64,000 nt of DNA, taken from Gracilariopsis chorda (Eukaryota; Rhodophyta; Florideophyceae; Gracilariales; Gracilariaceae). The stretch spans positions 204,975-268,974 of the forward strand of contig NBIV01000080.1 in assembly GCA_003194525.1 (NCBI GenBank), given 5' to 3'. Below are positions 1 to 64,000 of the stretch, piece after piece; the first letter of the stretch is position 1, and each line of letters begins with the position of its first letter. The position numbers were made by a program, and so were the translations under genes. The notes beneath the pieces are model-generated. The model had not been told where the DNA came from. It was given only the letters and a program-made list of their open reading frames with translations, and ran no database searches.

Positions 1-671
1 TCGATCCTTTGATTGACATCGCCCAATGCATTTCTCACACCAGCTACCTCATCACCAACCTCCGCCACTCCATCCTTGACCGCACCAACATCCTGTTCTA
101 TTTGTTTCCCCAGCGTTGTTTGGACTCGATCCACATGCACTTCCATCTGGCGGAATCGACGGGTTATGTCTCGCTTGACAGCTCCAAGAGCACCACTGAC
201 GCGGGTGATTCCTTTCTGCATAGCATCTACAGTGCCCTGAAATGTGCTTTGACTGACCCAAGCCAGATCTGTCAACTTAAATTTCTTTCTATACGCAACG
301 TAGTACACCACACCTCCTACGGAAACAGCAGCAACAGCCCAACCAACAAGGTTGAAGATGTCAGTTATAGTTGCAAGTGAGCCTTTGTACGAAGGCATAA
401 TGAGCAAATGATCACTGCGCGAACGATTCACTTCTTGTGACAAGGAGGCCAATTGACGGGAGAGCGTATCTAACTGAGCAGATTCTGCACTGGCACTAGG
501 AGGAGCTGTCGCGGCGCTTGTAGCATTGGCGTCGCTTGCCACTTCGTGTTCAACCTGACGGAGAATTCTGGCGGCAACAACCCGTGCTTTGTCCATGTGA
601 TTGTAGACATAAGAACCCGAGAAACCTGCTCCGAAGAGCACGGCAAGGGTGCGTACGCCAATAGCGGCCAT
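1..671 (-). CDS. DUF1664-family membrane/coiled-coil protein, C-terminus beyond window
   Basis: The minus-strand frame is open from an ATG at 671 to the left edge without a stop (about 223 codons seen), so the C-terminus is missing. The N-terminus (MAAIGVRTLAVLFGAGFSGS) is hydrophobic. It is followed by an Ala/Ser-rich linker, a helix with SRQLASLSQEVNR, a second hydrophobic segment around residues 105-125 (FNLVGWAVAAVSVGGVVYYV), then a charged amphipathic coiled coil (KRDITRRFRQMEVHVDRVQ). That order of N-terminal anchor, short helix, mid-protein membrane segment and long coiled coil with the KRDI/TRR type of motif is that of the plant and algal DUF1664 family (PF07889), whose biochemical role is not established. 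Family assignment is from recognised layout and motif similarity. No intron is needed. Confidence 0.72.
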   Translation of the reverse strand, partial: MAAIGVRTLAVLFGAGFSGSYVYNHMDKARVVAARILRQVEHEVASDANATSAATAPPSASAESAQLDTLSRQLASLSQEVNRSRSDHLLIMPSYKGSLATITDIFNLVGWAVAAVSVGGVVYYVAYRKKFKLTDLAWVSQSTFQGTVDAMQKGITRVSGALGAVKRDITRRFRQMEVHVDRVQTTLGKQIEQDVGAVKDGVAEVGDEVAGVRNALGDVNQRI

Positions 672-1158
672 TTCGCGGACCAGTTATTGTGCGGTTGCTC
701 CAAACAACACCCAGAACTGACACTGCACCCCTGGCGCTATTGGGGAGAATGTATATTGCGAAACGCGGAGAGGATCGGAGCTTTGTTTTGTGAAAGCTGA
801 AATAGTGGATGAGATAACTGCGGCCGAAGTACCCTTGCAAAGAAGGAGAAGATACAATTATCTACTGGAGTAGAAATGCTCAGAAGAATGTGATGCGACG
901 CGCCGCGGTCTTGTTGTTCGGATGCGTGGGTCTCTCAACCGAGGAGCTCTGAGCGCGTAGCTCATGCGGACGCGCTGATTGGGAGGAGTGGCCGCGAAGA
1001 CATTCGCGGAGCCACGTGGACCACGGAGCAGTTTTTGGCTGGGATACTCGTAGCAAGGTGAGCTTCTATGCTCCAGGCTTGTCGCTATCTACCTTCTGTA
1101 CCGTATAATAGAATTACTCTTGGTAGCCTACCCCTGGCACCAACGATGCACCCCTGTA
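672..1158. other. Intergenic, 5' side of the DUF1664 gene
   Basis: No convincing gene on either strand. It should hold the promoter of the minus-strand gene starting at 671. I see no clear TATA box or repeat. It ends at the TA target dinucleotide (1159-1160) of the Tc1-like element. Confidence 0.5.
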
Positions 1159-1160
1159 TA

Positions 1161-1191
1161 CAGTGCGCGAAATCTCTATACGACACCCCCC
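1161..1191 (+). repeat. Left terminal inverted repeat of the Tc1-like element (outer repeat)
   Basis: Starts CAGTGCGCGAAATCTCTATA and pairs with 2680-2710 at 30 of 31 positions. Contains the core CTATACGACA that recurs at 1350-1359. Confidence 0.95.
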
Positions 1192-1340
1192 CGATTTAAA
1201 AGCAACGGCTTTATGTAATGTCTCACGAGGTGTAAACCTTTACTAATCTATTCGTTACATAGAACAGTACTGAACGAGATAGAAAAACAATAAAACAAAC
1301 TGTTAAACAACCTTTCATTTCAAAACGGCTACCAAAAGCC

Positions 1341-1359
1341 GCGCAACCCCTATACGACA
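1341..1359 (+). repeat. Left inner (subterminal) repeat of the Tc1-like element
   Basis: GCGCAACCCCTATACGACA. It is a direct partner of the outer repeat in the same end (shared GCGC and CTATACGACA) and an inverted partner of 2513-2531 with one mismatch. It begins about 177 bp inside the outer repeat, as in IR/DR elements of the Sleeping Beauty kind. Confidence 0.85.
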
Positions 1360-1474
1360 TAATAAAGAATATATATCTTGCAGTAGTGCTACTAGTAGCG
1401 TAGTCTTTCTACACATTCCATTGCTTTCTACACACTTCCTTCTTTCTATCCATCCACATTTTCTTTAAAAAAAC

Positions 1475-2472
1475 ATGCCATGCGGCACTTATTTGTCGGA
1501 GAAGGAAAAAGGCCAAATTGAAGCATTCAGGAAGACAGGATGGTCAATTTTCGCCATATCACGTGAAGTGAAGCGTAGCCGAGATGTCGTCAAGCGGTAC
1601 TTAGACAATACCTAAGGATATGGGACTAAAAAACCCACCAACAAGAAGGGAAAAATAACCCCAGCAGCTCGACGACTGCTGGTTCGTGAAGCATCGAAGG
1701 GCGAACAAACTGCGTCCCAGCTAAAAGTTGCACTCCAATTGCCTATATCAAAACGTAGAGTGCAACAGATACTCTCTGCAGAGGAACACCTTAAATATAA
1801 AAAAGTGAAACAGGCTCCTCCTCTAACCGACATTCACAAAACAAACCGTTTGAATTGGGCTCGGAAAAGGCATGCGTGGTCACTTGGAGAATGGGGCTGT
1901 GTTGTGTTTTCCGATGAAAAAAATTCAACTTGGATGGTCCTGATGGTTTTGCTTACTACTGGCATGATATGAGAAAGGAAGAAAGGGTGATGTCGAAGAG
2001 ACAGAACGGTGGTGGTGGAGTGATGGTTTGGGGAGCTTTTTCTGAAAAAGGTGTCAGCAAACTAGCTGTGTTAGTTGGCAATCAGGACTCTAAGAAGTAT
2101 GTTGAAACCTTGAAAAACTATTTGCTACCTTATTCGCAAACTGTTTGCGGGACAAGATGGATTTTTCAGCAAGACAATGCAGCAATTTATACTTCTACGT
2201 TTACTAAAGACTGGTTTGAGACTAACAATTTGGATGTTATGGAGTGGCCAGCACGTAGTCCTGATCTCAATCCGATTGAGAATCTTTGGGGAGTTCTGGC
2301 TAGGCGAGTTTATGCTAATGCAAAACAGTTTGATACTGTTGTTGAGCTTACAGAATGCATTTTGTCAGAATGGGACAAAATTGATCGCGTCACGTGCTAC
2401 AATCTTGTCAAAAGCATGACAAAGCGTTGTGCTACTGTCTTAAAGAGACAGGGAATGAAAACAGACTACTAG
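1475..2472 (+). pseudogene. Tc1-like DDE transposase, broken (one nonsense, one frameshift)
   Basis: Begins at ATG 1475 with a helix-turn-helix N-terminus typical of Tc1 transposases (SEKEKGQIEAFRKTGWS...ISREVKRS...VVKRYL). A TAA at about 1613-1615 interrupts the same frame, which then continues through a second DNA-binding region (RRVQQILS) to the first catalytic Asp (VVFSDEK). In the following run of A (about 1916-1922) one base appears lost; the rest reads in another frame from 1930. That part has the second Asp in FQQDNAAIYT and the Glu in SPDLNPIENLWG, with 34 residues between them, i.e. DD34E, the Tc1 signature. Ends at TAG 2472. It was once a transposase acting on the element's own ends; as it stands it cannot make full-length protein. 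Confidence 0.93.
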
Positions 2473-2512
2473 ATTTGTTCCTTGATGTTCGAAACGTTGC
2501 TACGTGCACACC

Positions 2513-2531
2513 TGTCGTATAGGGATTGCGC
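2513..2531 (-). repeat. Right inner (subterminal) repeat of the Tc1-like element
   Basis: Reverse complement GCGCAATCCCTATACGACA, matching 1341-1359 at 18 of 19 positions, about 175 bp inside the right outer repeat. Confidence 0.85.
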
Positions 2532-2679
2532 TGTCTCAGGTAGCCTTTTTAAAGTAAAGTAAGTTTGTGTTTGCCTGTTTTATTTGAAAGTGTGTCCATT
2601 TATTTGATTCCAGATGTACAGGAACTGGACAAAGTTTCAAGCTTGTAATGTTTACAGAAAGCTCTTTGTTGTCATTTTA

Positions 2680-2710
2680 GGGGGGTGTCGTATAGATATT
2701 TCGCGCACTG
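2680..2710 (-). repeat. Right terminal inverted repeat of the Tc1-like element (outer repeat)
   Basis: Ends TTCGCGCACTG at 2710, followed by the TA duplication. Matches the left end with one substitution. Confidence 0.95.
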
Positions 2711-2881
2711 TAGTACAGGCTGCAGGGCCTGTACGTCGTACGTCTCAGCGTGGATCAAGCGCTGCAGTCGCATGGGTTGGGTAAGGTTAGATTGCTACCT
2801 TCAGCGGCATCGTCGGAGTTCGAAAGCCCACTCTAGCATGAGTTGCGCTTTAGAGTTGCGATAAAGCTTATTCGCAGAGCC

Positions 2882-3475
2882 ATGGTTGGTCAGCAACAGC
2901 GTCTACCGCCCACCGCGGAGTCGCTGCAGAAACTAAGAGTTGCTGAACAGAAGGTGCTAACCTTCCTCTCTCAAGCCACAGACGCCGTAAGAGCACTATC
3001 AAATACCGAGTCACCACAAGTCACCACCGCAACCGTCCATGCCCAACAAGTCGTCTCTAATCTATACGATGTACAAGCAATTCTCCGCAATCAAATCGAT
3101 GCCTTATCGAGCGACATGCCGTTAGAAGACGGCACCAAGCTACGGCTCGTCGAAGCAGACCTCGCTTTACAACGTACCGCACACGTTCATCGTTCTCTGG
3201 TGCACATCTTGAAACTCTTCGGCGAGCCTATAACTGGAATGCCAACCACTGCTCCTAGCCCGCCGTACATGCCGAGCCCCGTTGCTAATACCCCGGTCGG
3301 ATTGGTTGGCGGTATGGCCCCCACCCCGCCTGCAGCCGGCGCGCCTATCACGATTGCTGTACCGAGCCCGGATGGGACAACAGGGACTAACCAGCTTTCT
3401 GTACAAATGGGACTGAACGGTGGTGCGGCGGAAGGCACTGCAGAACCACCCAACCCAGATGCTATGGAAATGTAA
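2882..3475 (+). CDS. MED11-like Mediator head subunit (probable)
   Basis: A 197-residue protein starting at ATG 2882 in a good context (GAGCCATGG); the frame is open further upstream only from a TTG. The first 120 residues form helices with spaced leucines (ESLQKLRVAEQKVLTFLSQA, then VSNLYDVQAILRNQIDALSS). That arrangement is characteristic of MED11, the small helical subunit that pairs with MED22 in the head module of Mediator, the RNA polymerase II coactivator in the nucleus. The C-terminal 80 residues are a low-complexity Pro/Ala/Gly/Thr tail absent from short MED11 proteins of about 115 residues, so the protein is longer than usual. The sequence is too divergent for certainty; another small helical nuclear protein is possible. 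It lies 170 bp right of the Tc1 element, which may have displaced promoter sequence. Confidence 0.5.
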   Translation: MVGQQQRLPPTAESLQKLRVAEQKVLTFLSQATDAVRALSNTESPQVTTATVHAQQVVSNLYDVQAILRNQIDALSSDMPLEDGTKLRLVEADLALQRTAHVHRSLVHILKLFGEPITGMPTTAPSPPYMPSPVANTPVGLVGGMAPTPPAAGAPITIAVPSPDGTTGTNQLSVQMGLNGGAAEGTAEPPNPDAMEM

Positions 3476-3822
3476 ACCACTAGATATCATATTCGTTTAT
3501 TACAGTTCACTTTCGTTGCTTCTTCTATTCGTTGCGCACTACAAACTTTTGTACATCGCGACGGGGCGGAATCAACAAATCCGTGACGTTCTTCGTTTCC
3601 ACGACGTTCTCGGTCTCACATGTCGCTTTGATAACGTCGAGCGCAATTTTCACAAAGAGCCGTGCGGGCACGGAACAGACCGCAATCCGCTTCAGTCGTT
3701 TTCAGAAAGCTGAGTCGCAAACATGGAACTGTTCGTAACATAGCTGCCTTCGAAATGCGTTTGGCATGGCATCATTTGTACCATATACAACAATCAAGTG
3801 GTTTGCGCTACACGTCAGTGGG
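3476..3822. other. Convergent intergenic spacer
   Basis: Lies between the stops of the MED11-like gene (+) and SLBP (-). Presumably both 3' untranslated regions. No other gene supported. Confidence 0.5.
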
Positions 3823-4488
3823 TTAATACGGCTTGAAAATCAAAGCGGGGGAGTCATCATTGTCTTCAGTTTCTTCCTTATCCGCAGCAGGAGCTGCGTC
3901 ATCTTCTTTCGAAATCACATTACCATGATCATCGAGCTCAATATCATCAAGATCACTGAAGTCGATATCGCCCTCGTCTGTTACATCCTCCGTGGAATGA
4001 CCACTTGACGGCACACAATCACGCTCTGCAGTGCTCTGCTCGCTACACGCTTTCTCCGAACCAGATCGCTTGCCAGAACCGCCGTCAAGCTTGAAACCGT
4101 CATCCACGTCCAAAACTTTTTCTTCGTCGCTCTCCTTGTCCATTTCTGCCACATAAGAATAAACCTTCTTTTTCCACGACGTTACCTGTCCCAAGAATGA
4201 ACGCTTGGAACACTTTTGACGTGCGAGAGGTGTCATTGGATCACCCCTCTTTCGCTTTTCACGAGGACAAACAGCTATGAATCGGTCGTACGCAATAGTG
4301 TTCTTGCCGTAGTTAATTTGCTTCTGACGTTGTTCAATACGGTGCTTATCTGTCTCTAGTCCGTTGGCGAGTGCACACCACTCGACAAAGTCACACCACC
4401 GACGGAGACGTTTTGACGGACGTTGGTTCGGATGCGCCGGCGCGGAACGGCGGAGACCTGATCCGCGACACTCTTGCGTAGATGCCAT
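3823..4488 (-). CDS. SLBP: Histone mRNA stem-loop (hairpin) binding protein SLBP
   Basis: A 221-residue protein, ATG at 4488 (the frame extends 8 codons further only to a TTG). Residues about 52-113 are the SLBP RNA-binding domain: RQKQINYGKNTIAYDRF, then CPREKRK...MTP...CSKRSF...W. SLBP binds the 3' stem-loop of replication-dependent histone mRNAs and directs their processing, export and translation in S phase. The Thr of the usual TPNK motif is kept but Asn-Lys is changed (TPLA), which is odd because that Thr is phosphorylated in animals. The N-terminus has a basic stretch (RPSKRLRR) that could be a nuclear signal, and the C-terminal half is very acidic with Ser-Glu/Asp stretches. Its presence implies that this organism makes stem-loop histone mRNAs. 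A perfect E2F-type site lies 225 bp upstream. Confidence 0.93.
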   Translation of the reverse strand: MASTQECRGSGLRRSAPAHPNQRPSKRLRRWCDFVEWCALANGLETDKHRIEQRQKQINYGKNTIAYDRFIAVCPREKRKRGDPMTPLARQKCSKRSFLGQVTSWKKKVYSYVAEMDKESDEEKVLDVDDGFKLDGGSGKRSGSEKACSEQSTAERDCVPSSGHSTEDVTDEGDIDFSDLDDIELDDHGNVISKEDDAAPAADKEETEDNDDSPALIFKPY

Positions 4489-5095
4489 GTCAATATGGTG
4501 CACAGAATACAATAAACTGGCTCGTGTGAGAGACTGCGGCTGTGAAGCAGATGTCTGCTATTTTGTGGGTCGTCCAAACTTTGTGATTCCCTCAAGAAGA
4601 AAGACGATATGGTCTGAGGTGATGGAGGAGCCGAATGTTGGGGAGCGCGAAAGCGCTGCATCGTATTTGTACTACTATTGGGGTTTATCTACAGCAGCAA
4701 TACTCGTTTCAATTTGGCGGGAAAATACACAACATGCGCCAGTTTGAATGCACGAAAAAGGACTTGTCTACGATTGGCACGACGTTACAAAAACGAGTCT
4801 GGGTCGGCACGCTCAGCTTTGCCACCTCAGCTTGCATTGAATGAGCTGCATTCTCCGCACCGCATTGAGCAAGGTGACGTGTTCGTCGTCGCGAGGCACT
4901 TCGCTTTAGAGAGCGACACTGCTCGAAAAGGTTCCATAATATATCTTAGAAGAATCATGAACGCTGAAACGAGGTTTCGCAGATCCCACAAGCCGGCACG
5001 ATGCATTCAGCTGCATATGCTCAAGTTAAAGGCAGCGCTCGCTGCCGAATGAGTGTTGATTATTCTTCATGGATTGTATACGCACACATCGTGAA
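4489..5095. other. SLBP upstream region / COP9 subunit 1 downstream region
   Basis: Separates the CSN1 stop from the SLBP start, both on the minus strand. Apart from the E2F-type site at 4713-4724 I see nothing. The plus-strand frame through 4678-5052 opens only at TTG and resembles no family. Confidence 0.5.
4713..4724 (-). promoter_or_regulatory. E2F/DP-type site upstream of SLBP
   Basis: TTTGGCGGGAAA, an exact fit to the E2F consensus TTTSSCGC on one strand (TTTGGCGG is close, TTTCCCGC on the other strand is exact). It is 225 bp upstream of the SLBP start codon. SLBP is a known S-phase gene, so the placement makes sense; function is inferred. Confidence 0.55.
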
Positions 5096-6448
5096 CTACC
5101 CATGGCGAAGAGGGCGCCCTCGGTCTTCGACGTTATCCAAAACAGAACTGATACTACTAGCTCTTGGGCCCATCATTCCACCCGGAGTACCTGACGTCAA
5201 GTGCAAGTTAAACTTGAGAATTGTCATTCGTAATAACATAGCTTCGGCTTCATCAAACGCGTCGCGCCCCTTTTGCAAAGCGCTCTTGATGGCATCTGTT
5301 CGCGGTCGTGTGGTCTTCGCTAGTAGTTCATGGTTTTCAGAGTCAATGCGCGCTTCAATCACACCACATTCTATCAATGATAGAAGCTCTTCTTCAAGCT
5401 CCTCTGCAGTTGTATTGAACACAGTTTCCATACGTCTAAGTTTCACAGATGTGAACGGTGTAGTATACTGAACAATAGCCTTTCGTCGAATCATCCGAAA
5501 CAATGTTTCGACGTGCTCGTTTGACCCCAGATGCATGTCCAACATAAGTTCCGGTCTCATCTTCTCCATGGTCTGCAAGCATCTCGTAAAGCGTGAGTTG
5601 TGAAAGTCATAGATAACTTCACGCATATCGGGGACAAGCTCCAACAAGTTTGCAAAGCCAGGATTCTTAATAACCTCCTTTGTGAGCTCTTCGCGACTCC
5701 TTGTGGCCATGGCACAGAGCCCGCCGTACACGGCAACGTCCTCCAGTGCAATCATATCGCCAAAGTTTTGCGACAAGACAGCGACGTTGTCCTCGCTCGG
5801 GTCGCAATTGGTTTCAGTAAAACGCCTCACAGCTTGGCTGTACTGACCCTTGAGCATGTTGGCCAGTCCAGCGCAGGCACGCATGTTACACATATCTGGG
5901 GTATTCTTATCAACCTCTGGAGTGTTCTCAGCCATGAGATAGTGATTCTCTATATATGAGAAGTCGAAATCCTCAATGCTGACTTGGATGACTTTGTAGC
6001 ACATATACACGGTGTGATCAACACGGGTGCAGTAATCCCGCGTCTTGATATGATCACCTCGCGCATGACGTAGTCGACCGCGAATATGAAAGAAATCTCC
6101 CAGATCACTGTGAATATTACGCATACCGACTTTGTTTTGTTGCTGTCTGGTCTCTTCCAGTGCGCGTCGCAACTTGTCCATTTCTTGAGCAGCCCATCGG
6201 TCGTTCTCTGCGACCCATGGTTTATCAAGTTCGAACTCCTCGCCGATGAGCCCGGCCGCTTCTTTGATGAGGTTTTTGTACTGAAGCGTGTCCCGTCCCT
6301 TTTTCGCCTCAATGATTGCTATTCGTAATGCATCTGCTCGCAGGGAAGGACATCGTCGAGCTATGAACTGCATGCGGTGGATTTTGCCGCGCCCCTTGTA
6401 TCGCGCAGCATAGACGTCCAGATCGAAAGCGAGCGCTTCATCTTGCAT
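5096..6448 (-). CDS. CSN1: COP9 signalosome subunit 1 (CSN1/GPS1)
   Basis: A 450-residue intronless protein with ATG at 6448. It opens with the CSN1/Rpn7 signature: FDLDVYAARYKGRGKIHRM, then IARRCPSLRADALRIAI. A helical-repeat region follows with LGDFFHIRGRLRHARGD (about 115-135), and a C-terminal PCI domain from about residue 300 (ELMLDMHLGSNEHVETLF...IRRKAIVQYTTPFTSVKL). CSN1 is a scaffold subunit of the COP9 signalosome, which removes NEDD8/RUB from cullins in the nucleus and cytoplasm and so tunes cullin-RING ubiquitin ligases. The length matches the family (440-530). The alternative, the paralogous proteasome lid subunit Rpn7, is less likely given the YxGRxKIxRL start and the long form of the N-terminus. 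Confidence 0.93.
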   Translation of the reverse strand: MQDEALAFDLDVYAARYKGRGKIHRMQFIARRCPSLRADALRIAIIEAKKGRDTLQYKNLIKEAAGLIGEEFELDKPWVAENDRWAAQEMDKLRRALEETRQQQNKVGMRNIHSDLGDFFHIRGRLRHARGDHIKTRDYCTRVDHTVYMCYKVIQVSIEDFDFSYIENHYLMAENTPEVDKNTPDMCNMRACAGLANMLKGQYSQAVRRFTETNCDPSEDNVAVLSQNFGDMIALEDVAVYGGLCAMATRSREELTKEVIKNPGFANLLELVPDMREVIYDFHNSRFTRCLQTMEKMRPELMLDMHLGSNEHVETLFRMIRRKAIVQYTTPFTSVKLRRMETVFNTTAEELEEELLSLIECGVIEARIDSENHELLAKTTRPRTDAIKSALQKGRDAFDEAEAMLLRMTILKFNLHLTSGTPGGMMGPRASSISSVLDNVEDRGRPLRHG

Positions 6449-8805
6449 TTCTATCTATGTATGCTAGATGACAGCGAAGTAAATCTGCGACCCGAAAGTT
6501 AGAAGGCAGAGTTAATGAGGAATGAAAGAGGTAATGAACCAGTGTTTGAATAAAGAGTTTTATAACAGCAAGAAGGTGGTGTCTTGGAGACTGCTGGACG
6601 TTGACGGAGTATCTATCAGGTAGACGTATCCTTTGAGAAATATCCCGAGCTCTCCACTAAGACACACAAAGCTCAAAATCACAACCCTTTCGCGTTTGCA
6701 CAGTGAATTATCATTTTCACACTGTGCAAGAAACGATAACACGTGTGCCTCTTGCACACCTATGCCACAACGAGTAGTTCTTGAAGCACGAAGGACCTCA
6801 GGGCAATCGTATTGCTTTGAGCACAGGCGGGAGTGGACAGAAAGATTCTCGTTGAAGATGCCACTTCGCCCAGTGTTCGATATATTTACAAACGCGTTCC
6901 TTCATCGCACTAGAGGCCGCATCGATTCCACAAAATATGTTATAAGAATATCGTGCCACGATAAGCTCGCCTTTTACAATACACACAACAAGCTTCAGCG
7001 GCAGTGCTTCTCCGATTTCCATCGTCTGCTCATGCTCAAGAGTCACCGTCCATCGCTGACAAGCTCTTGCGCAGAGCTACCATCTTCAATGATAGAATAA
7101 GTGCGAATATAGTGTTCGTAAAGCATGGTTATCCGATTCTGCTCCACGTCTGTTGCGCAACAGCTGAGAGTGCAGCACGAAAAAGGCGTACAATTATACG
7201 TTTCGAAGAAGTGTTTCAAAGAAGGAGAAGAAAATCTATATACGGAATGTGTCCATTGTATGAAAAAGAAGTTCAGGGAAAATGTGCGCTGATGAATGAA
7301 AACGGAATAAATGTGCGGGAGCGGTCTATCCCCGTTTTTGCTTTCTTAGGAGCTGCCGTCTTTGTAACAATGTGCTGTTGTGGGTTTGCTGAAAATGGAA
7401 TCCATATGGTTTTACAATTGAGAAGGAAGCAAACTGAGGGCTGGGATGGAGCAGATGTGATGGGGGGTGGTAAGGTTTTCGCAATGCATGGTGACTCATC
7501 ACTGTAGATATTTTCTGTAACAAGCAGGTAAACGGATGAGATGAAATGGTTAAGCTAGGGTAAGTGTTGTAACTTTTCGTGCTCAAACGATATCTGCGCA
7601 GCACTGATACAGGTCTGCAGACAGTGAACATGTGCTGTAGTTGTAGTAAGGGAACTGGAGCGGATTATAAGAGCGACGGAAGGAAGCGCGTTTGGGATGC
7701 GAGGAATATCGATACAGGGTAGGAATGTACGTATCTAAGGGAGGTATACTGAATCTGGGGAGCATGTTTGGTGACACCGGATGGATGATTTGACTGCGCT
7801 TGGACGCCAAGGAATGCACGTGCAGGAATGGTATATGACATAAGTATGTTGATTCATGCATGTGTGTGTTGCTCTGTGTGTTTGTGTCTGCCTTGTGAGA
7901 GAAGGGGAATGGAAGCCAAAGTTTAGAGATTGTCTGTGGCGCTGATATTGGTAATGAGAGGGTTGTTGAATGGAAGCTCAAATGCTGTTTGCATGCGACA
8001 GCAGTTGAAACGATTCACAAAGTGATGTGCATAGGCGCTGGGGAAAGCAAGCTTGAATGGCGGTTTTGAAGCGGTGTGCTGTAGCTCGGAAGGGGGCTCC
8101 ATCGAAGCTAACTTTGAAGCACAAGCAGCACTGAGATACCAAACTTCTGTTTATTGAAGACGGTCAACGACGTGGAAGAAGTTGTCGTTCTCGTTCGACA
8201 CGCAGTGCGGAACTGGTGCAGAGCCGAAAGTGCAAGAAGCAACGTGGATATCGATCGCGCAACAGTCTGATGTGAGTGGTTCGGTACATGGAGGGCGGAG
8301 GGAAAACGGCGCAGCCAACTCAACGTTCCAACTCGGTAGTGAAGGAGAATGTATGCTGTACACTACAAATAGCGGCAGTCTTCTTGAAGGACTAAGGCCA
8401 GCTTACGGTCGGCATGTGCTTGTGTGGGTGGTGGCGCTAAAACGCGTGCGCAGTGGGCCGGGCGACGGCGACTGCGCCAGTGCAAGAGCGCCACGGCGCC
8501 ACCGCTTTTGCGGTGTTTGAGCTTCTGTGATTTCACTTCACATTTTGGCTGACGTTCCCGCAAAACGCGCGCAGTAATTCGACACGGCTGACAGTGCGTT
8601 GCTGTTTGAAACGCCATTGGACGATGCGTCGCAGATGCCCAAAGCAGCTGATGATGCCAGCACATCATCCCCATCGCGTTGCCCCAATTCCACGCCGCCC
8701 GTCGGTGCACGAGGGCAAGTACCGTACTGTGTAGACTATCCCGTGTCTAACCGTTCCAAGCTCCCTTCTACGTGCGGCTGTACAGGTACAGTGAATGCAC
8801 CTCCT
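6449..8805. other. Long stretch without a convincing gene
   Basis: About 2.4 kb. Reading frames here are short, low in complexity or open only at TTG/GTG. The best candidate is a minus-strand frame from ATG 7022 to 6798 (75 residues, MEIGEALPLKLVVCIVKGEL...). It has a coding-like composition and may continue upstream in another frame across a stop near 7047, so it could be a small gene with an intron or a relic; I do not recognise it. The minus frame at 7583-7981 is Ser/Thr/Pro/His-rich and looks like chance. Confidence 0.35.
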
Positions 8806-8811
8806 TATAAG
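8806..8811 (+). promoter_or_regulatory. Possible TATA box of the small spliced gene
   Basis: TATAAG 151 bp before the ATG at 8962, followed by a CT-rich leader. Supported only by motif and position. Confidence 0.35.
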
Positions 8812-8961
8812 CCAGACGCGTTGCTCCTCTCCACTTCCTCGCTCTTCCTCCTTCACCAGTCAGCCTCTTCAAACTGCCGACTTCAGCTCGTGATCTTATC
8901 ATCCACCACTACTTTCTATTACTCTACACCTCTCTCTCTCACTCTCTCTTCCTCAGCTCTC

Positions 8962-9192
8962 ATGATGTCTCTTCGCAACGCTATCAGGGTATGTTAAGGC
9001 TTCCTGCTGATTCTCTGCACCTTTTTCTGGTTTTTCTAACTGAGCTTTCCATTTTTCTGTAACCCCTTTCAGCACGAGGTGAACCGCAAGCTATACGGGC
9101 ACCACTACGCAAGAATGCATGGAATCAAGCATGTGTTTCAACCAAAGTACCACATCAAGCGCAAGCTGCACCGTATCATCAACCGTTGGTGA
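8962..9192 (+). CDS. Small basic spliced protein, unrecognised (48 residues)
   Basis: Two exons, 8962-8988 and 9073-9192. The intron (8989-9072, 84 nt) has a strong donor (AGG|GTATGT), a branch-like TTCTAACTG, a pyrimidine tract and TTTCAG. Splicing joins MMSLRNAIR to HEVNRKLYGHHYARMHGIKH and then a Lys/Arg/His-rich tail ending INRW. The protein is 48 residues, strongly basic, without a membrane segment. It is found only by splicing, because the unspliced frame stops four codons into the intron. A basic amphipathic start of this sort could suit a mitochondrial or ribosome-associated small protein, but that is a guess. The start could equally be the second ATG at 8965. Confidence 0.6.
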
Positions 9193-10148
9193 CCGCCGCC
9201 TCCCGCAACGCCTGCTGTCGCCGTCGCCTGTGCCGTTCTAAACGCCTCCCCATGAAACCACTCTCATTCACTATTTGCTCCAAATGATCGCTTTTGTATA
9301 CTATGGTCGTTTACTGCTTGATGCCGTCGTTCTACTGCTTTCGTGTTTCGCTCTCAGTAAATGTGCCGCGCCATGAATCTTGTCGCTATCGCGCTTCAAC
9401 TTACCTCTGTCTCTTCACTGCTGCCTGGGTGCAATTTGCTTGTGTGCTGCTGCGATCTGCTGCTTGTACTGGCTCTTGACTATGGACTCACGGTGTGCTC
9501 ACCCACATATCGAAACTTGATCAGAAGGGAATTGGAACGCTCCGCGAAGGGACTACTGTTTCTTCCTGACAGCGGTCTACTGCCGAGTGATCCAGGAAAT
9601 GTAAGCGCCTGTTCCTAGGTGTACCAATGCCTCGCTGTCACGCAGTGTTTCTGGACATCGTCGTCATCCGCCGCACAGCGCTCGCGCTGCGCATTAACTA
9701 CCGTTTACTTTCGTATCTACAGCGGAAGCGCTGCACAATGTGCAGTGCACATTGGTCGTAATTTAAATCCGCGACCCGGAGAGAAAAAGCGCCGTAAACT
9801 ATATCATACGCTTGGTGGACACGTACACACCCTTCGCCAGACACAGGCTTCAGTAAGATCTACTGCAAAAGTTACAACCTCGATGTGTGCCATCACGCGC
9901 AGCGCGCTGTGATGAGCCGCGTGTCTCGCACCTAAAGTTGAACCGCTCCCCTAAGTGCGTCCCACTTACCTTCTTCTCTACTGCACATAACAATGTTTGC
10001 CATCATCACTTCTTCTGAGGGACCAACGCAAATCTGCAGCTTCACCCCATCGACACACTCAGCTCTAAAATAAAAGCGTCATCTCATGTACACCACGCGG
10101 TCAAATCCATCCTGACCCCACCTCCCTCCCTTACTTCGCAACCGCATC
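9193..10148. other. Intergenic, with one doubtful small spliced frame
   Basis: Between the small basic protein and the WD40 gene. A frame from ATG 9361 (MCRAMNLVAIALQL...) runs 80 codons to a GTAAGC donor at 9601, and an acceptor TCTACAG at 9722 would add RKRCTMCSAHWS before a TAA. The join is plausible, but the product is unrecognised and Cys/Leu-rich, so I do not list it as a gene. Confidence 0.3.
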
Positions 10149-11999
10149 ATGAGTCACCCAAAGCAACCCAAACCATGCATCATTCCCTCATCCCTTTCAT
10201 CCATCCGCGCCGACTTGGTGTTAGAACCAACCCGACCACCAGGTCCGCAACTGCGTCCCCGCTTCTACCGCCTCAACGTGCTCGCCGCCCATGATGACGT
10301 TCTCTACCTTGCTGCGTCCAACAACGAAATCACCCGCCTTAAGATTCATCGTTCCCGCGGAATCGTACTTCAACAGTTGCCATCGTCTACAATCTCCCCA
10401 CCCACTGTCATAAACAATGTGCGCGTCGCTCCTTTCAGCACGCACACCTCCTCTCATGTGCTGCTGCTCACCGGGGGCAACGAGAACCAAAGCGCGTCTG
10501 GAAGACTTGTACTCCTTCCGTTAACATCTGCGGGAGACCCTTCTCCACCAGTTGCAAAGTCGTTTCGAACCCGAACGAACAGTGCCTGGGGTTTAGACGT
10601 TCACCCTTTCCTCCCGCGAATTGCAGTCAGTTCCAATTCGCAAGTTATCTTCATCTACACCTTTCGTCATCCGCAACCTGTTACAGCCTTGCAACATAAT
10701 ACACAACCCGCTGCTCATTCCGCTCATAATGAAGCGCTTGCCAATCAACAGCAGCTTATCGTACCTCCCAATCAACCTCAGCAACCGGCTCAACCCAATG
10801 ACCAACTGTCTGAGTCTGATGCCGGCGGTTCCACCGATTCCGAGCCATCCGACCTTGATGACCCCGACGATCAAGATGATCATCAGTATCATCTTGATGA
10901 TTACTTTGAGCGTTATCAACCACACGCTGCTCGAGTTCATTTGAACAACATTCCATGCGTCAGCTTTCACAAACAAGGTCATCTACTCGCTTCTGCATCC
11001 ATCGATTGTACATTTGCGGTGTATGACATGACTACAAGCAACTTGGTATCTTCTTATCAGAGTGGAATCCCAGTTGCTCGCGACCGCTATCATACACACA
11101 CAGAAGAACGTTGCTGGCAAACGCACTGGGTATCCCCCTCTACAGTCCAGAACGTGGACGAGCATCACAAAGTATGGTCTCTGCACTCTTGGCAAAGTTC
11201 TTCAGCCAGAACGTGGGCCGCGCCACCCAATTTTGTCTGCGAACTTGGTCCTATTTCGCCTCTGTTAACACGTTACGGAAACGCCGTTCGACGCGCACAA
11301 ACAAAAGTATTCTATGATGATCGACAGCTCTTAGAACCCACACACGGCAGTCCCCATTCTGAATCGCAGAATCTCCGCTCGCCAGATAGTGGACCTGTCT
11401 TTGATATCAATGCCGTGTTTGACGAGCCCACGGCTTCTCAACATGAAGTTTCGATAGAATTTGAAAACAAACAACCTTTCGCCTTGAAAACGTCGATAAC
11501 AGAAGACACCCCCGACCTTCTTTCTGAGGGGGAACTCATGCTCGTATGCTTTGAAAAATCAATAGAACTACATCACATTCTCCCTCCTTCCGATCCGTCA
11601 CCGGATGCGAACGGCGTGTCCCAAGCTGCGCCTCAGAGGCGAAGGGCCCGAAAAATCGATAGGATACGACTGAACACGCGTACTTGCCGCCAGCTCATGG
11701 TCACCCAGATCATTGAAATCGCACCACTCAGTTTGCTGGTCTGTATTGCGGTTAACACTGGCGTGCTGTTTGTACGCATTCTTCGCTCATGCACGCCTAC
11801 CTCGCTAAGCGAGCCGTCTCTGTTCGTTGAACGCGTTATAAAAATCGACGCCATCTGTGGAACATGTGTTATAGAACGCCCTGGCAGCGTGCTTGCTGAG
11901 TTCTGCGCTGAACTTTGGGTATTCACGGCGGACGGAAATTTGCAGTGTTGGGAGCTGAGTCGGGATGAGTTTGCGTTGGACATATCTAAGCCAGTTTAA
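10149..11999 (+). CDS. WD40-repeat protein, CRT10-like
   Basis: A 616-residue intronless protein with ATG at 10149. WD-type blades are visible: YLAASNNEITRLKI (about 55), a segment SAWGLDVHPFLPRIAVSSNS near 145, and NNIPCVSFHKQGHLLASASI near 265 followed by TFAVYDM. Between the second and third lies an acidic, Gln/Asn/Pro-rich insert (DSEPSDLDDPDDQDDH), and the C-terminal 200 residues add further beta-rich sequence. The SAWGL(x)(I/V)HP, IAVSSN and NIPxVxF(x)LAS motifs are those of the fungal CRT10 family, WD40 proteins linked genetically to ribonucleotide reductase expression in yeast. I am confident of a WD40-type beta propeller and only moderately of CRT10. Function in algae is unknown. Confidence 0.55.
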   Translation: MSHPKQPKPCIIPSSLSSIRADLVLEPTRPPGPQLRPRFYRLNVLAAHDDVLYLAASNNEITRLKIHRSRGIVLQQLPSSTISPPTVINNVRVAPFSTHTSSHVLLLTGGNENQSASGRLVLLPLTSAGDPSPPVAKSFRTRTNSAWGLDVHPFLPRIAVSSNSQVIFIYTFRHPQPVTALQHNTQPAAHSAHNEALANQQQLIVPPNQPQQPAQPNDQLSESDAGGSTDSEPSDLDDPDDQDDHQYHLDDYFERYQPHAARVHLNNIPCVSFHKQGHLLASASIDCTFAVYDMTTSNLVSSYQSGIPVARDRYHTHTEERCWQTHWVSPSTVQNVDEHHKVWSLHSWQSSSARTWAAPPNFVCELGPISPLLTRYGNAVRRAQTKVFYDDRQLLEPTHGSPHSESQNLRSPDSGPVFDINAVFDEPTASQHEVSIEFENKQPFALKTSITEDTPDLLSEGELMLVCFEKSIELHHILPPSDPSPDANGVSQAAPQRRRARKIDRIRLNTRTCRQLMVTQIIEIAPLSLLVCIAVNTGVLFVRILRSCTPTSLSEPSLFVERVIKIDAICGTCVIERPGSVLAEFCAELWVFTADGNLQCWELSRDEFALDISKPV

Positions 12000-12578
12000 C
12001 TTTGTAATCTCTAAATATTCATAGCGATAGCAACAATTGCTTGTACTACACAGTCACTACAAAAACCCTGAAACTTCTTGCTTGCCTATATTATAGGACA
12101 TGAGAAACACCCTAGAAACGTCGTCGATCGCTCATTTCGTTTATTCCTTCAGACTTCCTTTTCTCATTGCAAATCAGTCACAAAGTGGCGGTCTACCTGC
12201 TGCCCGTCGCCGAAATATACTCTTGAGAAATGTCAGAAGCGGAGTGAAGTGGTTAACCTTTCACACCCTGTTGTGCAGGTGAAAGATTTCAGAGGGCCTA
12301 ATCTCAGTGGAAAAGCTGAAAACCCAACGACAGGTTGGAACCATATGAGATAAGGTTTACCTTCCAGCTCGTCGAGATCAAATGAGATGCTCAGAATCGC
12401 TTTCAAAACGGCAGTTGCTTTCAACCACAGTTGAAGTACTTTTTCCAAGGGCATCTAACAGTGATTCTGAGCTACAGTTGGTTCCGCAAGAAGGATATCT
12501 ATATATCTTGGCGAGCTGCAAATGTAGGACAGTGCATACAAAAAAACCTTCAGAAGAAGGGTTTACAAATTATGGTAT
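12000..12578. other. Convergent intergenic spacer
   Basis: Between the stops of the WD40 gene (+) and glutamine synthetase (-). Short frames only; no gene, repeat or RNA recognised. Confidence 0.5.
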
Positions 12579-13787
12579 CTATTCGGAAACTCCACACACG
12601 GTCTTCACTAGCATTTTAGTGACGACATACGGGTCGCAGTTGCCCGCAGGGCGCCGGTCTTCAAAGTATCCCTTTCCGTCTTTAACAACGTTAGATCCAA
12701 TTCGAACCGACGCACCACGATCGGCAACACCCCAACGGAACTCATCAATAGGTGCAGTTTCATGCTTTCCTGTGAGACGCTGATCATTTCCCTTTCCGTA
12801 CTCTCTGATATGATCTTGAGCGTTCTTCTCCATGGGTACCATAGCGGGAAGAATAGCTTTCTCATATCCACCGTCTTCGCGCATAGCCTTAGTTGAGAAG
12901 TTGGTATGACATCCAGATCCATTCCAGTCTCCCTTGACAGGCTTGGGTTCGTAGTTAACAATAACACCAGCAATCTCAGCCACTCTCTCAAGAATGTATC
13001 GTGCCATCCACAACATGTCTCCCTCCTCAATACCTACGCAAGGCCCTACCTGGAATTCCCACTGCCCCGGGGCGACTTCCGCATTGATACCACCAACCTT
13101 GAGTCCAGCGTACAACTGGGCGCGCCAGGCGGCATCAGCGATTTCTCTTCCAAAAGCATTTTCACAGCCCACTCCACAGTAGTACGGTCCCTGGGGAGCT
13201 GGTTGACCCTCAGCCGGGAAGCCAAGAGGCTTGTTCGTCTTCGGATCGAACAAGAAGTACTCCTGTTCAAGACCGAACCAGGGCACAGAATCCTTGGCCT
13301 TGGACATGATTGTATCGCAATCAGCTCTGGTATTAGTTTCGATAGGGGTTCCATCCGGGGTGTAAGTGTCGCACATGACGAGGATATGATCACCTCCGCG
13401 GAAGGGATCCTTGTATATTGCGCGTGGTTTGAGGATGACCTCGGAATCATCACCGGGGGCCTGGCACGTGGATGAGCCGTCATAGTTCCATTCCGGAAGA
13501 TCAGAGGGGCTGGAGAAGCCGGGGTTGACTGTACGACTCTTTGAACGTAACTTGAAGAAACCGTCCAACCAGACGTACTCAGCCATGATGACGGATGGAG
13601 GGAGGGGGAGGGAGAGGAGACCGCCCAACTCGGTATTGGACCCAAAGGCGGCATTCATGGATACGCGACGGGTGGCGGTGGTGGGAAGTGCAGCCCGACG
13701 CGCACATTGTGCTCTGTTGAGTGGGTTGTTACGAACGGCAAGGGCGATGCCGCCCGGTACGAAGGCAGTGGTATGGGTTGCAAACAT
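12579..13787 (-). CDS. GSII: Glutamine synthetase, type II, probably plastid-targeted
   Basis: A 402-residue protein with ATG at 13787 (the longer frame begins only at TTG). It makes glutamine from glutamate, ammonia and ATP. After about residue 65 it is a full eukaryotic GSII: beta-grasp domain with [19 protein letters not shown] (about 99-117), catalytic [10 protein letters not shown], the [14 protein letters not shown]-binding motif, the [20 protein letters not shown] active-site region and an R-P-A-G-N-C-D-P C-terminus. The first 48 residues are rich in Ala, Arg, Thr and Asn, low in acidic residues, start [13 protein letters not shown] with early Phe, and end in RRVSM. That is what a red algal plastid transit peptide looks like, so the enzyme probably assimilates ammonium in the plastid stroma. 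No intron. It is head to head with the 1431-residue gene. Confidence 0.95.
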
Positions 13788-14560
13788 GATTAAGCCACGC
13801 AAGAAAGAGCAATAAACGTTGACACAGCGGCGACGGAAGTTGGATTAATAACTGGTGATGGGTGGGTGGGGTACAGCGGGAGTTGAAGACGATGCGAAAG
13901 GGCGATGAGAGATAGGGTGAGCGTTACATGGCTGTAGACCAAATGAATGGCGCAGAGAGTAGGATTGCATTTGGCACATGCGCATGGTTTGAGAGAGTGC
14001 TTTCGATGGCTACGTGCGCACGGTGTAGATGGGCGCTAGTGAGCACGCGCGCGATCGGCTGACTGCGAGATGACGCGTGTCGAAAAGAAACTGCCATGCA
14101 GGATCTGCACGCGAGCTCGCGCATCACGGTGCATCGAGATGTGCGGCTGTGGATCGCAGCTGCGGATTTGCGCTTCGTGTACCCTTTAACCCTTCGCGCG
14201 CCGCTTCCCGCCCGTCTTGACCCTGCCGTAGCCCTTGCGTGGCCCTGCGTTGTGCTTCGAGTATGTCACATGGCGTGAGTAGTTGCACCCATTAAACACA
14301 CCGCCATGCAATTCCACTTGTTGCTCCACGTGTTGCCCCACCGCTCCTTTTTTTGGCGCCAAACCTAGCCGGCCAGCGAGTCAAGACTTCACGGATCAAC
14401 GCATCAACGCAGGTCATACTGAACAGAAAGTTCAAGCCCACGCTGGGGGGCCGCTTGAACCAGTCGGTTGCTCCTATGTTGCGCCAAGTGCCAGTCTTAT
14501 TCAGCCTCCACTTCACCCAGGCGACGTACACAACATCCAGCGCCTGTCTCGTCGGCCACC
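13788..14560. promoter_or_regulatory. Divergent promoter region (glutamine synthetase / 1431-residue gene)
   Basis: 773 bp between two start codons pointing away from each other. It contains a palindromic E2F-type site (14352-14363) nearer the plus-strand gene, and an E2F-like TTCGCGCGCC...TTCCCGCCC stretch near 14188-14214. No gene supported inside. Confidence 0.5.
14352..14363 (+). promoter_or_regulatory. Palindromic E2F-type site TTTGGCGCCAAA
   Basis: A perfect 12-bp palindrome carrying the E2F consensus TTTGGCGC on both strands, 197 bp upstream of the ATG at 14561. In the position expected for an E2F/DP target; binding is inferred. Confidence 0.55.
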
Positions 14561-17500
14561 ATGTCTCATCCCCCGACAGGCTCCATTCACAACAATTCCC
14601 ATCCTCCTTCACATGCTCTCAACGATGCTCGAAACGAGCTTCTATCCATTTTTCGCGATCACGCACAGGGCACCCATATCCCCGATCATCCTTCTCAACC
14701 CCTCAAGCGCAGAAGAGTCGCGCAAACCCTCATCAACCCAGCCATTCGATCCCATGTCTCCCGCCTCGTTTGCCTCTCAGCTCCGAACGGCGCTCAGCGT
14801 CTTTCCTTTCTCAAGCAGTGTGTCCAGCAACGCCGCTGCAGTGCTTCACAGTTATCATATCTCATCTTCGCTCTCGACGACGCAGAATTCATGCCTCCTT
14901 TATGCGTCATAGTATCTCTCCTCACCGCCGACTTCTTGCGAAGGGCCGATGTTCCCGAACAACTCATGCTTCAACGATTAGAGTACGAGATGAACTCCCC
15001 GGAGATTTGCCTATGTCGAGCCGATGCAAATGGCGTCAAGTCGTGGCTTGCGTATCTCACTCAAAACAAATACACCCAGTCTCATGATTCTCTGATACAT
15101 GCACACGCTTCTGTCCTCTTCCCGAACGTATCGCAAACGCTTGGAGCGATTTATCTGCGTCCTAGATTACTTCTGGCCGAAAAGACCATTTCCTTCTTGC
15201 AGCAACAGTTTCGACAGCATGATGAACCCCGGGATCTACTGCTTGAATGGGCTAAACAGGCTGCCCTGCCAACTACTTACTCAACCGAAACGGAACAGCC
15301 CTGCGTAACAGTAAGTTCTAACCATTCCTTGTGAAATCTGCCTCCTTTTTCGACGTTTGTGGAGATCAAAGTTGCTAACTATTTGGAGCTTGCGTTTCAT
15401 CGGTTTGCATTTCTGTTCCTTGCTCTAGAATTCGCTTTGGACACCAGAGCTTTCAGGTTTGGCTACAGGTCGTAGCGCAGCTGAATACTTAAAGGAAGGA
15501 CAATTATACGAAACGGTCCTTCGAAAGTTATTCGCCGCGATAGATCCGAGAGATGCTTGTGACATTTACTTGCAGTGTCTGAATACTCTGCTGCAAGCAA
15601 CATCGCGAAGTGCATCCAACACCTATATAACAGGCAGCTGGGCTCGTATTGTGATTCTAGGTCAACGCATCGCCGACAAGCAATCTTTCTCTGACATCGA
15701 CGACGATCTGGTGAAGAAGACCGTTAGTTCAATCTCTGAATCTCTCGGAACACTCTGTCCAACTAGTGACCTGTACCTCACTACTGTGCTTATCTGTTTG
15801 AGCCGCCGCCTTTTGATACCATATGCCTCTTTCAATGAGGAGAAAGGACAGCTGAACAAGTTTCGCGATCACAGGGAATGGTTCCGCCAGTTCATTTCAC
15901 GCCGTGGTAGGCACGTTGTGGAAGCCCTCATTCAACCGCTTTCTCAACTCTTGTCGCTGGAACCACTCGAATTGCTGAGACTCAATCACCGTGTGTTCTC
16001 AGTGCGCAGAGACTTAGCGCGCATCGTGTCCGATTATCTGATAAAGGCCAGAACTAGAATTTCCGATTTGGATCCTGCGTCAAGAAATTTCTTGTCGGAA
16101 GAGGAGGCAACGAGTGCAAATGTGACCGACGAAGACCTTAAGGATTTGCCCAAGCTGGTTAGTTCCTCCGCTCGTTTCATCATCGACTTTGCGTCCACAA
16201 AACAACTTCCAGGGGCTCTGTTGCGGCAGATTAACTTTCACCGTTACCATTTTCAGAAATCCACAAAAGTGGCTTTGTTAAGTCCCATGTTGACTGAGTA
16301 TGTTGCGAAGTCAGGCGAATCTCATTTCATTCCATGGCAAAACAGCTTTGAAGTACACCAGATAAAGCTCATCAAGGAATTGGCGTTTAAACGGAAAGAT
16401 AAAGCTGTCTCTGTTTCCGAAGCAAATGAAGCTATAAAAGCGATTCAGGATGCGAGAAACGCCAGGAGACGTGCGGAAGAGAGAGAGGAAATCAAGACTG
16501 ATGCTCATAACATAGGCACTGACAGTCGCTTTGAGGATGCCATTGATGCGGTCTTGGGAATGCCGCTGAAGCAAATCCAAATGGAGAAGAATGCCAGTCG
16601 AAGAGAAAAATCAACGCAGTCCCCGCTTCAGGTCTTGAAACACAAAGTGACAAAAGCTCTATCTGAATCAAGTCATGCGGACCGCGTTAACCTTGCTAGT
16701 CAGATGCTTCACGGATTTTGTTCAGCACTGTCATCACGAACACCACACGATACGCAGATACCGAGTAAGACTGAGCCATCTCAAATCCCTTATATCCTTA
16801 AAGCCTATGAGAAGTGGTGGTCTTCTACCGGGTTTGTGCTACGCTACGTCATTGTTGAGGTTCTGGGCGATCCTAGCATTCAAAGGCTTCAAAGACTATT
16901 TCAGTATCAGCTATTTGCAATCATCTGCGGCAGATCAGGTTACGTTCGCCCACCTATGGTCGGCGCAATGGCTTCACTAGTTGTCGTTATTCTAACACTC
17001 CACGCTGACCCCTCATTAGCTGATCTATGCTTTACGTTTACTAACTCACCAACAAAAATGCGTCATGTCATGAACGTGATAATAGAATGCCTTCCGTTCA
17101 ACAGCGGATGCCGCGTGCGAAACTCGATCAAGTTCATTCTGCACTGTGTGCTTCTACTACACTCAGCCGGAGAAACTGTATCTGAAGCAATCCTCAAGTC
17201 TAACCCTGAGGCGGATAGTAGAGATAGCCAAGGAAGTTTTCGGAACCTGCAATCGATATTTAAGGCGAGGTTACGTTCTTTGCTAGACTTCTTGAGATGG
17301 ACGCTTTGTAATCCATGGCGTCTTATGGAAGAAAGAATTGATATGAAGTCGGGAATCTCCCTGAATGCGCGCGCACACGCATCTACCGTTATTCTCAATC
17401 AAATAGCAACAGTCCTTTTGCTTCTCGAACATCAAGAAAAAGGTCTTCTGAACATCAAACGATTCCTAAACATTGAGCTTCGCTGTGGCTGGGGTCACGA

Positions 17501-18974
17501 AGAAGAAGTGCATACATTCTTGGAAAATCTGGAGTGCTCTGGGACGAGCCATAGAACAATACTGAACGATGTACTTCACTTTCTCGCGACAGACGAGAAT
17601 GTTCTGGCGATGCCTCATGAATGGATTCAGAATGCCATCGTGCGATTCGCTAGAGATAGAGCGTGGTGCCAACGGCATATGAACGGCACTTCGTCTCGTG
17701 TTGCACCAGTCGTTGAACAGCTAGGTGAAGAATTTGGCACCTGTAACATTCAAAGAGGAAGGAAACTCTTTGATTTCCTGATACTTACAGACCAATGCCT
17801 CTTTCACGGACTTTCAACACCTGATGCAATGCGATGTATTATGCGCGAGCTGAACCCCAAGTTTTGGCCCTTTCCTCGGAGATATGTGAGATTCATAGTT
17901 CGAAAACTTGGGGCGAAGTGCATGAAACCTCTGACTTTGAACTACGGACCAATTCATACCCAACTGCTTGCTTCGAACATAGCTGCTGAATATCTGGATG
18001 ATAACCGTCATGGGGTGCTTGATGGCTTATCGATGGATATAAAGGAGACATTGAATAGAAGCTTAGTGAGCGAAGTTAATGACGTAGCCGAAGTGCTTCA
18101 GATCCTTGAACATGAGTATGAGGAAAACTCTGATATCATAGAAGGATCAAAGCGTAATCTCTTCGCCTCGCTGGTGGAAACTCATTCTTGTTGCATCGGG
18201 AGCACCCTAATCCTCTGCCTCTGCAAAGATGAAGCGGTAAACAAAAGACACGTTCGTAAGCAGCGCCTTAAGCATCACACTGCTCTGTTATGCAGTACAG
18301 TTTCGCCTCTCATTGCATGTGAAGTCATAGATTCTGCATTGAGTACTGCGGCCGTCGTTCCGTTTTGCAGTCCATTCTCTACGAGAAGAAGTCATAAACT
18401 CAAACTGCACCAGACGACGGAGTGGATGAAAGTTCTGCTATCTGATAGAATGGGGCTTACAGATTCGCCGGACAGTGTGTCAGCGTACATAGGCGTGGAG
18501 TATGAACATAAGTCTAAGGATGGTGATTTGATCATACGAACTCTTGGGCAGTGGCTCGGAAGGATAGGCACTGAGTATCATGGAAGTAACAGCCTCCCTA
18601 TCGCAGTATGCATGGGTCGCATCCTCGGTACGTTTCGCTTTGTCCACGAAGAAATATTAACGCGTGCGGTGAAGAGAGTTGGAAGGAACAAGACAAGAGC
18701 TCTTGTCGCAAACGCTTTGCGGACGTACGTAAGTCTCCTACCCCAATCGGGGCATTTGGATGAGAGGTTGCCGACCGAGTGCACGGAAAGGCTAGTAGAA
18801 TCACGGCTTCAAGTACAACAAGATTTGTTACATTCGGTTGTACAAATTATGCAAGCATTACGAGCAATAGATCAAAAGGGGTTTGAAGATCTCCTGGCCA
18901 ACATGCTCCACCGTTTTGAAGACATACAGGATGAGATAAACTCCTTCTTTCAATTACGAAAGATCGTGTGTTAA
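14561..18974 (+). CDS. Large helical nuclear protein, unrecognised (1431 residues)
   Basis: Two exons, 14561-15310 and 15429-18974. The ATG has an ideal context (CCACCATGTC). The intron (15311-15428, 118 nt) has GTAAGT, a TTCTAAC motif close to the donor and CTCTAG, and joins the frames in phase 0 (PCVT to NSLWTPELSG). A basic motif near residue 50 (PLKRRRV) is a classical nuclear signal. The rest is almost wholly helical, HEAT/ARM-like in texture, with a charged coiled region (AIKAIQDARNARRRAEEREE) near residue 600. No domain I can name is certain. The length is close to FANCA (about 1455), but I see no decisive motif and would not call it. An E2F-type palindrome just upstream argues for a cell-cycle, replication or repair role. 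MED12 was considered because of the N-terminal PLKR-type motif, but later motifs do not fit. Confidence 0.8.
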
Positions 18975-19424
18975 TGCCGTCATCGGAGAGTTTCCGATTT
19001 GATGAATGTATCAATCTGGGATACCCACTGCTGTTACGCTCAAGGTACACCCCTTCCCTTTCCACTCACTCTGATTCCAGTATTGCAATACATCAGGTAT
19101 TCACAAGGTAGTGCTAGACAGGTACGTGGCAATAATGGTGTTAAACAGCTTTTCCTTATCGTAGGTGCCCTTTCAGATATTGTGTACTGGGTTGAACCAT
19201 AGGTATGCTCATCCGACCTGCATAATGAAGAAAGGCTAGAGTCATGGGAGCGGATAAGATCCGCTGTGCTACATGGCGGCAAGCTTGCTGTATGCTCCCC
19301 GGCTGTGTATTGCATCAGATCCTAACACTTCTATGCGTCCTGTTCGATCTTGGTGCCAAGTCAAGGCGTTGCCGAGAGTCGAGGCAACAGACACACAGCA
19401 TACATTCATTTGGAGTTACTCCTT
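18975..19424. other. Convergent intergenic spacer
   Basis: Between the 1431-residue gene (+) and ALG10 (-). Nothing recognisable on either strand. Confidence 0.5.
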
Positions 19425-20867
19425 TCAAAACATGAAGCGGCCCGGTGATAGATCACGTGGCATGTGGTTATCCACCTGTCTCTGAAAGGGAAGCTCAGCA
19501 AACACATACACAAACGATATGTTCAACACTACTAAACCTAAGGATATAATCCATAACACACGCTTGCTCAGCTTCGTCTTCAACCTTGCGCAACGTCGTA
19601 TGCTGAACAGTATGCTTGGCACAGTGAAGTATCTTGGCTCTAGTAAAGCCGATGATACCAGTGTTACGTACGAACAACCGAGCAAAGCCAAGTCTGATAA
19701 TAAGAGAGAGTCCCACTCGCACCGATTGTCTTCTGATTCTTCAGGAGTTCCGTCAGGCATAATACGCTCAAGGAAGGGATTCATCAAAAACCATCCATAC
19801 ACTGGGACAAGGCACAGTCTGTGCCAGGGGGAGCGAAGCAACCAACGGCGATAAACGTAAAAAGTGAAATGACGATTATCAGCAAGAATGAAGGGGTGAG
19901 CATGTTCTCCAGTCGCCAACACCATGGCGGTGAGTACAGCACATACACACCAGTACGTCGTTATTAACTTGAATGTGCAAACTAGTTGCCGAATTGTCTT
20001 CAGCAAATCACGAAAAGCAGAAAGCTGGATCAATCCAAAGGCGCTCCCGTGAAAAGCCAAGAAGTACGCAAACATTGCTTGATGAAGGGCAACTTCGTGA
20101 TGCGATTTATCACCAATTGCAACGCCCCCGTTGGTCACAATGAACAGTACATATCCAACCCCAGCAAATATGTGCCAAGGATTTGCCTTCATCATTTTTC
20201 TGAAGTAGAGCAAAGCGTTGTGCGGCCTTAATGTATTTGGAAGGGGTTCCTTGTTTAGAAAGGTATCAAACACAATGTACGCATGCCACACCATGTTAGT
20301 TTGCCTGGATAAACTAGCCATTACCCCCAAGAATGCAGATGCAAAAGAATTGCTCTTCAGTATCACTGTCCACAAGAGTACGATCCAAAAAAGTGAAGTT
20401 GTGTCCGTGTAGTATAAGTTGGCATAAAACACGTTTACAGGGTGCAGCCAAATCACGAAAGCTAGAAGAGCAACGGTATGCTGATCTATTGGATCATTAA
20501 CTTTCCCCTCACGTGAGCTTTCGTCTCGATATTGTTGATAGAGCGTACACAATAGGTTCCGTATTAGAATTAGGGTAAGGAAAGACATAACTGCAGAAGT
20601 CGAACGGAGCCACTGCGTCCCGCAAAACGTAGTATTCTGTGTGAATAGTGTCAGTAGGAAATTGGGAAGATAAAGGCCAGGCGGCGTTGTTATGGACGGA
20701 TCGTAGAAAGGAATTCTCTTCTGAGACATCGCGTTGCAAAACTCTTTTGCCTGTGGTACATGAAACAGTTCGTCCATGTACGGCTCAGGTTGCCGAATAT
20801 AAAACCATACGTGACAAACAAGCAAAAGAGCTGCGGCCGATGGGAGAATTAGAGAAGATGGTGGCAT
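19425..20867 (-). CDS. ALG10: ALG10/DIE2 alpha-1,2-glucosyltransferase of the ER
   Basis: A 480-residue polytopic membrane protein with ATG at 20867. ALG10 adds the last (third) glucose to the dolichol-linked oligosaccharide in the ER lumen, using dolichyl-phosphate-glucose, before N-glycan transfer. Family motifs: PYMDELFHVPQAKEFC (residues 29-44, with the catalytic-loop Asp), ITTPPGLYLPNF (59-70), LYYTDTTSLFW, SRQTNMVW, HPFILADNRHFTFYVYRRW near 330 and the C-terminal LLEPRYFTVPSI. About a dozen hydrophobic segments match the family, and the length is normal (450-530). Single exon. It starts 504 bp from the divergent mL53 gene, so the two may share a promoter. Confidence 0.95.
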   Translation of the reverse strand: MPPSSLILPSAAALLLVCHVWFYIRQPEPYMDELFHVPQAKEFCNAMSQKRIPFYDPSITTPPGLYLPNFLLTLFTQNTTFCGTQWLRSTSAVMSFLTLILIRNLLCTLYQQYRDESSREGKVNDPIDQHTVALLAFVIWLHPVNVFYANLYYTDTTSLFWIVLLWTVILKSNSFASAFLGVMASLSRQTNMVWHAYIVFDTFLNKEPLPNTLRPHNALLYFRKMMKANPWHIFAGVGYVLFIVTNGGVAIGDKSHHEVALHQAMFAYFLAFHGSAFGLIQLSAFRDLLKTIRQLVCTFKLITTYWCVCAVLTAMVLATGEHAHPFILADNRHFTFYVYRRWLLRSPWHRLCLVPVYGWFLMNPFLERIMPDGTPEESEDNRCEWDSLLLSDLALLGCSYVTLVSSALLEPRYFTVPSILFSIRRCARLKTKLSKRVLWIISLGLVVLNISFVYVFAELPFQRQVDNHMPRDLSPGRFMF

Positions 20868-21371
20868 ATTTCAAGAGAAATGAGATGCACAATCTCGTAT
20901 CACAGCACATTGATCAGCCTTGTTTTCCAAAGCTGAAACCGTGAGGTATCATGTTCTGTGGATCCTGAGAGTATGCGCAATTCTTCTTGCATGAAAAAAT
21001 CGAACCAGCCAACTTGTTGCAATCACTCTCGGAAGGAAGGTGACGGATCATGCAAGATTGTTCAACAGATTCGGAGAATAGCATTCTAGCGTCGCCAACG
21101 TTTTTCATGGGCGCAATTTGGGACTCGCAAGGACAAAAACCAGCAACATTTGTTTTTTGTATATTTTTGTTTTGTTCGTGCTTTCGCGTATGCATGGTAT
21201 CCTTCGAATGATATCCACGGGCATCATCGCTCTCCAAACTTTTTTGTAATGCCATAAGAGCAACGAAGAGGTACAACGATACTTAGCTTTAGGCGTTGCT
21301 GTTGCCGCCGCTGTCGTCTTCCGTTCGTTTGTCACAAGAGCACACATTTCTCTTGCATCTCGCCACCCGTG
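20868..21371. promoter_or_regulatory. Divergent promoter region (ALG10 / mL53)
   Basis: 504 bp between opposed start codons. No long frame of coding character and no motif I would name; assigned by position only. Confidence 0.4.
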
Positions 21372-21927
21372 ATGGGACAGCTAGTCCGCTCAGTTGCTGC
21401 GAGCAGGCAGGCGAAGGAGCTCTTCAAAGCTTTGCAGAAGGTGAATGTGACCGTAAACCCTTTTGATCACAGAGCCACAACTGCAAGGTATGACATTACT
21501 AGTGTTCCGCGAAGTGACGATGGGACTGAGAAATGAGTAGAACCTGACTTTATCTATCCAACTATATTATTCATAGAGAATTTCTTCGCCGAGTACGTAC
21601 ACCACCTGTGAAGAAGGCGAATCCGAAGCTGAAAACAGAGCTCATCTTATCAGAGGAATACGGCAATGCAAATATTGAGCTTCTGTACGGTACGTTACCT
21701 GTTTGAGCGTGCCTCGTGGAAGAGCGCATTGAACTAACGCGAAGGTACATTATTTATCCGGTTATCGTATAGCTGATGGTCACAAACAAAGAATCCATAC
21801 CAGTGGCATGAAAATTGTGGATATAATTGATGAGGTTGAACGTTTCGCCAGATGGAAAGGAGATGGTGCGCAAAATCCATTCGGAAAGTTAAGGGAGGCA
21901 AGGGCAAAAGAGCTGGGATTGAGTTAA
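21372..21927 (+). CDS. mL53: Mitochondrial large ribosomal subunit protein mL53
   Basis: Three exons, 21372-21487, 21577-21689 and 21773-21927, give 127 residues. Donors are GTATGA and GTACGT, acceptors ATTCATAG and CGTATAG; the introns are 89 and 83 nt, with CCAACTA and AACTAAC branch-like motifs. The spliced frame reads NPFDHRATTAREFLRRV, then ELILSEEYGNANIELLYADG, then GMKIVDIIDEVERFARW. This is the thioredoxin-like mL53 pattern: NPF(x)(x)(x)A(x)(x)AR(x)FL near the start, then a KF/YxDG strand and the IKxVxEEVxRHSR-type helix. mL53 sits in the mitochondrial ribosome. No single unspliced frame covers it, so simple ORF calling would miss the gene. Confidence 0.85.
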
Positions 21928-22446
21928 CTACTAAACTTCGTGGATATAGCGCAAGTAGGTTTAAGAAGGAAGTTAGGTCCCTCAAAGAAAGCTTCACTTA
22001 CTTCGAGGCATCCGCACAAAACTCTCAAGTTACCTGCGGATGCAATAAGTTAATCGATCCAGAGTCCCGTTGCCTTTCTATACGAGGGACTTATATTCTT
22101 CACGTGTTACCAAACCTGCAGACTGATTTCAGCACCTGAAGCAGTATTTCGTGAGCACTTACTCTCTGCAAGTTCTTACTGATCATATATAGTTGCTTGA
22201 TCCGGATTTTCAACCCCAGTGACCTTTGAAATCAGTAATCCTTTGACTTACGTTCCAAAAGATTAACCTATACTACAAAACACTCCTGCCATTCGCCTAT
22301 CAAAGCAACAAGCACTTTTCTTTAGGGATCAAGTCCGGATAAAACGCTTTGTTTCTTTACAGTAAACAGGTATACTTCACCAAGTCACTGCCAACCATGA
22401 CTGAGACTCCTTTCTAGCAGCAAGTCGACGCAGTTCAGAGGCGCAT
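21928..22446. other. Convergent intergenic spacer
   Basis: Between mL53 (+) and the copine-like gene (-). Nothing recognised. Confidence 0.5.
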
Positions 22447-23448
22447 TTAAGCTCGAAAAGAAACTTCGAAGTCAAAGCTGCTCGAGTTGTCCGCCAGAGT
22501 AGCGCGAGTCACGCACAACTCACCAACAGACTCCCCAGCTAGTCCCAGGCTAATCTTCTTGCCAACCCCCTGGCGACGCAAAGAACCCAGAGACATTTGC
22601 ACAGCTCCAATCAGCTTATGCTCGGTGATAGATTTATGAGAACGAAGTTCGATGCGCAGCGGAGTCTCTTCAACATTTCCGCCCCTTTTTGACGTTCTAA
22701 TCTTCGCGCGATGCAATAAGTCTTCGGAGAAAGCTGCGTCTTCTGCCTTCTTCTTCGCCGGAGATCTATAGATGGGTGCCCATTCATTGTTAGCTCTTCG
22801 ACGATAAATTGTTATGTACGGTCTGATTAGGAACATGCCAAAGAACGAAGAGTTCTTGAACTTACAGAGTCCCAGAAAGACTTCATGGTCATCATCTGAT
22901 GGATCACATAGTTCTCCGATTACCGTAACTGTTCCAGTTTCTTTTAGGTCTTCGTTTTCAAGTTCCAGTGTCTTACCATTGCAACCTTCTTTGAGAATAT
23001 CATCAACACGACACACGCAGCTGCCAATGACCTCCTGTTTCTCAAGGTTTTGTGTCTTTGAGTCGCGGTCGTATATTGTGACACGAAGAGCAAGACTGCG
23101 GGGTGTTCCTGGTGGAAGCAGAAAGGTCCGAACCCACTTCGGATTTAAGACGTCCCAAATAGTTTCGGTGCGTCCTTGAAGATGGAATGCAGTGTGATTG
23201 TCTGTTAGCTTTTTGAAACAAATTCTGCCTGGGAGGCATTTTCCTACGAAGAACACTCATGCAGCAAAACCTGAAAGCAACTTACCGACTTCCACCCATT
23301 TGCCATTCTTCTGCTCTTCAACAAGGGCGAACGGATCGCTTAGAGAGAAAACGTCCATATTTGCCAGATTGGAGGCCTCGATTTGAAGTTCCAGTTGACA
23401 TCCAATCGTCGAGCCGTCATGTTCTACGGACACGGGAGATACAGACAT
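22447..23448 (-). CDS. Copine-like protein with two C2 domains, no vWA domain
   Basis: Two exons, 23448-23286 and 23174-22447, 296 residues, ATG at 23448. The intron (111 nt) has GTAAGT, a perfect AGCTAACAG branch site 28 nt before a CTTCAAG acceptor, and joins GKWVEV to GRTETIWDVLNPKWVRTF, which restores the C2A strand typical of copines. A reading frame also runs through the last part of the intron, so an unspliced prediction would insert about 23 foreign residues. C2A (about 15-140) has SLSDPFALVE and YDRD; C2B (about 145-290) has KFKNSSFFGMF. Copines bind membranes and phospholipids in a calcium-dependent way through C2A-C2B and then carry a von Willebrand A domain. Here a TAA ends the protein after C2B, so the vWA is missing. 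Confidence 0.8.
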
Positions 23449-24859
23449 GATATATATTTCGACGAGAACAATACCCTCTCTCCCAGAAGAGCGAGTAGGT
23501 CTTTTTGTCTTGCAGAAATCCAAAGAACCAAGGAAAACTTCAACTTGGTCTATATCTCCACTTCTCTACGCACGTACAGCGACAAGGTAAGGAGCACAGT
23601 CAATAGAGTTCATCCAATGAAGCAAATCGTATGAAAACCACAACAATGGACTTAGTCGGACGATGGACACCCTCAGTATGTACATGTATATGATCATGCA
23701 GAGCAGAAATGCCAAGTTAGGCTGTTGACATTTTTGGAAGCTACGCGATCTGGTGCTTTCTGAATTGAATTTCGTGGTCACGCCTCGATGGATGGATGCC
23801 CCCCACTCCCCGTGGACTACAAAGGTTATGAAGTGAAACCTACGTACTGACGCTCAACAACTAAGGACTACAACAGGTGTGTGATGCAAAAAGGCTTTAC
23901 GACTCATTGTTGTGTGCCTTCTCTCTATCGGATAGGTCTGAAGTCTAGACATCGTATTTTGCCTGGTAAAGATCATACATACCTAGTACTGAGATACTGC
24001 AGCCATCCCCAGGAAGCAGTTTCGGAAACGATATCAAGTGCGCAAACCTTTCTCCCGTTGCGAATCAGAGGGAAGAGAAGTAGATCGCCGATGGTGTGAG
24101 TTGCAGGGATTAAGGAGTCGTGAGTAGAGATTAACTCCTAGACTTAGTTCCTGGACTTCGGCACTGGAAGAACGAACCAACATGTGCCAATCTGACCCGG
24201 GATGTCGTTAAAGTCGTCCGGGCGAAATGAGTCGAAGTTGAAGCGGTCGTACGCATCCCTAGACCTACGATGTCAAGTTGCTTTTTGCTGCCTTAGTACA
24301 GCGCTGAGGGATCACGCGGGAACCGCCACTGGCCCCGCTTCAGGAACAATGCATTAATCCGCACGCCGTGGTGTTGCGACCTTCCTGTTGATGCAAGTCC
24401 GGAAGAAGTACAATGGATCTGCAACTGGGTTTGCCTGGAGGACTTGGCTTTTGGGGCAGAGAAGAGCTAAGAAGTTGCAGTCCGCGAAAAATGAAACGGA
24501 ACAAAGGCAAAATTCATAGCGTCTCTCCATGTCAAACAGCATTACAGTGTGAACAATATGCACTAAGAGCATCTCCACCAGGTTCAGTAAAAAAGCAAAA
24601 AACAAAATTTTAACTGGGCGTACCTTAATGAGCGACTCCTGAAAACTCTTTTTCTTTTCCGTAGTATATTTTGCGCCGATTGTAGTATGTTTGCACATAC
24701 CGTTCTGAAATATAGATGCATCAAATAGTGGAGTAAACCACTGTGCGCTTTGAGTACGAGCATGCGCGGCGCTGTACAAGCAATAACAAGCACAGGCCTT
24801 CGTTTCCCCTTGGATCCACTCATAAACGCAGCCACCAAGACTCGCTTACGTTTTTTCTC
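23449..24859. other. Spacer between gene island and transposon block
   Basis: About 1.4 kb with no gene I can support. Marks the change from host genes to mobile elements. A stretch GAGCATCTCCACCAGG near 24569-24584 resembles Harbinger/Tourist termini (GAGCATCTCCAACAG), but I could not find its inverted partner. Confidence 0.4.
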
Positions 24860-26043
24860 ATGTCTTATCCTCGCGCTTTGCTTCTCTTGCTTTTGCTGAG
24901 CAGGGCGAAAAACAAAAGAACTATTCAATTCAAACAACAGCTTAATGCAGAAGGTCGCAGACGTAGAGATCGACGCATTCCACGCAGGGCTCTTCAGGCT
25001 CCCTACAAAGCCCCATTCATGACTTTATAATTATCAGGCTGTGATCAAAGCCTGATAACTTTTACTGGGTTTGATCACAAAGCCTTTGAATACATTGACA
25101 CGATTTACCCCAGTGTATAACGCAAACTCACCGTACTCTACACATGGCTACATAAGATCCATACCAATTGCCGCTCGAGGTAGAGGCAGACCAAGAACGA
25201 TGACGGCAACGCATTTTTTGGGGCTTTGCCTGGCACGTACGCCTGCGAAAGGCTCGATGATGGTTTTATGCCTTCTTTTTGGCATCACCAGTTCTGTGTG
25301 CTCCCTATTTTTGAGATACGGGCGCCGTATTTTGCATTTTGTACTACTTAGAGACCATCACGCTCAGATTAAAATGCCAACTGAAGAAGAAATTCTGGAA
25401 TACCAGGCTGCCTCTGCAGCGAAGTATTTTACTTTACATGAGTTGTATGCAGTGTCGGATGGGTTGAAGCTCTACTTAGAGCAATCTGGCGACTGCCTTA
25501 TACAAGAAATGTTCTATAACGGGTGGACACACGACCACTACGTCTCTAATGTCATTGTTTTTGCCCCGAGTGGGGTCATAATAGCATGTGCTTTGAACGC
25601 ACCAGGCTCGCTCTATGCATCATTGTATGGTCGCCGAGTGGGGAAATGTATATCAAAAGCTCGAAGAGAGTTTTGTTCAGTTCGAAGGGCACGTGGTTGT
25701 TGACTCGGCATTCTCGAAAGGCGAGTATCCATTTTTGTTGAAATCTGCTCAGGATTATCTGGGAGCAGCTGAAGGCGCTTCGCAAGTTATCCAGTTTCGG
25801 CAAACGACGTCCGCTTGGCAGGCATCAGAGTGGGGTATGCGTGCCTTTCAAGGGAGTTTCCCACGGATGAAGGACAGCTTTCTCTACGAAGAGAGGGGAG
25901 AACGAAAAATTATGTTAGTTAGCACCGCGCTTTTGTTCAACATACGAACGCGTTTAGTTGGAATCAATCATATACTTAACACTTACATGCCACATTTGAG
26001 CACTGATGCGAACGTTTTTGCATCAAGGCGCTTGAACATATAG
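24860..26043 (+). pseudogene. DDE-superfamily (PIF/Harbinger-like) transposase, frameshifted
   Basis: Starts near ATG 24860 (SRAKNKRTIQFKQQLNAEGR), shifts frame around 25030, continues through TFTGFDHKAFEYIDTIYP and RGRGRPRTMTA...LGLCLA to the first catalytic region (VSDGLKLYLEQSGD), then FYNGWTHDHYVSNVIVFAPS and LNAPGS. A second shift near 25610 leads into EWGNVYQKLEESF and VVDSAFSKGEYPFLLKS, ending 26043. The DGLKL, N-PGS-DS and VVDSAF blocks are the three acidic motifs of a DDE family found in oomycetes and some algae. The product would cut and paste its own element. Two frameshifts make it inactive. It converges on the DUF6818 gene with 9 bp between stops. Confidence 0.75.
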
Positions 26044-26052
26044 TAAACGTAA

Positions 26053-27156
26053 CTATCCGCTCTTTTTGAGGTTTTGGGTGATTACAAGCATCATCATCTC
26101 CATCATTTGAGAATGACGTCTCGATTCCTCATCTCGCCGTACCCTATCTTGCAGACGTTCTTCCTCTCGGCGTTCTTTTTCAAGGTGGCGTTCTTCCTCT
26201 CTCCTCTCCTTATCAGCCTTTCGTTCCTCCTCTCGTCTTAGAGACTCTTCTTCGCGACGGGTTTGTTCCTGGATCATGGACAACTTGTATAGTGATATAA
26301 AGTCATCATCGGCCGACGACGACTTGGACCGGCTGTTACTCAGCGAACGGGACGCGCGGTGCTGGACTAGGGGTCTTGGCTTTGGTAGTGGTTCGCTGCC
26401 ACTCGCAGCTGCCTCTTTTACAAACTCTCCTTCCTCACACGTTCCTGGTTTTCGCATATCAACTTCTTCAAGCGGAGTTGTGATCGATAACGCGTTTCCA
26501 GATTCCACAAAATCTTCGTCAACTTCTTCACCTGTCCCAAGATCCGCCCGCTCTGTCATCGCGATTCTGATAGCCTTCGCACGCCGGACATCGTCTGGAA
26601 TAAATGCATCACCAGTCGGCATACGCCTACGGTGTAGCGATGGGAATTTGCGCTTTAGACTGTCAGCAGTTCGCAACGATTGCGGAAAAATCTTTCCATG
26701 CTCACAAGCCACTTTTTCCCACTCTTCGCGGCAAAGTGGCAACAACTGCTCTATGATATCAAGCATGACCGACACTTCTTTTGCACCAAAACCATGCCCC
26801 CGTGTTCCAACGTCCTTGGCTTTAGCAGATGTTTTCTGCACCTTCTTGCTGCCGCGGTTCTAACGAATGTTAGAACTTAAACGCTGTGTTGATGGTGCTG
26901 TTGTTGGTCGGGAAGGATTGCTAAAGACGGAATTGATTCTGCGGTGGTGACTAGGTGATTGATGTGGTAATGGAATCGTTTCGCCGTATTCCATTGCAGA
27001 GGGTGATATAGTTGGGTGAAGTATAGCGGCGCTCGTTGGTTGAGACACGCTCTGCGCTATGTTTGGAGAAAGAGTTTTCGGCTTGGGAGATTCATCAGCT
27101 TCGGTAGAGATCTGTTGGATATGTTGGGATATACTGTGTGGGTTACTTGATTACAT
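26053..27156 (-). pseudogene. DUF6818 Myb/SANT-like accessory protein of the same transposon
   Basis: A minus-strand frame of about 367 codons from ATG 27156, with TAA as codon 2 and a TAG at about 26860 in the same frame; otherwise open. The core reads GFGAKEVSVMLDIIEQLLPL, then EEWEKVACEH, IFPQSLRTADSLKRKFPSLH, and PDDVRRAKAIRIAMTERADLG. This is a trihelix-like DNA-binding fold known as DUF6818 in oomycete and algal proteins. The C-terminus is a long Arg/Glu coiled coil (ERREEERHLEKERREEERLQ). Harbinger-type elements need a Myb-like partner that brings the transposase to the ends; placement tail to tail with the transposase fits that role. Both stops could come from CAA or CAG by C-to-T change. 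Confidence 0.65.
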
Positions 27157-27424
27157 CCTCTTGAGATGACAAAGAGTTAGACGAGTGTAGAGTGCGATCA
27201 AGTAGAGAGCGAAACCAGTTCGCAACTGAAAGGAGAGAAAAGGTTGATCTTAAGGGAGGGACTGGCGCAGCAGAGTTTGGCCATCAAGAGTGGATGTTCT
27301 CATTTCGCGCTAAATTGTGCGTCAGGGTGGAATTTGAGTCATGCACAAATCGTCTCCGTAGTCCCTGAGAGGTCGAGCAATTCCATGATTTGGTCATGCT
27401 AAAAGCGACATTTCTACACAACTT

Positions 27425-27739
27425 GTGTCTACACAAATCGGAAAATTGCATTTTCAGGAGAAGGTGGAGGAGCTATCATGCTCTAATGTGGAAAACAACA
27501 GCTCTTCAAAGAGTAAACCGATTGTCCCCAGTGCCTTTAAATCTCTCTCTCGCCCAAGTGGCAGGAAACGCGCCAAACAAGAGGGTAGCCGAATGAATTA
27601 TTCTGAACAAAAGGTACGGCTCGCTACCAAGTCGATTGAGACAGAAATGCAACGTAATCAGGTTTTGAAAAGGCATTACGAGATAATGCTTTTCACGAAT
27701 GCTCCGTCCGAGTGCATTTCAAATCAATCCATTGCATAA
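27425..27739 (+). pseudogene. NAM-associated / Myb-like accessory ORF of a PIF element, decayed
   Basis: Plus-strand frame with SRPSGRKRAKQEGSR followed by KSIETEMQRNQVLKRHYEIM and LFTNAPSECISNQSI. That matches the C-terminal part of plant and algal proteins with trihelix plus 'NAM-associated' C-terminal regions (RPxGRKKAK, then RNEVLEExNEIMLFT), which are common second genes of PIF/Harbinger elements. The N-terminal DNA-binding part is not recognisable upstream, so this is a truncated relic. It converges on the transposase fragment that ends at 27918. Confidence 0.5.
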
Positions 27740-27917
27740 TTCAATATTATGCGGCAGCATGCGCTCAAAGGCATCAAAATTGAACAAAAGAAAGCACGAC
27801 AAAATGACAGACAGAACGACAAGAATGAGTTAAACATGTGTACCAAATGAGTGAATGTCCACGCAGAAAATCAGAACAGCAATGATCAAGATGCTTTTCC
27901 TACCTTGCACTCTTGAT

Positions 27918-28437
27918 TTAAAAGTTGTGTTTCGTCGGCCTTAAAATGCACAAGTCGCAGAGTAGCTCAGACCCCTTTGCGTCCCATGGATGTGATAAAC
28001 CCAATGAGCTTGTCTTGTTATATTCTTCAAGATCTTTACTTAACTTTTGAACAGCACATATCGCTGCAAGAGACCATACAGGTGGTGTGAGTTGCTCCGA
28101 TCTGGTCCCAGTACGCCACAGAACAGGAGCGTCTTCTCCAATCACAGCTGACACATTTGCACCCATCGTGTCATACACACCCTTTTCCAAAACGCGGTGC
28201 TCGACCATCATGTTGTGTAAAATAATGCAGCACTTCATAATCTTCATTGAACTTTTGTACCATAGCCTGCACGGCCTCGCAACAATGTGCCATTTTCCTT
28301 GCAGTACTCAAAATGCACTCTCCACATCTTTCCTTCCGGCTTCTTGTATTCGTGCGAGAAGCTTTTCTTTATTTGTTGTAGGTTCTGGACACGTATGCAC
28401 AAACATGGGCCACCTCGGATATATTCCATCAGCAAAC
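27918..28437 (-). pseudogene. PIF/Harbinger transposase, C-terminal part (downstream of the Gypsy-1 insertion)
   Basis: Minus-strand fragments with the GIYPRWPMF-type motif next to the insertion, a Glu-containing helix region, and CCIILHNMMVEH, the standard C-terminal motif (KACIILHNMIVE) of the Plant_tran/DDE_Tnp_4 family (PF04827). The frame is broken at least twice (near 28244 and within 28250-28400). It continues the protein begun at 35190-35860; the sequence on the two sides of Gypsy-1 joins within one codon context after removing one copy of the CAAAC duplication. Confidence 0.75.
28433..28437. repeat. Target-site duplication, left copy (Gypsy-1)
   Basis: CAAAC immediately before the LTR; the same five bases follow the right LTR at 35185-35189. 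Confidence 0.85.
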
Positions 28438-29504
28438 TGTGGGCGCCATCACGAGACGGTGACGCAGGGGTCTAAAATAAATTACAAATTAGCCTAAAAA
28501 GGGTGTTCCTCGTAGCTCAAAGCCCCAACAAAATGAAAAGTCACAAACAAAAGATCAAAATAACAACCAATGCAGGGACCAAAAGGACTCAACATGCAAC
28601 GATAAACAAAAATACAAAAGAAGAGCCCAAGGCTCAATCCAAAGAAAAACGTCTTGATACTTCCTAAAACGACGCACAACCCAAGCATTATTTCGAGGGT
28701 CACTAGGAGTCAGATTCCCGGCTTCCGGTAAGACACTCCGGATTTGAAGTGATTTCTGCAGCGTACCCACTTCTGCAACAACCACAATCAGGTGCGTACA
28801 ATCCTTACAGGGCTTCCAAAGGAGAGCTACTAACAGCGGGATATGCTTTCACTCTATACCCCATCTGGCCCTTTGCAGGAGAGGTTGCACGTCACGTCGC
28901 CTGCAGACAGCTTCCCGTCAAGCACTTCCGTCCAAAAACCACCAGGTCTTTCGACCGTCACCGTTATCCGAGCAAAGCTCCGGTGGGGGCTCACAGACGA
29001 CAGAAGCGCCTTTAGTACACACTACCCGTCTCCCGTCCACGCCAAGGGCGCTTCAACCGGTCTCAGCGACGGTAATGCCCCACCCCAAGTATGCACAAAG
29101 CGGCAAGCGCCTCAGTACATGCGGTTGAGAGTTGATGACTGATAGTAAAAGTTGAGACAGTGGTGGAGGTGAGTACTGTTTTACATGTGGGTCTATACAT
29201 GAGTCCAGACCAAAGTCCGAGACTCAACATCGCCCTTTTTTAGAGTCAAAAAGCACCCAGAACAACACAGAAACGCATCACTACTTTCTACTTACTCATG
29301 TGTGCGTCTAGGTTACTCCATTGGCTTCCAGAAGCCTCTGGAGCTGCACACTAACCAATATTAATTTAGCAACTGGTGCCTGCACCACCTAAATACAGTG
29401 GTTATGCTGGGCCAGCGAAGCTTAGAATGCTCCAGACACTGCTGGAGCACTCTAGACGTGTGTTCCAGCAGTGCTGGAACATTCTACCAATTTGGCGACC
29501 GACA
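28438..29504 (-). repeat. Gypsy-1 3' LTR
   Basis: 1067 bp, same length as its partner. The inner side is followed by CAATCCCCGCCCC, i.e. a purine-rich tract (GGGGCGGGGATTG) on the coding strand, as expected before a 3' LTR. The outer U3 start holds paired palindromes: inverted 11-mers at 29425-29435 and 29474-29484, with inner palindromes GTTCCAGCA/TGCTGGAAC. Confidence 0.95.
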
Positions 29505-29525
29505 CAATCCCCGCCCCAAAGGTTG

Positions 29526-32500
29526 CTACGCTGCGGCAACCTTGAAAATCCAGACTCCATTTGGACGCGGAAAGAACATCTTCAAGTGACAGGCGTGTAT
29601 GCCATGTCTGGTGTAGCGATTATTTGGGGAAACCAATGTGTAGCGGGGGTGCGTGGCTCTCACAACGCGACATGGACCAAAGAGCTTCGAAAAGAATGCA
29701 GGCCACTTAATCGTTGTATTCAAGGCCTTTCTCTCTGCAACCAAAACCAGATCGCCAACTTGAAACTTTTTTATCTTCTTCTCGTCAACATTTTGCCTGC
29801 GTGTGAGCGCAGAACGCTCCACCCTGTGGTTAGATGCTGCTAAAGCTTCGACTGGTCTGAATTTGTCCGTAGAATTCGTGCTTCTCGTAACCACGCCATC
29901 CTCCTCTCGGGCCATGCGCGGCTTCACGCCATAAAGTAGCTCGAAAGGCGAGATTCCACTGGCTAGGTTCCTGCGACAGTATCCATACAGTACAGAAGAA
30001 AGCTCATCGTTTTAACTAGAATGGTTTGCAAGCACCATCTTTCCAAGAGACAGCTAAAGTGTAGCAACCATTCTCTCAGCTCTACCATTCGACATGAGAG
30101 CGTAAGCCAGGACTGTCTTCCACTTGATACCATTCTCTTCCATGAAAGCTGAAAGTGAGTTAGAAGTGAAGCACGTCGCGTTGTCTGACACAATGATCTT
30201 CGGCAGCCCGAAAGCAGAAATGATCATCTTCTTCACAAACTCAATAACCACTTGTGACGTAGATGTTTTGTTGGGAATAGGAATAGGCCAGCCAGTCAAG
30301 TGCTCCACACAAACCAGGAGAAATCTGTACCCAGACTTGCTTTTCGGGAATGGGCCTGCGAATTCAATCGAGTATACATCAAAAAGAGAGGACATAGGAG
30401 TATGCATGTTGCTGTAGTACTTGGGCAATGGGGCCATTCTCTGACATTCTTCGCAACTCTTGACATATTCTCCAGTTTCTTGGTATATATCGGGCCACCA
30501 GAACCTCTCGGTGATCATCTTCCTCGTAGCCTTTACGTTCCAATGTCCGATCTCATCATGAAACGACTTGATGATTTCTTGTCTCATTTTGATGTCCGGA
30601 ACAACTCGTAGGTGATTCACCATTCTTCTGAAGAGCTTCCCTTCCCAGACAAGGAACCGCTTAGCGTTTCGTCGGATCGCCTCACGGATGTAGGCATCTT
30701 CCTCATCAGAATGCAACCCAGAAAGGTAGCGAGCAATAGTAGCATAGTACGGTTTCAGTCCAGAAAACTGTGCGGCGTCAGAGGCCAGACAAACCAAATC
30801 CCCTTCTTCTTCGTGCACTTCAACTTCATTTCCATGAAAGACCCTAGAGAGATAAGCGGCAGCACCATTACCCTTGCCTGCGCGGTACTCACTCTCGAAG
30901 TCATATTCAGCCAGGAAATCGAGCCAGCGTGCCAAGCGTCCATGTATATCTCGCTTCTGGAATGCATAATGCAGAGCGATGTGATCAGTGATAACCTTGT
31001 ATAGAACGGACGCAAGAAGGTACACCCTGAACTTCTTAAGAGCAAATATGACCGCCAAAGCTTCTCTTTCGCATGCAGAGTAATTTTTCTCTGCTGCAGT
31101 CATGATACGGCTGGCAAATTGCAGCGGGTGAATGTTTCCATCCTCTTTCTTCTGAGATAACACTGCGCCAAGGGAAACACTGGAAGCGTCGGTCTCCACA
31201 ATGAAAGGCTCCTCGAAGTCTGGAAACGATAACAATGGGGACTCTGTCAGCTTCTTCTTCAAACTGTGAAAGACATAAAGCATCTCATCCGTCCATGTCA
31301 GAGTCCTGGTCGCAGATGTAGCACTGTGAAGAGCTGAAGATGTCCCTGCAAAGCCTCTGATGAATTGGCGATAGTACCCTGCCAATCCAAGAAATGACCT
31401 TAGCTCTGTTGTATTTCTGGGGATTGGGGCGTCCTGTATCTTCTCAATCTTTGAATAGTCCACAGATACCCCACTGGAATCAATGACATGTCCAAGAAGA
31501 GATATTCTCGGATGTGCAAAGAAACACTTTGACAACTTAAGCCTAAGGCCGTGCTTACTAATGCGTTTCAGCACTACCTTCAGATGAACAGTATGCTCTT
31601 CCATGCTCTTAGACAACATAACAACGTCATCAATATAGACTCTCACAAACGGCAGATATCTGAGAACATGGTCCATCATCCACTGAAAGGTAGAGGGAGC
31701 ATTCATTAGACCAAACGGCATGACTTTGAACATGAAAGCCCCATACCTGCAAACAAAAGTGGTCATCTCTTTGGATTCTTCAGACATTCTCACTTGCCAG
31801 TATCCAGAAAACAGATCGAGTGTAGTGAACACGCAACACCCGCCAAGGTCGTCAAAGATTTCTTCCATTCGAGGCAGCGGCCAGCTATCGGCTTTCATGA
31901 CCCTATTGAGCTCTCAGTAGTCCACACAGAACCTTGGAGATCCATCTTTCTTAGAGGCTATGACCACTGGGAACGACCAGGCTGACGGAGAAGGGGTAAT
32001 AATACCAGCTTCAAGTAGGAGATCTATTTCCTTTCGAATGAACTCATTGTGCTTCGGGGACATTCTTCTTGCCCGGAAATATTGTGGCTTATCAACGGTG
32101 AGCTCGAAGGAATGTGAGACAGGGACATCGGCAGGGCGCAGATCTGTTAGGGACCACGCAATTACATCAGCTTCTTTCAGGCATGAGCTCATCTCCTTTT
32201 GTTCTTTCTCTGGTACATGAGAGAGCTTTGAGAACAACAACTCATCATGCTGATCCTTAGTAGTGATGTCCAACTCTGGTATCATGCCATTACTTTCGTC
32301 TTGAGTCTTGCCTGTCAGAGAGACGACCAGTTCATCATCCTCCTCGGAATCGCTCTCATCACAAGCAGCGTCGGAGTCAGACGTAAAATCGTCGCTATCC
32401 GTGTCACCTTCATCCCCTTCTGATACTTCAACGCGAGCATAGTCAAACCCAAGTGTCACTTTCTTGCCAGCTATTTTCATCTTAACTTGTTGATTACCAA

Positions 32501-32981
32501 GATCTAGGCAGGCCTGAAGCGTCTCAAGTGTGGGACACCCAACAATAATATCAAATGGAGGCCCTTCAATTAAATGGAAGTCCAATGGAATTGAAATGCC
32601 TCCGAAAGGAATGGGCACATCATGAAGTATACCCTTGCATACAGCGCTTGTTCCATTAGCAACCGTGATCTTCTTTGAGGTAGGTTCGGGCTCCAACGAT
32701 AGCTTCATGCACAGCTCAGTAGACATAAGGTTAGAGACAGCACCAGAATCAAGCAAAGCTTCACTTTCAGTTCCATATATCCTTACAGGAACTGCTTTCA
32801 GACGTCTAGGCTGTCTGCAAACTGGACCAACAAAAGAGCGCCGGACATTGCTTTTTCGGCTAATGAACTTTCGAGTCTCTTTCTTATCATCATCAGCGTC
32901 TCCACGGACCAATTCCCCAAACGTGAGCCCAGATGAGGCATTTGCCAGCTCCGTTAGAATATTATACTTGTTTGCATGATC
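29526..32981 (-). pseudogene. pol: Gypsy-1 pol (protease, reverse transcriptase, RNase H, integrase)
   Basis: Reads from about 32981 down to 29526. The protease has ALLDSGAVSNL near 32760. Reverse transcriptase has PSAWSFPVVIASKKDGSPRF, then TTLDLFSGYWQ, MPFGLMNAPSTFQ and the catalytic VYIDDVV near 31640. RNase H has ETDASSVSLGAVL and CEREALAVIFALKKF. Integrase has the HHCC-type zinc region (HDEIGHWN...CEECQR), the first Asp region and VSDNATCF; GPCRVV near 29600 is a GPY/F-like module. Lesions are a TAG at about 32982, a TGA at about 31912 between VDY and ELNR, a TAG at 30054 and further stops around 29960-30010. The enzymes would copy and insert the element; this copy is disrupted. Confidence 0.9.
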
Positions 32982-34117
32982 CTATATGCTCTCCTTCCTG
33001 GACCTTCTCTGTTTTTGTTTCTTTTGCTCCCGCTCATGACCCTTTGCGCGGAGAATTCTCTCTTTATAACCAGATGGATTCAACAAGGAAGGGATAGGCG
33101 CTCTGCCATCCGAACGGCGCTGCTTCGGGAGTGCTTCACCATCGGCACTTCTCTTGGTCGTAGCGACGACTTCAGCACTCTGAAGGTTCTCAGTCACGAT
33201 GGACACGGTATCAGACCTCTTCTGTGCGCCGGACGAAAAATCTCTCTGTTCCTCTCTGCTTTCCGACACCTTTCGAGTCTCTTCGGGTCTGATACATCTC
33301 CAACAATTAATCTCAGAGTGACCAAGCTTTCCGCACCTAGCACACCTTCTATCACGGTGTGGGTTCGCATCACACTGAGACGCGTAGTGACCGGGCTTCC
33401 TACAGTAGGCGCATGTTTTCTCGTAATCTCTGCGCTCCGCCTGTGACTTCTTAACAATGAGAAAGAGCCCTGCAAACTGTTCCGATAGCTCATCGACCTT
33501 CGACTCTAAACTTTGGGAAGAATAATCACCATGTGACCTCAGATTCTGGACAATACGCTTAGGTGGGGTCATGAATGAAACATGAGAGCCCATTTCTTTC
33601 TTGGCAGCGTCGAAAGCTTTCACTTGAAACTTCAACTGATCAAATTTTCTGCACCACGAAAGATGACGAACTGGGCTAGATCGGTGTATTTTATATTCGC
33701 TTTCCTTAAGAGGCCAAACTTTGCCTTGACATTGAATCCTGCTTTCTGGAAAAGGTTGTACATATAACTCAGGGAACCAACCAAATCTCCATAATCCAGT
33801 TTAGCAGAGACTGCAAGACGAATATCTTCCTCAGGTTCTTCGACTTTTCCGAAATGATTGATAAATGCTTGCTTCACAGAACGGTAATCCTTTGTTTCCT
33901 CAGAGAGCGAACCGTTAATGGCACATTTGTCATAGTAGAACTCAAAGGCCTTCTTTTCTAGGAACCCAAGCAGCTGTAATGCCATATCCTCTTCGGACTT
34001 TTCTCTCATTGCAACATTCTCAAAGTAGAAGAAGAACTTCATATAATCAATAGACGATCCATCAAAAGAGTTAAAAGAAGAACCGGCTTCAGAAAGACTC
34101 CCTCCTCGAGAGTATCA
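32982..34117 (-). pseudogene. gag: Gypsy-1 gag (capsid and two zinc knuckles)
   Basis: Two overlapping frames separated by a 1-nt shift near 33633. The upstream part has SFDGSSIDYMKFFFYFE and EFYYDKCAINGS (capsid-like, helical). The downstream part has two CCHC knuckles, CAYCRKPGHYASQC and CARCGKLGHSEINC, then a Lys/Arg-rich tail. The capsid frame is open almost to the LTR edge, with no room for a normal leader, and I do not see a standard TGG-type primer-binding site. Confidence 0.8.
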
Positions 34118-35184
34118 TGTGGGCGCCATCACGAGACGGTGACGCAGTGGGCCAAAATAAATTACAAATTAGCCTAAAAAGGGTGTTCCTCGTAGCTCAA
34201 AGCCCCAACAAAATGAAAAGTCACAAACAAAAGATCAAAATAACAACCAATGCAGGGACCAAAAGGACTCAACATGCAACGATAAACACAAATACAAGAG
34301 AAGAGCCCAAGGCTCAATCCAAAGAAAAACGTCTTGATACTTCCTGAAACGGCGCACAACCCAAGCATTATTTCGAGGGTCACTAGGAGTCAGATTCCCG
34401 GCTTCCGGTAAGACACTCCGGATTTGAAGTGATTTCTGCAGCGTACCCACTTCTGCAACAACCACAATCAGGTGCGTACAATCCTTACAGGGCTTCCAAA
34501 GGAGAGCTACTAACAGCGGGATATGCTTTCACTCTATACCCCATCTGGCCCTTTGCAGGAGAGGTTGCACGTCACGTCGCCTGCGGACAGCTTCCCGTCA
34601 AGCACTTCCGTCCAAAAACCACCAGGTCTTTCGACCGTCACCGTTATCCGAGCAAAGCTCCGGTGGGGGCTCACAGACGACAGAAGCGCCTTTAGTACAC
34701 ACTACCCGTCTCCCGTCCACGCCAAGGGCGCTTCAACCGGTCTCAGCGACGGTAATGCCCCACCCCAATTATGCACAAAGCGGCAAGCGCCTCAGTACAT
34801 GCGGTAGAGAGTTGATGACTGATAGTAAAAGTTGAGACAGTGGTGGAGGTGAGTACTGTTTTACATGTGGGTCTTTACATGAGTCCAGACCGAAGTCCAA
34901 GGCTCAACATCGCCCTTTCATAGAGTCAAAAAGCACCCAAAACAACACAGAAACGCATTACTACTTTCTACTTACGCATGTGTGCGTCTAGGTTACTCCA
35001 TTGGCTTCCAAAAGCCTCTGGAGCTGCACACTAACCAATATTTATTTAGCAAATGGCGCCTGCATCACAGAGATACAGTAGTAATGCTGGGCCAGCGAAG
35101 CTTAGAATGCTCCAGACACTGCTGGAGCACTCTACACGTTTGTTCTAGCAGTGCTGGAACATTCTACTAATTTCGAGACCGAAA
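34118..35184 (-). repeat. Gypsy-1 5' LTR
   Basis: 1067 bp, nearly identical to 28438-29504 (scattered substitutions only). In transcription direction it starts TTTCGGTC (the other copy TGTCGGTC) and ends GGCGCCCACA. Confidence 0.95.
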
Positions 35185-35189
35185 CAAAC
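35185..35189. repeat. Target-site duplication, right copy (Gypsy-1)
   Basis: CAAAC directly after the right LTR. Confidence 0.85.
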
Positions 35190-35860
35190 CGATATGGAAT
35201 GGAACATTTAACCCCAGCCAGCTTATACTCTATAGGCGGCGGATATCTCCCAAATGCCATTTCATTAGTGAGAGGAGAGGCCTCCAAAACATTGAGGTCG
35301 TTTAAGCTACCGGGCATCCCGAAGAATGCTTGCCATATCCGTAGTTTATTGTCAGCTACTTCTTCCAGTGTTAGACACGGTCCCCCTTCTTTCCCCTGAT
35401 ACTGTCCATTTATTGCGGTAGTGCAGTTTTTCCATACCCATTTACAGCAATCTATGCTGCCGAGAAGTCCAGGAAACCCAGCTTCTTCTGATTTGCTCAG
35501 TATTCTCTTTAGGTCTGAAAATTTGCGGTACCGTAGATATTCCCCAGAGAATCGAGTAACAACTGCACTTGTAAATCGTTTGAGGCACTCATTTGCTGTA
35601 GATTATACCATTCGCAAATACTCATCAACGCTGTCCGCCGCACTCCCATACGCCAGTATGCGAAACGCACATGCTGCCATCTTCAACGCAGTCAATCCCC
35701 ATCTTCCATTAGCATCCTTTCGTTGCACGAAGTAGAAATCTGTTTCGCACACACAAGAGAGTGTAATATCAAAAAGAGCTCGCGTGACATGGAAGCTGCG
35801 CTTGAACTGCTCTTCGCTGTACACAAAATATAATGCAAAGTAATCTTGGTAGAGCCGCAT
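35190..35860 (-). pseudogene. PIF/Harbinger transposase, N-terminal part (upstream of the Gypsy-1 insertion)
   Basis: The minus-strand reading starts near 35860 with MRLYQDYF, then RRSFHVTRALFD-type sequence, DFYFVQRKDANGRWGLTALK and ILAYGSAADSVDEYLRM, all motifs of the Plant_tran family (FVQRRDACGRLGLSxLQK, LAYGxAADxxDEYLR). Next to the insertion comes GMPGSLNDLNVLEASPL, the second catalytic-Asp motif (GMPGSNNDINVLDRSPLF). Frames shift between about 35600 and 35320. The rest of the protein lies left of Gypsy-1. Confidence 0.8.
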
Positions 35861-36470
35861 TGCACCTACCTCTCTGTGTCGTTCTCTGTTTTGCGTCTTG
35901 CCAGTACTCGAACCGCCCCACTGCAGTTGCGGTTTATCGTCTTCACTGCTTGTTTCGAGAAGATCTAATGCAAGAGACTAAGCTTTTGACTTCGATAACT
36001 CGTTCTGAAGTACCACGGAATCGTTTTACATTGTGTGCTATGTGGGAACTGAGCATTGGCTTGCTGACACGGAGGCAGACGAGCTCTTTTCACTTGAAGC
36101 TCTGTCAGTACAGCTCAGAAAAGGGAGCGGATTCGTCTTGACAAAGATGGTAAGAGCTCGACGACGCCTGAACGCCAATGAATCACATGGACGTCTCGGA
36201 GTCTGCACTGCGAAGGCACTTGACGGGTGGAAAAGTCTGCCTCTTGATCAAAGTAGCAAAATCCTTTCTTTTACGTCGGCAAATAGTCTGCTGACATATA
36301 TGCATCGTTTTGCTTCTATTCTTCAAACTTCCGGGAGTTGGTAGAGATTCTCTAACGCACGCGACCACGGCGAGCAGATGATAAAGTTAGCCATGTTCCC
36401 ATGGGGTGATGAAATTTCCTCTCTCCACTTTGAGGTGAGATTTGGGTGATATGGTCCCATGTCACCCTTT
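35861..36470. other. Spacer with a short unassigned plus-strand frame
   Basis: A plus-strand frame at 36033-36344 (KMVRARRRLNANESHGRLG...) has coding-like composition but no family I know; it may be a fragment of another element. The right end of the PIF element should lie here, but I could not locate its terminal repeat. Confidence 0.3.
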
Positions 36471-36582
36471 CAGGGTGAGTGAGTCACACCGCGTGGTGAG
36501 TCTCACACAGAATTGAAGTGATATCACCCCACCCCTCACCCACCGCGACCTTGACCTCACCGCGTGGGACCGCATCACTCCT
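36471..36582. repeat. Left terminal inverted repeat of the piggyBac-like element
   Basis: Imperfect inverted match to 40970-41080; the best block is the last 40 bp, with GCGTGGGACCGCATCA identical. Confidence 0.75.
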
Positions 36583-36870
36583 TTCTGATAGGATCACAAT
36601 TTCCGGTGTATATTGCCGTTCATTGTAAGGAACGCTTCAAAGCGCTGATTGCCCTGATTCCTAACGTTTGTCACAGACCTATTGTTTCCATTTATCACCA
36701 ACGCACCAACGGAGACACCACAGCGGACATTAAGAAAGAAAACCACGAATGGGTATTCAAATCAAAACTTTATGTTCACATTAGAGCGTCAGATTAAGGC
36801 AGTAAGAAGCACACAATCATCTAGAGTTAATAAACCTTCCAGCGTTTGCCCTCGGTCATCTAAGAACTGC

Positions 36871-39800
36871 CTACGATTGCAATGCTTTGCTGTTCAGCTT
36901 CTGAAGCTCATCATCAGGTATCTCTGCTCGTAATATGCTTGATTCCGAATGCCACTTTGGCCAACATTGAGAACAAATTGCTTGCTTGCAAACGCTACAC
37001 CACATTTTTTGACAAGCTCCGTTTTTCATTCTAAACTCCTTTCTGTTCTTGTTAATTGTTCGACTGTACGAGCAAAGGGAACAGTATGCATCTTTTCCCG
37101 TCACCTTTCTGTGCATCTCTCTGCTTCTGATTCTTCGCTACTTGTCCTCTTCATGATTGTACATCTCAACAATATCACGGCGACACAATGGATCACCTAC
37201 AAAAAAGGGAAATTGCAGAGCTGGTGTACTAGCATTTTCATTCGTACTTGCGCATGTTGAAGTTTCGGGGCTCATTAGAGCTTCTCCAACGTATTCATTT
37301 GCTAGTCGTCGACCATAATCTGCAAATGACGAACACTTATACACGCTTTTTTGCATTGCTCTGTAACCCCTTTTAAAATCACTTTCGTATCTCTCTGATA
37401 AATGTCCCTTTTTCCTTGCCAACGACAGGTGATGTACAACAGCCGCGTTACTGACTTTGGGACACAAGAGGTGGCCAACGATACTCACAATAGGGGTTTC
37501 GCCAACGTTTGTGTAGCAAAGGTCAGTCATTGTCCCACTAGATTCATCGACCCCACCTTTAAGGTGGTTCCAGTATACAAATACTGTCGGTCTTATCTTT
37601 TGCGCAGGAGGCAGAGTGCTACGCTTGCGGGCAAGTGAGTGGTATGCTTGACTTAAACTGTAATAAGACGCATACGAATACGAATCTGACGAATGATATG
37701 TCTGCAGAAGCCCGTCGTACTCATTCGGTATCCTTGACGACTCCATTTCGATCCATTGAAAAGCGCCAACTCGCACAGCAGCAAAAATGTAGTCATATAT
37801 TGACGTTAAACTGTGGTGGAAATTCACGATGGCCACGTAAAGTATCTCTCCAACAACGCAATTGCTGCCTTTAGCAACAACAAACATTACAGTTTTGAGG
37901 TTCAAACACAACGCATGATGCAAACACTAGATACGATAATCTGCAGACGGGACCAGGTCGTGAAACTGTTTGATAGATTCTTCATTATTTCCAATGTAAA
38001 ATAGGAAGCAGCATAGTATTTATTCCTTTTTACACGCGCTGCCTCAATCTTGTTAAGGGACTTCATCGTCTTAATCTCAACTGCGCATACTAGTAGGTCG
38101 TTCTTGTCATTACTGAAGCACAGAAAAGCGTCCGGACTGTCGGAAACCATAGGATTTCTCTTCGACGACAACAAAAATGTTGTTCGTATATCCTCATCTT
38201 TAAACGTCCCTCCTGAAAGTGCAGTATCTTCAGTGGAGAACAGACTTCCACTTGTCACAGCGTTCCCTTCAAAAAAAGATGGTAGAGCCTTCAGTACTTG
38301 TGGTTCGTTGAAACTACCTTCCTTCATTCCTGATGTAGTGATAAGAGGTTTCATAATCCAAGAAGGTAGTGACGCTTTGTAAAAGCGCTCCAGAAGTTTT
38401 CGTTTCTTTGTGTCCCTTTGTTTTGCAGGTGTTACGTATTTTGTTGTGGAAGTTACCAACTGAGCCACGCTATTGTCAACACTGGATTTAAGTTCCATTA
38501 CTTTATCGATCAGTGGAGACTTTCGGAGATCTTGGGACTGTCAGTGGCCATCCGCTGTAAGAATAGAAAGAATCGCGTCTTAGTCTTTGGTTGAAGGCTC
38601 TCAACTATTGCAGACATGAGGCAGGACACAGCGTGCTCTTTCTGATTCGGGTTCGGCGTAGAAGTTACTTGCAGATTCAAAGAGTGGCACAATAAATTCA
38701 GTTTGGACATAAGGTTTTGCTTTGTCACATCCTCGCTTGTCGGAAATGTGACAACCCAATTGTCCAATTCTTTCCCACTGACAAGGTAGGAAAGTGCTTC
38801 AATGCTATCTTCATGATCCTCCGCTATGGCACGTAGAAACGCTTGAGATGTGCGCGACGTGAATTGAAAGGCTCGGTCCAAAACCAGCCCAGGTCCTGAG
38901 ATTGGAGTAATGTTATCTCCTCGACATTAGAAAGCGCTTGGCGTACTTTCATCCTCGGCGCCATAGCACTGACACCATTTCCAAGGTATCCCTCGTTTGC
39001 TGCTTGTGAAACAGAACAATCGTAGAACAAGTGAAACTGTTGTCTTTCGGCTGACGTTCGCTGATGTTCATGACCAGCTCTTGGAATCAAAGAGAACTGG
39101 GTAGCAGAGAAAAGGCGGTCGTTGTTATGATACACGGCTGCAATACGGGCACTAACGCTCTCGCGATACACCATTGCTTCCACATCTCTTCCAAACAATG
39201 TGTTCAGTTTTCTCCGTGCACTGTATTTCGCTCTGCAACCGCGTTCACTTTCAACCACCCCATTATGTCATTTTCGTACAGCGCCATCCCCAAAAACAAA
39301 GGGATACTCTAAACTCGTTTTGTGCGTCCCAATTCCCGTTACACCGATGCGATCATTAATGCAATCGATGGATCATTTCGATTTATAGCCTCTGTCATAT
39401 TCAAACAATGCGCCTGACATGGGTCTCACAGGACCTGCAGTAGGAACACCTTGAATGAGCCGGATCAAGTTTTCCCATACATCTGTTACTTTTTCGCCCG
39501 GTCTCGAGTAGTGACTGGCGAAAAAGACAGGATTGAAAGCGGAGCAGATCGCGTTATTGACAGGACCAAGTGCCTTCTATGGATTGTTGACGTGGGACAT
39601 TGTGATCAGTTGTGCAACTGCCTTTGATCGCAATCGCTGGTGGTCGTCGTCAAGGGTAAATATTCTACCGCCTGGAACATGAGGAACAATCGATTGATAG
39701 CAGCCAACGCATCCTCGAGTTCTGTTATAATTGCTTTTGCCCTTTGAGGAAAATTGGACCATCCATAATCCGAAATCCTCAACTCTTTGTCTCCTGCCCT

Positions 39801-40860
39801 GTGTACAGGACAATTATGACCATATATCAGAGTAGCGATCACCTGAGATACCCATTTGGAAAAAGAACTCCTTGTTTCGCTTCGTCGTAATTGTCCCTAC
39901 AGTTGATGAAGAAGATGCGGCTAATACATGCAAAATGAGAATAACTTTGAATTCAAAAGCTGTGGTCGGATTCTTATTCTTGAGTTTCAGAACTCGGTTA
40001 ACATTTGATACGATCTTCATAAGGACTTTTTGGGCAAGAAAACATCCAATAAAGTCAATCTACTCAAGTTTTTCTCAGTAATAAGGTCCTTTGTGCCAAA
40101 CCTTTCTTGGACTTCTAGTTTTACTTTTCGTAGAATATAGTTCGTCTCCGAAACAAACTTCATTCCCAGCCGTTCGTTAATACCGTCTATGTCAAGCAAC
40201 AATGATTGAAACGAAGAAGAATGATTCCACTCTTTAACCCCCCCTGTTTTTGCCCGTAGATCTCGATCTCTTTGGGACATACTACTGGACACATTTTCAA
40301 CAGAATTGCAGGATTCCAATGTATCGTCCATCAGTGCATCAATTCCATCATTCAAAAGTGAAGACCAAATGTCTTCTACGGCTATCTGGCGAGCATCATT
40401 TGCTTTGGAACTGCGCATTTGAGTTCTTCGACGTACCCTGCTGATATCGTTTTCAACACGTAGTTGACATAGCTCTTGCTCTGGAATTTACGATTCATTA
40501 TCTACGTTCGTTGAAATACTCTTTGTGCAATTGGTTCCAGTACTTCTGTGTTCTGTGTCATGAAAACTGTAGTGGGTATCGTCGGGTTCACCAACCGAAG
40601 CAAACGTAAACATTGGTATCACTCCCTACCGATTGTTAATATTGGTCTGAGATCCAGCGTTTGCTGTTATGGCGTTGCACTCAGAGTCTATTTGCAGTGC
40701 CGAGTTGTTTGGTGCATTAGAAGGTAATATTCGTTCATGGTTGTCAACTGAGGAAATAGTTGGTGATTTGGATCTGCCTAATTTACGCAATGAAATCATT
40801 TCAACTCCGTTGGTGTAAGATACAATAGGGGAAAAACATGGCGAATTTTCATGGCCTGTC
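36871..40860 (-). pseudogene. PiggyBac-like transposase with a possible inserted PD-(D/E)XK domain, heavily broken
   Basis: Protein pieces read in order on the minus strand through many frameshifts. First comes a polar N-terminus, then RVLKLKNKNPTTAFEFKVIL and MGISGDRYSDIWS. A YDRGYKSK motif with downstream GVTGIGTHK (about 39395-39330) resembles the second catalytic Asp segment of piggyBac enzymes. Conserved-looking RRKLNTLFGRDVEAMVYRES and SAMAPRMKVRQALSNVEEIT follow, then a segment with NEPQVLKAL (about 38300), SPDAFLCF (about 38130) and CAVEIKTM (about 38075), a typical E...D...ExK nuclease arrangement. YWNHLKGGVD (about 37550) corresponds to the GGVD of the third piggyBac Asp. The C-terminus (36871-37116) has a Cys/His cluster (CSLC...CQKMWCSVCKQAICSQCW) like the piggyBac C-terminal zinc finger. 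Superfamily by motif order; moderate certainty. Confidence 0.5.
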
Positions 40861-40969
40861 GAGGGTGTGTAGGTATCAATATTTGGCAGGCATTTTTTGC
40901 AGGTTTTCGTTGAAGGGAGAGGAGATCTCGTCATTGAAAGAGGGGATAATTTACAGGTCTCTTTAACGA

Positions 40970-41080
40970 GGGATGATGCGGTCCCACGCAGTGAGTTCCA
41001 GGTCGCGGCGGGTGATGGATGGTGTGATTTCATCCCTATTCAGGGTGAGTCTCACCGCGCGGTGGGATTCACCCACCCTG
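40970..41080. repeat. Right terminal inverted repeat of the piggyBac-like element (truncated at its outer edge)
   Basis: Reverse complement aligns with 36471-36582. The outer edge is interrupted by the Gypsy-2 LTR at 41082. Confidence 0.75.
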
Positions 41081-41081
41081 G

Positions 41082-41634
41082 TGTAGTACAGTGGCTCCTA
41101 AGGAAATATGGTGGTGTGGTTTTATGGCGTGATATTCCTAAGGAGGGCTCGTATTTAATTAACTGAGCAGCGTGGTGCATAATTCGGCCCGCGTGCGCTA
41201 CAGTATCCTTAAGGGACGGTAGAATTTATGTTTATTTTATTTAATTTGTGCGGGTAATTACTACAGTAGTGAGATTTGGTGAGGCAGGGTCCCGGCTTGA
41301 TACTTAATCTGCCGGTCGAGCTCCACCTCTGGAGAAGTAAACCATGCACCTTTGAGTCTTCATCTACTTTTCCGGTTGGAGACTCTCGTCGATCATCCCA
41401 AGGTTTCTAAGCCGCCGATCCCCAGGTCTCCTCATAGCATCGCCTGTAGGAGCATTGTCCGCCCAGTGAACCTCCCCCTCCGCTTGGTGTTTGCGGATCC
41501 CCTTTAAGAATTCCCCCGGCTCACGACAGCAAATACTGGAGACCACTTTTAGGAACTCGCACCTTTGGAGTCAACAAAAACTCCTAACGGACATTGTGCC
41601 CTACTACCTCGAAAGGAGAACTGACAGTACCACA
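41082..41634 (+). repeat. Gypsy-2 5' LTR
   Basis: Starts TGTAGTACAGTGG and ends GTACCACA. 553 bp, nearly identical to the right copy. TGG starts 2 nt after its end and could open a primer-binding site, though I cannot name the tRNA. Confidence 0.93.
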
Positions 41635-41788
41635 ACTGGTCTACCGAACTAGAAGGTCAGTTTCCTAAAGTATTCGCCAACGTCGCGACAGAACAGTGTT
41701 TCTAGTTTGCAACGATCGGACCCAACAGTGGAATTCTTCCTTAAGGTGATTCGGAAGTGGAAGAAAGTCACCCCCGACCTAATCCTAT

Positions 41789-43996
41789 ATGGACCCCTCA
41801 GAACCCCCAATGGAAACCCCCATACAAAACCTTCAAGCAACCAACTCCCTTGGTGGGCGCAGCACGCGCAGCGCTCCCCAGGAGATGGCCGCCAGACTGG
41901 AGGACCCTGAAAGTCTCCTTAGGAATCCTGGCTCCTCTGTGGAGCGTTTCAGGAATCGCCTTAGGAGAGTGCACGATCGGAGGCAAGCGGAATCCCCCGC
42001 GACACCTCTGGAGAACGCCGACGTGGAGGTTGAAGAACCGCACACGGCATCGCAGCCGCCGCCTCAGGAGCTGCAGGGACGGGAACACCCGGAGGCTAAC
42101 TCCCTCCTGGAGTCGCTGGCCCCGCGCCTTACAGATTGGCTCTCGCAGGAGCTGGTTGAAAGAATACCTGCAGGTGTAGAGGCACACTTCGGAGCGCGCT
42201 GCCACCTCTTTGTGGAGGAAATCGCAATGGATTCCGACCCCTTCCTAGAGGTGATCTCAGATGTTATCCGTGCGGAGGTTCGTTCCCAAACCGCGCAGCT
42301 GCTCCCCGCAGCGGCCTTTCAAAGTTATTCTTCCATACAGGAGAGGTTCCCTCTATCAACACCTAAGATGACCCCGGGCAGAGAAGGACAGGATACTGCC
42401 ATAGGGAAACGGGACCACCTCAGGAATCTTGCTATGCACCGTTTGGACCTGACGGCCCACGGAGGAGGACAGGATACTGGTCGCGAAGGAATTCACCCTA
42501 GGAGAGAAGGACAGGATACTCCTCGGGTGGATCGCGATAACGGGGGTATCGTCAGTCACCCAGACCACCTAAAAGAAAGACGCCAAAAGAAACGGAGGGA
42601 GAAAAGAAGAAAGCGAGACACCGATTCGGAGAGAAGCTCAGACTCTGAATCCGTAAACAGCTCCAGCTCGGAGGACAGTATACCTCCGAAGGAGAAAAGC
42701 AGAAGGGTCAGGAAGGTCGTCCCGCTTAACGACCTCTTCGCCAAAGTGGTGGATTATGACACCTACAGGTTGAATGATCGCTCCACTCTTTACGACGCGT
42801 CGGTCGCTAAACGACTCACGAAGATCCAGCGCCGGATGGATATCCAGATGAAGGAGCAATCCTTCTCTGGTGAAGACCCTATCTCGGTGTTGAATTTTCT
42901 CACACGCTTCCGTTCGGCGTGTAATACCAATGGTGTCCATGAAGGTTCCGCCGTATGGTGCTTTCAGTTCTACCTCACAGGCCAAGCGCACTCGCTGGTG
43001 CAGCCGCGCCTCACGGGGGAGAGCACCATTGTGGATGACCCTGGAACGGAGATCTTGAAGACGTACCCGGAGGTGGTGAATTTCCCCCTCAAAAGGTACG
43101 CAACGGACGAGGTGATAGCAGATGCTGACGCTGAAGTCACCTCCTATAGGCAGAACACGGGGATGACCGAGACGGAGTTCTCACAGAAGCTGTGGACTAA
43201 GGCCCTACGGTGTGGGAACGTGTACTCCGAACGGCGGTTGAAGTCGTTGTTTGTCGAGGGACTCCTTCCCTCGATCCGTGCCAGGGTGCGTAATCACCTG
43301 ACAACGCACCCAAAGACCACCTATACGGAGCTAACGCGTTTCGCAGAATCCTATGGGGATACCCACCTTGCGGCTCGTCGCAGCCACGCACCACTATTGG
43401 ACAAACCGACGGCCTCAAGGAACCGTCGGGCTTCCGCCCTGACGTTGGACTCCAGCACCTAAGAAGAGGCCGAAGAGCTCACGCTCGTGGGAGAGCAAGA
43501 GGCCCTTGCCCTCACATACGCCTCATCTCAGGGAGCACCATCTACGACGAGGACACCCTCGTCTCCTGGTTCGTACGCCTCGGCAGGATCTTACAGGAGT
43601 ATCCGATTCGCGAACCCTCGAGGCTACCCACCGCCTTGCAGGATTTGCTTGTCTCGAGAGCCAGTAGACTGTACTACTCTCACCCCGGCAATGAGAGCCG
43701 CCATCCTGCAGGAACGGGAGAAGAACTTCCAGGACCTGAAGGACACACCAACGGAGAGCGGAAGTTATCGAACCGCGTATCGCGACATCCGCTCCCCTCA
43801 AAGAAACTACGGTTACCGCGCTCCACTGGGAGTGCAACCTGTTCCACTGTCACTTGCGCCGTCAGCGCAGGTGCTGGTATCGAAAGAGGTTGCACCTCAG
43901 GGGAACACGTCGCATCTCGATGCGCAACCGCAGCAGCCGTCCCCTACTGGAGCTCAGCCCCCCTCCAACCAAGAAAACCTTCAGGGCCACGCGTAG
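41789..43996 (+). pseudogene. gag: Gypsy-2 gag
   Basis: ATG at 41789 after a 154-nt leader. The N-terminal third is Arg/Glu/Pro-rich. A coding repeat EGQDT/GGQDT occurs three times. A very basic, Ser-rich linker (KERRQKKRREKRRKRD) leads to a capsid-like helical domain (VVDYDTYRLND...MKEQSFSGEDPISVLNFLTRF...LFVEGLLPSIRARVRNHL), the retrotransposon gag fold. A TAA at 43460-43462 interrupts the frame, which stays open to 43996 and includes one short Cys motif (CRICLSREPVDC) instead of clear CCHC knuckles. The capsid would package element RNA. Confidence 0.8.
42386..42520 (+). repeat. Three in-frame copies of GGACAGGATACT in Gypsy-2 gag
   Basis: Copies at 42386-42397, 42467-42478 and 42509-42520, spaced 81 and 42 bp, all in the gag frame and encoding GQDT each time. 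Suggests a duplicated short peptide module. Confidence 0.8.
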
Positions 43997-46900
43997 AGGC
44001 TCCGCGTGGCTCCTTACCATCGAGCCTCAGCTCCACGGAGGTCGCCTTTAGGAAAGTGGGAGAAGCCGTCTGCTCCGTCGACGCAGAATCGGCGGGCCTC
44101 CCAATCCCGTTGGACCCATTCGACGCCTTTGAGCAATCTGTTTGCACGCTCCGCCGTGAGAATTACAACGTGTTCGCCTCTATCGAATGTTCCCGGCTCG
44201 CCTCCATCACGGTGCGTGCTATCCTTGACACCGGAGCTGGCCCCAATCTGGTGCACGCCGACGTGCTCCCGCGGTCTGCTCTCCGCTCCTTGAGGACTCG
44301 CTAGCTCCCTACGGTGCGCGATGCGTCGCGTCGAGCATTGAACATCCTCGGTGCAATAGCCCTGTATCTCCGGCTGGGCTCCTTACAGGTGAAGGTGTGG
44401 TTCCTCGTGGCAACCAACATGGCCGCACAATGCATATTGGGCACTTCCTTTGTGGATCGGTATGTACGTGCAATGTACCCACGCTTGCGGAAGGTGACGT
44501 TTCACGACGCCGCCCCTGTAGGTATCGTGTCCGCATCTCCGGGACCGGACGCCAACGCGCGTCACGTGGGTAATCTTCCAAAGGAGACGCAGCCGAATAA
44601 GCTCCGGGTGGTGAAGAGTATCAAAATACCCGCGAGGAGTCAGGCCGAAGTTTGGGTGCAGACCTCTGCATCTGGCCTTTCATTCCTACAGGGGAGTCCA
44701 CACCTGACGACGAAGCAGCACTCCATGATGGCGAATGGTGTTATGGAAATAGTGCCGAACATTCCCTTCAGGGTCATGCTCGCCAACCTGAAGGAGTCGC
44801 CGTTACGGCTCCAGAAAGGAACTGTCGTCGGATTGGCACTACCCGCCCCTGCAGGACTGGCTCATCTTCCTCGTGTGGAAGACCTTGCGGAACGCGATGC
44901 AATCGCCACCATAGAGGCTGAAGCGACATCAACGGCTCCAGAGGAAGGGAACCCTGCCACCTGGCAGGAGAAGCTCCAAATTGGTGAAGATTTCGAAGAG
45001 TATCGCCATAGGATAGTGGAAATGCTATCCGCCTTTGAGGGCATGCGGTCTGGTCGCCTGGGTCAGGTTAGCCTGGCCAAGCACCGGATCCAGCTCACAC
45101 ATAATGCGAAACCGGTACACCAACTCCCGAGGAGGGCCGGACCCCATGCGCGCGATTTCGAACGTGATGAGGTCCACCGGATGTTGGACAAGGGCGTTAT
45201 CGAGCCCTCCAATTCTGAATGGGCCTCCCCGCTGGTGTTTTTGATGAAGAAGAATGGCTCCTTGAGGTTCTGTATTGACTATAGACGCCTCAACGAGGTG
45301 ACGGTACGCGATTCGTACCCGATACCCCGTATGGATGAATGTATCGACTCCTTAGGTGATGCGTCCGTTTTCTCCACGCTGGATGCCAACAGCGGCTACT
45401 GGCAAATTGAGATGGATGACTTCGATAAGGATAAGACAACGTTCAACTCGCACTGTGGAATTTTCAGATTCCTAAGGATGCCATTTGGATTGAAGAATGC
45501 ACCCGCTACGTTCCAAAGAGCGGTGGACATAATCCTGTCGAAGGTGAAGTGGCAGTACGCCTAGGTGTATATTGATGATGTCATCATATACTCCCGCAGC
45601 GTGGAGGAGCACTTCATGCATGTGAAGCAAGTGCTCCCAGTCCTGAAGGATGCTGGACTCAACTTGAAGCTGGAGAAATGTTTCTTTTTCAAGTCCTCGG
45701 TGGATTACCTGGGGCACGTTGTGCTCCCGGGCCGCCTACAGGTTTCCACAAAAACTCAGGACGCCATCAAGGAAGCTCACCCTCCCACAAACCAGACGGA
45801 GCTCCGCTCCTTCCTGGGGTTGTGTAATGTCTTCTGGAGGTTTGTCCTGAACTTCTCCCGTATCGCAGTGCCGTTAAATCGCCTCTTGGAGAAGGAAAAG
45901 CCGACGCAATTGGCTATCTTGACGGAAGAAGAGTTTGAAGCCTTTAACACCCTGAAGAGGAGACTGATAGAGCCACCGATCTTGGTACTTCCGAAGCGGC
46001 ACGGCCGAATGGTGCTGGACACTGACGCCTGTAAATACCAGGTCGGATGTGCCCTCCTACAGGAACAACCTGAAGGTGGACTTCAATCTATCGGATACTG
46101 GAGTCGCAGCCTCACACCTACGGAACGGAATTACTCCACCTCGGAGCGCGAATGTCTCGCCATCGTCTGAGCGGTGTTGCTTTTACGCCCATACCTGGAA
46201 GGCGCGCGTACACCTTGAGGACGGACCACGCACCATTGAAGTGGATACTGTCTTTGACGGATGCTTCCGGTCGCTTGGAAAGGTGGAGGCTACGCCTCCT
46301 GGAGTTCGAGTTTGACATCGTTCACCGTCTTGGCATAAAACATCAGGCAGCGGACGCGCTCTCGCGAATCTCCACCGAGGGGGAAGACAAAACACCTTTG
46401 GAGGACACCATCCCGTGTCTGGTCATCCAGGACGCCGACGGGAAAGAAGGATCCGATGGAGAATGCTTGGAATGGTGTGAACCTGGAGGGAAGTACAGTG
46501 GGCTCCCTGAGGTGATGGACCTTGTTGAGGAGGAGAAAGAAGTTTTCCCCATCACCACAGCGGAGTTCTTGAAGGAGCAGAGTACGGATGCGTACTGCAA
46601 GGAGTGCCTCGCCACTGTGGTGAGTCTAACATCGTCATTCGATGTCGACCGGGACGGCGTACTTGTACGTCGCGCTCCTCTGGATGGAGCTCTCCAAAAG
46701 GTGGTCTCCACAAGACTACGGGCGAGGGTGCTGTATCTCTCGCACTATCCTCGCCTCGCCGGGCACCCCGGTGGATCGCGTATGTATTTCGCCATGTGGA
46801 GGGAGTTCTATTGGCCGAACATGGCTAATGACGCCTTCCAAATGGTGGCGGATTGCTATTCCTGCGCCGCCGCTAGGGGGAATATACGTAAACACCGGAC

Positions 46901-48134
46901 GCCGCTCACTCTGTTCCCGCCTTCAGGACCTTTGGAGTTCGTGGCCATGGACATTTTCGGGCCTCTCCCCAAGACGGAGCGAGGGTACCGATTTATTCTC
47001 GTGATCACTGATCGTTTCTCGAAGATCACGCGCGCCATTCCCCTCCGGAGCACCACTGCAGCAGTAATTGCCGACGCCTTTCTGGAGCATTGGGTTTACC
47101 CATATGGGATACCGTTGTAACTCCTCACGGACAATGGCCCCCAGTTCGTGGCGAAGCTCTTGAGCGCCATCTCCGGAATGCTGGGGATGAAACAGTTGTT
47201 TACAACTGCCTATCAGCCCCAGGCCAACGGACAAGCGGAGAGTTTCAACAAGACGATCGCCTCGAGGCTGAAGCACTACGTCGCGGACCACTAGAAGGAT
47301 TGGGACGCATATTTGGGCCCGCTCACGTATGCATACAAACTGCAGGTGCACCGCTCTACAGGGACCGCTCCTTTCAATCTGGTGCTCTCGCGCATTCCGC
47401 CTAGTGCCGTCATTGCGGCACGCGCCACGGCGCACCCGGCGGATGGGCCACAGGTACCAACAGCGGCACAAGCAAAACGCTCCATCCTAAGGCGGTATGA
47501 GGATGCACTCTCCCTCGCAAAGGAGAGACTCAACGCCTCGCAGAGGAAATATAAACAGGACTTCGACCGGAAGGTGAAGGAAGACCCTCACCTGAAGGAA
47601 GGTGACGAGGTTTTCCTCGACAAACCTGGGGAGACATCTGACGAACCACCGGACGTCACGCGCAAGTTAGCGCCGAACACCTCAGGGCCTTACAGAGTCC
47701 TGGACACCTATAGAGACACTGTCGCCATTGAGGTAAACGGGCTCCAAGACGTCGTCTCCAGTGATAGGGTGACGAAAGTCCCGACGCCCAGCCCTTCAGG
47801 AATGCCCGCCACCATACCTCAGGGACCACGCGCGGAACTTCCTCATCCGACCACCTAAGGAGTGACGACACCGTTGGATACTGGAAACCTCATCACCCCT
47901 CTCTTTGAACCATTGCTGGAGGCTCCAGACGCCATCCTGACCCCTGAAGGTGATATCCTCTATGCGGTGGACCATATCGTCTCCCACCGACAAACCTTTG
48001 CAGGAATACTGTACCGCGTCCGCTGGTACGGGTACACCTCAAAGGACGACACGGAAGGACCTCCGGAACACATCCCGGAGAACTTCATTAGAAGGTACCA
48101 CGCCAATCTGGTGCGGAAACGCCTCTCCACATAG
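43980..48134 (+). pseudogene. pol: Gypsy-2 pol with C-terminal chromodomain
   Basis: Reads in a different frame from gag. Protease: AILDTGAGPNLVHADVLP near 44220. Reverse transcriptase: SEWASPLVFLMKKNGSLRFC, FSTLDANSGYWQIEM, MPFGLKNAPATFQ and VYIDDVIIYS near 45570. RNase H: LDTDACKYQVGCALL and RTDHAPLKWIL. Integrase: HYPRLAGHPGG with CYSCAAAR, MDIFGPLPKTERGYRF and TDNGPQF. The C-terminal chromodomain (about 47965-48110) has AVDHIVSHR and YRVRWYGYTSKDDTEGP, which in other chromoviruses steers insertion to particular chromatin. Stops interrupt at about 44302, 45562, 46168, 47118, 47292 and 47856, and there is one 1-nt shift near 46170-46210; otherwise the frame is whole. Confidence 0.92.
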
Positions 48135-48515
48135 GCGCTTCCGTTTAGGAAAGGGGGAGGGGGCCCCCAACCGGAGTTTTTTTTTCGTCTCCGCTGTCTA
48201 TCCCCCACCTGGAGTTCTCTTTTTCGCCTCCAGGACGCCGTTGCCCGCTTTACGCACGCTGCCACGGCGGCACTTCGTGTCGTTGAGCGCGCGGGCACGG
48301 CCCATTCGTATTGCAACTACCGTTCATGGAGCTTCTGCTCCAACTTAAGGATCTTTTATTTCGCAGCTAGCGGGAACTAACTCCCATCGCCAGGGATCTT
48401 TCACCTACAGGTCACCGAATCGCGTCGTATACTCCGCTTCGAGGCGAGCTTTTGCCGTGAGCGCTTGGCTCTCGAAGAACTCCAACAGGCTTTCCTTGAT
48501 GGCCGCCATCGAGGC
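48135..48515. other. Short convergent spacer in Gypsy-2
   Basis: Between the stop of the chromodomain (+) and the stop of the antisense gene (-). Holds purine- and pyrimidine-rich runs (a G-rich tract near 48150-48165 and a T run near 48177-48186) that could end both transcripts. Confidence 0.4.
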
Positions 48516-50421
48516 TCAGTCCGTCCGGGCCTTGTGGAGTTCTAAGACCCAGGCACGCGCCTCGCGCAGCCCCTCTACAGGAGAAGCCGGAGCAGGACGG
48601 CCCGTCACCAGGCACGCCTGCACCAACTCCTGGAAGGCAGCACCCAGAGCCCCAGAGGATAACCCACCCGATGGTGCACCCGAAGCGGCCGCCCCCGTTG
48701 ACGGAGCAACAACCGCCACGGACGGAGCCGCGGACGGCGGACCAGCTGGGACAGGGGCTTCCCGAAGGGAATCTGCAGGCACCGCCGCGGGGGTCGGCAG
48801 AGCCAAGGACGGAGTCGGCGACACCGGAGGTGACGGCAGTACAGGAACTGGAACGCTCCGCAGGCGAGGCTGAGGAACAGGCGCAGGGACGCTCCGCAGT
48901 CTGGGTTGCACCACCGGGGCCGAAGCCACCGGGACACGAGTAATCTCGTCCTCTTCCATAGGAGACACGGCGGCCACCACTGCGGGAGGATCCGGCATTG
49001 CGGCGGGATGCGGCGTTATAACCTCAGGAGGCGCACACATATCCTGGGACGGAGCCGGTAACGGACAGGGCAGACTAGTCGCCAGGCTCTCCATCAAGGG
49101 GTCATAGTCGGGGACTCGGAGCCGTGGCACCTGAAGAACCCGAGAAGGCGCAAGACGGGGAAAGGTTGGGTAGGCTCGCCCGTCATCGTCTCGATTGGGA
49201 CTCCTCAAGATGGGGTGGAACTTATCTTCGCCATAGTTATACCAAAAAAAGCCCGGCGTATCGTTCCACGCCACCTGCAGGTTGTAGTCCGGCAGCGTCT
49301 CCGCCACGGACTCGCTCCACGCGGTGCCCTTCATCAGGTTCTGAATGCCGAAGGAGCGCAGGACCCGGATGATCGACGCCGACAAGGGGAGCAGACATCC
49401 GGCGGTCGGCTGATACGAAGAATCCCAGTAGATGCGTCCGTCGCGGCACCGAGTATAGGAAGTGACGCCTTCGTCCGCTGCTTAGAGATACGCCTTCAAG
49501 GTGCCGACCGCGAGCTCCGTCGAAGCGATCAACATGACGAAACGCCCTAAGAAGTCATGGGGATCTAAAACCTCCGAGGTGTGGTACGCAAAGGTAATGG
49601 GTGTCGCCACGCAGAGGTGCGGGGATACCCAGTGGTCCCTCCAAGAGTCGTTCACCTTGAGGTAGTACTTCGGACGTTGCCCGGAAGGCATGTCGTGGAA
49701 TTCCGTGCTATGCCAACCATAGAAGTACCCAAAGGCGGTACGTACTCGGGTCTCATCCGCAAGGTGCGTCCCCCAACGATTTCGGTTGAGCCAGTAGAGG
49801 CCATCGTATGGGGGATCGAAGGGCAACACCGCCAGGGCCGAGCGTCCATCGGTGATGCTTCCGGGCCGCCCCGCTCGCTGATGCGAGCTCTCCTTGTGAA
49901 GGAGTACCTGGAGTGGCGCCTGGACCTCCCGCTCTTCGGGGCACCTGAGGAAAGGAGTATCGCAGTGTCCCACCGTGGTTGGAGCGTTGTCACCGTGCAC
50001 CGGTGTGTGGAGCCCGTGAGCGCGATAGGCGTCCACCCGGTTCCGCTTCTGGTCGTTCCAAGCAACCTCCGGTACGGCGCTGAATCGCATCGCCTGGAGG
50101 TACGGTCCGAAATGGTGGATGTAGTCCTCCACGGGGCACGGGAGACTGACGCGCCTGTCGTGGAACGGAACGGATACCCGCGTGGCACGATGGTCGAAGT
50201 GCTCCCCTGGGTGGAATGGTGCACCAGTAGAGGTGTGATACACCTCAGGATTGGATGGACACGTAGGCGCTGGGGTTGGAGAAGTCATGCCGAAGGTGTA
50301 TGTAGCTGGATGAATGGCGACCGAACGTGTCGTAGCACCTGAGGAGAGTGATTTGACGCCACTTGGGGAGCGGCCCGCGGTTATACGCCCGACTGGGGAG
50401 GGAGCCGCGTCGAGGCGCCAT
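48516..50421 (-). pseudogene. Conserved antisense gene of Gypsy-2, unknown family
   Basis: Minus strand, about 620 codons from ATG 50421, with one frame change near 50250 and one in-frame TAA at 49482-49484, otherwise open. Core segments are FGYFYGWHSTEFHDMP, RDHWVSPHLC, PITFAYHTSEVLDPHDFLGR, STELAVGTLKAYL and PGFFWYNYGED. The last third is a Pro/Ala/Val/Ser-rich tail with repeats (QPRLRSVPAPVPQPRLRSVP). The same order of motifs occurs in the plus-strand gene at 60330-62146 of Gypsy-3. It lies opposite to gag-pol, between pol and the 3' LTR, where some plant Gypsy elements have antisense ORFs of unclear role. No domain recognised: no zinc finger, no envelope-like membrane segment, no nuclease motif. 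Confidence 0.7.
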
Positions 50422-51009
50422 CGTGGAATTCGCGGAGAGGACTGACGACCGGAGGCAGGCGAGGTATGGAGCACCATGGCTGGGAGCAAGTTCATATCCA
50501 GTGGAGGCCGACGGAGGCGCAGATGAGAAGATTATGAGATGATGCACCTTCACGGAGACGGAACGCGCGGACGCGATGAACTGGGTGTTCTCCAAAATGG
50601 TATCCTCGAAGAAATCGGAGCGTCGAGTGCCTTGAGGGAGTCCGCGAACAGTGCAGACTGACCCACGCTCCGGCCGCGGAGGTCGAACGCCTGCGCCGCA
50701 CACGAGACACTCGAGTTGTGCGGAATCTCACGCCGCCGACTGGAGCGGCAGCACCGAGGGGTTACGCCAAGAAGGAGAAGACGAGGCCGGGTCAAGGAGG
50801 GCCAGGGCCCGAAAACACCGCAAGGGATAAAACACGAGCCTGCGGTGGTACGCGGCGCAGGAGTATGGAAGTATGAAGGAACGCCTGAAGGAGAGGATGT
50901 GTCACATCGCCGGAGGCCACGCTGGCATCAACACCAATAGGATCCACCCAGGGATCGAGCTATTGGAATATGCACCTCGAGGACGTGGTGCAATTTAGGA
51001 AAGGGGGTA

Positions 51010-51562
51010 TGTAGTACAGTGGCTCCTAAGGAAATATGGTGGTGTGGCTTTATGGCTTGATATTCCTAAGGAGGGCTCATATTTCATTAACTGAGCCACG
51101 TGGTGCATAATTCGGCCCGCTTGCTCTACAGTATCCTTAAGGGACGGTAGAATTTATATTTATTTTATTTAATTTGTGGGGGTAATTACTACAGTAGTGA
51201 GACCTGGTGAGGCGGGCTCCCGGCTTGATACTTAATCTGCCGGTCGAGCTCCACCTCTGGGGAAGTAAACCAAGCACCCTTGAGTCTTCATCTACTTTTC
51301 CGGTTGGAGACTCTCGTCGATCATCCTAAGGTTTCTAAGCCGCCGATACCCAGGTCGCCTCATAGCAGCGCCTGTAGGAGCATTGTCTGCCCAGTGAACC
51401 TCCCCCTCCGCTTGATGTTTGCGGATCCCCTTTAAGAATTCCCCCGGCTCGCGACAGCGAAAACCGGAGACCACCTTTAGGAACTCGGACCTTTTGAGTC
51501 AACAAAAACTCCTAACGGACGTTGTGCCCTACCACCTCGAAAGGAGAACTGACAGTACCACA
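51010..51562 (+). repeat. Gypsy-2 3' LTR
   Basis: 553 bp, TGTAGTACAG...GTACCACA, preceded by the purine tract GGAAAGGGGGTA. Confidence 0.93.
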
Positions 51563-53693
51563 GTTAGTGACGGCAGTAAAAGATGATATCAACCTAAATA
51601 CAGAGGCAGTCGGCGGATCGACGGCAATGAGCTTCAAAACTTTATTTATTCCTCCGATTTGATCCCTATTCATAATCGATAAGGCTTCTCGATTGCGCTT
51701 CGTCTACGAGAGAGGTCTGTTCTCTAGGGATAACAAGTTTTTAGAGTTCACTTGCAAGTGTTGCACAAACAGGTTTGTAAAGTTGGGTGATGCAACTTTC
51801 AGGGGCCACCTGTATCGTCCCTACCCATCTCACAACGTCGCAGCAGTATTCTTGCAAACCTTTTTCAGGATTAAGCATTGGTGGATCCGTTGGTGCCAAG
51901 GGTTTGACCTTCGTCGGAGCTGGGCCATTACCTTGAGCGATAGTGGATATGCCAATTTTCTGGTGAAAGCGAGGCGAGAGGGGAGTGAAAGAGGACGTCA
52001 CTCTTAGCTCTGTTGCCTTGTCCTTTTCCCCGGGCCGGCTGTGGTCCCGCCGGCCCTCTATACTATGGATTGGTCGTGGCTCATTTCGTTCCCCCGTTGG
52101 AGGAAGGTGGGAGGGAGAGCCGCAAGCAACGCAAGCATCTGGAAATTGTTTGAACGTGGAGGCTGGTGGTTCTGGCAGCCACTCAAACATGACCACAAGA
52201 ATCTCAGAAAAGATTTCAGAGGCATCAACGTTGCAAGTACTATGACGATAGATAAATCCATCCGGGAATTGAATGTCATCAGGCAGAAAACTATTGTGAG
52301 AGGTAAAATTAGAGAGAGTTGCATTGCAATTCCCCCAATCACAATGCAACTCCGAATTGAGATTGCATTTTGTACTCTCCTTCAATTAGACTTACATATA
52401 ATTAGAAGATAGAGTGTATGAAGAGGCGGCTGTCGGGGCAGTCTGTGATTTCTGGCGGCCACACACTTCGTCTCATGGTCGCATCGCTCAACCATCCCTC
52501 GAACGCAACCCCGAACCCTATCCCTGCCTCGATCCCCCCCCCCCCCTTCACAAGCCGTCCGACAACCACTCCGAAACTTTCCCTCCTGACATCAACCACG
52601 TACTCCTCTCCTCATCATAACTCCCCAACGCACCCCTCATATACCACAGCATTCCCGGGGACCGCCGAAACAATTCTTGGAACCCAAGTCTACAGTGTAT
52701 ACTTGGCGTTATTACACCTCTAGAAGACCAGCAGCGTTCATTCTCTTTCTCTGTTCTTGAGAACAACCCATGTGCCGTTGTTGACACTGTCCGTCATTCC
52801 ATGCAAGCAACTTATTGTCAGCTGTTTCTTTTCATTGACAACCGAAACGTCATAAACCGACATTGGAATCCCACACTGCTCCACGGCAACGGAAGATAGG
52901 GTGACGAGTCAACCACTACTCAGCTTTTGCATCCTACGTCAAGGAAGTTTATGTTTTTCGAAGGCTCTTGTGTCTGCAACCCCCACCATTACAACCAAAC
53001 GTACCTTAAACGTTAAACTTCTCTCTTCGTTATATCAACCTAAGGCTAAACAGCTCGCAAGCCGAGTACCGGTATGGTAATCGATTGGGCACTTGAAGTA
53101 ATCCTCATGATTTGATATCACACCAGATAACCTTCTCAGCTGGGGTGGGCTCTGTCTGCCTTTGGTAACACGGTGTGTGGTCGTTTGGCCCAAGCTTTTC
53201 AATAACGCTCTTCTTTAGTGACCAACAAAGCCGTGCTCGAGTCTTGCAAGGAACTAGAAGGGGTCAAGTGGTGAAAACTTATCTTCAGTTAGTAACCTCC
53301 GTTGGACGTCCTGTAGAGACTAAACGCACCTCGCTCTTGTTCGCGAAGAGCTTGGCAGGCTGCAGGAAGTTGTGAATCACCGGGAGAGAGTAAGCCCTTC
53401 CCAGAGGTAAAACCAGATCCATATGACTGACTGTGTGGCATCGATTTGGTCCAGTTCTTTTCTGTGGGTTGATGTCCATTTATCTTCGTCGGGGTACAGT
53501 CTTGCTGTTTTATGCAAGCTGGGGGGTAGAGTAGTGGAGTTGATTGTAGTTGATATGGGGTGTGGTCGTGCGGGGGTCTTAGGCCCTCTCTTCACTAGGA
53601 CATTTCACGCTGCATTCTGTATAGGGTACCCAGATATCGAGGGATTTCCCATTTTCTATGACACTTTCAGAATTGTCCAAAATACCTTTTATT
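51563..53693. other. Stretch without a recognised gene
   Basis: About 2.1 kb. A minus-strand frame at 51741-52385 (about 210 codons, containing VACGSPSHLPPTGERNEP) is open but begins only at TTG and matches nothing I know; it may be a relic of another element. A run of 13 C lies at 52534-52546. The plus-strand frame at 53423-53755 leads into the Harbinger relic but does not look coding before ATG 53756. Confidence 0.35.
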
Positions 53694-53719
53694 TTGGGGT
53701 CGCTTCAGAGCGACCCCAA
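53694..53719. repeat. Perfect 11-bp inverted repeat (hairpin), 4-nt loop
   Basis: TTGGGGTCGCT, loop TCAG, then AGCGACCCCAA. It lies 37 bp before the first codon of the Harbinger transposase relic. It may be a subterminal or regulatory repeat of that element; not a transcription terminator in a eukaryote. Confidence 0.6.
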
Positions 53720-53755
53720 CTACTGACCAACGCTCGACCCACATCATCCTCCCAC

Positions 53756-54965
53756 ATGGATAGTCAAACGCGCCGAGGTCTGGCAATCGCCATCGCCAAT
53801 GTCCTAGCTGAAAACGACGACTGCATGGAGCATTTTGTTACTGACCTACTATCCTCAACACAATCACTCTCTACAGTAGACTTGACTACGAAACCCAACC
53901 ATGGCGATGCAAAGGCCGTTTGTGGGAGCGTCGACGAAATTCGTCGAAATGGTTCTTTGACCGCGCCGTAAGCAGAGACTTCCTTGGAAGCTCTTCTTGG
54001 CGCAGTAACTTCAGGATTCCACAAAATCTTTTCAATGAAACTGCAAGCACACTACCTCTCCCTGTCAAGAAATGTAGCACGAGTTTTTGTCATACACTTC
54101 GAGCAGAAATCAAGATAGCTGCCTTTTGCCTCTATTGCGGTGGTGAAACCAGCGATTAAGCAGCATCCCAGCTTGGAGTTGGTCCTAGCACAGTTTCATT
54201 GGCTGTTAGCTCTGTTTCAGAGGCGATTGTTACGCAATACGGAAACAAAACTGCGTTTCCAACCACATAAGTGGACATTGCCGCAACAATGAAAGGTTTT
54301 CAAGAGCTCTCTGGTCTTCAATACTGTGTCAACGCTATACACGTGACGCACATTAAATGGCCAGTCTGCCCTCAAGGGCAATATCATGAATACCGATGCT
54401 ACAAAGGCGTTCCTAGTATTGTGCTTTTTGCAGTTGTGAGGTCTGACAGGAAGCTAATATACGCAGATATTGGCAAACCTGGGGTGCTAGGAGACTTCAC
54501 AATATATGAGCGCTGAAATGTCAAGAGGAAAATAAGCGAAGGCGCTTGGACCGGCTATACCATAATTGGTAATTGCTAACGTTCCAGTTCGCCTCTATCT
54601 CATTGGAGATTGCACGTTTCAGCTAAGTTAAAATATGATGAAGAGTTGCACGGAGGCAGAGAAGAACACAAACCCTGTGTTGCAGACTTAGGATATAATC
54701 GCATTCAAAACACTAAAGCCAGTCGAATGCGCATTTGGCATGCTTAAGCATCGGTTTTGCTGTACTGAAGGATGGAGTTAAACTAAATCATGAAACCGAA
54801 ATGGTTGTGCTGGCAATGGCCTGTGTCCTCTTGCACAATATGTGCATAGAAAACGGCGACTACGAAGAGGAGCTTCTGCCCCCGGATGAAACAGAACACC
54901 AGTACGCTGTTGTCACTGCAGAAAACCGAGCGGGCAAAAGGCAAAGAGACGCTTTACTCTTTTAA
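53756..54965 (+). pseudogene. Harbinger (HARBI1/DDE_Tnp_4) transposase, frameshifted
   Basis: ATG at 53756 (MDSQTRRGLAIAIANVLAEN). Several frame changes follow, then the catalytic core: LSGLQYCVNAIHVTHIKWPV (first Asp position of the G(x)IDGTHI motif replaced), YHEYRCYKGVPSIVLFAVV, GKPGVLGDF (second Asp motif), then PVECAFGMLKHRF with the Glu and ACVLLHNMCIENGDYEE near the C-terminus. This block order defines the PIF/Harbinger DDE_4 family. The usual Asp of IDGTH reads Asn/His here (AIHVTH), one more sign of decay. It is followed 35 bp downstream by an opposing Myb-like relic. Confidence 0.78.
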
Positions 54966-54999
54966 ATTACGAATGATTTCAATACTGAGTAGATATTGT

Positions 55000-55330
55000 T
55001 TAGAACTTTTCCACCAGTTTCTTGAGAACAGACCGCGTTTTCTGACTTTCATCATTGCAAAGCTTCAGTTCAGTTATGAGAGAGGGGTTGTTTTCTTCTT
55101 GCTGCTTCATATATTCTGCAAGAACACTGTCTCCGGAGAGCTTAGTCCTCTATTGCGTACTAAATTCTGGGAGATCTATCCACGTGCTTCCATCGTCTGT
55201 TGAGTAGTGTGCTGGAGGATCATAGTGAGCGTTTCCATGTTCCAGATCGTGCATATCTGCAAATAACTATGGCCTGTTGTACAAATCATCATCGTCACTA
55301 TCAGTTCTAGAAGCTCTGAGTTTTGTGACA
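55000..55330 (-). pseudogene. Myb-like accessory protein of the Harbinger relic, C-terminal part
   Basis: The minus-strand frame ends at TAA 55000-55002 and has two in-frame TAG codons but no frameshift across about 110 codons. It reads DMHDLEHGNAHYDPPAHYST, then LAEYMKQQEENNPSLITELK and TRSVLKKLVEKF. That has the acidic linker and C-terminal coiled coil typical of the second gene of Harbinger elements. Assigned by position (tail to tail with the transposase) and composition; the DNA-binding N-terminus is not visible. Confidence 0.5.
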
Positions 55331-55349
55331 AAGACAGAACACTTTATGT

Positions 55350-57670
55350 TAATTCTCGTGAACTTCTTCTCCTCGCCCACCCGAATAGTAGAGAAGGTTT
55401 GGGTGGGGATGAGTGGGAATCTGATGAGGGATTCGTTGACGTCGTGGAGGTAACGTTCGAGGTGGGCCTTGCAAGTCAGCTTCTTTTTCGGTTTGAGGGT
55501 GGGGATGGTGATGTGGGCTATTTGTACGAATGAAAAGAGTTGTTGCAGTTCGGGTGCTCTGTGGAAACAGGCTGTGAAAGAGATTTGGTTGATATCTTTG
55601 TGCAGTGTAAGGTTGTACTTGAATATCTCATCATTGATGGCGTCTTCCTAGTAGGTGTTGGTGAGTTTGGCATCTTCGACTGCTCCCCGCGTGGTGGTCA
55701 GGAGGGAGAGTTGAGTCTTCCCCCAGAGACGTCATTTCTGGGCTGTATGGTAGAGTGGGAATAACTGTTATGCCGTGTTGGTTGTAGAAGCCTTTCATAT
55801 AGTTAGATAGGAGTTATTTTGCGTTGTGGCAGCGAAAGAATTTGGAGTATTGGTTTTGCTACGTCCGGGCGAGGTTCATATGGTGTTTGAAGAATTAGGC
55901 TACTGCGGTGCGTGTGACAGTGCAGTTCAGGAAGCCAAATCGGGAGCAGGCATCTCGAAACGTGATAAATTGGTTGTTTCCATGATAGGATGTGGTGGGT
56001 AGCGGGCCACAAACGTCGCTGCTCATGGATTGTCCGAATCTGTCGTCATGGTGCGTTGGACGGTGTGGTGCCGGTACTGCTCTGCCGTATCGGCACGAGG
56101 CGAAAGTAATTGTGTGCAGTTTGCGGAGTAGTGTGGGTGGCATACCGGGGAGGAGTTGTTAGAGTGCACAGGTCGATTTGGTTGAACTCGAGGTGCCATG
56201 CATAGTAGGTTTTTCGGAGAGTAGTAAGGTTTTCGTTAGATTTGAGGAGGGGCGCGGCTTTCGGGGATAAAGTGGCTAGTGCTGTGGAGGGGATGTTTAT
56301 TGTGTGGGGCATGGCTGGGTTGGCGGTGCTGTTGGGATTGCGGACTTTGGGTTTGTGGTGTGTGGGTGGTGTTGGCGGGTGCGCGCGTGCACCGTAGGTG
56401 TTTGGGGTCGTTCGTTGTGTGCTTCATAGAATGAGGTGCCGTTAGAGTCTTTTTATGTGTGGGGCTGTTGCTATAACTGACAAGAGGTGCCTGAGTTTCT
56501 TTTTGATAATAATGGCGCGCGCAGGGTAGAAGTGCACTGCGCTGAAGTATTTTGCTATTTCGAGGCTAGGTTTGGTTCGATTTTGGTGTTGACGACTGCT
56601 GGAATCGTGAATGTGATGCCATTAATTAAGCGGAGGTTGGTCCGTTCTGTGTGCTGGATAGGGAACGATTGGTTGGTGACGTTGCGTGAAAGGTTGTGTG
56701 CCGGGCGCATTGGTTGGGTGGTCTTTGCGATTTGGGAGGGGTTTGCTGCACTTTCGAGGACAAAAGTATCGTTGTCGTTGTTATCATCGATATGGGCTTC
56801 AAATTCTGAGTTCTGTGGATAGTCAGAGAGCGGGAGCAGTTGATCGTGGGTGCGGGGAGCAAACGCTTCTTTAGCCTGGGGTTGTGGTGGTTTTTGATGT
56901 CGTTGTTCTCTCACACGTTGTTGGGTCATGCACTGGCGTCGTTGTGGGGGGGCACTTGGTGGTAGGTGCACAAAAGGGGGGTGCAGGGGTTCTAGACTCG
57001 CCGGTGGGAGCACTTACGAGTGTAGAGGTGGTGTCTGTAACTGACTGTGCGGTGGCTTTGCAGTATAGAGGTAGTGGATGGTATGAAGGGAGATCAGGGG
57101 AGGTCCTGTCGGAAGAGCTCGGTTTGATTGATCTGGGTGGCAAAATCTCGTATGGTGGGCGAGGGGTTTAGAGACATTGCTTCCTCAGTGGTATGGTATT
57201 GTGGGTTAGCACGGAGACCTTGGATGAGGTAGAATACTGTGATGGCGCGGAATTTGGCGTTGACCATGCATGTTCACAGGTTTTGGTGCTTATTTATGTA
57301 GTCGTTGATTGTGATGTCAGGGGTGATTTGTATAGTGCGAGCTTCGGCTTCGAGGATTCGGTGGGTTGTCTCGGTGTTTGAGGCTATGTGACATTTGATG
57401 GTTTGGAGTATGTTGTGTGGCGTGTCGTCATAACTGTCTGGGATGAAGAGGGAGGATATGGTATCGAATATGGTGGTGAAGATGAATGATTGGAGGATGG
57501 CTTGATGTGTTGCATATTGTTCAGCTGCTGAGAGGTCTGTAGGAGTGACTGGATATCTTACAAGGTATTCTGTTGTGTCGGGGATAATCTTATGTTGGGT
57601 AAGGTTGGCTTCGCCCACTGTGATATGTGTGAGTGTGATATTGCACGATTTCACGACGCCGGACGACAAC
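55350..57670 (-). mobile_element. Truncated Ty1/Copia retrotransposon, minus strand
   Basis: The gag start (57669-57274) has VRYPVTPTDLSAAEQYATHQ and DTPHNILQTIKCHIASNTET, the UBN2-type Copia capsid pattern. Further down are a low-complexity Pro/Thr region, a GAG-pre-integrase segment (YYAWHLEFNQIDL near 56190) and an integrase segment with CRYGRAVPAP and SSDVCGPLPTTSYHGNNQF near 56040-55960 (the DVxGP motif). Reverse transcriptase and RNase H are missing: the sequence ends near 55350 against the Myb-like relic. Frames are broken many times. Confidence 0.75.
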
Positions 57671-58437
57671 AGCCTTTTTTGTAATTTTCTTTACTGTCGA
57701 GTAGCTTGAAAATATGTTAGTAGCTCAAGAGTACCATCGCTGGCGTGCAATGCCAATAGATAGTAAACCGAAAAGGGTTCATAGAAACGTGAGTACTGCC
57801 GCGGCAGGCACAAGACGTGCACCGTCTCGACTAATGCAAGGCGGAAATAGATGATGATAAAAGATTACACAGGACAACAGCCCTCTAGTAGCAGTGGAGA
57901 AGAACGGTGGTGATAACAGATGCACGACCAAACCCTTAGGTCTAGTGCAATAGAGATATAAATGTTTTTACTGAACAGGCACGACCAAAACCTTAGGTCT
58001 AGTCCGTGGCTTGGAGCAAACTGGTACGCCGGTTGATCTCGTAACAGACCGAGGCAGCCCAGTCACTCACGGTGTGCAGGAGACTGAGCTGCACGGTTAT
58101 ATGGGGAAAGTGTGGTAGAGTAGTGTTGGAGGCAAGGAGGAGCAGACAGCTCTAAGAGAAGGTGGGGGTCGCCAAAAGAAGGAGAAGTAGCCTGGCCCGA
58201 GTTGGCTTAGGGGCCACCGACCTCGGGCTTTAATAGACAATTAGGCTAGGTGCATAATCTCTAGTTATGCATACTAGGTCTAAGCAACAACTCATAATAA
58301 CCTGTCATGGGCCACATCCTTCCCATGACGGGCCGACTTGGCAATAGTTATTATACCTCTTAGGGTATTATTTTGTCGATATAATATCTGGTGAGGGCCT
58401 CGAACAATTCCAGCAATATTCTTCCAGCCACCTCACC
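57671..58437. other. Non-coding stretch upstream of the Copia relic, possibly LTR or leader
   Basis: On the 5' side of the minus-strand Copia gag, so the expected place for its 5' LTR and leader, but no LTR partner is present to prove it. Contains the direct repeat at 57922-58003. Confidence 0.4.
57922..58003. repeat. Direct repeat, two 25-bp copies
   Basis: GCACGACCAAACCCTTAGGT(+5) at 57922-57946 and again at 57979-58003 with one difference, 57 bp apart. Confidence 0.8.
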
Positions 58438-58860
58438 ATGTCCAGCCCAGACGTAACCTCCATCATTCGAGGGCTCTCAGACGATTCCAGCTTGTCGGGA
58501 CATTCGTTTCAGTATTGTGATTTAGTAGAGATGGAAGCAGAAAAAGAAGATGCGCCGTCGCTGTCATCCCGGTGGAACACACAACTAGCAACGGAAACAG
58601 TCCCGAATAGTTTTGAGGGCTTTGGATTCTCTTCGTAGTTACTGCTCGAAGTACAGGATATTTTACGCCGTGTTGCAGAATGTTTGTTGAAGGTGGAAGA
58701 CGTCGTTGCAATCCGGAATGATCTCATATACCAAGCGCCAAACTTGTATGTGCGTGGGCTGATGCACGGGGCAGTTTTTGCTTCAAACTGCCATTTTCTT
58801 CAAAAACTCACTCCCATCCATTCTCTTCTTCCTATTATAGACCAAAGTCTTCATAAGTAA
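58438..58860 (+). pseudogene. Unrecognised short ORF with one internal TAG
   Basis: ATG 58438 to TAA 58860 in one frame, 140 codons, interrupted only by TAG at 58636-58638. Reads MSSPDVTSIIRGLSDDSSLS, an acidic stretch, then EVQDILRRVAECLLKVEDVV and QAPNLYVRGLMHGAVFASN. Coding-like composition. It may be a small gene relic or an N-terminal fragment captured between elements. No family recognised. Confidence 0.35.
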
Positions 58861-59390
58861 AAAATTCTGTAAGCTTCCTTTACCTTTGCTTCTTTGCGGC
58901 ATGCGCGGTAGCTGAAGCGCGTGTGGTATGCTGATCCGTGGTAGTAGCGCCCTCCACTGCGTGATTACCTGGGGCGGCGATGATAGTGGAGTCATGCGGA
59001 CATAAGGTATGGGTACGGTGCAGCATAGCATATGATATGAGCTCCGGTGTAGGTGCCAACGCATGAAAGAAGCCAGTGCAGGAGCAGCTGCCTGAGGTAG
59101 CGGCATCTAGAAGTAGGGGGGGCGAACATGATAGACATGGGGCTTGATGGCGGCACGGGCAGCGCTGATTTGCGAGCTATGGCGCGTTAGGAACAGGAGA
59201 GACGGCGAATACTGGCAATATGTTCTGCATATCGCAAGGAAAAGATTTGGATCAGTTTTTCCACGCTTATAGAGATACGAAGGATGTTATCGTGACTGAG
59301 TATGACAGACGGTACGGGAATCAGATGCAGTATGAACTCGTTGCAAACATGCAGTGTGAAGACGCAACGAAAGCTGCAGTGGCACGAAGT
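58861..59390. other. Spacer, no gene recognised
   Basis: Short frames only. Its right part (59220-59390) is open on the plus strand and runs into the presumed LTR of Gypsy-3. Confidence 0.35.
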
Positions 59391-60081
59391 TGTAGTGCAA
59401 TACCCGCAAGCGGGACAACCCACGAAGACGTTCGGAATCTTCCCCTCTGGAGGGTAACACAGCGAACGGAGCCTCTCCGGATGAGCACGACGAAGTCGGG
59501 TTGTAAAGCCGAGACTCACCCTCACACCAAGCGGGGAGAGTTGAAACGGTAGGATTAGGATCACCACGAATGGGAAAACAGCCCTTCCAAGGAGTACGAG
59601 TCCACGTAAGTGGGAGAAGACGTCACGGGATACCGGCACGAGAGACACGCGTCAGCGGTGACGAGCAACCACACAAAGGGGTAGAAACCACGAGAGTGGG
59701 GTAAGGGAAATACGGGGGATGCCCGATTGGGGGCGACAGGGGTGTAGGCCAACGGGACCACGGAAAAAGGTACAAAGGAACCCTATACAGGGGCGAGAAC
59801 ATGGCGGTGGTGAATTAAGTGACAAGTGCCCAAGGCAGTGATACTCCTAGTGACGCAGGGTGGATAGGTCTACCGTTAGTAACGCGGCTTTACCTCCGAG
59901 GAGTGTAGAACACTCGCGAAAGCGGAAAAGACTTAGAGCCAAGAACCCTGGTTGGGGAAGTTTACTCAGTGTCAGGGCGAGGTCGCCGAGCCACTATATA
60001 GTGTAGTAATCTCCCTACTGTAGCGTAGATAAATAATAAATAATAAACATAAGTTAACTAAATGTCCACACCGTGGTGCCA
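59391..60081 (-). repeat. Presumed 3' LTR of Gypsy-3
   Basis: The right (inner) edge is set by TG...CA form plus an adjacent purine tract (AAGAGGAGGT on the minus strand, 60082-60091). The left edge, TGTAGTGCAATACC at 59391, is a guess. The minus strand has a TATA-like CTATATAG at 59994-60001. No second copy lies in the window to confirm. Confidence 0.4.
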
Positions 60082-60329
60082 ACCTCCTCTTGACTATCCG
60101 TGTCACGCGTGGTCCACTCACACCTTGGGCGGCACACCGCGCATGCACAGGTGTGCACCTGGCGCACAGTGCGGATCCGCTGAGGGCTGAGACACCCGTT
60201 AATAGCGGTAGTAATCATAAACACGCGAAAGCGGCAAAAAAACATCAAGTCCACAGGGCATCGCTGAGTCCTCCTCCTTGAGGATTGCACTTCATATCCC
60301 CCTCCTGAGGTGCGAATACGACATCCACA

Positions 60330-62146
60330 ATGGCGACGGAAGCACCGGGAAAGGTCCTTAAATGTATGTCCGGTTCGCCGGCTCTCGATCCCACTCTGGG
60401 TAGCGAGCACCTAGCTGCGAACAGCGAATCTGCGACCAACTCTTCCGAGGTTCTTCCAACAACACATACGCTTTCGCGGCCTTCTTCTCCGATTACTCGG
60501 CTTCCTTCATCTACGATGAACAACAACAACGGCAACAACAACAGCAACGCCGGCAGCAACACACCGTTACAGTACTTCTCCGGATTTCATTCCGTGCCTC
60601 TACCGCAGAGCGGTATCTCGACTCCGTCGCAACGAACAGGCGCACATGCGAGTGCGGCTCCCACGGGAGGGTATCTAATGGCAGCGTGGCCGTCGTACGA
60701 AATGCTGGTCGGGTTGCAGCCTTCGCAACATGCGATGACTCTCCGGTTGGCGCCATGGTTCCACCCGACTGCGGTGTTCAATGATGCGCTTCTGGCGATG
60801 TATACCGATGGAAACGGAATGCTCCCGGGTGACGTTCCGGCAATCGTGACCACTTCTTGGGATTGGCGCAATCGCGTAGCGATACCCGTGCACACGGTTA
60901 TCCGACGGGGTCGGGAATCAGCAGCTTCCGCGCACGCGGCGTTGGTTTTACTCGCTCATCAACGGCTTCGCCGGGCTCCCTTTAAGTATCCCATCCCCGA
61001 TGGTGTGGGCTCCGACATCGGATTGTATCGCACCCAAGGTGAAATGGGGTACCTCGACCGCCTCGCTGGTTTGGAACCCCTCTTGTGGAGAAGCATTCCC
61101 GCGGCGCGCCAAGACGCGGTGTGCTGGACAAGGCCGATCATTCGGGCTGAATTTTGCTAAATGCGTTGCTTGGTGAGGGCCAAATTCTTGTCGATGATAC
61201 GATTTGAGCGGCGAGCACGGTCCCGATTCGGGTATTTGATTCCGTATCATAACGTAGAAGTCGAACGCATCCGCGTGGTCAACCGACGGGGTCGGTACCT
61301 TCCGATTCCACCGTGGTGGTCGCATCTCGAAGCGTGCCGAGGTTGCTACATCGAGTTGCCTCCCGTGATCACGTATTACGGCTCATACCTCATCGAGGAT
61401 CCTCAGTCCGGGCTCTGGTCCGTGGTGGTCACCGAATGGGCGGTCCGCACAGCGGCTTTCATACTCTGGGAGGTTTATGACCAGTACAGACTGTGGTTCA
61501 TCCCGTTGCGGGTCCGTGCCGCCATCCGAGCGCGGGACTTACGAATCCCACTAGGTGGTGGGGCAAACGCTGACGAAGTAGCGGGGCTCCTCGATTTCAT
61601 CAACCAGATTGACTGGGCTTCAGTTCCTCTAGAGCAGAGTGGGCGTACTGCCGGTAGCCGGATACAGGACCTGTCGCCAGGGCGTCGAACTCCGCTCGCG
61701 GGGACTTCATCTACTTCAACCCTTGGGAGGGGCATGAGATCTCCGCGGAGGAAGCGAACGAGCTCCAGTTTGCACCGAGATATATCCCCGAGGGGCATCC
61801 GACCGGGTTTGTTGACGCCGATGAGTACTACAACGTCTACGACGGTGAGGATCCGATGTTCGACAACGAGCCCGACGAAGGTGCCGGTCACGCCGAGGGG
61901 GAGGGAGAACCATATGGTATGGATGCTCTTGGAGCCGCCCCTGCGAGTCAGCCGTCCAATCCGTCGGTCGCTCTTCCCACTGGTGGGTCCTCTACGCCAG
62001 GTGAGGCGAACGTGTCCCCTGCGGGTCAGGCTGCCGTGATCTCTCAGTTCCTCCGCCAAGTGGGGCTGGGAGGTAACGAGGCCAGTGGCGATGTCACCGC
62101 GATGCAGGATGCTCTGATAGCCCGACTCCAGGGAAATAACCACTAA
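60330..62146 (+). pseudogene. Conserved antisense gene of Gypsy-3, homologous to that of Gypsy-2
   Basis: ATG at 60330; about 605 codons with one in-frame TAA (61158-61160) and one frame change near 61640-61690, otherwise open. The order parallels the Gypsy-2 gene: SYEMLVGLQPSQHAMTLRLA, then DVPAIVTTSWDWRNRV, FGYLIPYHNVEVERIRVV, YYGSYLIEDPQSGLWSVVVT, EWAVRTAAF and GDFIYFNPWEGHE. It ends in an acidic then Ala/Gly/Ser/Pro-rich tail and a final short helix. An Asn-rich run lies near residue 65. Plus strand, opposite to Gypsy-3 pol, and convergent with it (215 bp between stops). No known domain recognised. Confidence 0.7.
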
Positions 62147-62360
62147 GGTGGGGACAGTTCCAACCCGTAAGGGGGCGTGTTACCTCACCATGGGGGTGCA
62201 ACCTTGTGACGTAGTGTAGTCCTTCGACTAGTCGGTGTTCCATCGATCGTATCGAGTAAAATCCAAGTTGACTTGTGTTCCTTCTTCTTTCCTTTCCTTT
62301 CTCCCTTTCCACACCACAACTCGATCCTTTATTTCCTTCCTTTCCACCGCAGTGGCTTGC
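62147..62360. other. Convergent spacer in Gypsy-3, pyrimidine-rich
   Basis: 214 bp between the antisense gene and pol. Contains a long CT tract (about 62278-62345: TTCCTTTCTCCCTTTCC and similar), comparable to the tracts in the same place in Gypsy-2. Confidence 0.5.
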
Positions 62361-64000
62361 TTATCCCACTTGGGCGTGTATCACCGATGCCGGGATCCCT
62401 GTTCGCGTTCTGCGATGATATGAAACCACTTTCGAACGTGGGAGGTGCTCTATTGGCTCATCCGAATCATATTCAGGCCCGAAACCGTACCAGCGTACGC
62501 GGTACTGGATATAACCATCTGGATGGTAAGAATGTTCTACAATGTGGTGAACGACAAACTCCTGTTTGTAGACTTCCCGGCCTCGCCGTGTTCGCATTAT
62601 CGCGTCCTGCACGGCAGGCTCTACCACCACTGGTGGGTGTTGGACAGTCTTCCCCGGAAGGGGCATGGCTTGGTACTGCCTGTCCATGCCCTTTGAGGGG
62701 TCATTAACCGGTTTCCGGGTAGGTTCATCCGTTTCGCGGGTCTGGAGGTCCTCGGCACGGCCGGTTGCGTCGACCACTTGATGGTGCGTATCGGGACCCT
62801 TGCTGTGGGTTAAAGTATCCCGCTTCGCCGTTTCTTCACTCCTTGAGTGGGCTTCTATTGACGATACCCTTTGAGGGGCTTCTAACGCATCTGAAAGATG
62901 AGCATCTGGGTCGCGAACCACAAGTTTGTGTGTAGATATCCGTCTTGACGGGGGTGCTTCAGACGACGAAGTCGGTTGTACCACGGTGCGTCGTACAGTA
63001 CGCGTTGACTCGCCTCGGGCGGTAATTGGTGCCTTTGCCGTCCGTACGGTGTCAGGGTCACGTGCCGTTTGCAACGGATGGTCGAGGGTTGTCCGCGCCG
63101 TCTTGCGCTCCGCCTCCTCACATGAGGGCGGTTGCAACGGTGCTGCCGGTGTGTTCTGCCGTGCAGTAGGAGTTACCACGTCCGATGTAGTCGGCTCAGA
63201 GGATCCCGCGAGGGCCTGCTCTGCATTATCCAGCGTAGCTGTTGTTGACGAACCGTGACCCACGGAATGCGGGTCAACGCTCGACGGCACAGCCGGTTCA
63301 GTATCGCGAACGCGAATAGTTTCCTCAACGATTTCACTTTGGCGAGAGACGTCCCACTGCGTGGTGCATTTTGACGACTAGAATCCCGGTGGGGAGTGCG
63401 ATCTGGCGCAGATGCGGTAGAACTTCCTCGAGAGAGTTCAGCGGTAGCTGTAGCACGCAAATGCGAAGATGGCACGTCAGTAGACGGAACACTCGGTCCA
63501 CTATTATCCTTTTCGATGTGTCCGGAGGTCCGTGCACCACGGTTGTCATGACGCGACGAAGCGGTTTCATTCTCTCGACGAGAGTTAGGGTTCTCCTCCC
63601 CCTCCTTGGATGGAGCGGCATGGGGAGTGGTAGAAGCGCCCAAACTGCGGGGATAGACGCTGCGCAGTGGCGTTAGAGAAGAAAGGCCATTCGGGCCTGC
63701 GTCCGATAAGGACGGTATATCTGAGAGTCCCCTTGAAGGGTGTGGCAACACAGAAGGCCTGTTAACCACAGATGTGGGTTGTTCCACTGGGGTGTGTTGG
63801 TTCTCATCTTGGTAAGAAACCTCTACGGAAGGTGGCGGTGCGATAACAACGCGATCGCGAGAAATCCACTCGTGAGCGTCGTTCATTTCCACCACTAAGG
63901 TGTCTTTATCCACTGATATGACCTTGTTAGGACCGTTCGCGACGGGTGAGAGCTTATGCCGTTTCTCCTTATCAGGGTTCCAGTGCTCCTTACGGACGAA
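62361..64000 (-). pseudogene. pol: Gypsy-3 pol, C-terminal part (integrase tail and chromodomain)
   Basis: From the right edge: HKLSPVANGPNKVISVDKDT (GPY/F-like integrase tail), a long Ser/Thr/Pro/Arg-rich linker, and a chromodomain near 62600-62440 with FVVHHIVEHSYHPDGYIQYR and RWYGFGPEYDSDEPIEHLP, ending at 62361. A 1-nt shift lies near 63300-63340. The linker between integrase and chromodomain is much longer than in Gypsy-2. Confidence 0.82.

Follow-up and report, generated by a model that had tools for sequence, protein, structure and literature searches.

Two Ty3/Gypsy elements in the window (the whole 64,000-nucleotide stretch of the red seaweed Gracilariopsis chorda analysed here), Gypsy-2 and Gypsy-3, each carry a long reading frame opposite to gag-pol, near the 3′ LTR. 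We asked whether this frame is a gene or a chance opening, whether its two copies share an origin, and what a protein read against the rest of its element might do.

Two decayed copies in one window

Gypsy-2 lies on the plus strand between LTRs at 41082..41634 and 51010..51562, which are 94.2% identical; the 553-bp 5′ LTR starts with TG and ends with CA, and the 5-bp flanks of the two LTRs differ from each other. A PPT-like AGGAAAGGGGG was seen by eye directly inward of the 3′ LTR. In the Pfam scans, reverse transcriptase, RNase H and the integrase zinc finger follow in Ty3/Gypsy order, with the first in the pol piece at 44305..45561 (plus strand; PF00078 RVT_1, E 1e-15), and RNase H and integrase in the piece at 46074..47117 (plus strand; PF17921, E 1.4e-11; PF17917, E 1.2e-5). 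The latter also gave a weak PF00665 match, below cut-off (E 0.0074).

The antisense gene of Gypsy-2 (48408..50495, minus strand) is decayed, and its first ATG lies about 0.5 kb inward of the 3′ LTR. The frame runs from 50531 to 49485 (349 codons), meets a TAA at 49484-49482, and continues in the same frame from 49481 to 48519 (321 codons) up to a second in-frame stop at 48516-48518. The preliminary description had placed the end of the gene at 48516. This is a stop of the decayed copy, since a stop-free genomic relative of 708 codons (L002) aligns through residues 2-708 at 90% identity, in a single frame that runs on to about 48408.

Gypsy-3 lies on the minus strand. Its 3′ LTR (59391..60294) shares 97.1% identity with the LTR of the L031 copy; the far end of the element is missing because the window ends where the contig (C80) ends. 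The antisense gene (60330..62143, plus strand), whose ATG is 35 bp inward of the LTR, is likewise decayed: the frame opens at 60309, reaches a TAA at 61158-61160, resumes at 61161 and shifts near 61700 into the frame 61658-62143. The L031 protein matches it in two frames, through residues 1-467 at 93.8% and 467-614 at 91.9%. Beyond the gene lie the pol end with a chromodomain (62364..63377, minus strand; PF00385, borderline at 25.3 bits, barely above the cut-off of 25.1) and an open pol piece truncated by the contig end (63176..64000, minus strand), with an 87% match to L031 pol residues 1127-1189.

Thus, the frame of about 600 codons first reported for both elements is antisense as claimed and typical of the family in length, since open antisense frames of about 600-850 codons occur in many genomic copies; neither copy in the window is unbroken, so that figure fits the family, not these two interrupted frames. 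Its placement between chromodomain and 3′ LTR stands for Gypsy-3, with the borderline match, while the Gypsy-2 frames gave no chromodomain match. Besides Gypsy-3, the chromodomain exceeded the cut-off in L033, L032, L062 and L063; among the frames scanned, the two from Gypsy-2, the two L031 pieces, L065 and the L061 pieces gave no such match. Taken together, the domain order in Gypsy-2 and the chromodomains of these five carriers give the arrangement by which Ty3/Gypsy chromoviruses are recognised, reverse transcriptase, RNase H and integrase with a chromodomain at the integrase end.

A shared gene under purifying selection

The antisense proteins of Gypsy-2 and Gypsy-3 are homologous. Direct BLASTP between them gave E = 2e-4 over 98 columns, and a pair of pieces from the two scored 28.5 bits against at most 23.9 across 200 shuffles. 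Profile similarity, the absence of which the preliminary description had named as refuting its case, was significant when relatives of both proteins were compared (E = 2.1e-14, 200 columns), and when 19 relatives are aligned, the places of all four motif pairs that it had matched by eye are in register. It had assigned the gene to two Gypsy families; both indeed carry it, but so do others, the gene being spread over about ten element lineages. One member of the family is already deposited, as hypothetical protein BWQ96_03215.

The position of the gene is constant. The expected antisense placement was found in 101 of the 103 antisense-gene rows paired with an integrase row at most 8 kb away, and in all five additional families, which were read directly. 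In L031, L032 and L033, where both LTRs were mapped, the antisense frame sits between pol and the 3′ LTR; these are complete elements with LTR identities of 97.7-99.6% and open antisense frames. One apparent case of a gene in the same sense as gag-pol, in L034 (C43), was rejected: the gag-pol belongs to a nested insertion with its own LTRs (133472-142832), and in other copies of that family pol is antisense to the gene. The proteins themselves diverge deeply (18-20% identity between group B and P0001). The trees of integrase and antisense protein share the split between clade A, which includes Gypsy-2, and clade B, which includes Gypsy-3, as well as the pairs L032 with P7 and F738 with F652. 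An alternative origin would be recent capture from the host, or nested insertion of foreign DNA, with no bearing on the biology of the element; the gene's lack of similarity to gag or to any library family would suit it. The 101 rows with one place and orientation across about ten lineages, and main splits that match those of integrase, argue against it. We therefore disfavour recent capture or insertion, to which we give a very slight chance.

Between subfamilies, purifying selection acts on the antisense protein. For 12 of the 13 pairs with finite dS above 0.2, dN/dS was 0.17-0.28, and for the remaining pair 0.53; the N-terminal half of the Gypsy-2 protein gave 0.17 against L004, 0.18 against L003 and 0.74 against L002. 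Changes in the gene by codon position (29/28/81 and 42/39/113) show a third-position excess, and within the N-terminal half stop-bearing codon pairs numbered 0-2 in the gene frame versus 6-18 in each of the five others. Selection on a protein product, as first proposed, is thus borne out. The values of 0.42-1.19 among recent copies are those expected for drift after insertion and are in themselves no evidence of selection, and the gene-wide dN/dS averages between subfamilies bear no sign of positive selection. Codon-level selection, together with the size of the family, rules out a chance reading frame. The same data bear on the view that the antisense transcript matters, through double-stranded RNA or interference with the sense transcript, and that the frame is its by-product. 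Antisense RNAs may regulate retroelements, according to the review PMC7264820, but a by-product frame agrees poorly with dN/dS of 0.17-0.18 and the near absence of stops in that frame alone, and in the spacer the third-position excess is weak or absent (26/31/41 and 43/46/49). This explanation is disfavoured too, and we hold it to be very improbable. Since natural selection keeps the protein working, it probably serves some role for the jumping gene.

Known counterparts and database searches

The architecture has precedents. According to PMC11963269 and PMC7264820, the plant Gypsy elements Retand (TRP28, PF04195), Grande (gene23) and RIRE2 have, in the interval from pol to the 3′ LTR, an antisense ORF which is conserved across recently active copies and for which a regulatory role has been proposed; the preliminary remark that such ORFs are known in plants was therefore correct. 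The red-algal gene resembles that of Retand in orientation and place. Identity with plant TRP28 was rejected, as PF04195 had no match in the genome at E <= 10 and was absent from the matches of the 19 family members scanned. Retand belongs to a non-chromovirus lineage, whereas five red-algal carriers gave a chromodomain match, the feature by which lineage is judged here; the protein sequences are unrelated as far as tested. Outside plants, the Boty antisense ORF of Botrytis and Sclerotinia also lies between pol and the 3′ LTR (PMC7264820, in part); we liken it by position, not by sequence, and claim no relation.

No domain could be assigned to the antisense protein. Pfam, NCBIfam and PHROGs returned no match above cut-off, and weak hits to DUF6127 (0.071), DUF6220 (0.1), Nup192 (0.29), TIG_plexin (0.066) and ECX1 (0.053) were judged to be chance. 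The domain libraries contained no nucleic-acid-binding or regulatory domain matching it, and neither bZIP nor any other Pfam domain was found in 19 members. Sequence searches of the PDB gave no matching solved structure, scans of viral contigs no relative, and a protein search with a 337-residue piece no match within a length range that excluded relatives longer than about 590 residues. Two fold models reached mean pLDDT of 40.7 (P0005, 6 rows) and 47.5 (P0007, 10 rows; better at about 330-490). With these poor models the best Foldseek E values were 7.6 in the PDB and 6.7 among viral models, and VIA-align gave none; the models are too poor for fold or function to be read from structure. Among the open-access titles and abstracts listed by our literature searches, none describes a red-algal gene of this kind. 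By the libraries searched, including those for PF04195, PDB sequences and folds, the protein family thus appears new, as was suspected at the outset, while antisense ORFs in this position are already known from plants.

Retroviral env also sits between pol and the 3′ LTR. One may therefore suppose that the protein belongs to the particle or serves assembly or transfer, as an env- or capsid-like accessory whose coding strand happens to be the opposite one. The large core, in which aromatic residues and prolines are conserved and no catalytic signature was recognised, is compatible with that. However, the orientation is opposite to env, and no strong membrane segment was seen in 16 proteins (highest 19-residue hydropathy 1.85, a crude test), no gag similarity (best BLASTP E 0.31 with L031 gag) and no viral fold match, by a poor model; moreover, an element without the gene has moved recently. 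Plant LTR elements have extra env-like ORFs in this interval, and there they are on the sense strand (PMC7264820), so the red-algal gene is not env-like in their manner. We regard a particle component as decidedly unlikely.

A putative trans-acting regulator

The distance between start codon and LTR bears on how the gene may be expressed. In the two group B families with a mapped LTR, the ATG lies 35-37 and 56 bp from it, with A at -3 and G at +4; in two further families, placed by the same LTR-end/PPT string, it lies at 47 and 50 bp. So short a distance, 35-56 bp from the LTR end in these four of six families, points to a putative antisense promoter inside their LTR; in F664 and F647 the string is missing from the 90 bp that precede the first ATG, and the argument does not cover them. 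A comparable arrangement exists in HTLVs, with their antisense genes HBZ and APH: in HTLV-1 antisense transcription begins within the 3′ LTR, and the protein products act in the nucleus to repress sense transcription (PMC3185765). Both systems have an antisense gene at the 3′ end, and a start in the LTR, which the ATG distances in four group B families suggest for the algal gene, may be shared; HTLVs are infectious retroviruses, unlike the algal retroelement. Basic NLS-like stretches occur in 4 of 16 antisense proteins and are absent from the other 12, some of which are fragments.

A second line comes from one young relative that lacks the antisense gene. It has long gag and pol frames and LTRs that are 100% identical; a stop interrupts its pol frame close to the chromodomain. 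This suggests that the gene is not needed in cis there, which fits an unimportant gene equally well as a trans-acting one.

We propose that chromovirus-like Ty3/Gypsy elements of red algae carry the frame as an accessory gene, expressed antisense, acting in trans and probably regulatory, a reading in which function is inferred and to which, taken whole, we assign a probability of roughly 0.4. The gene would predate the split of clades A and B, would have been inherited together with pol and would have been lost in the gene-less relative. An antisense promoter would drive it, located within the 3′ LTR for most families of group B and possibly in the 0.5-0.7 kb spacer for group A. The product would combine three parts: a conserved core (about 330-380 residues), a Pro/Ala/Ser stretch that varies, and a small terminal piece of helix-Gly-helix form. 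It may influence, in trans, the expression or chromatin state of its own element rather than forming part of the replication machinery in cis; HBZ acts in this way in HTLV-1, and the same has been proposed for the antisense proteins of Grande and Retand.

The same anatomy, and a gene-less young element beside many open relatives, would also fit a diffusible antagonist of silencing, which would block DNA methylation, heterochromatin or small-RNA silencing so that elements that had lost the gene survived on supply from their relatives. The deep divergence of 18-20% identity would agree with an arms race; the lack of a known domain, and low dN/dS between subfamilies with gene-wide averages free of positive selection, do not. 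We consider such an antagonist unlikely.

Relatives in other sequence sources suggest that the gene is older than its host species. Extending the regulatory reading, we tentatively picture an old antisense gene of undescribed family and fold, driven from the 3′ LTR and predating the host species, so that an HBZ-type solution might have arisen independently in retroviruses, Retand-type elements and red algae; this wider picture is possible but doubtful.

A second, apparently unrelated protein family thus occupies the same place as the plant antisense genes, and the annotation of algal genomes gains a large gene family that had no name. Dozens of open and young copies in many subfamilies, together with the gene-less young relative, form a natural comparison of elements with and without the gene, which bears on a question of long standing, namely what antisense genes of this position do for LTR elements.

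Antisense frames of Gypsy-2 and Gypsy-3 and their homology

On the plus strand, Gypsy-2 (LTRs at 41082-41634 and 51010-51562, 94.2% identical) encodes reverse transcriptase, RNase H and integrase; on the minus strand, between pol and the 3′ LTR, it carries a frame of 349 + 321 codons separated by one TAA. Gypsy-3, at the contig end, is a minus-strand element (3′ LTR at 59391-60294); its plus-strand frame starts from an ATG at 60330 and is broken by a single stop and a single frame change. The preliminary description correctly placed a frame opposite to gag-pol in each element, but it did not mention decay; the stops in both frames and the frame change in Gypsy-3 indicate that both window copies are decayed. 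By eye, the ends of two complete elements elsewhere in the genome bear 5-bp direct repeats, CTTTA for the Gypsy-3 relative L031 and AGCAG for L033; the flanks of Gypsy-2 do not match each other.

The window has other features. Direct repeats of 1073 bp at 28438-29510 and 34118-35190, 96.6% identical and starting 5.7 kb apart, are probably LTRs belonging to a third element. About 518 bp of Gypsy-3 (62767-63284), on the chromodomain side of the antisense gene, are missing from L031, and 56001-58000 shows marked strand bias (GC skew 0.39, AT skew -0.19).

The proposed kinship of the two proteins is borne out. Direct BLASTP between the window frames aligns 98 columns at 27% identity (E = 2e-4), and one pair of pieces scores 28.5 bits versus at most 23.9 in 200 shuffles. 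Profile-profile comparison of the Gypsy-2 side (group A, 9 sequences) with the Gypsy-3 side (group B, 7 sequences) gives a probability of 98.3 and E = 2.1e-14 over 200 columns. The four motif pairs previously matched by eye all fall in register in an alignment of 19 relatives. In 13 long, diverse members, 13 columns never vary and another 11 are kept in 12 of the 13. Group B proteins share 18-20% identity with family member P0001.

Selection, protein anatomy and start codon

Selection on an expressed product had been suggested from conserved motifs in divergent DNA. By the Nei-Gojobori method, selection on the protein is supported between subfamilies, where dN/dS is mostly 0.17-0.28; recent copies give 0.42-1.19, as expected for drift after insertion and not in itself a sign of selection. 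The N-terminal half of window Gypsy-2 gives 0.18 against its genomic relative L003 (dS 0.41), 0.17 against L004 (dS 0.67) and 0.74 against L002 (dS 0.06), with 0.18-0.22 among L002-L004 themselves. The 738-codon family gives 0.18 and 0.19 between subfamilies and 0.51 for a near pair; group B families give 0.19-0.28 in five pairs and 0.53 in L032-L058 (dS 0.23), the other four of the 10 pairs being saturated. For recent Gypsy-3 copies the pooled value is 0.66 over 21 pairs, with 0.45-1.19 in the 12 of them listed and 0.45-0.99 in the 15 with dS >0.02; recent copies of the 774- and 842-codon families give 0.42-0.48 and 0.56-0.73.

Changes at the three codon positions number 29/28/81 (versus L003) and 42/39/113 (versus L004) in the first half of window Gypsy-2, 35/26/58 and 51/34/93 past the stop, and 26/31/41 and 43/46/49 in the spacer adjoining the LTR. 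Other frames give dN/dS of 1.3-1.7, except frame -2 (0.23-0.28, with 17 stop-bearing codon pairs), whose third position mirrors that of the real frame.

The first ~120 residues of the protein are weakly conserved. They precede a core (residues 121-500 of family member P0007; majority fraction 0.42-0.78 per 20 residues in 8 group B members), a variable Pro/Ala/Ser stretch and a short helix-Gly-helix piece, whose Gly is invariant (13/13 in the alignment) and whose helices are predictions from weak fold models. The proteins show no strong membrane segment and no similarity to gag.

Where the LTR end of a group B copy is mapped, 35 bp (window Gypsy-3), 35-37 bp (L031) or 56 bp (L032, a complete element) separate it from the ATG, and this gap holds the PPT. 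Judged by eye from the LTR-end/PPT string, with LTRs unmapped, the distance is ~47 bp in family P7 and 50 bp in F643; this string is absent within 90 bp of the ATG in F664 and F647. At 35-56 bp, a leader of normal size would place the start of the antisense mRNA within the LTR in the Gypsy-3/L031, L032, P7 and F643 families. From LTR edge to frame start is ~0.7 kb in L033 and ~0.5 kb in Gypsy-2. Inverted copies (L032 1-633 and L036 2432-3262) flank the L032 element, with a gene start on one side and an LTR on the other, as if neighbours had inserted head to head.

Distribution and history with pol

Searches of the host's own genome (91.3 Mb, 1081 contigs) returned at least 119 matches to the Gypsy-2 N-terminal half, at least 137 and 144 to the two halves of the Gypsy-3 frame, and at least 82 and 69 to P0007 and P0009; these counts are lower bounds from overlapping lists in which some matches are fragments of one copy. 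A count by eye finds a stop-free frame of at least 600 codons in 59 of the 71 main P0007 matches listed, the remaining 11 matches being second pieces of copies already among the 71. P0007 is deposited as 'hypothetical protein BWQ96_03215 [Gracilariopsis chorda]', and this deposited gene (C30:292265-293737) is an antisense gene of the family. Since only residues 1-491 match contig C30 in one piece (100% identical), the gene model on deposit may bridge a shift in frame.

For position relative to pol, we paired 263 antisense-frame matches (112 of 119 for Gypsy-2, omitting 7 second fragments; 115 of 144 and 36 of 137 for the Gypsy-3 halves, omitting second fragments, the other halves of copies already listed, or matches dropped for brevity) with 188 integrase matches (94 of 134, omitting 40 small fragments, and 94 of 94). 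Among the matches listed, 103 of the 263 have integrase within 8 kb and 160 have none, while 88 of the 188 integrase matches lack an antisense partner. Integrase lies on the opposite strand, 3′ of the antisense frame, in 101 of the 103, at least one copy (C153) entering as two matches; the exceptions are on C67 (at 7,994 bp) and C145. Pol is likewise opposite in 5/5 further families read directly (C36, C53, C30, C83, C50).

Integrases of the two groups are 38-48% identical. Trees covering ten lineages were built with IQ-TREE for integrase/pol and for the antisense protein (Gypsy-2 being represented by L002 in the antisense-protein trees and by the window copy with stops masked in the pol tree). 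Both recover the A/B split (100/100), L032+P7 and F738+F652 with strong support, and Gypsy-3 with (L032,P7) with moderate support (77.6/75 and 57.8/73). These shared splits point to co-inheritance of the antisense gene with pol. The finer branching differs: F647 is basal in B for pol (100/100) but joins F643 for the antisense protein (53.7/55), and L033 also moves.

Searches of 5.8 billion proteins yielded, on Logan contigs, P0005 (97% to P0001), P0006, P0010 and P0011; two more, P0008 and P0009, came from ENA contigs 22-23 kb long. P0009 reaches at most 47% identity in the G. chorda genome among the matches listed, and hence comes from another source. P0008 and P0009 pair with F643 and F647 (support 1.000 and 0.952), as if, judging from these sequences, such lineages predated the host species.

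Reading of the antisense gene

The arrangement is already known. One account of plant Retand elements reports antisense ORFs in the same interval as here, with PF04195 in 97% of clusters (PMC11963269); gene23 of Grande is described as driven by a promoter lying upstream, its protein being nuclear (PMC7264820); and HTLV antisense proteins are presented as repressors of sense transcription (PMC3185765). As far as our literature searches show, the protein family and its red-algal chromovirus carrier have no prior description. No family library or PDB-sequence search used names the protein, and its fold models are too weak for reading function.

A nested Gypsy element at C43:133472-142832 bears on function. 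Its 870-bp LTRs are 100% identical and its gag and pol frames long, the pol frame ending at a stop within the chromodomain region past which the tail is readable; it has no antisense gene, only 423 bp separating pol frame end from LTR. Its pol groups with that of gene-bearing F643 (99.4/99), and loss of the gene is the simpler reading, from this one copy. So recent an insertion suggests that the gene is unneeded in cis, at least there, unless relatives supply the product.

Place, strand, selection, a start adjoining the LTR and the lack of the gene in one young element lead us to prefer a regulator that acts in trans on expression of its own element; an anti-silencing role ranks second and a role in the particle third.
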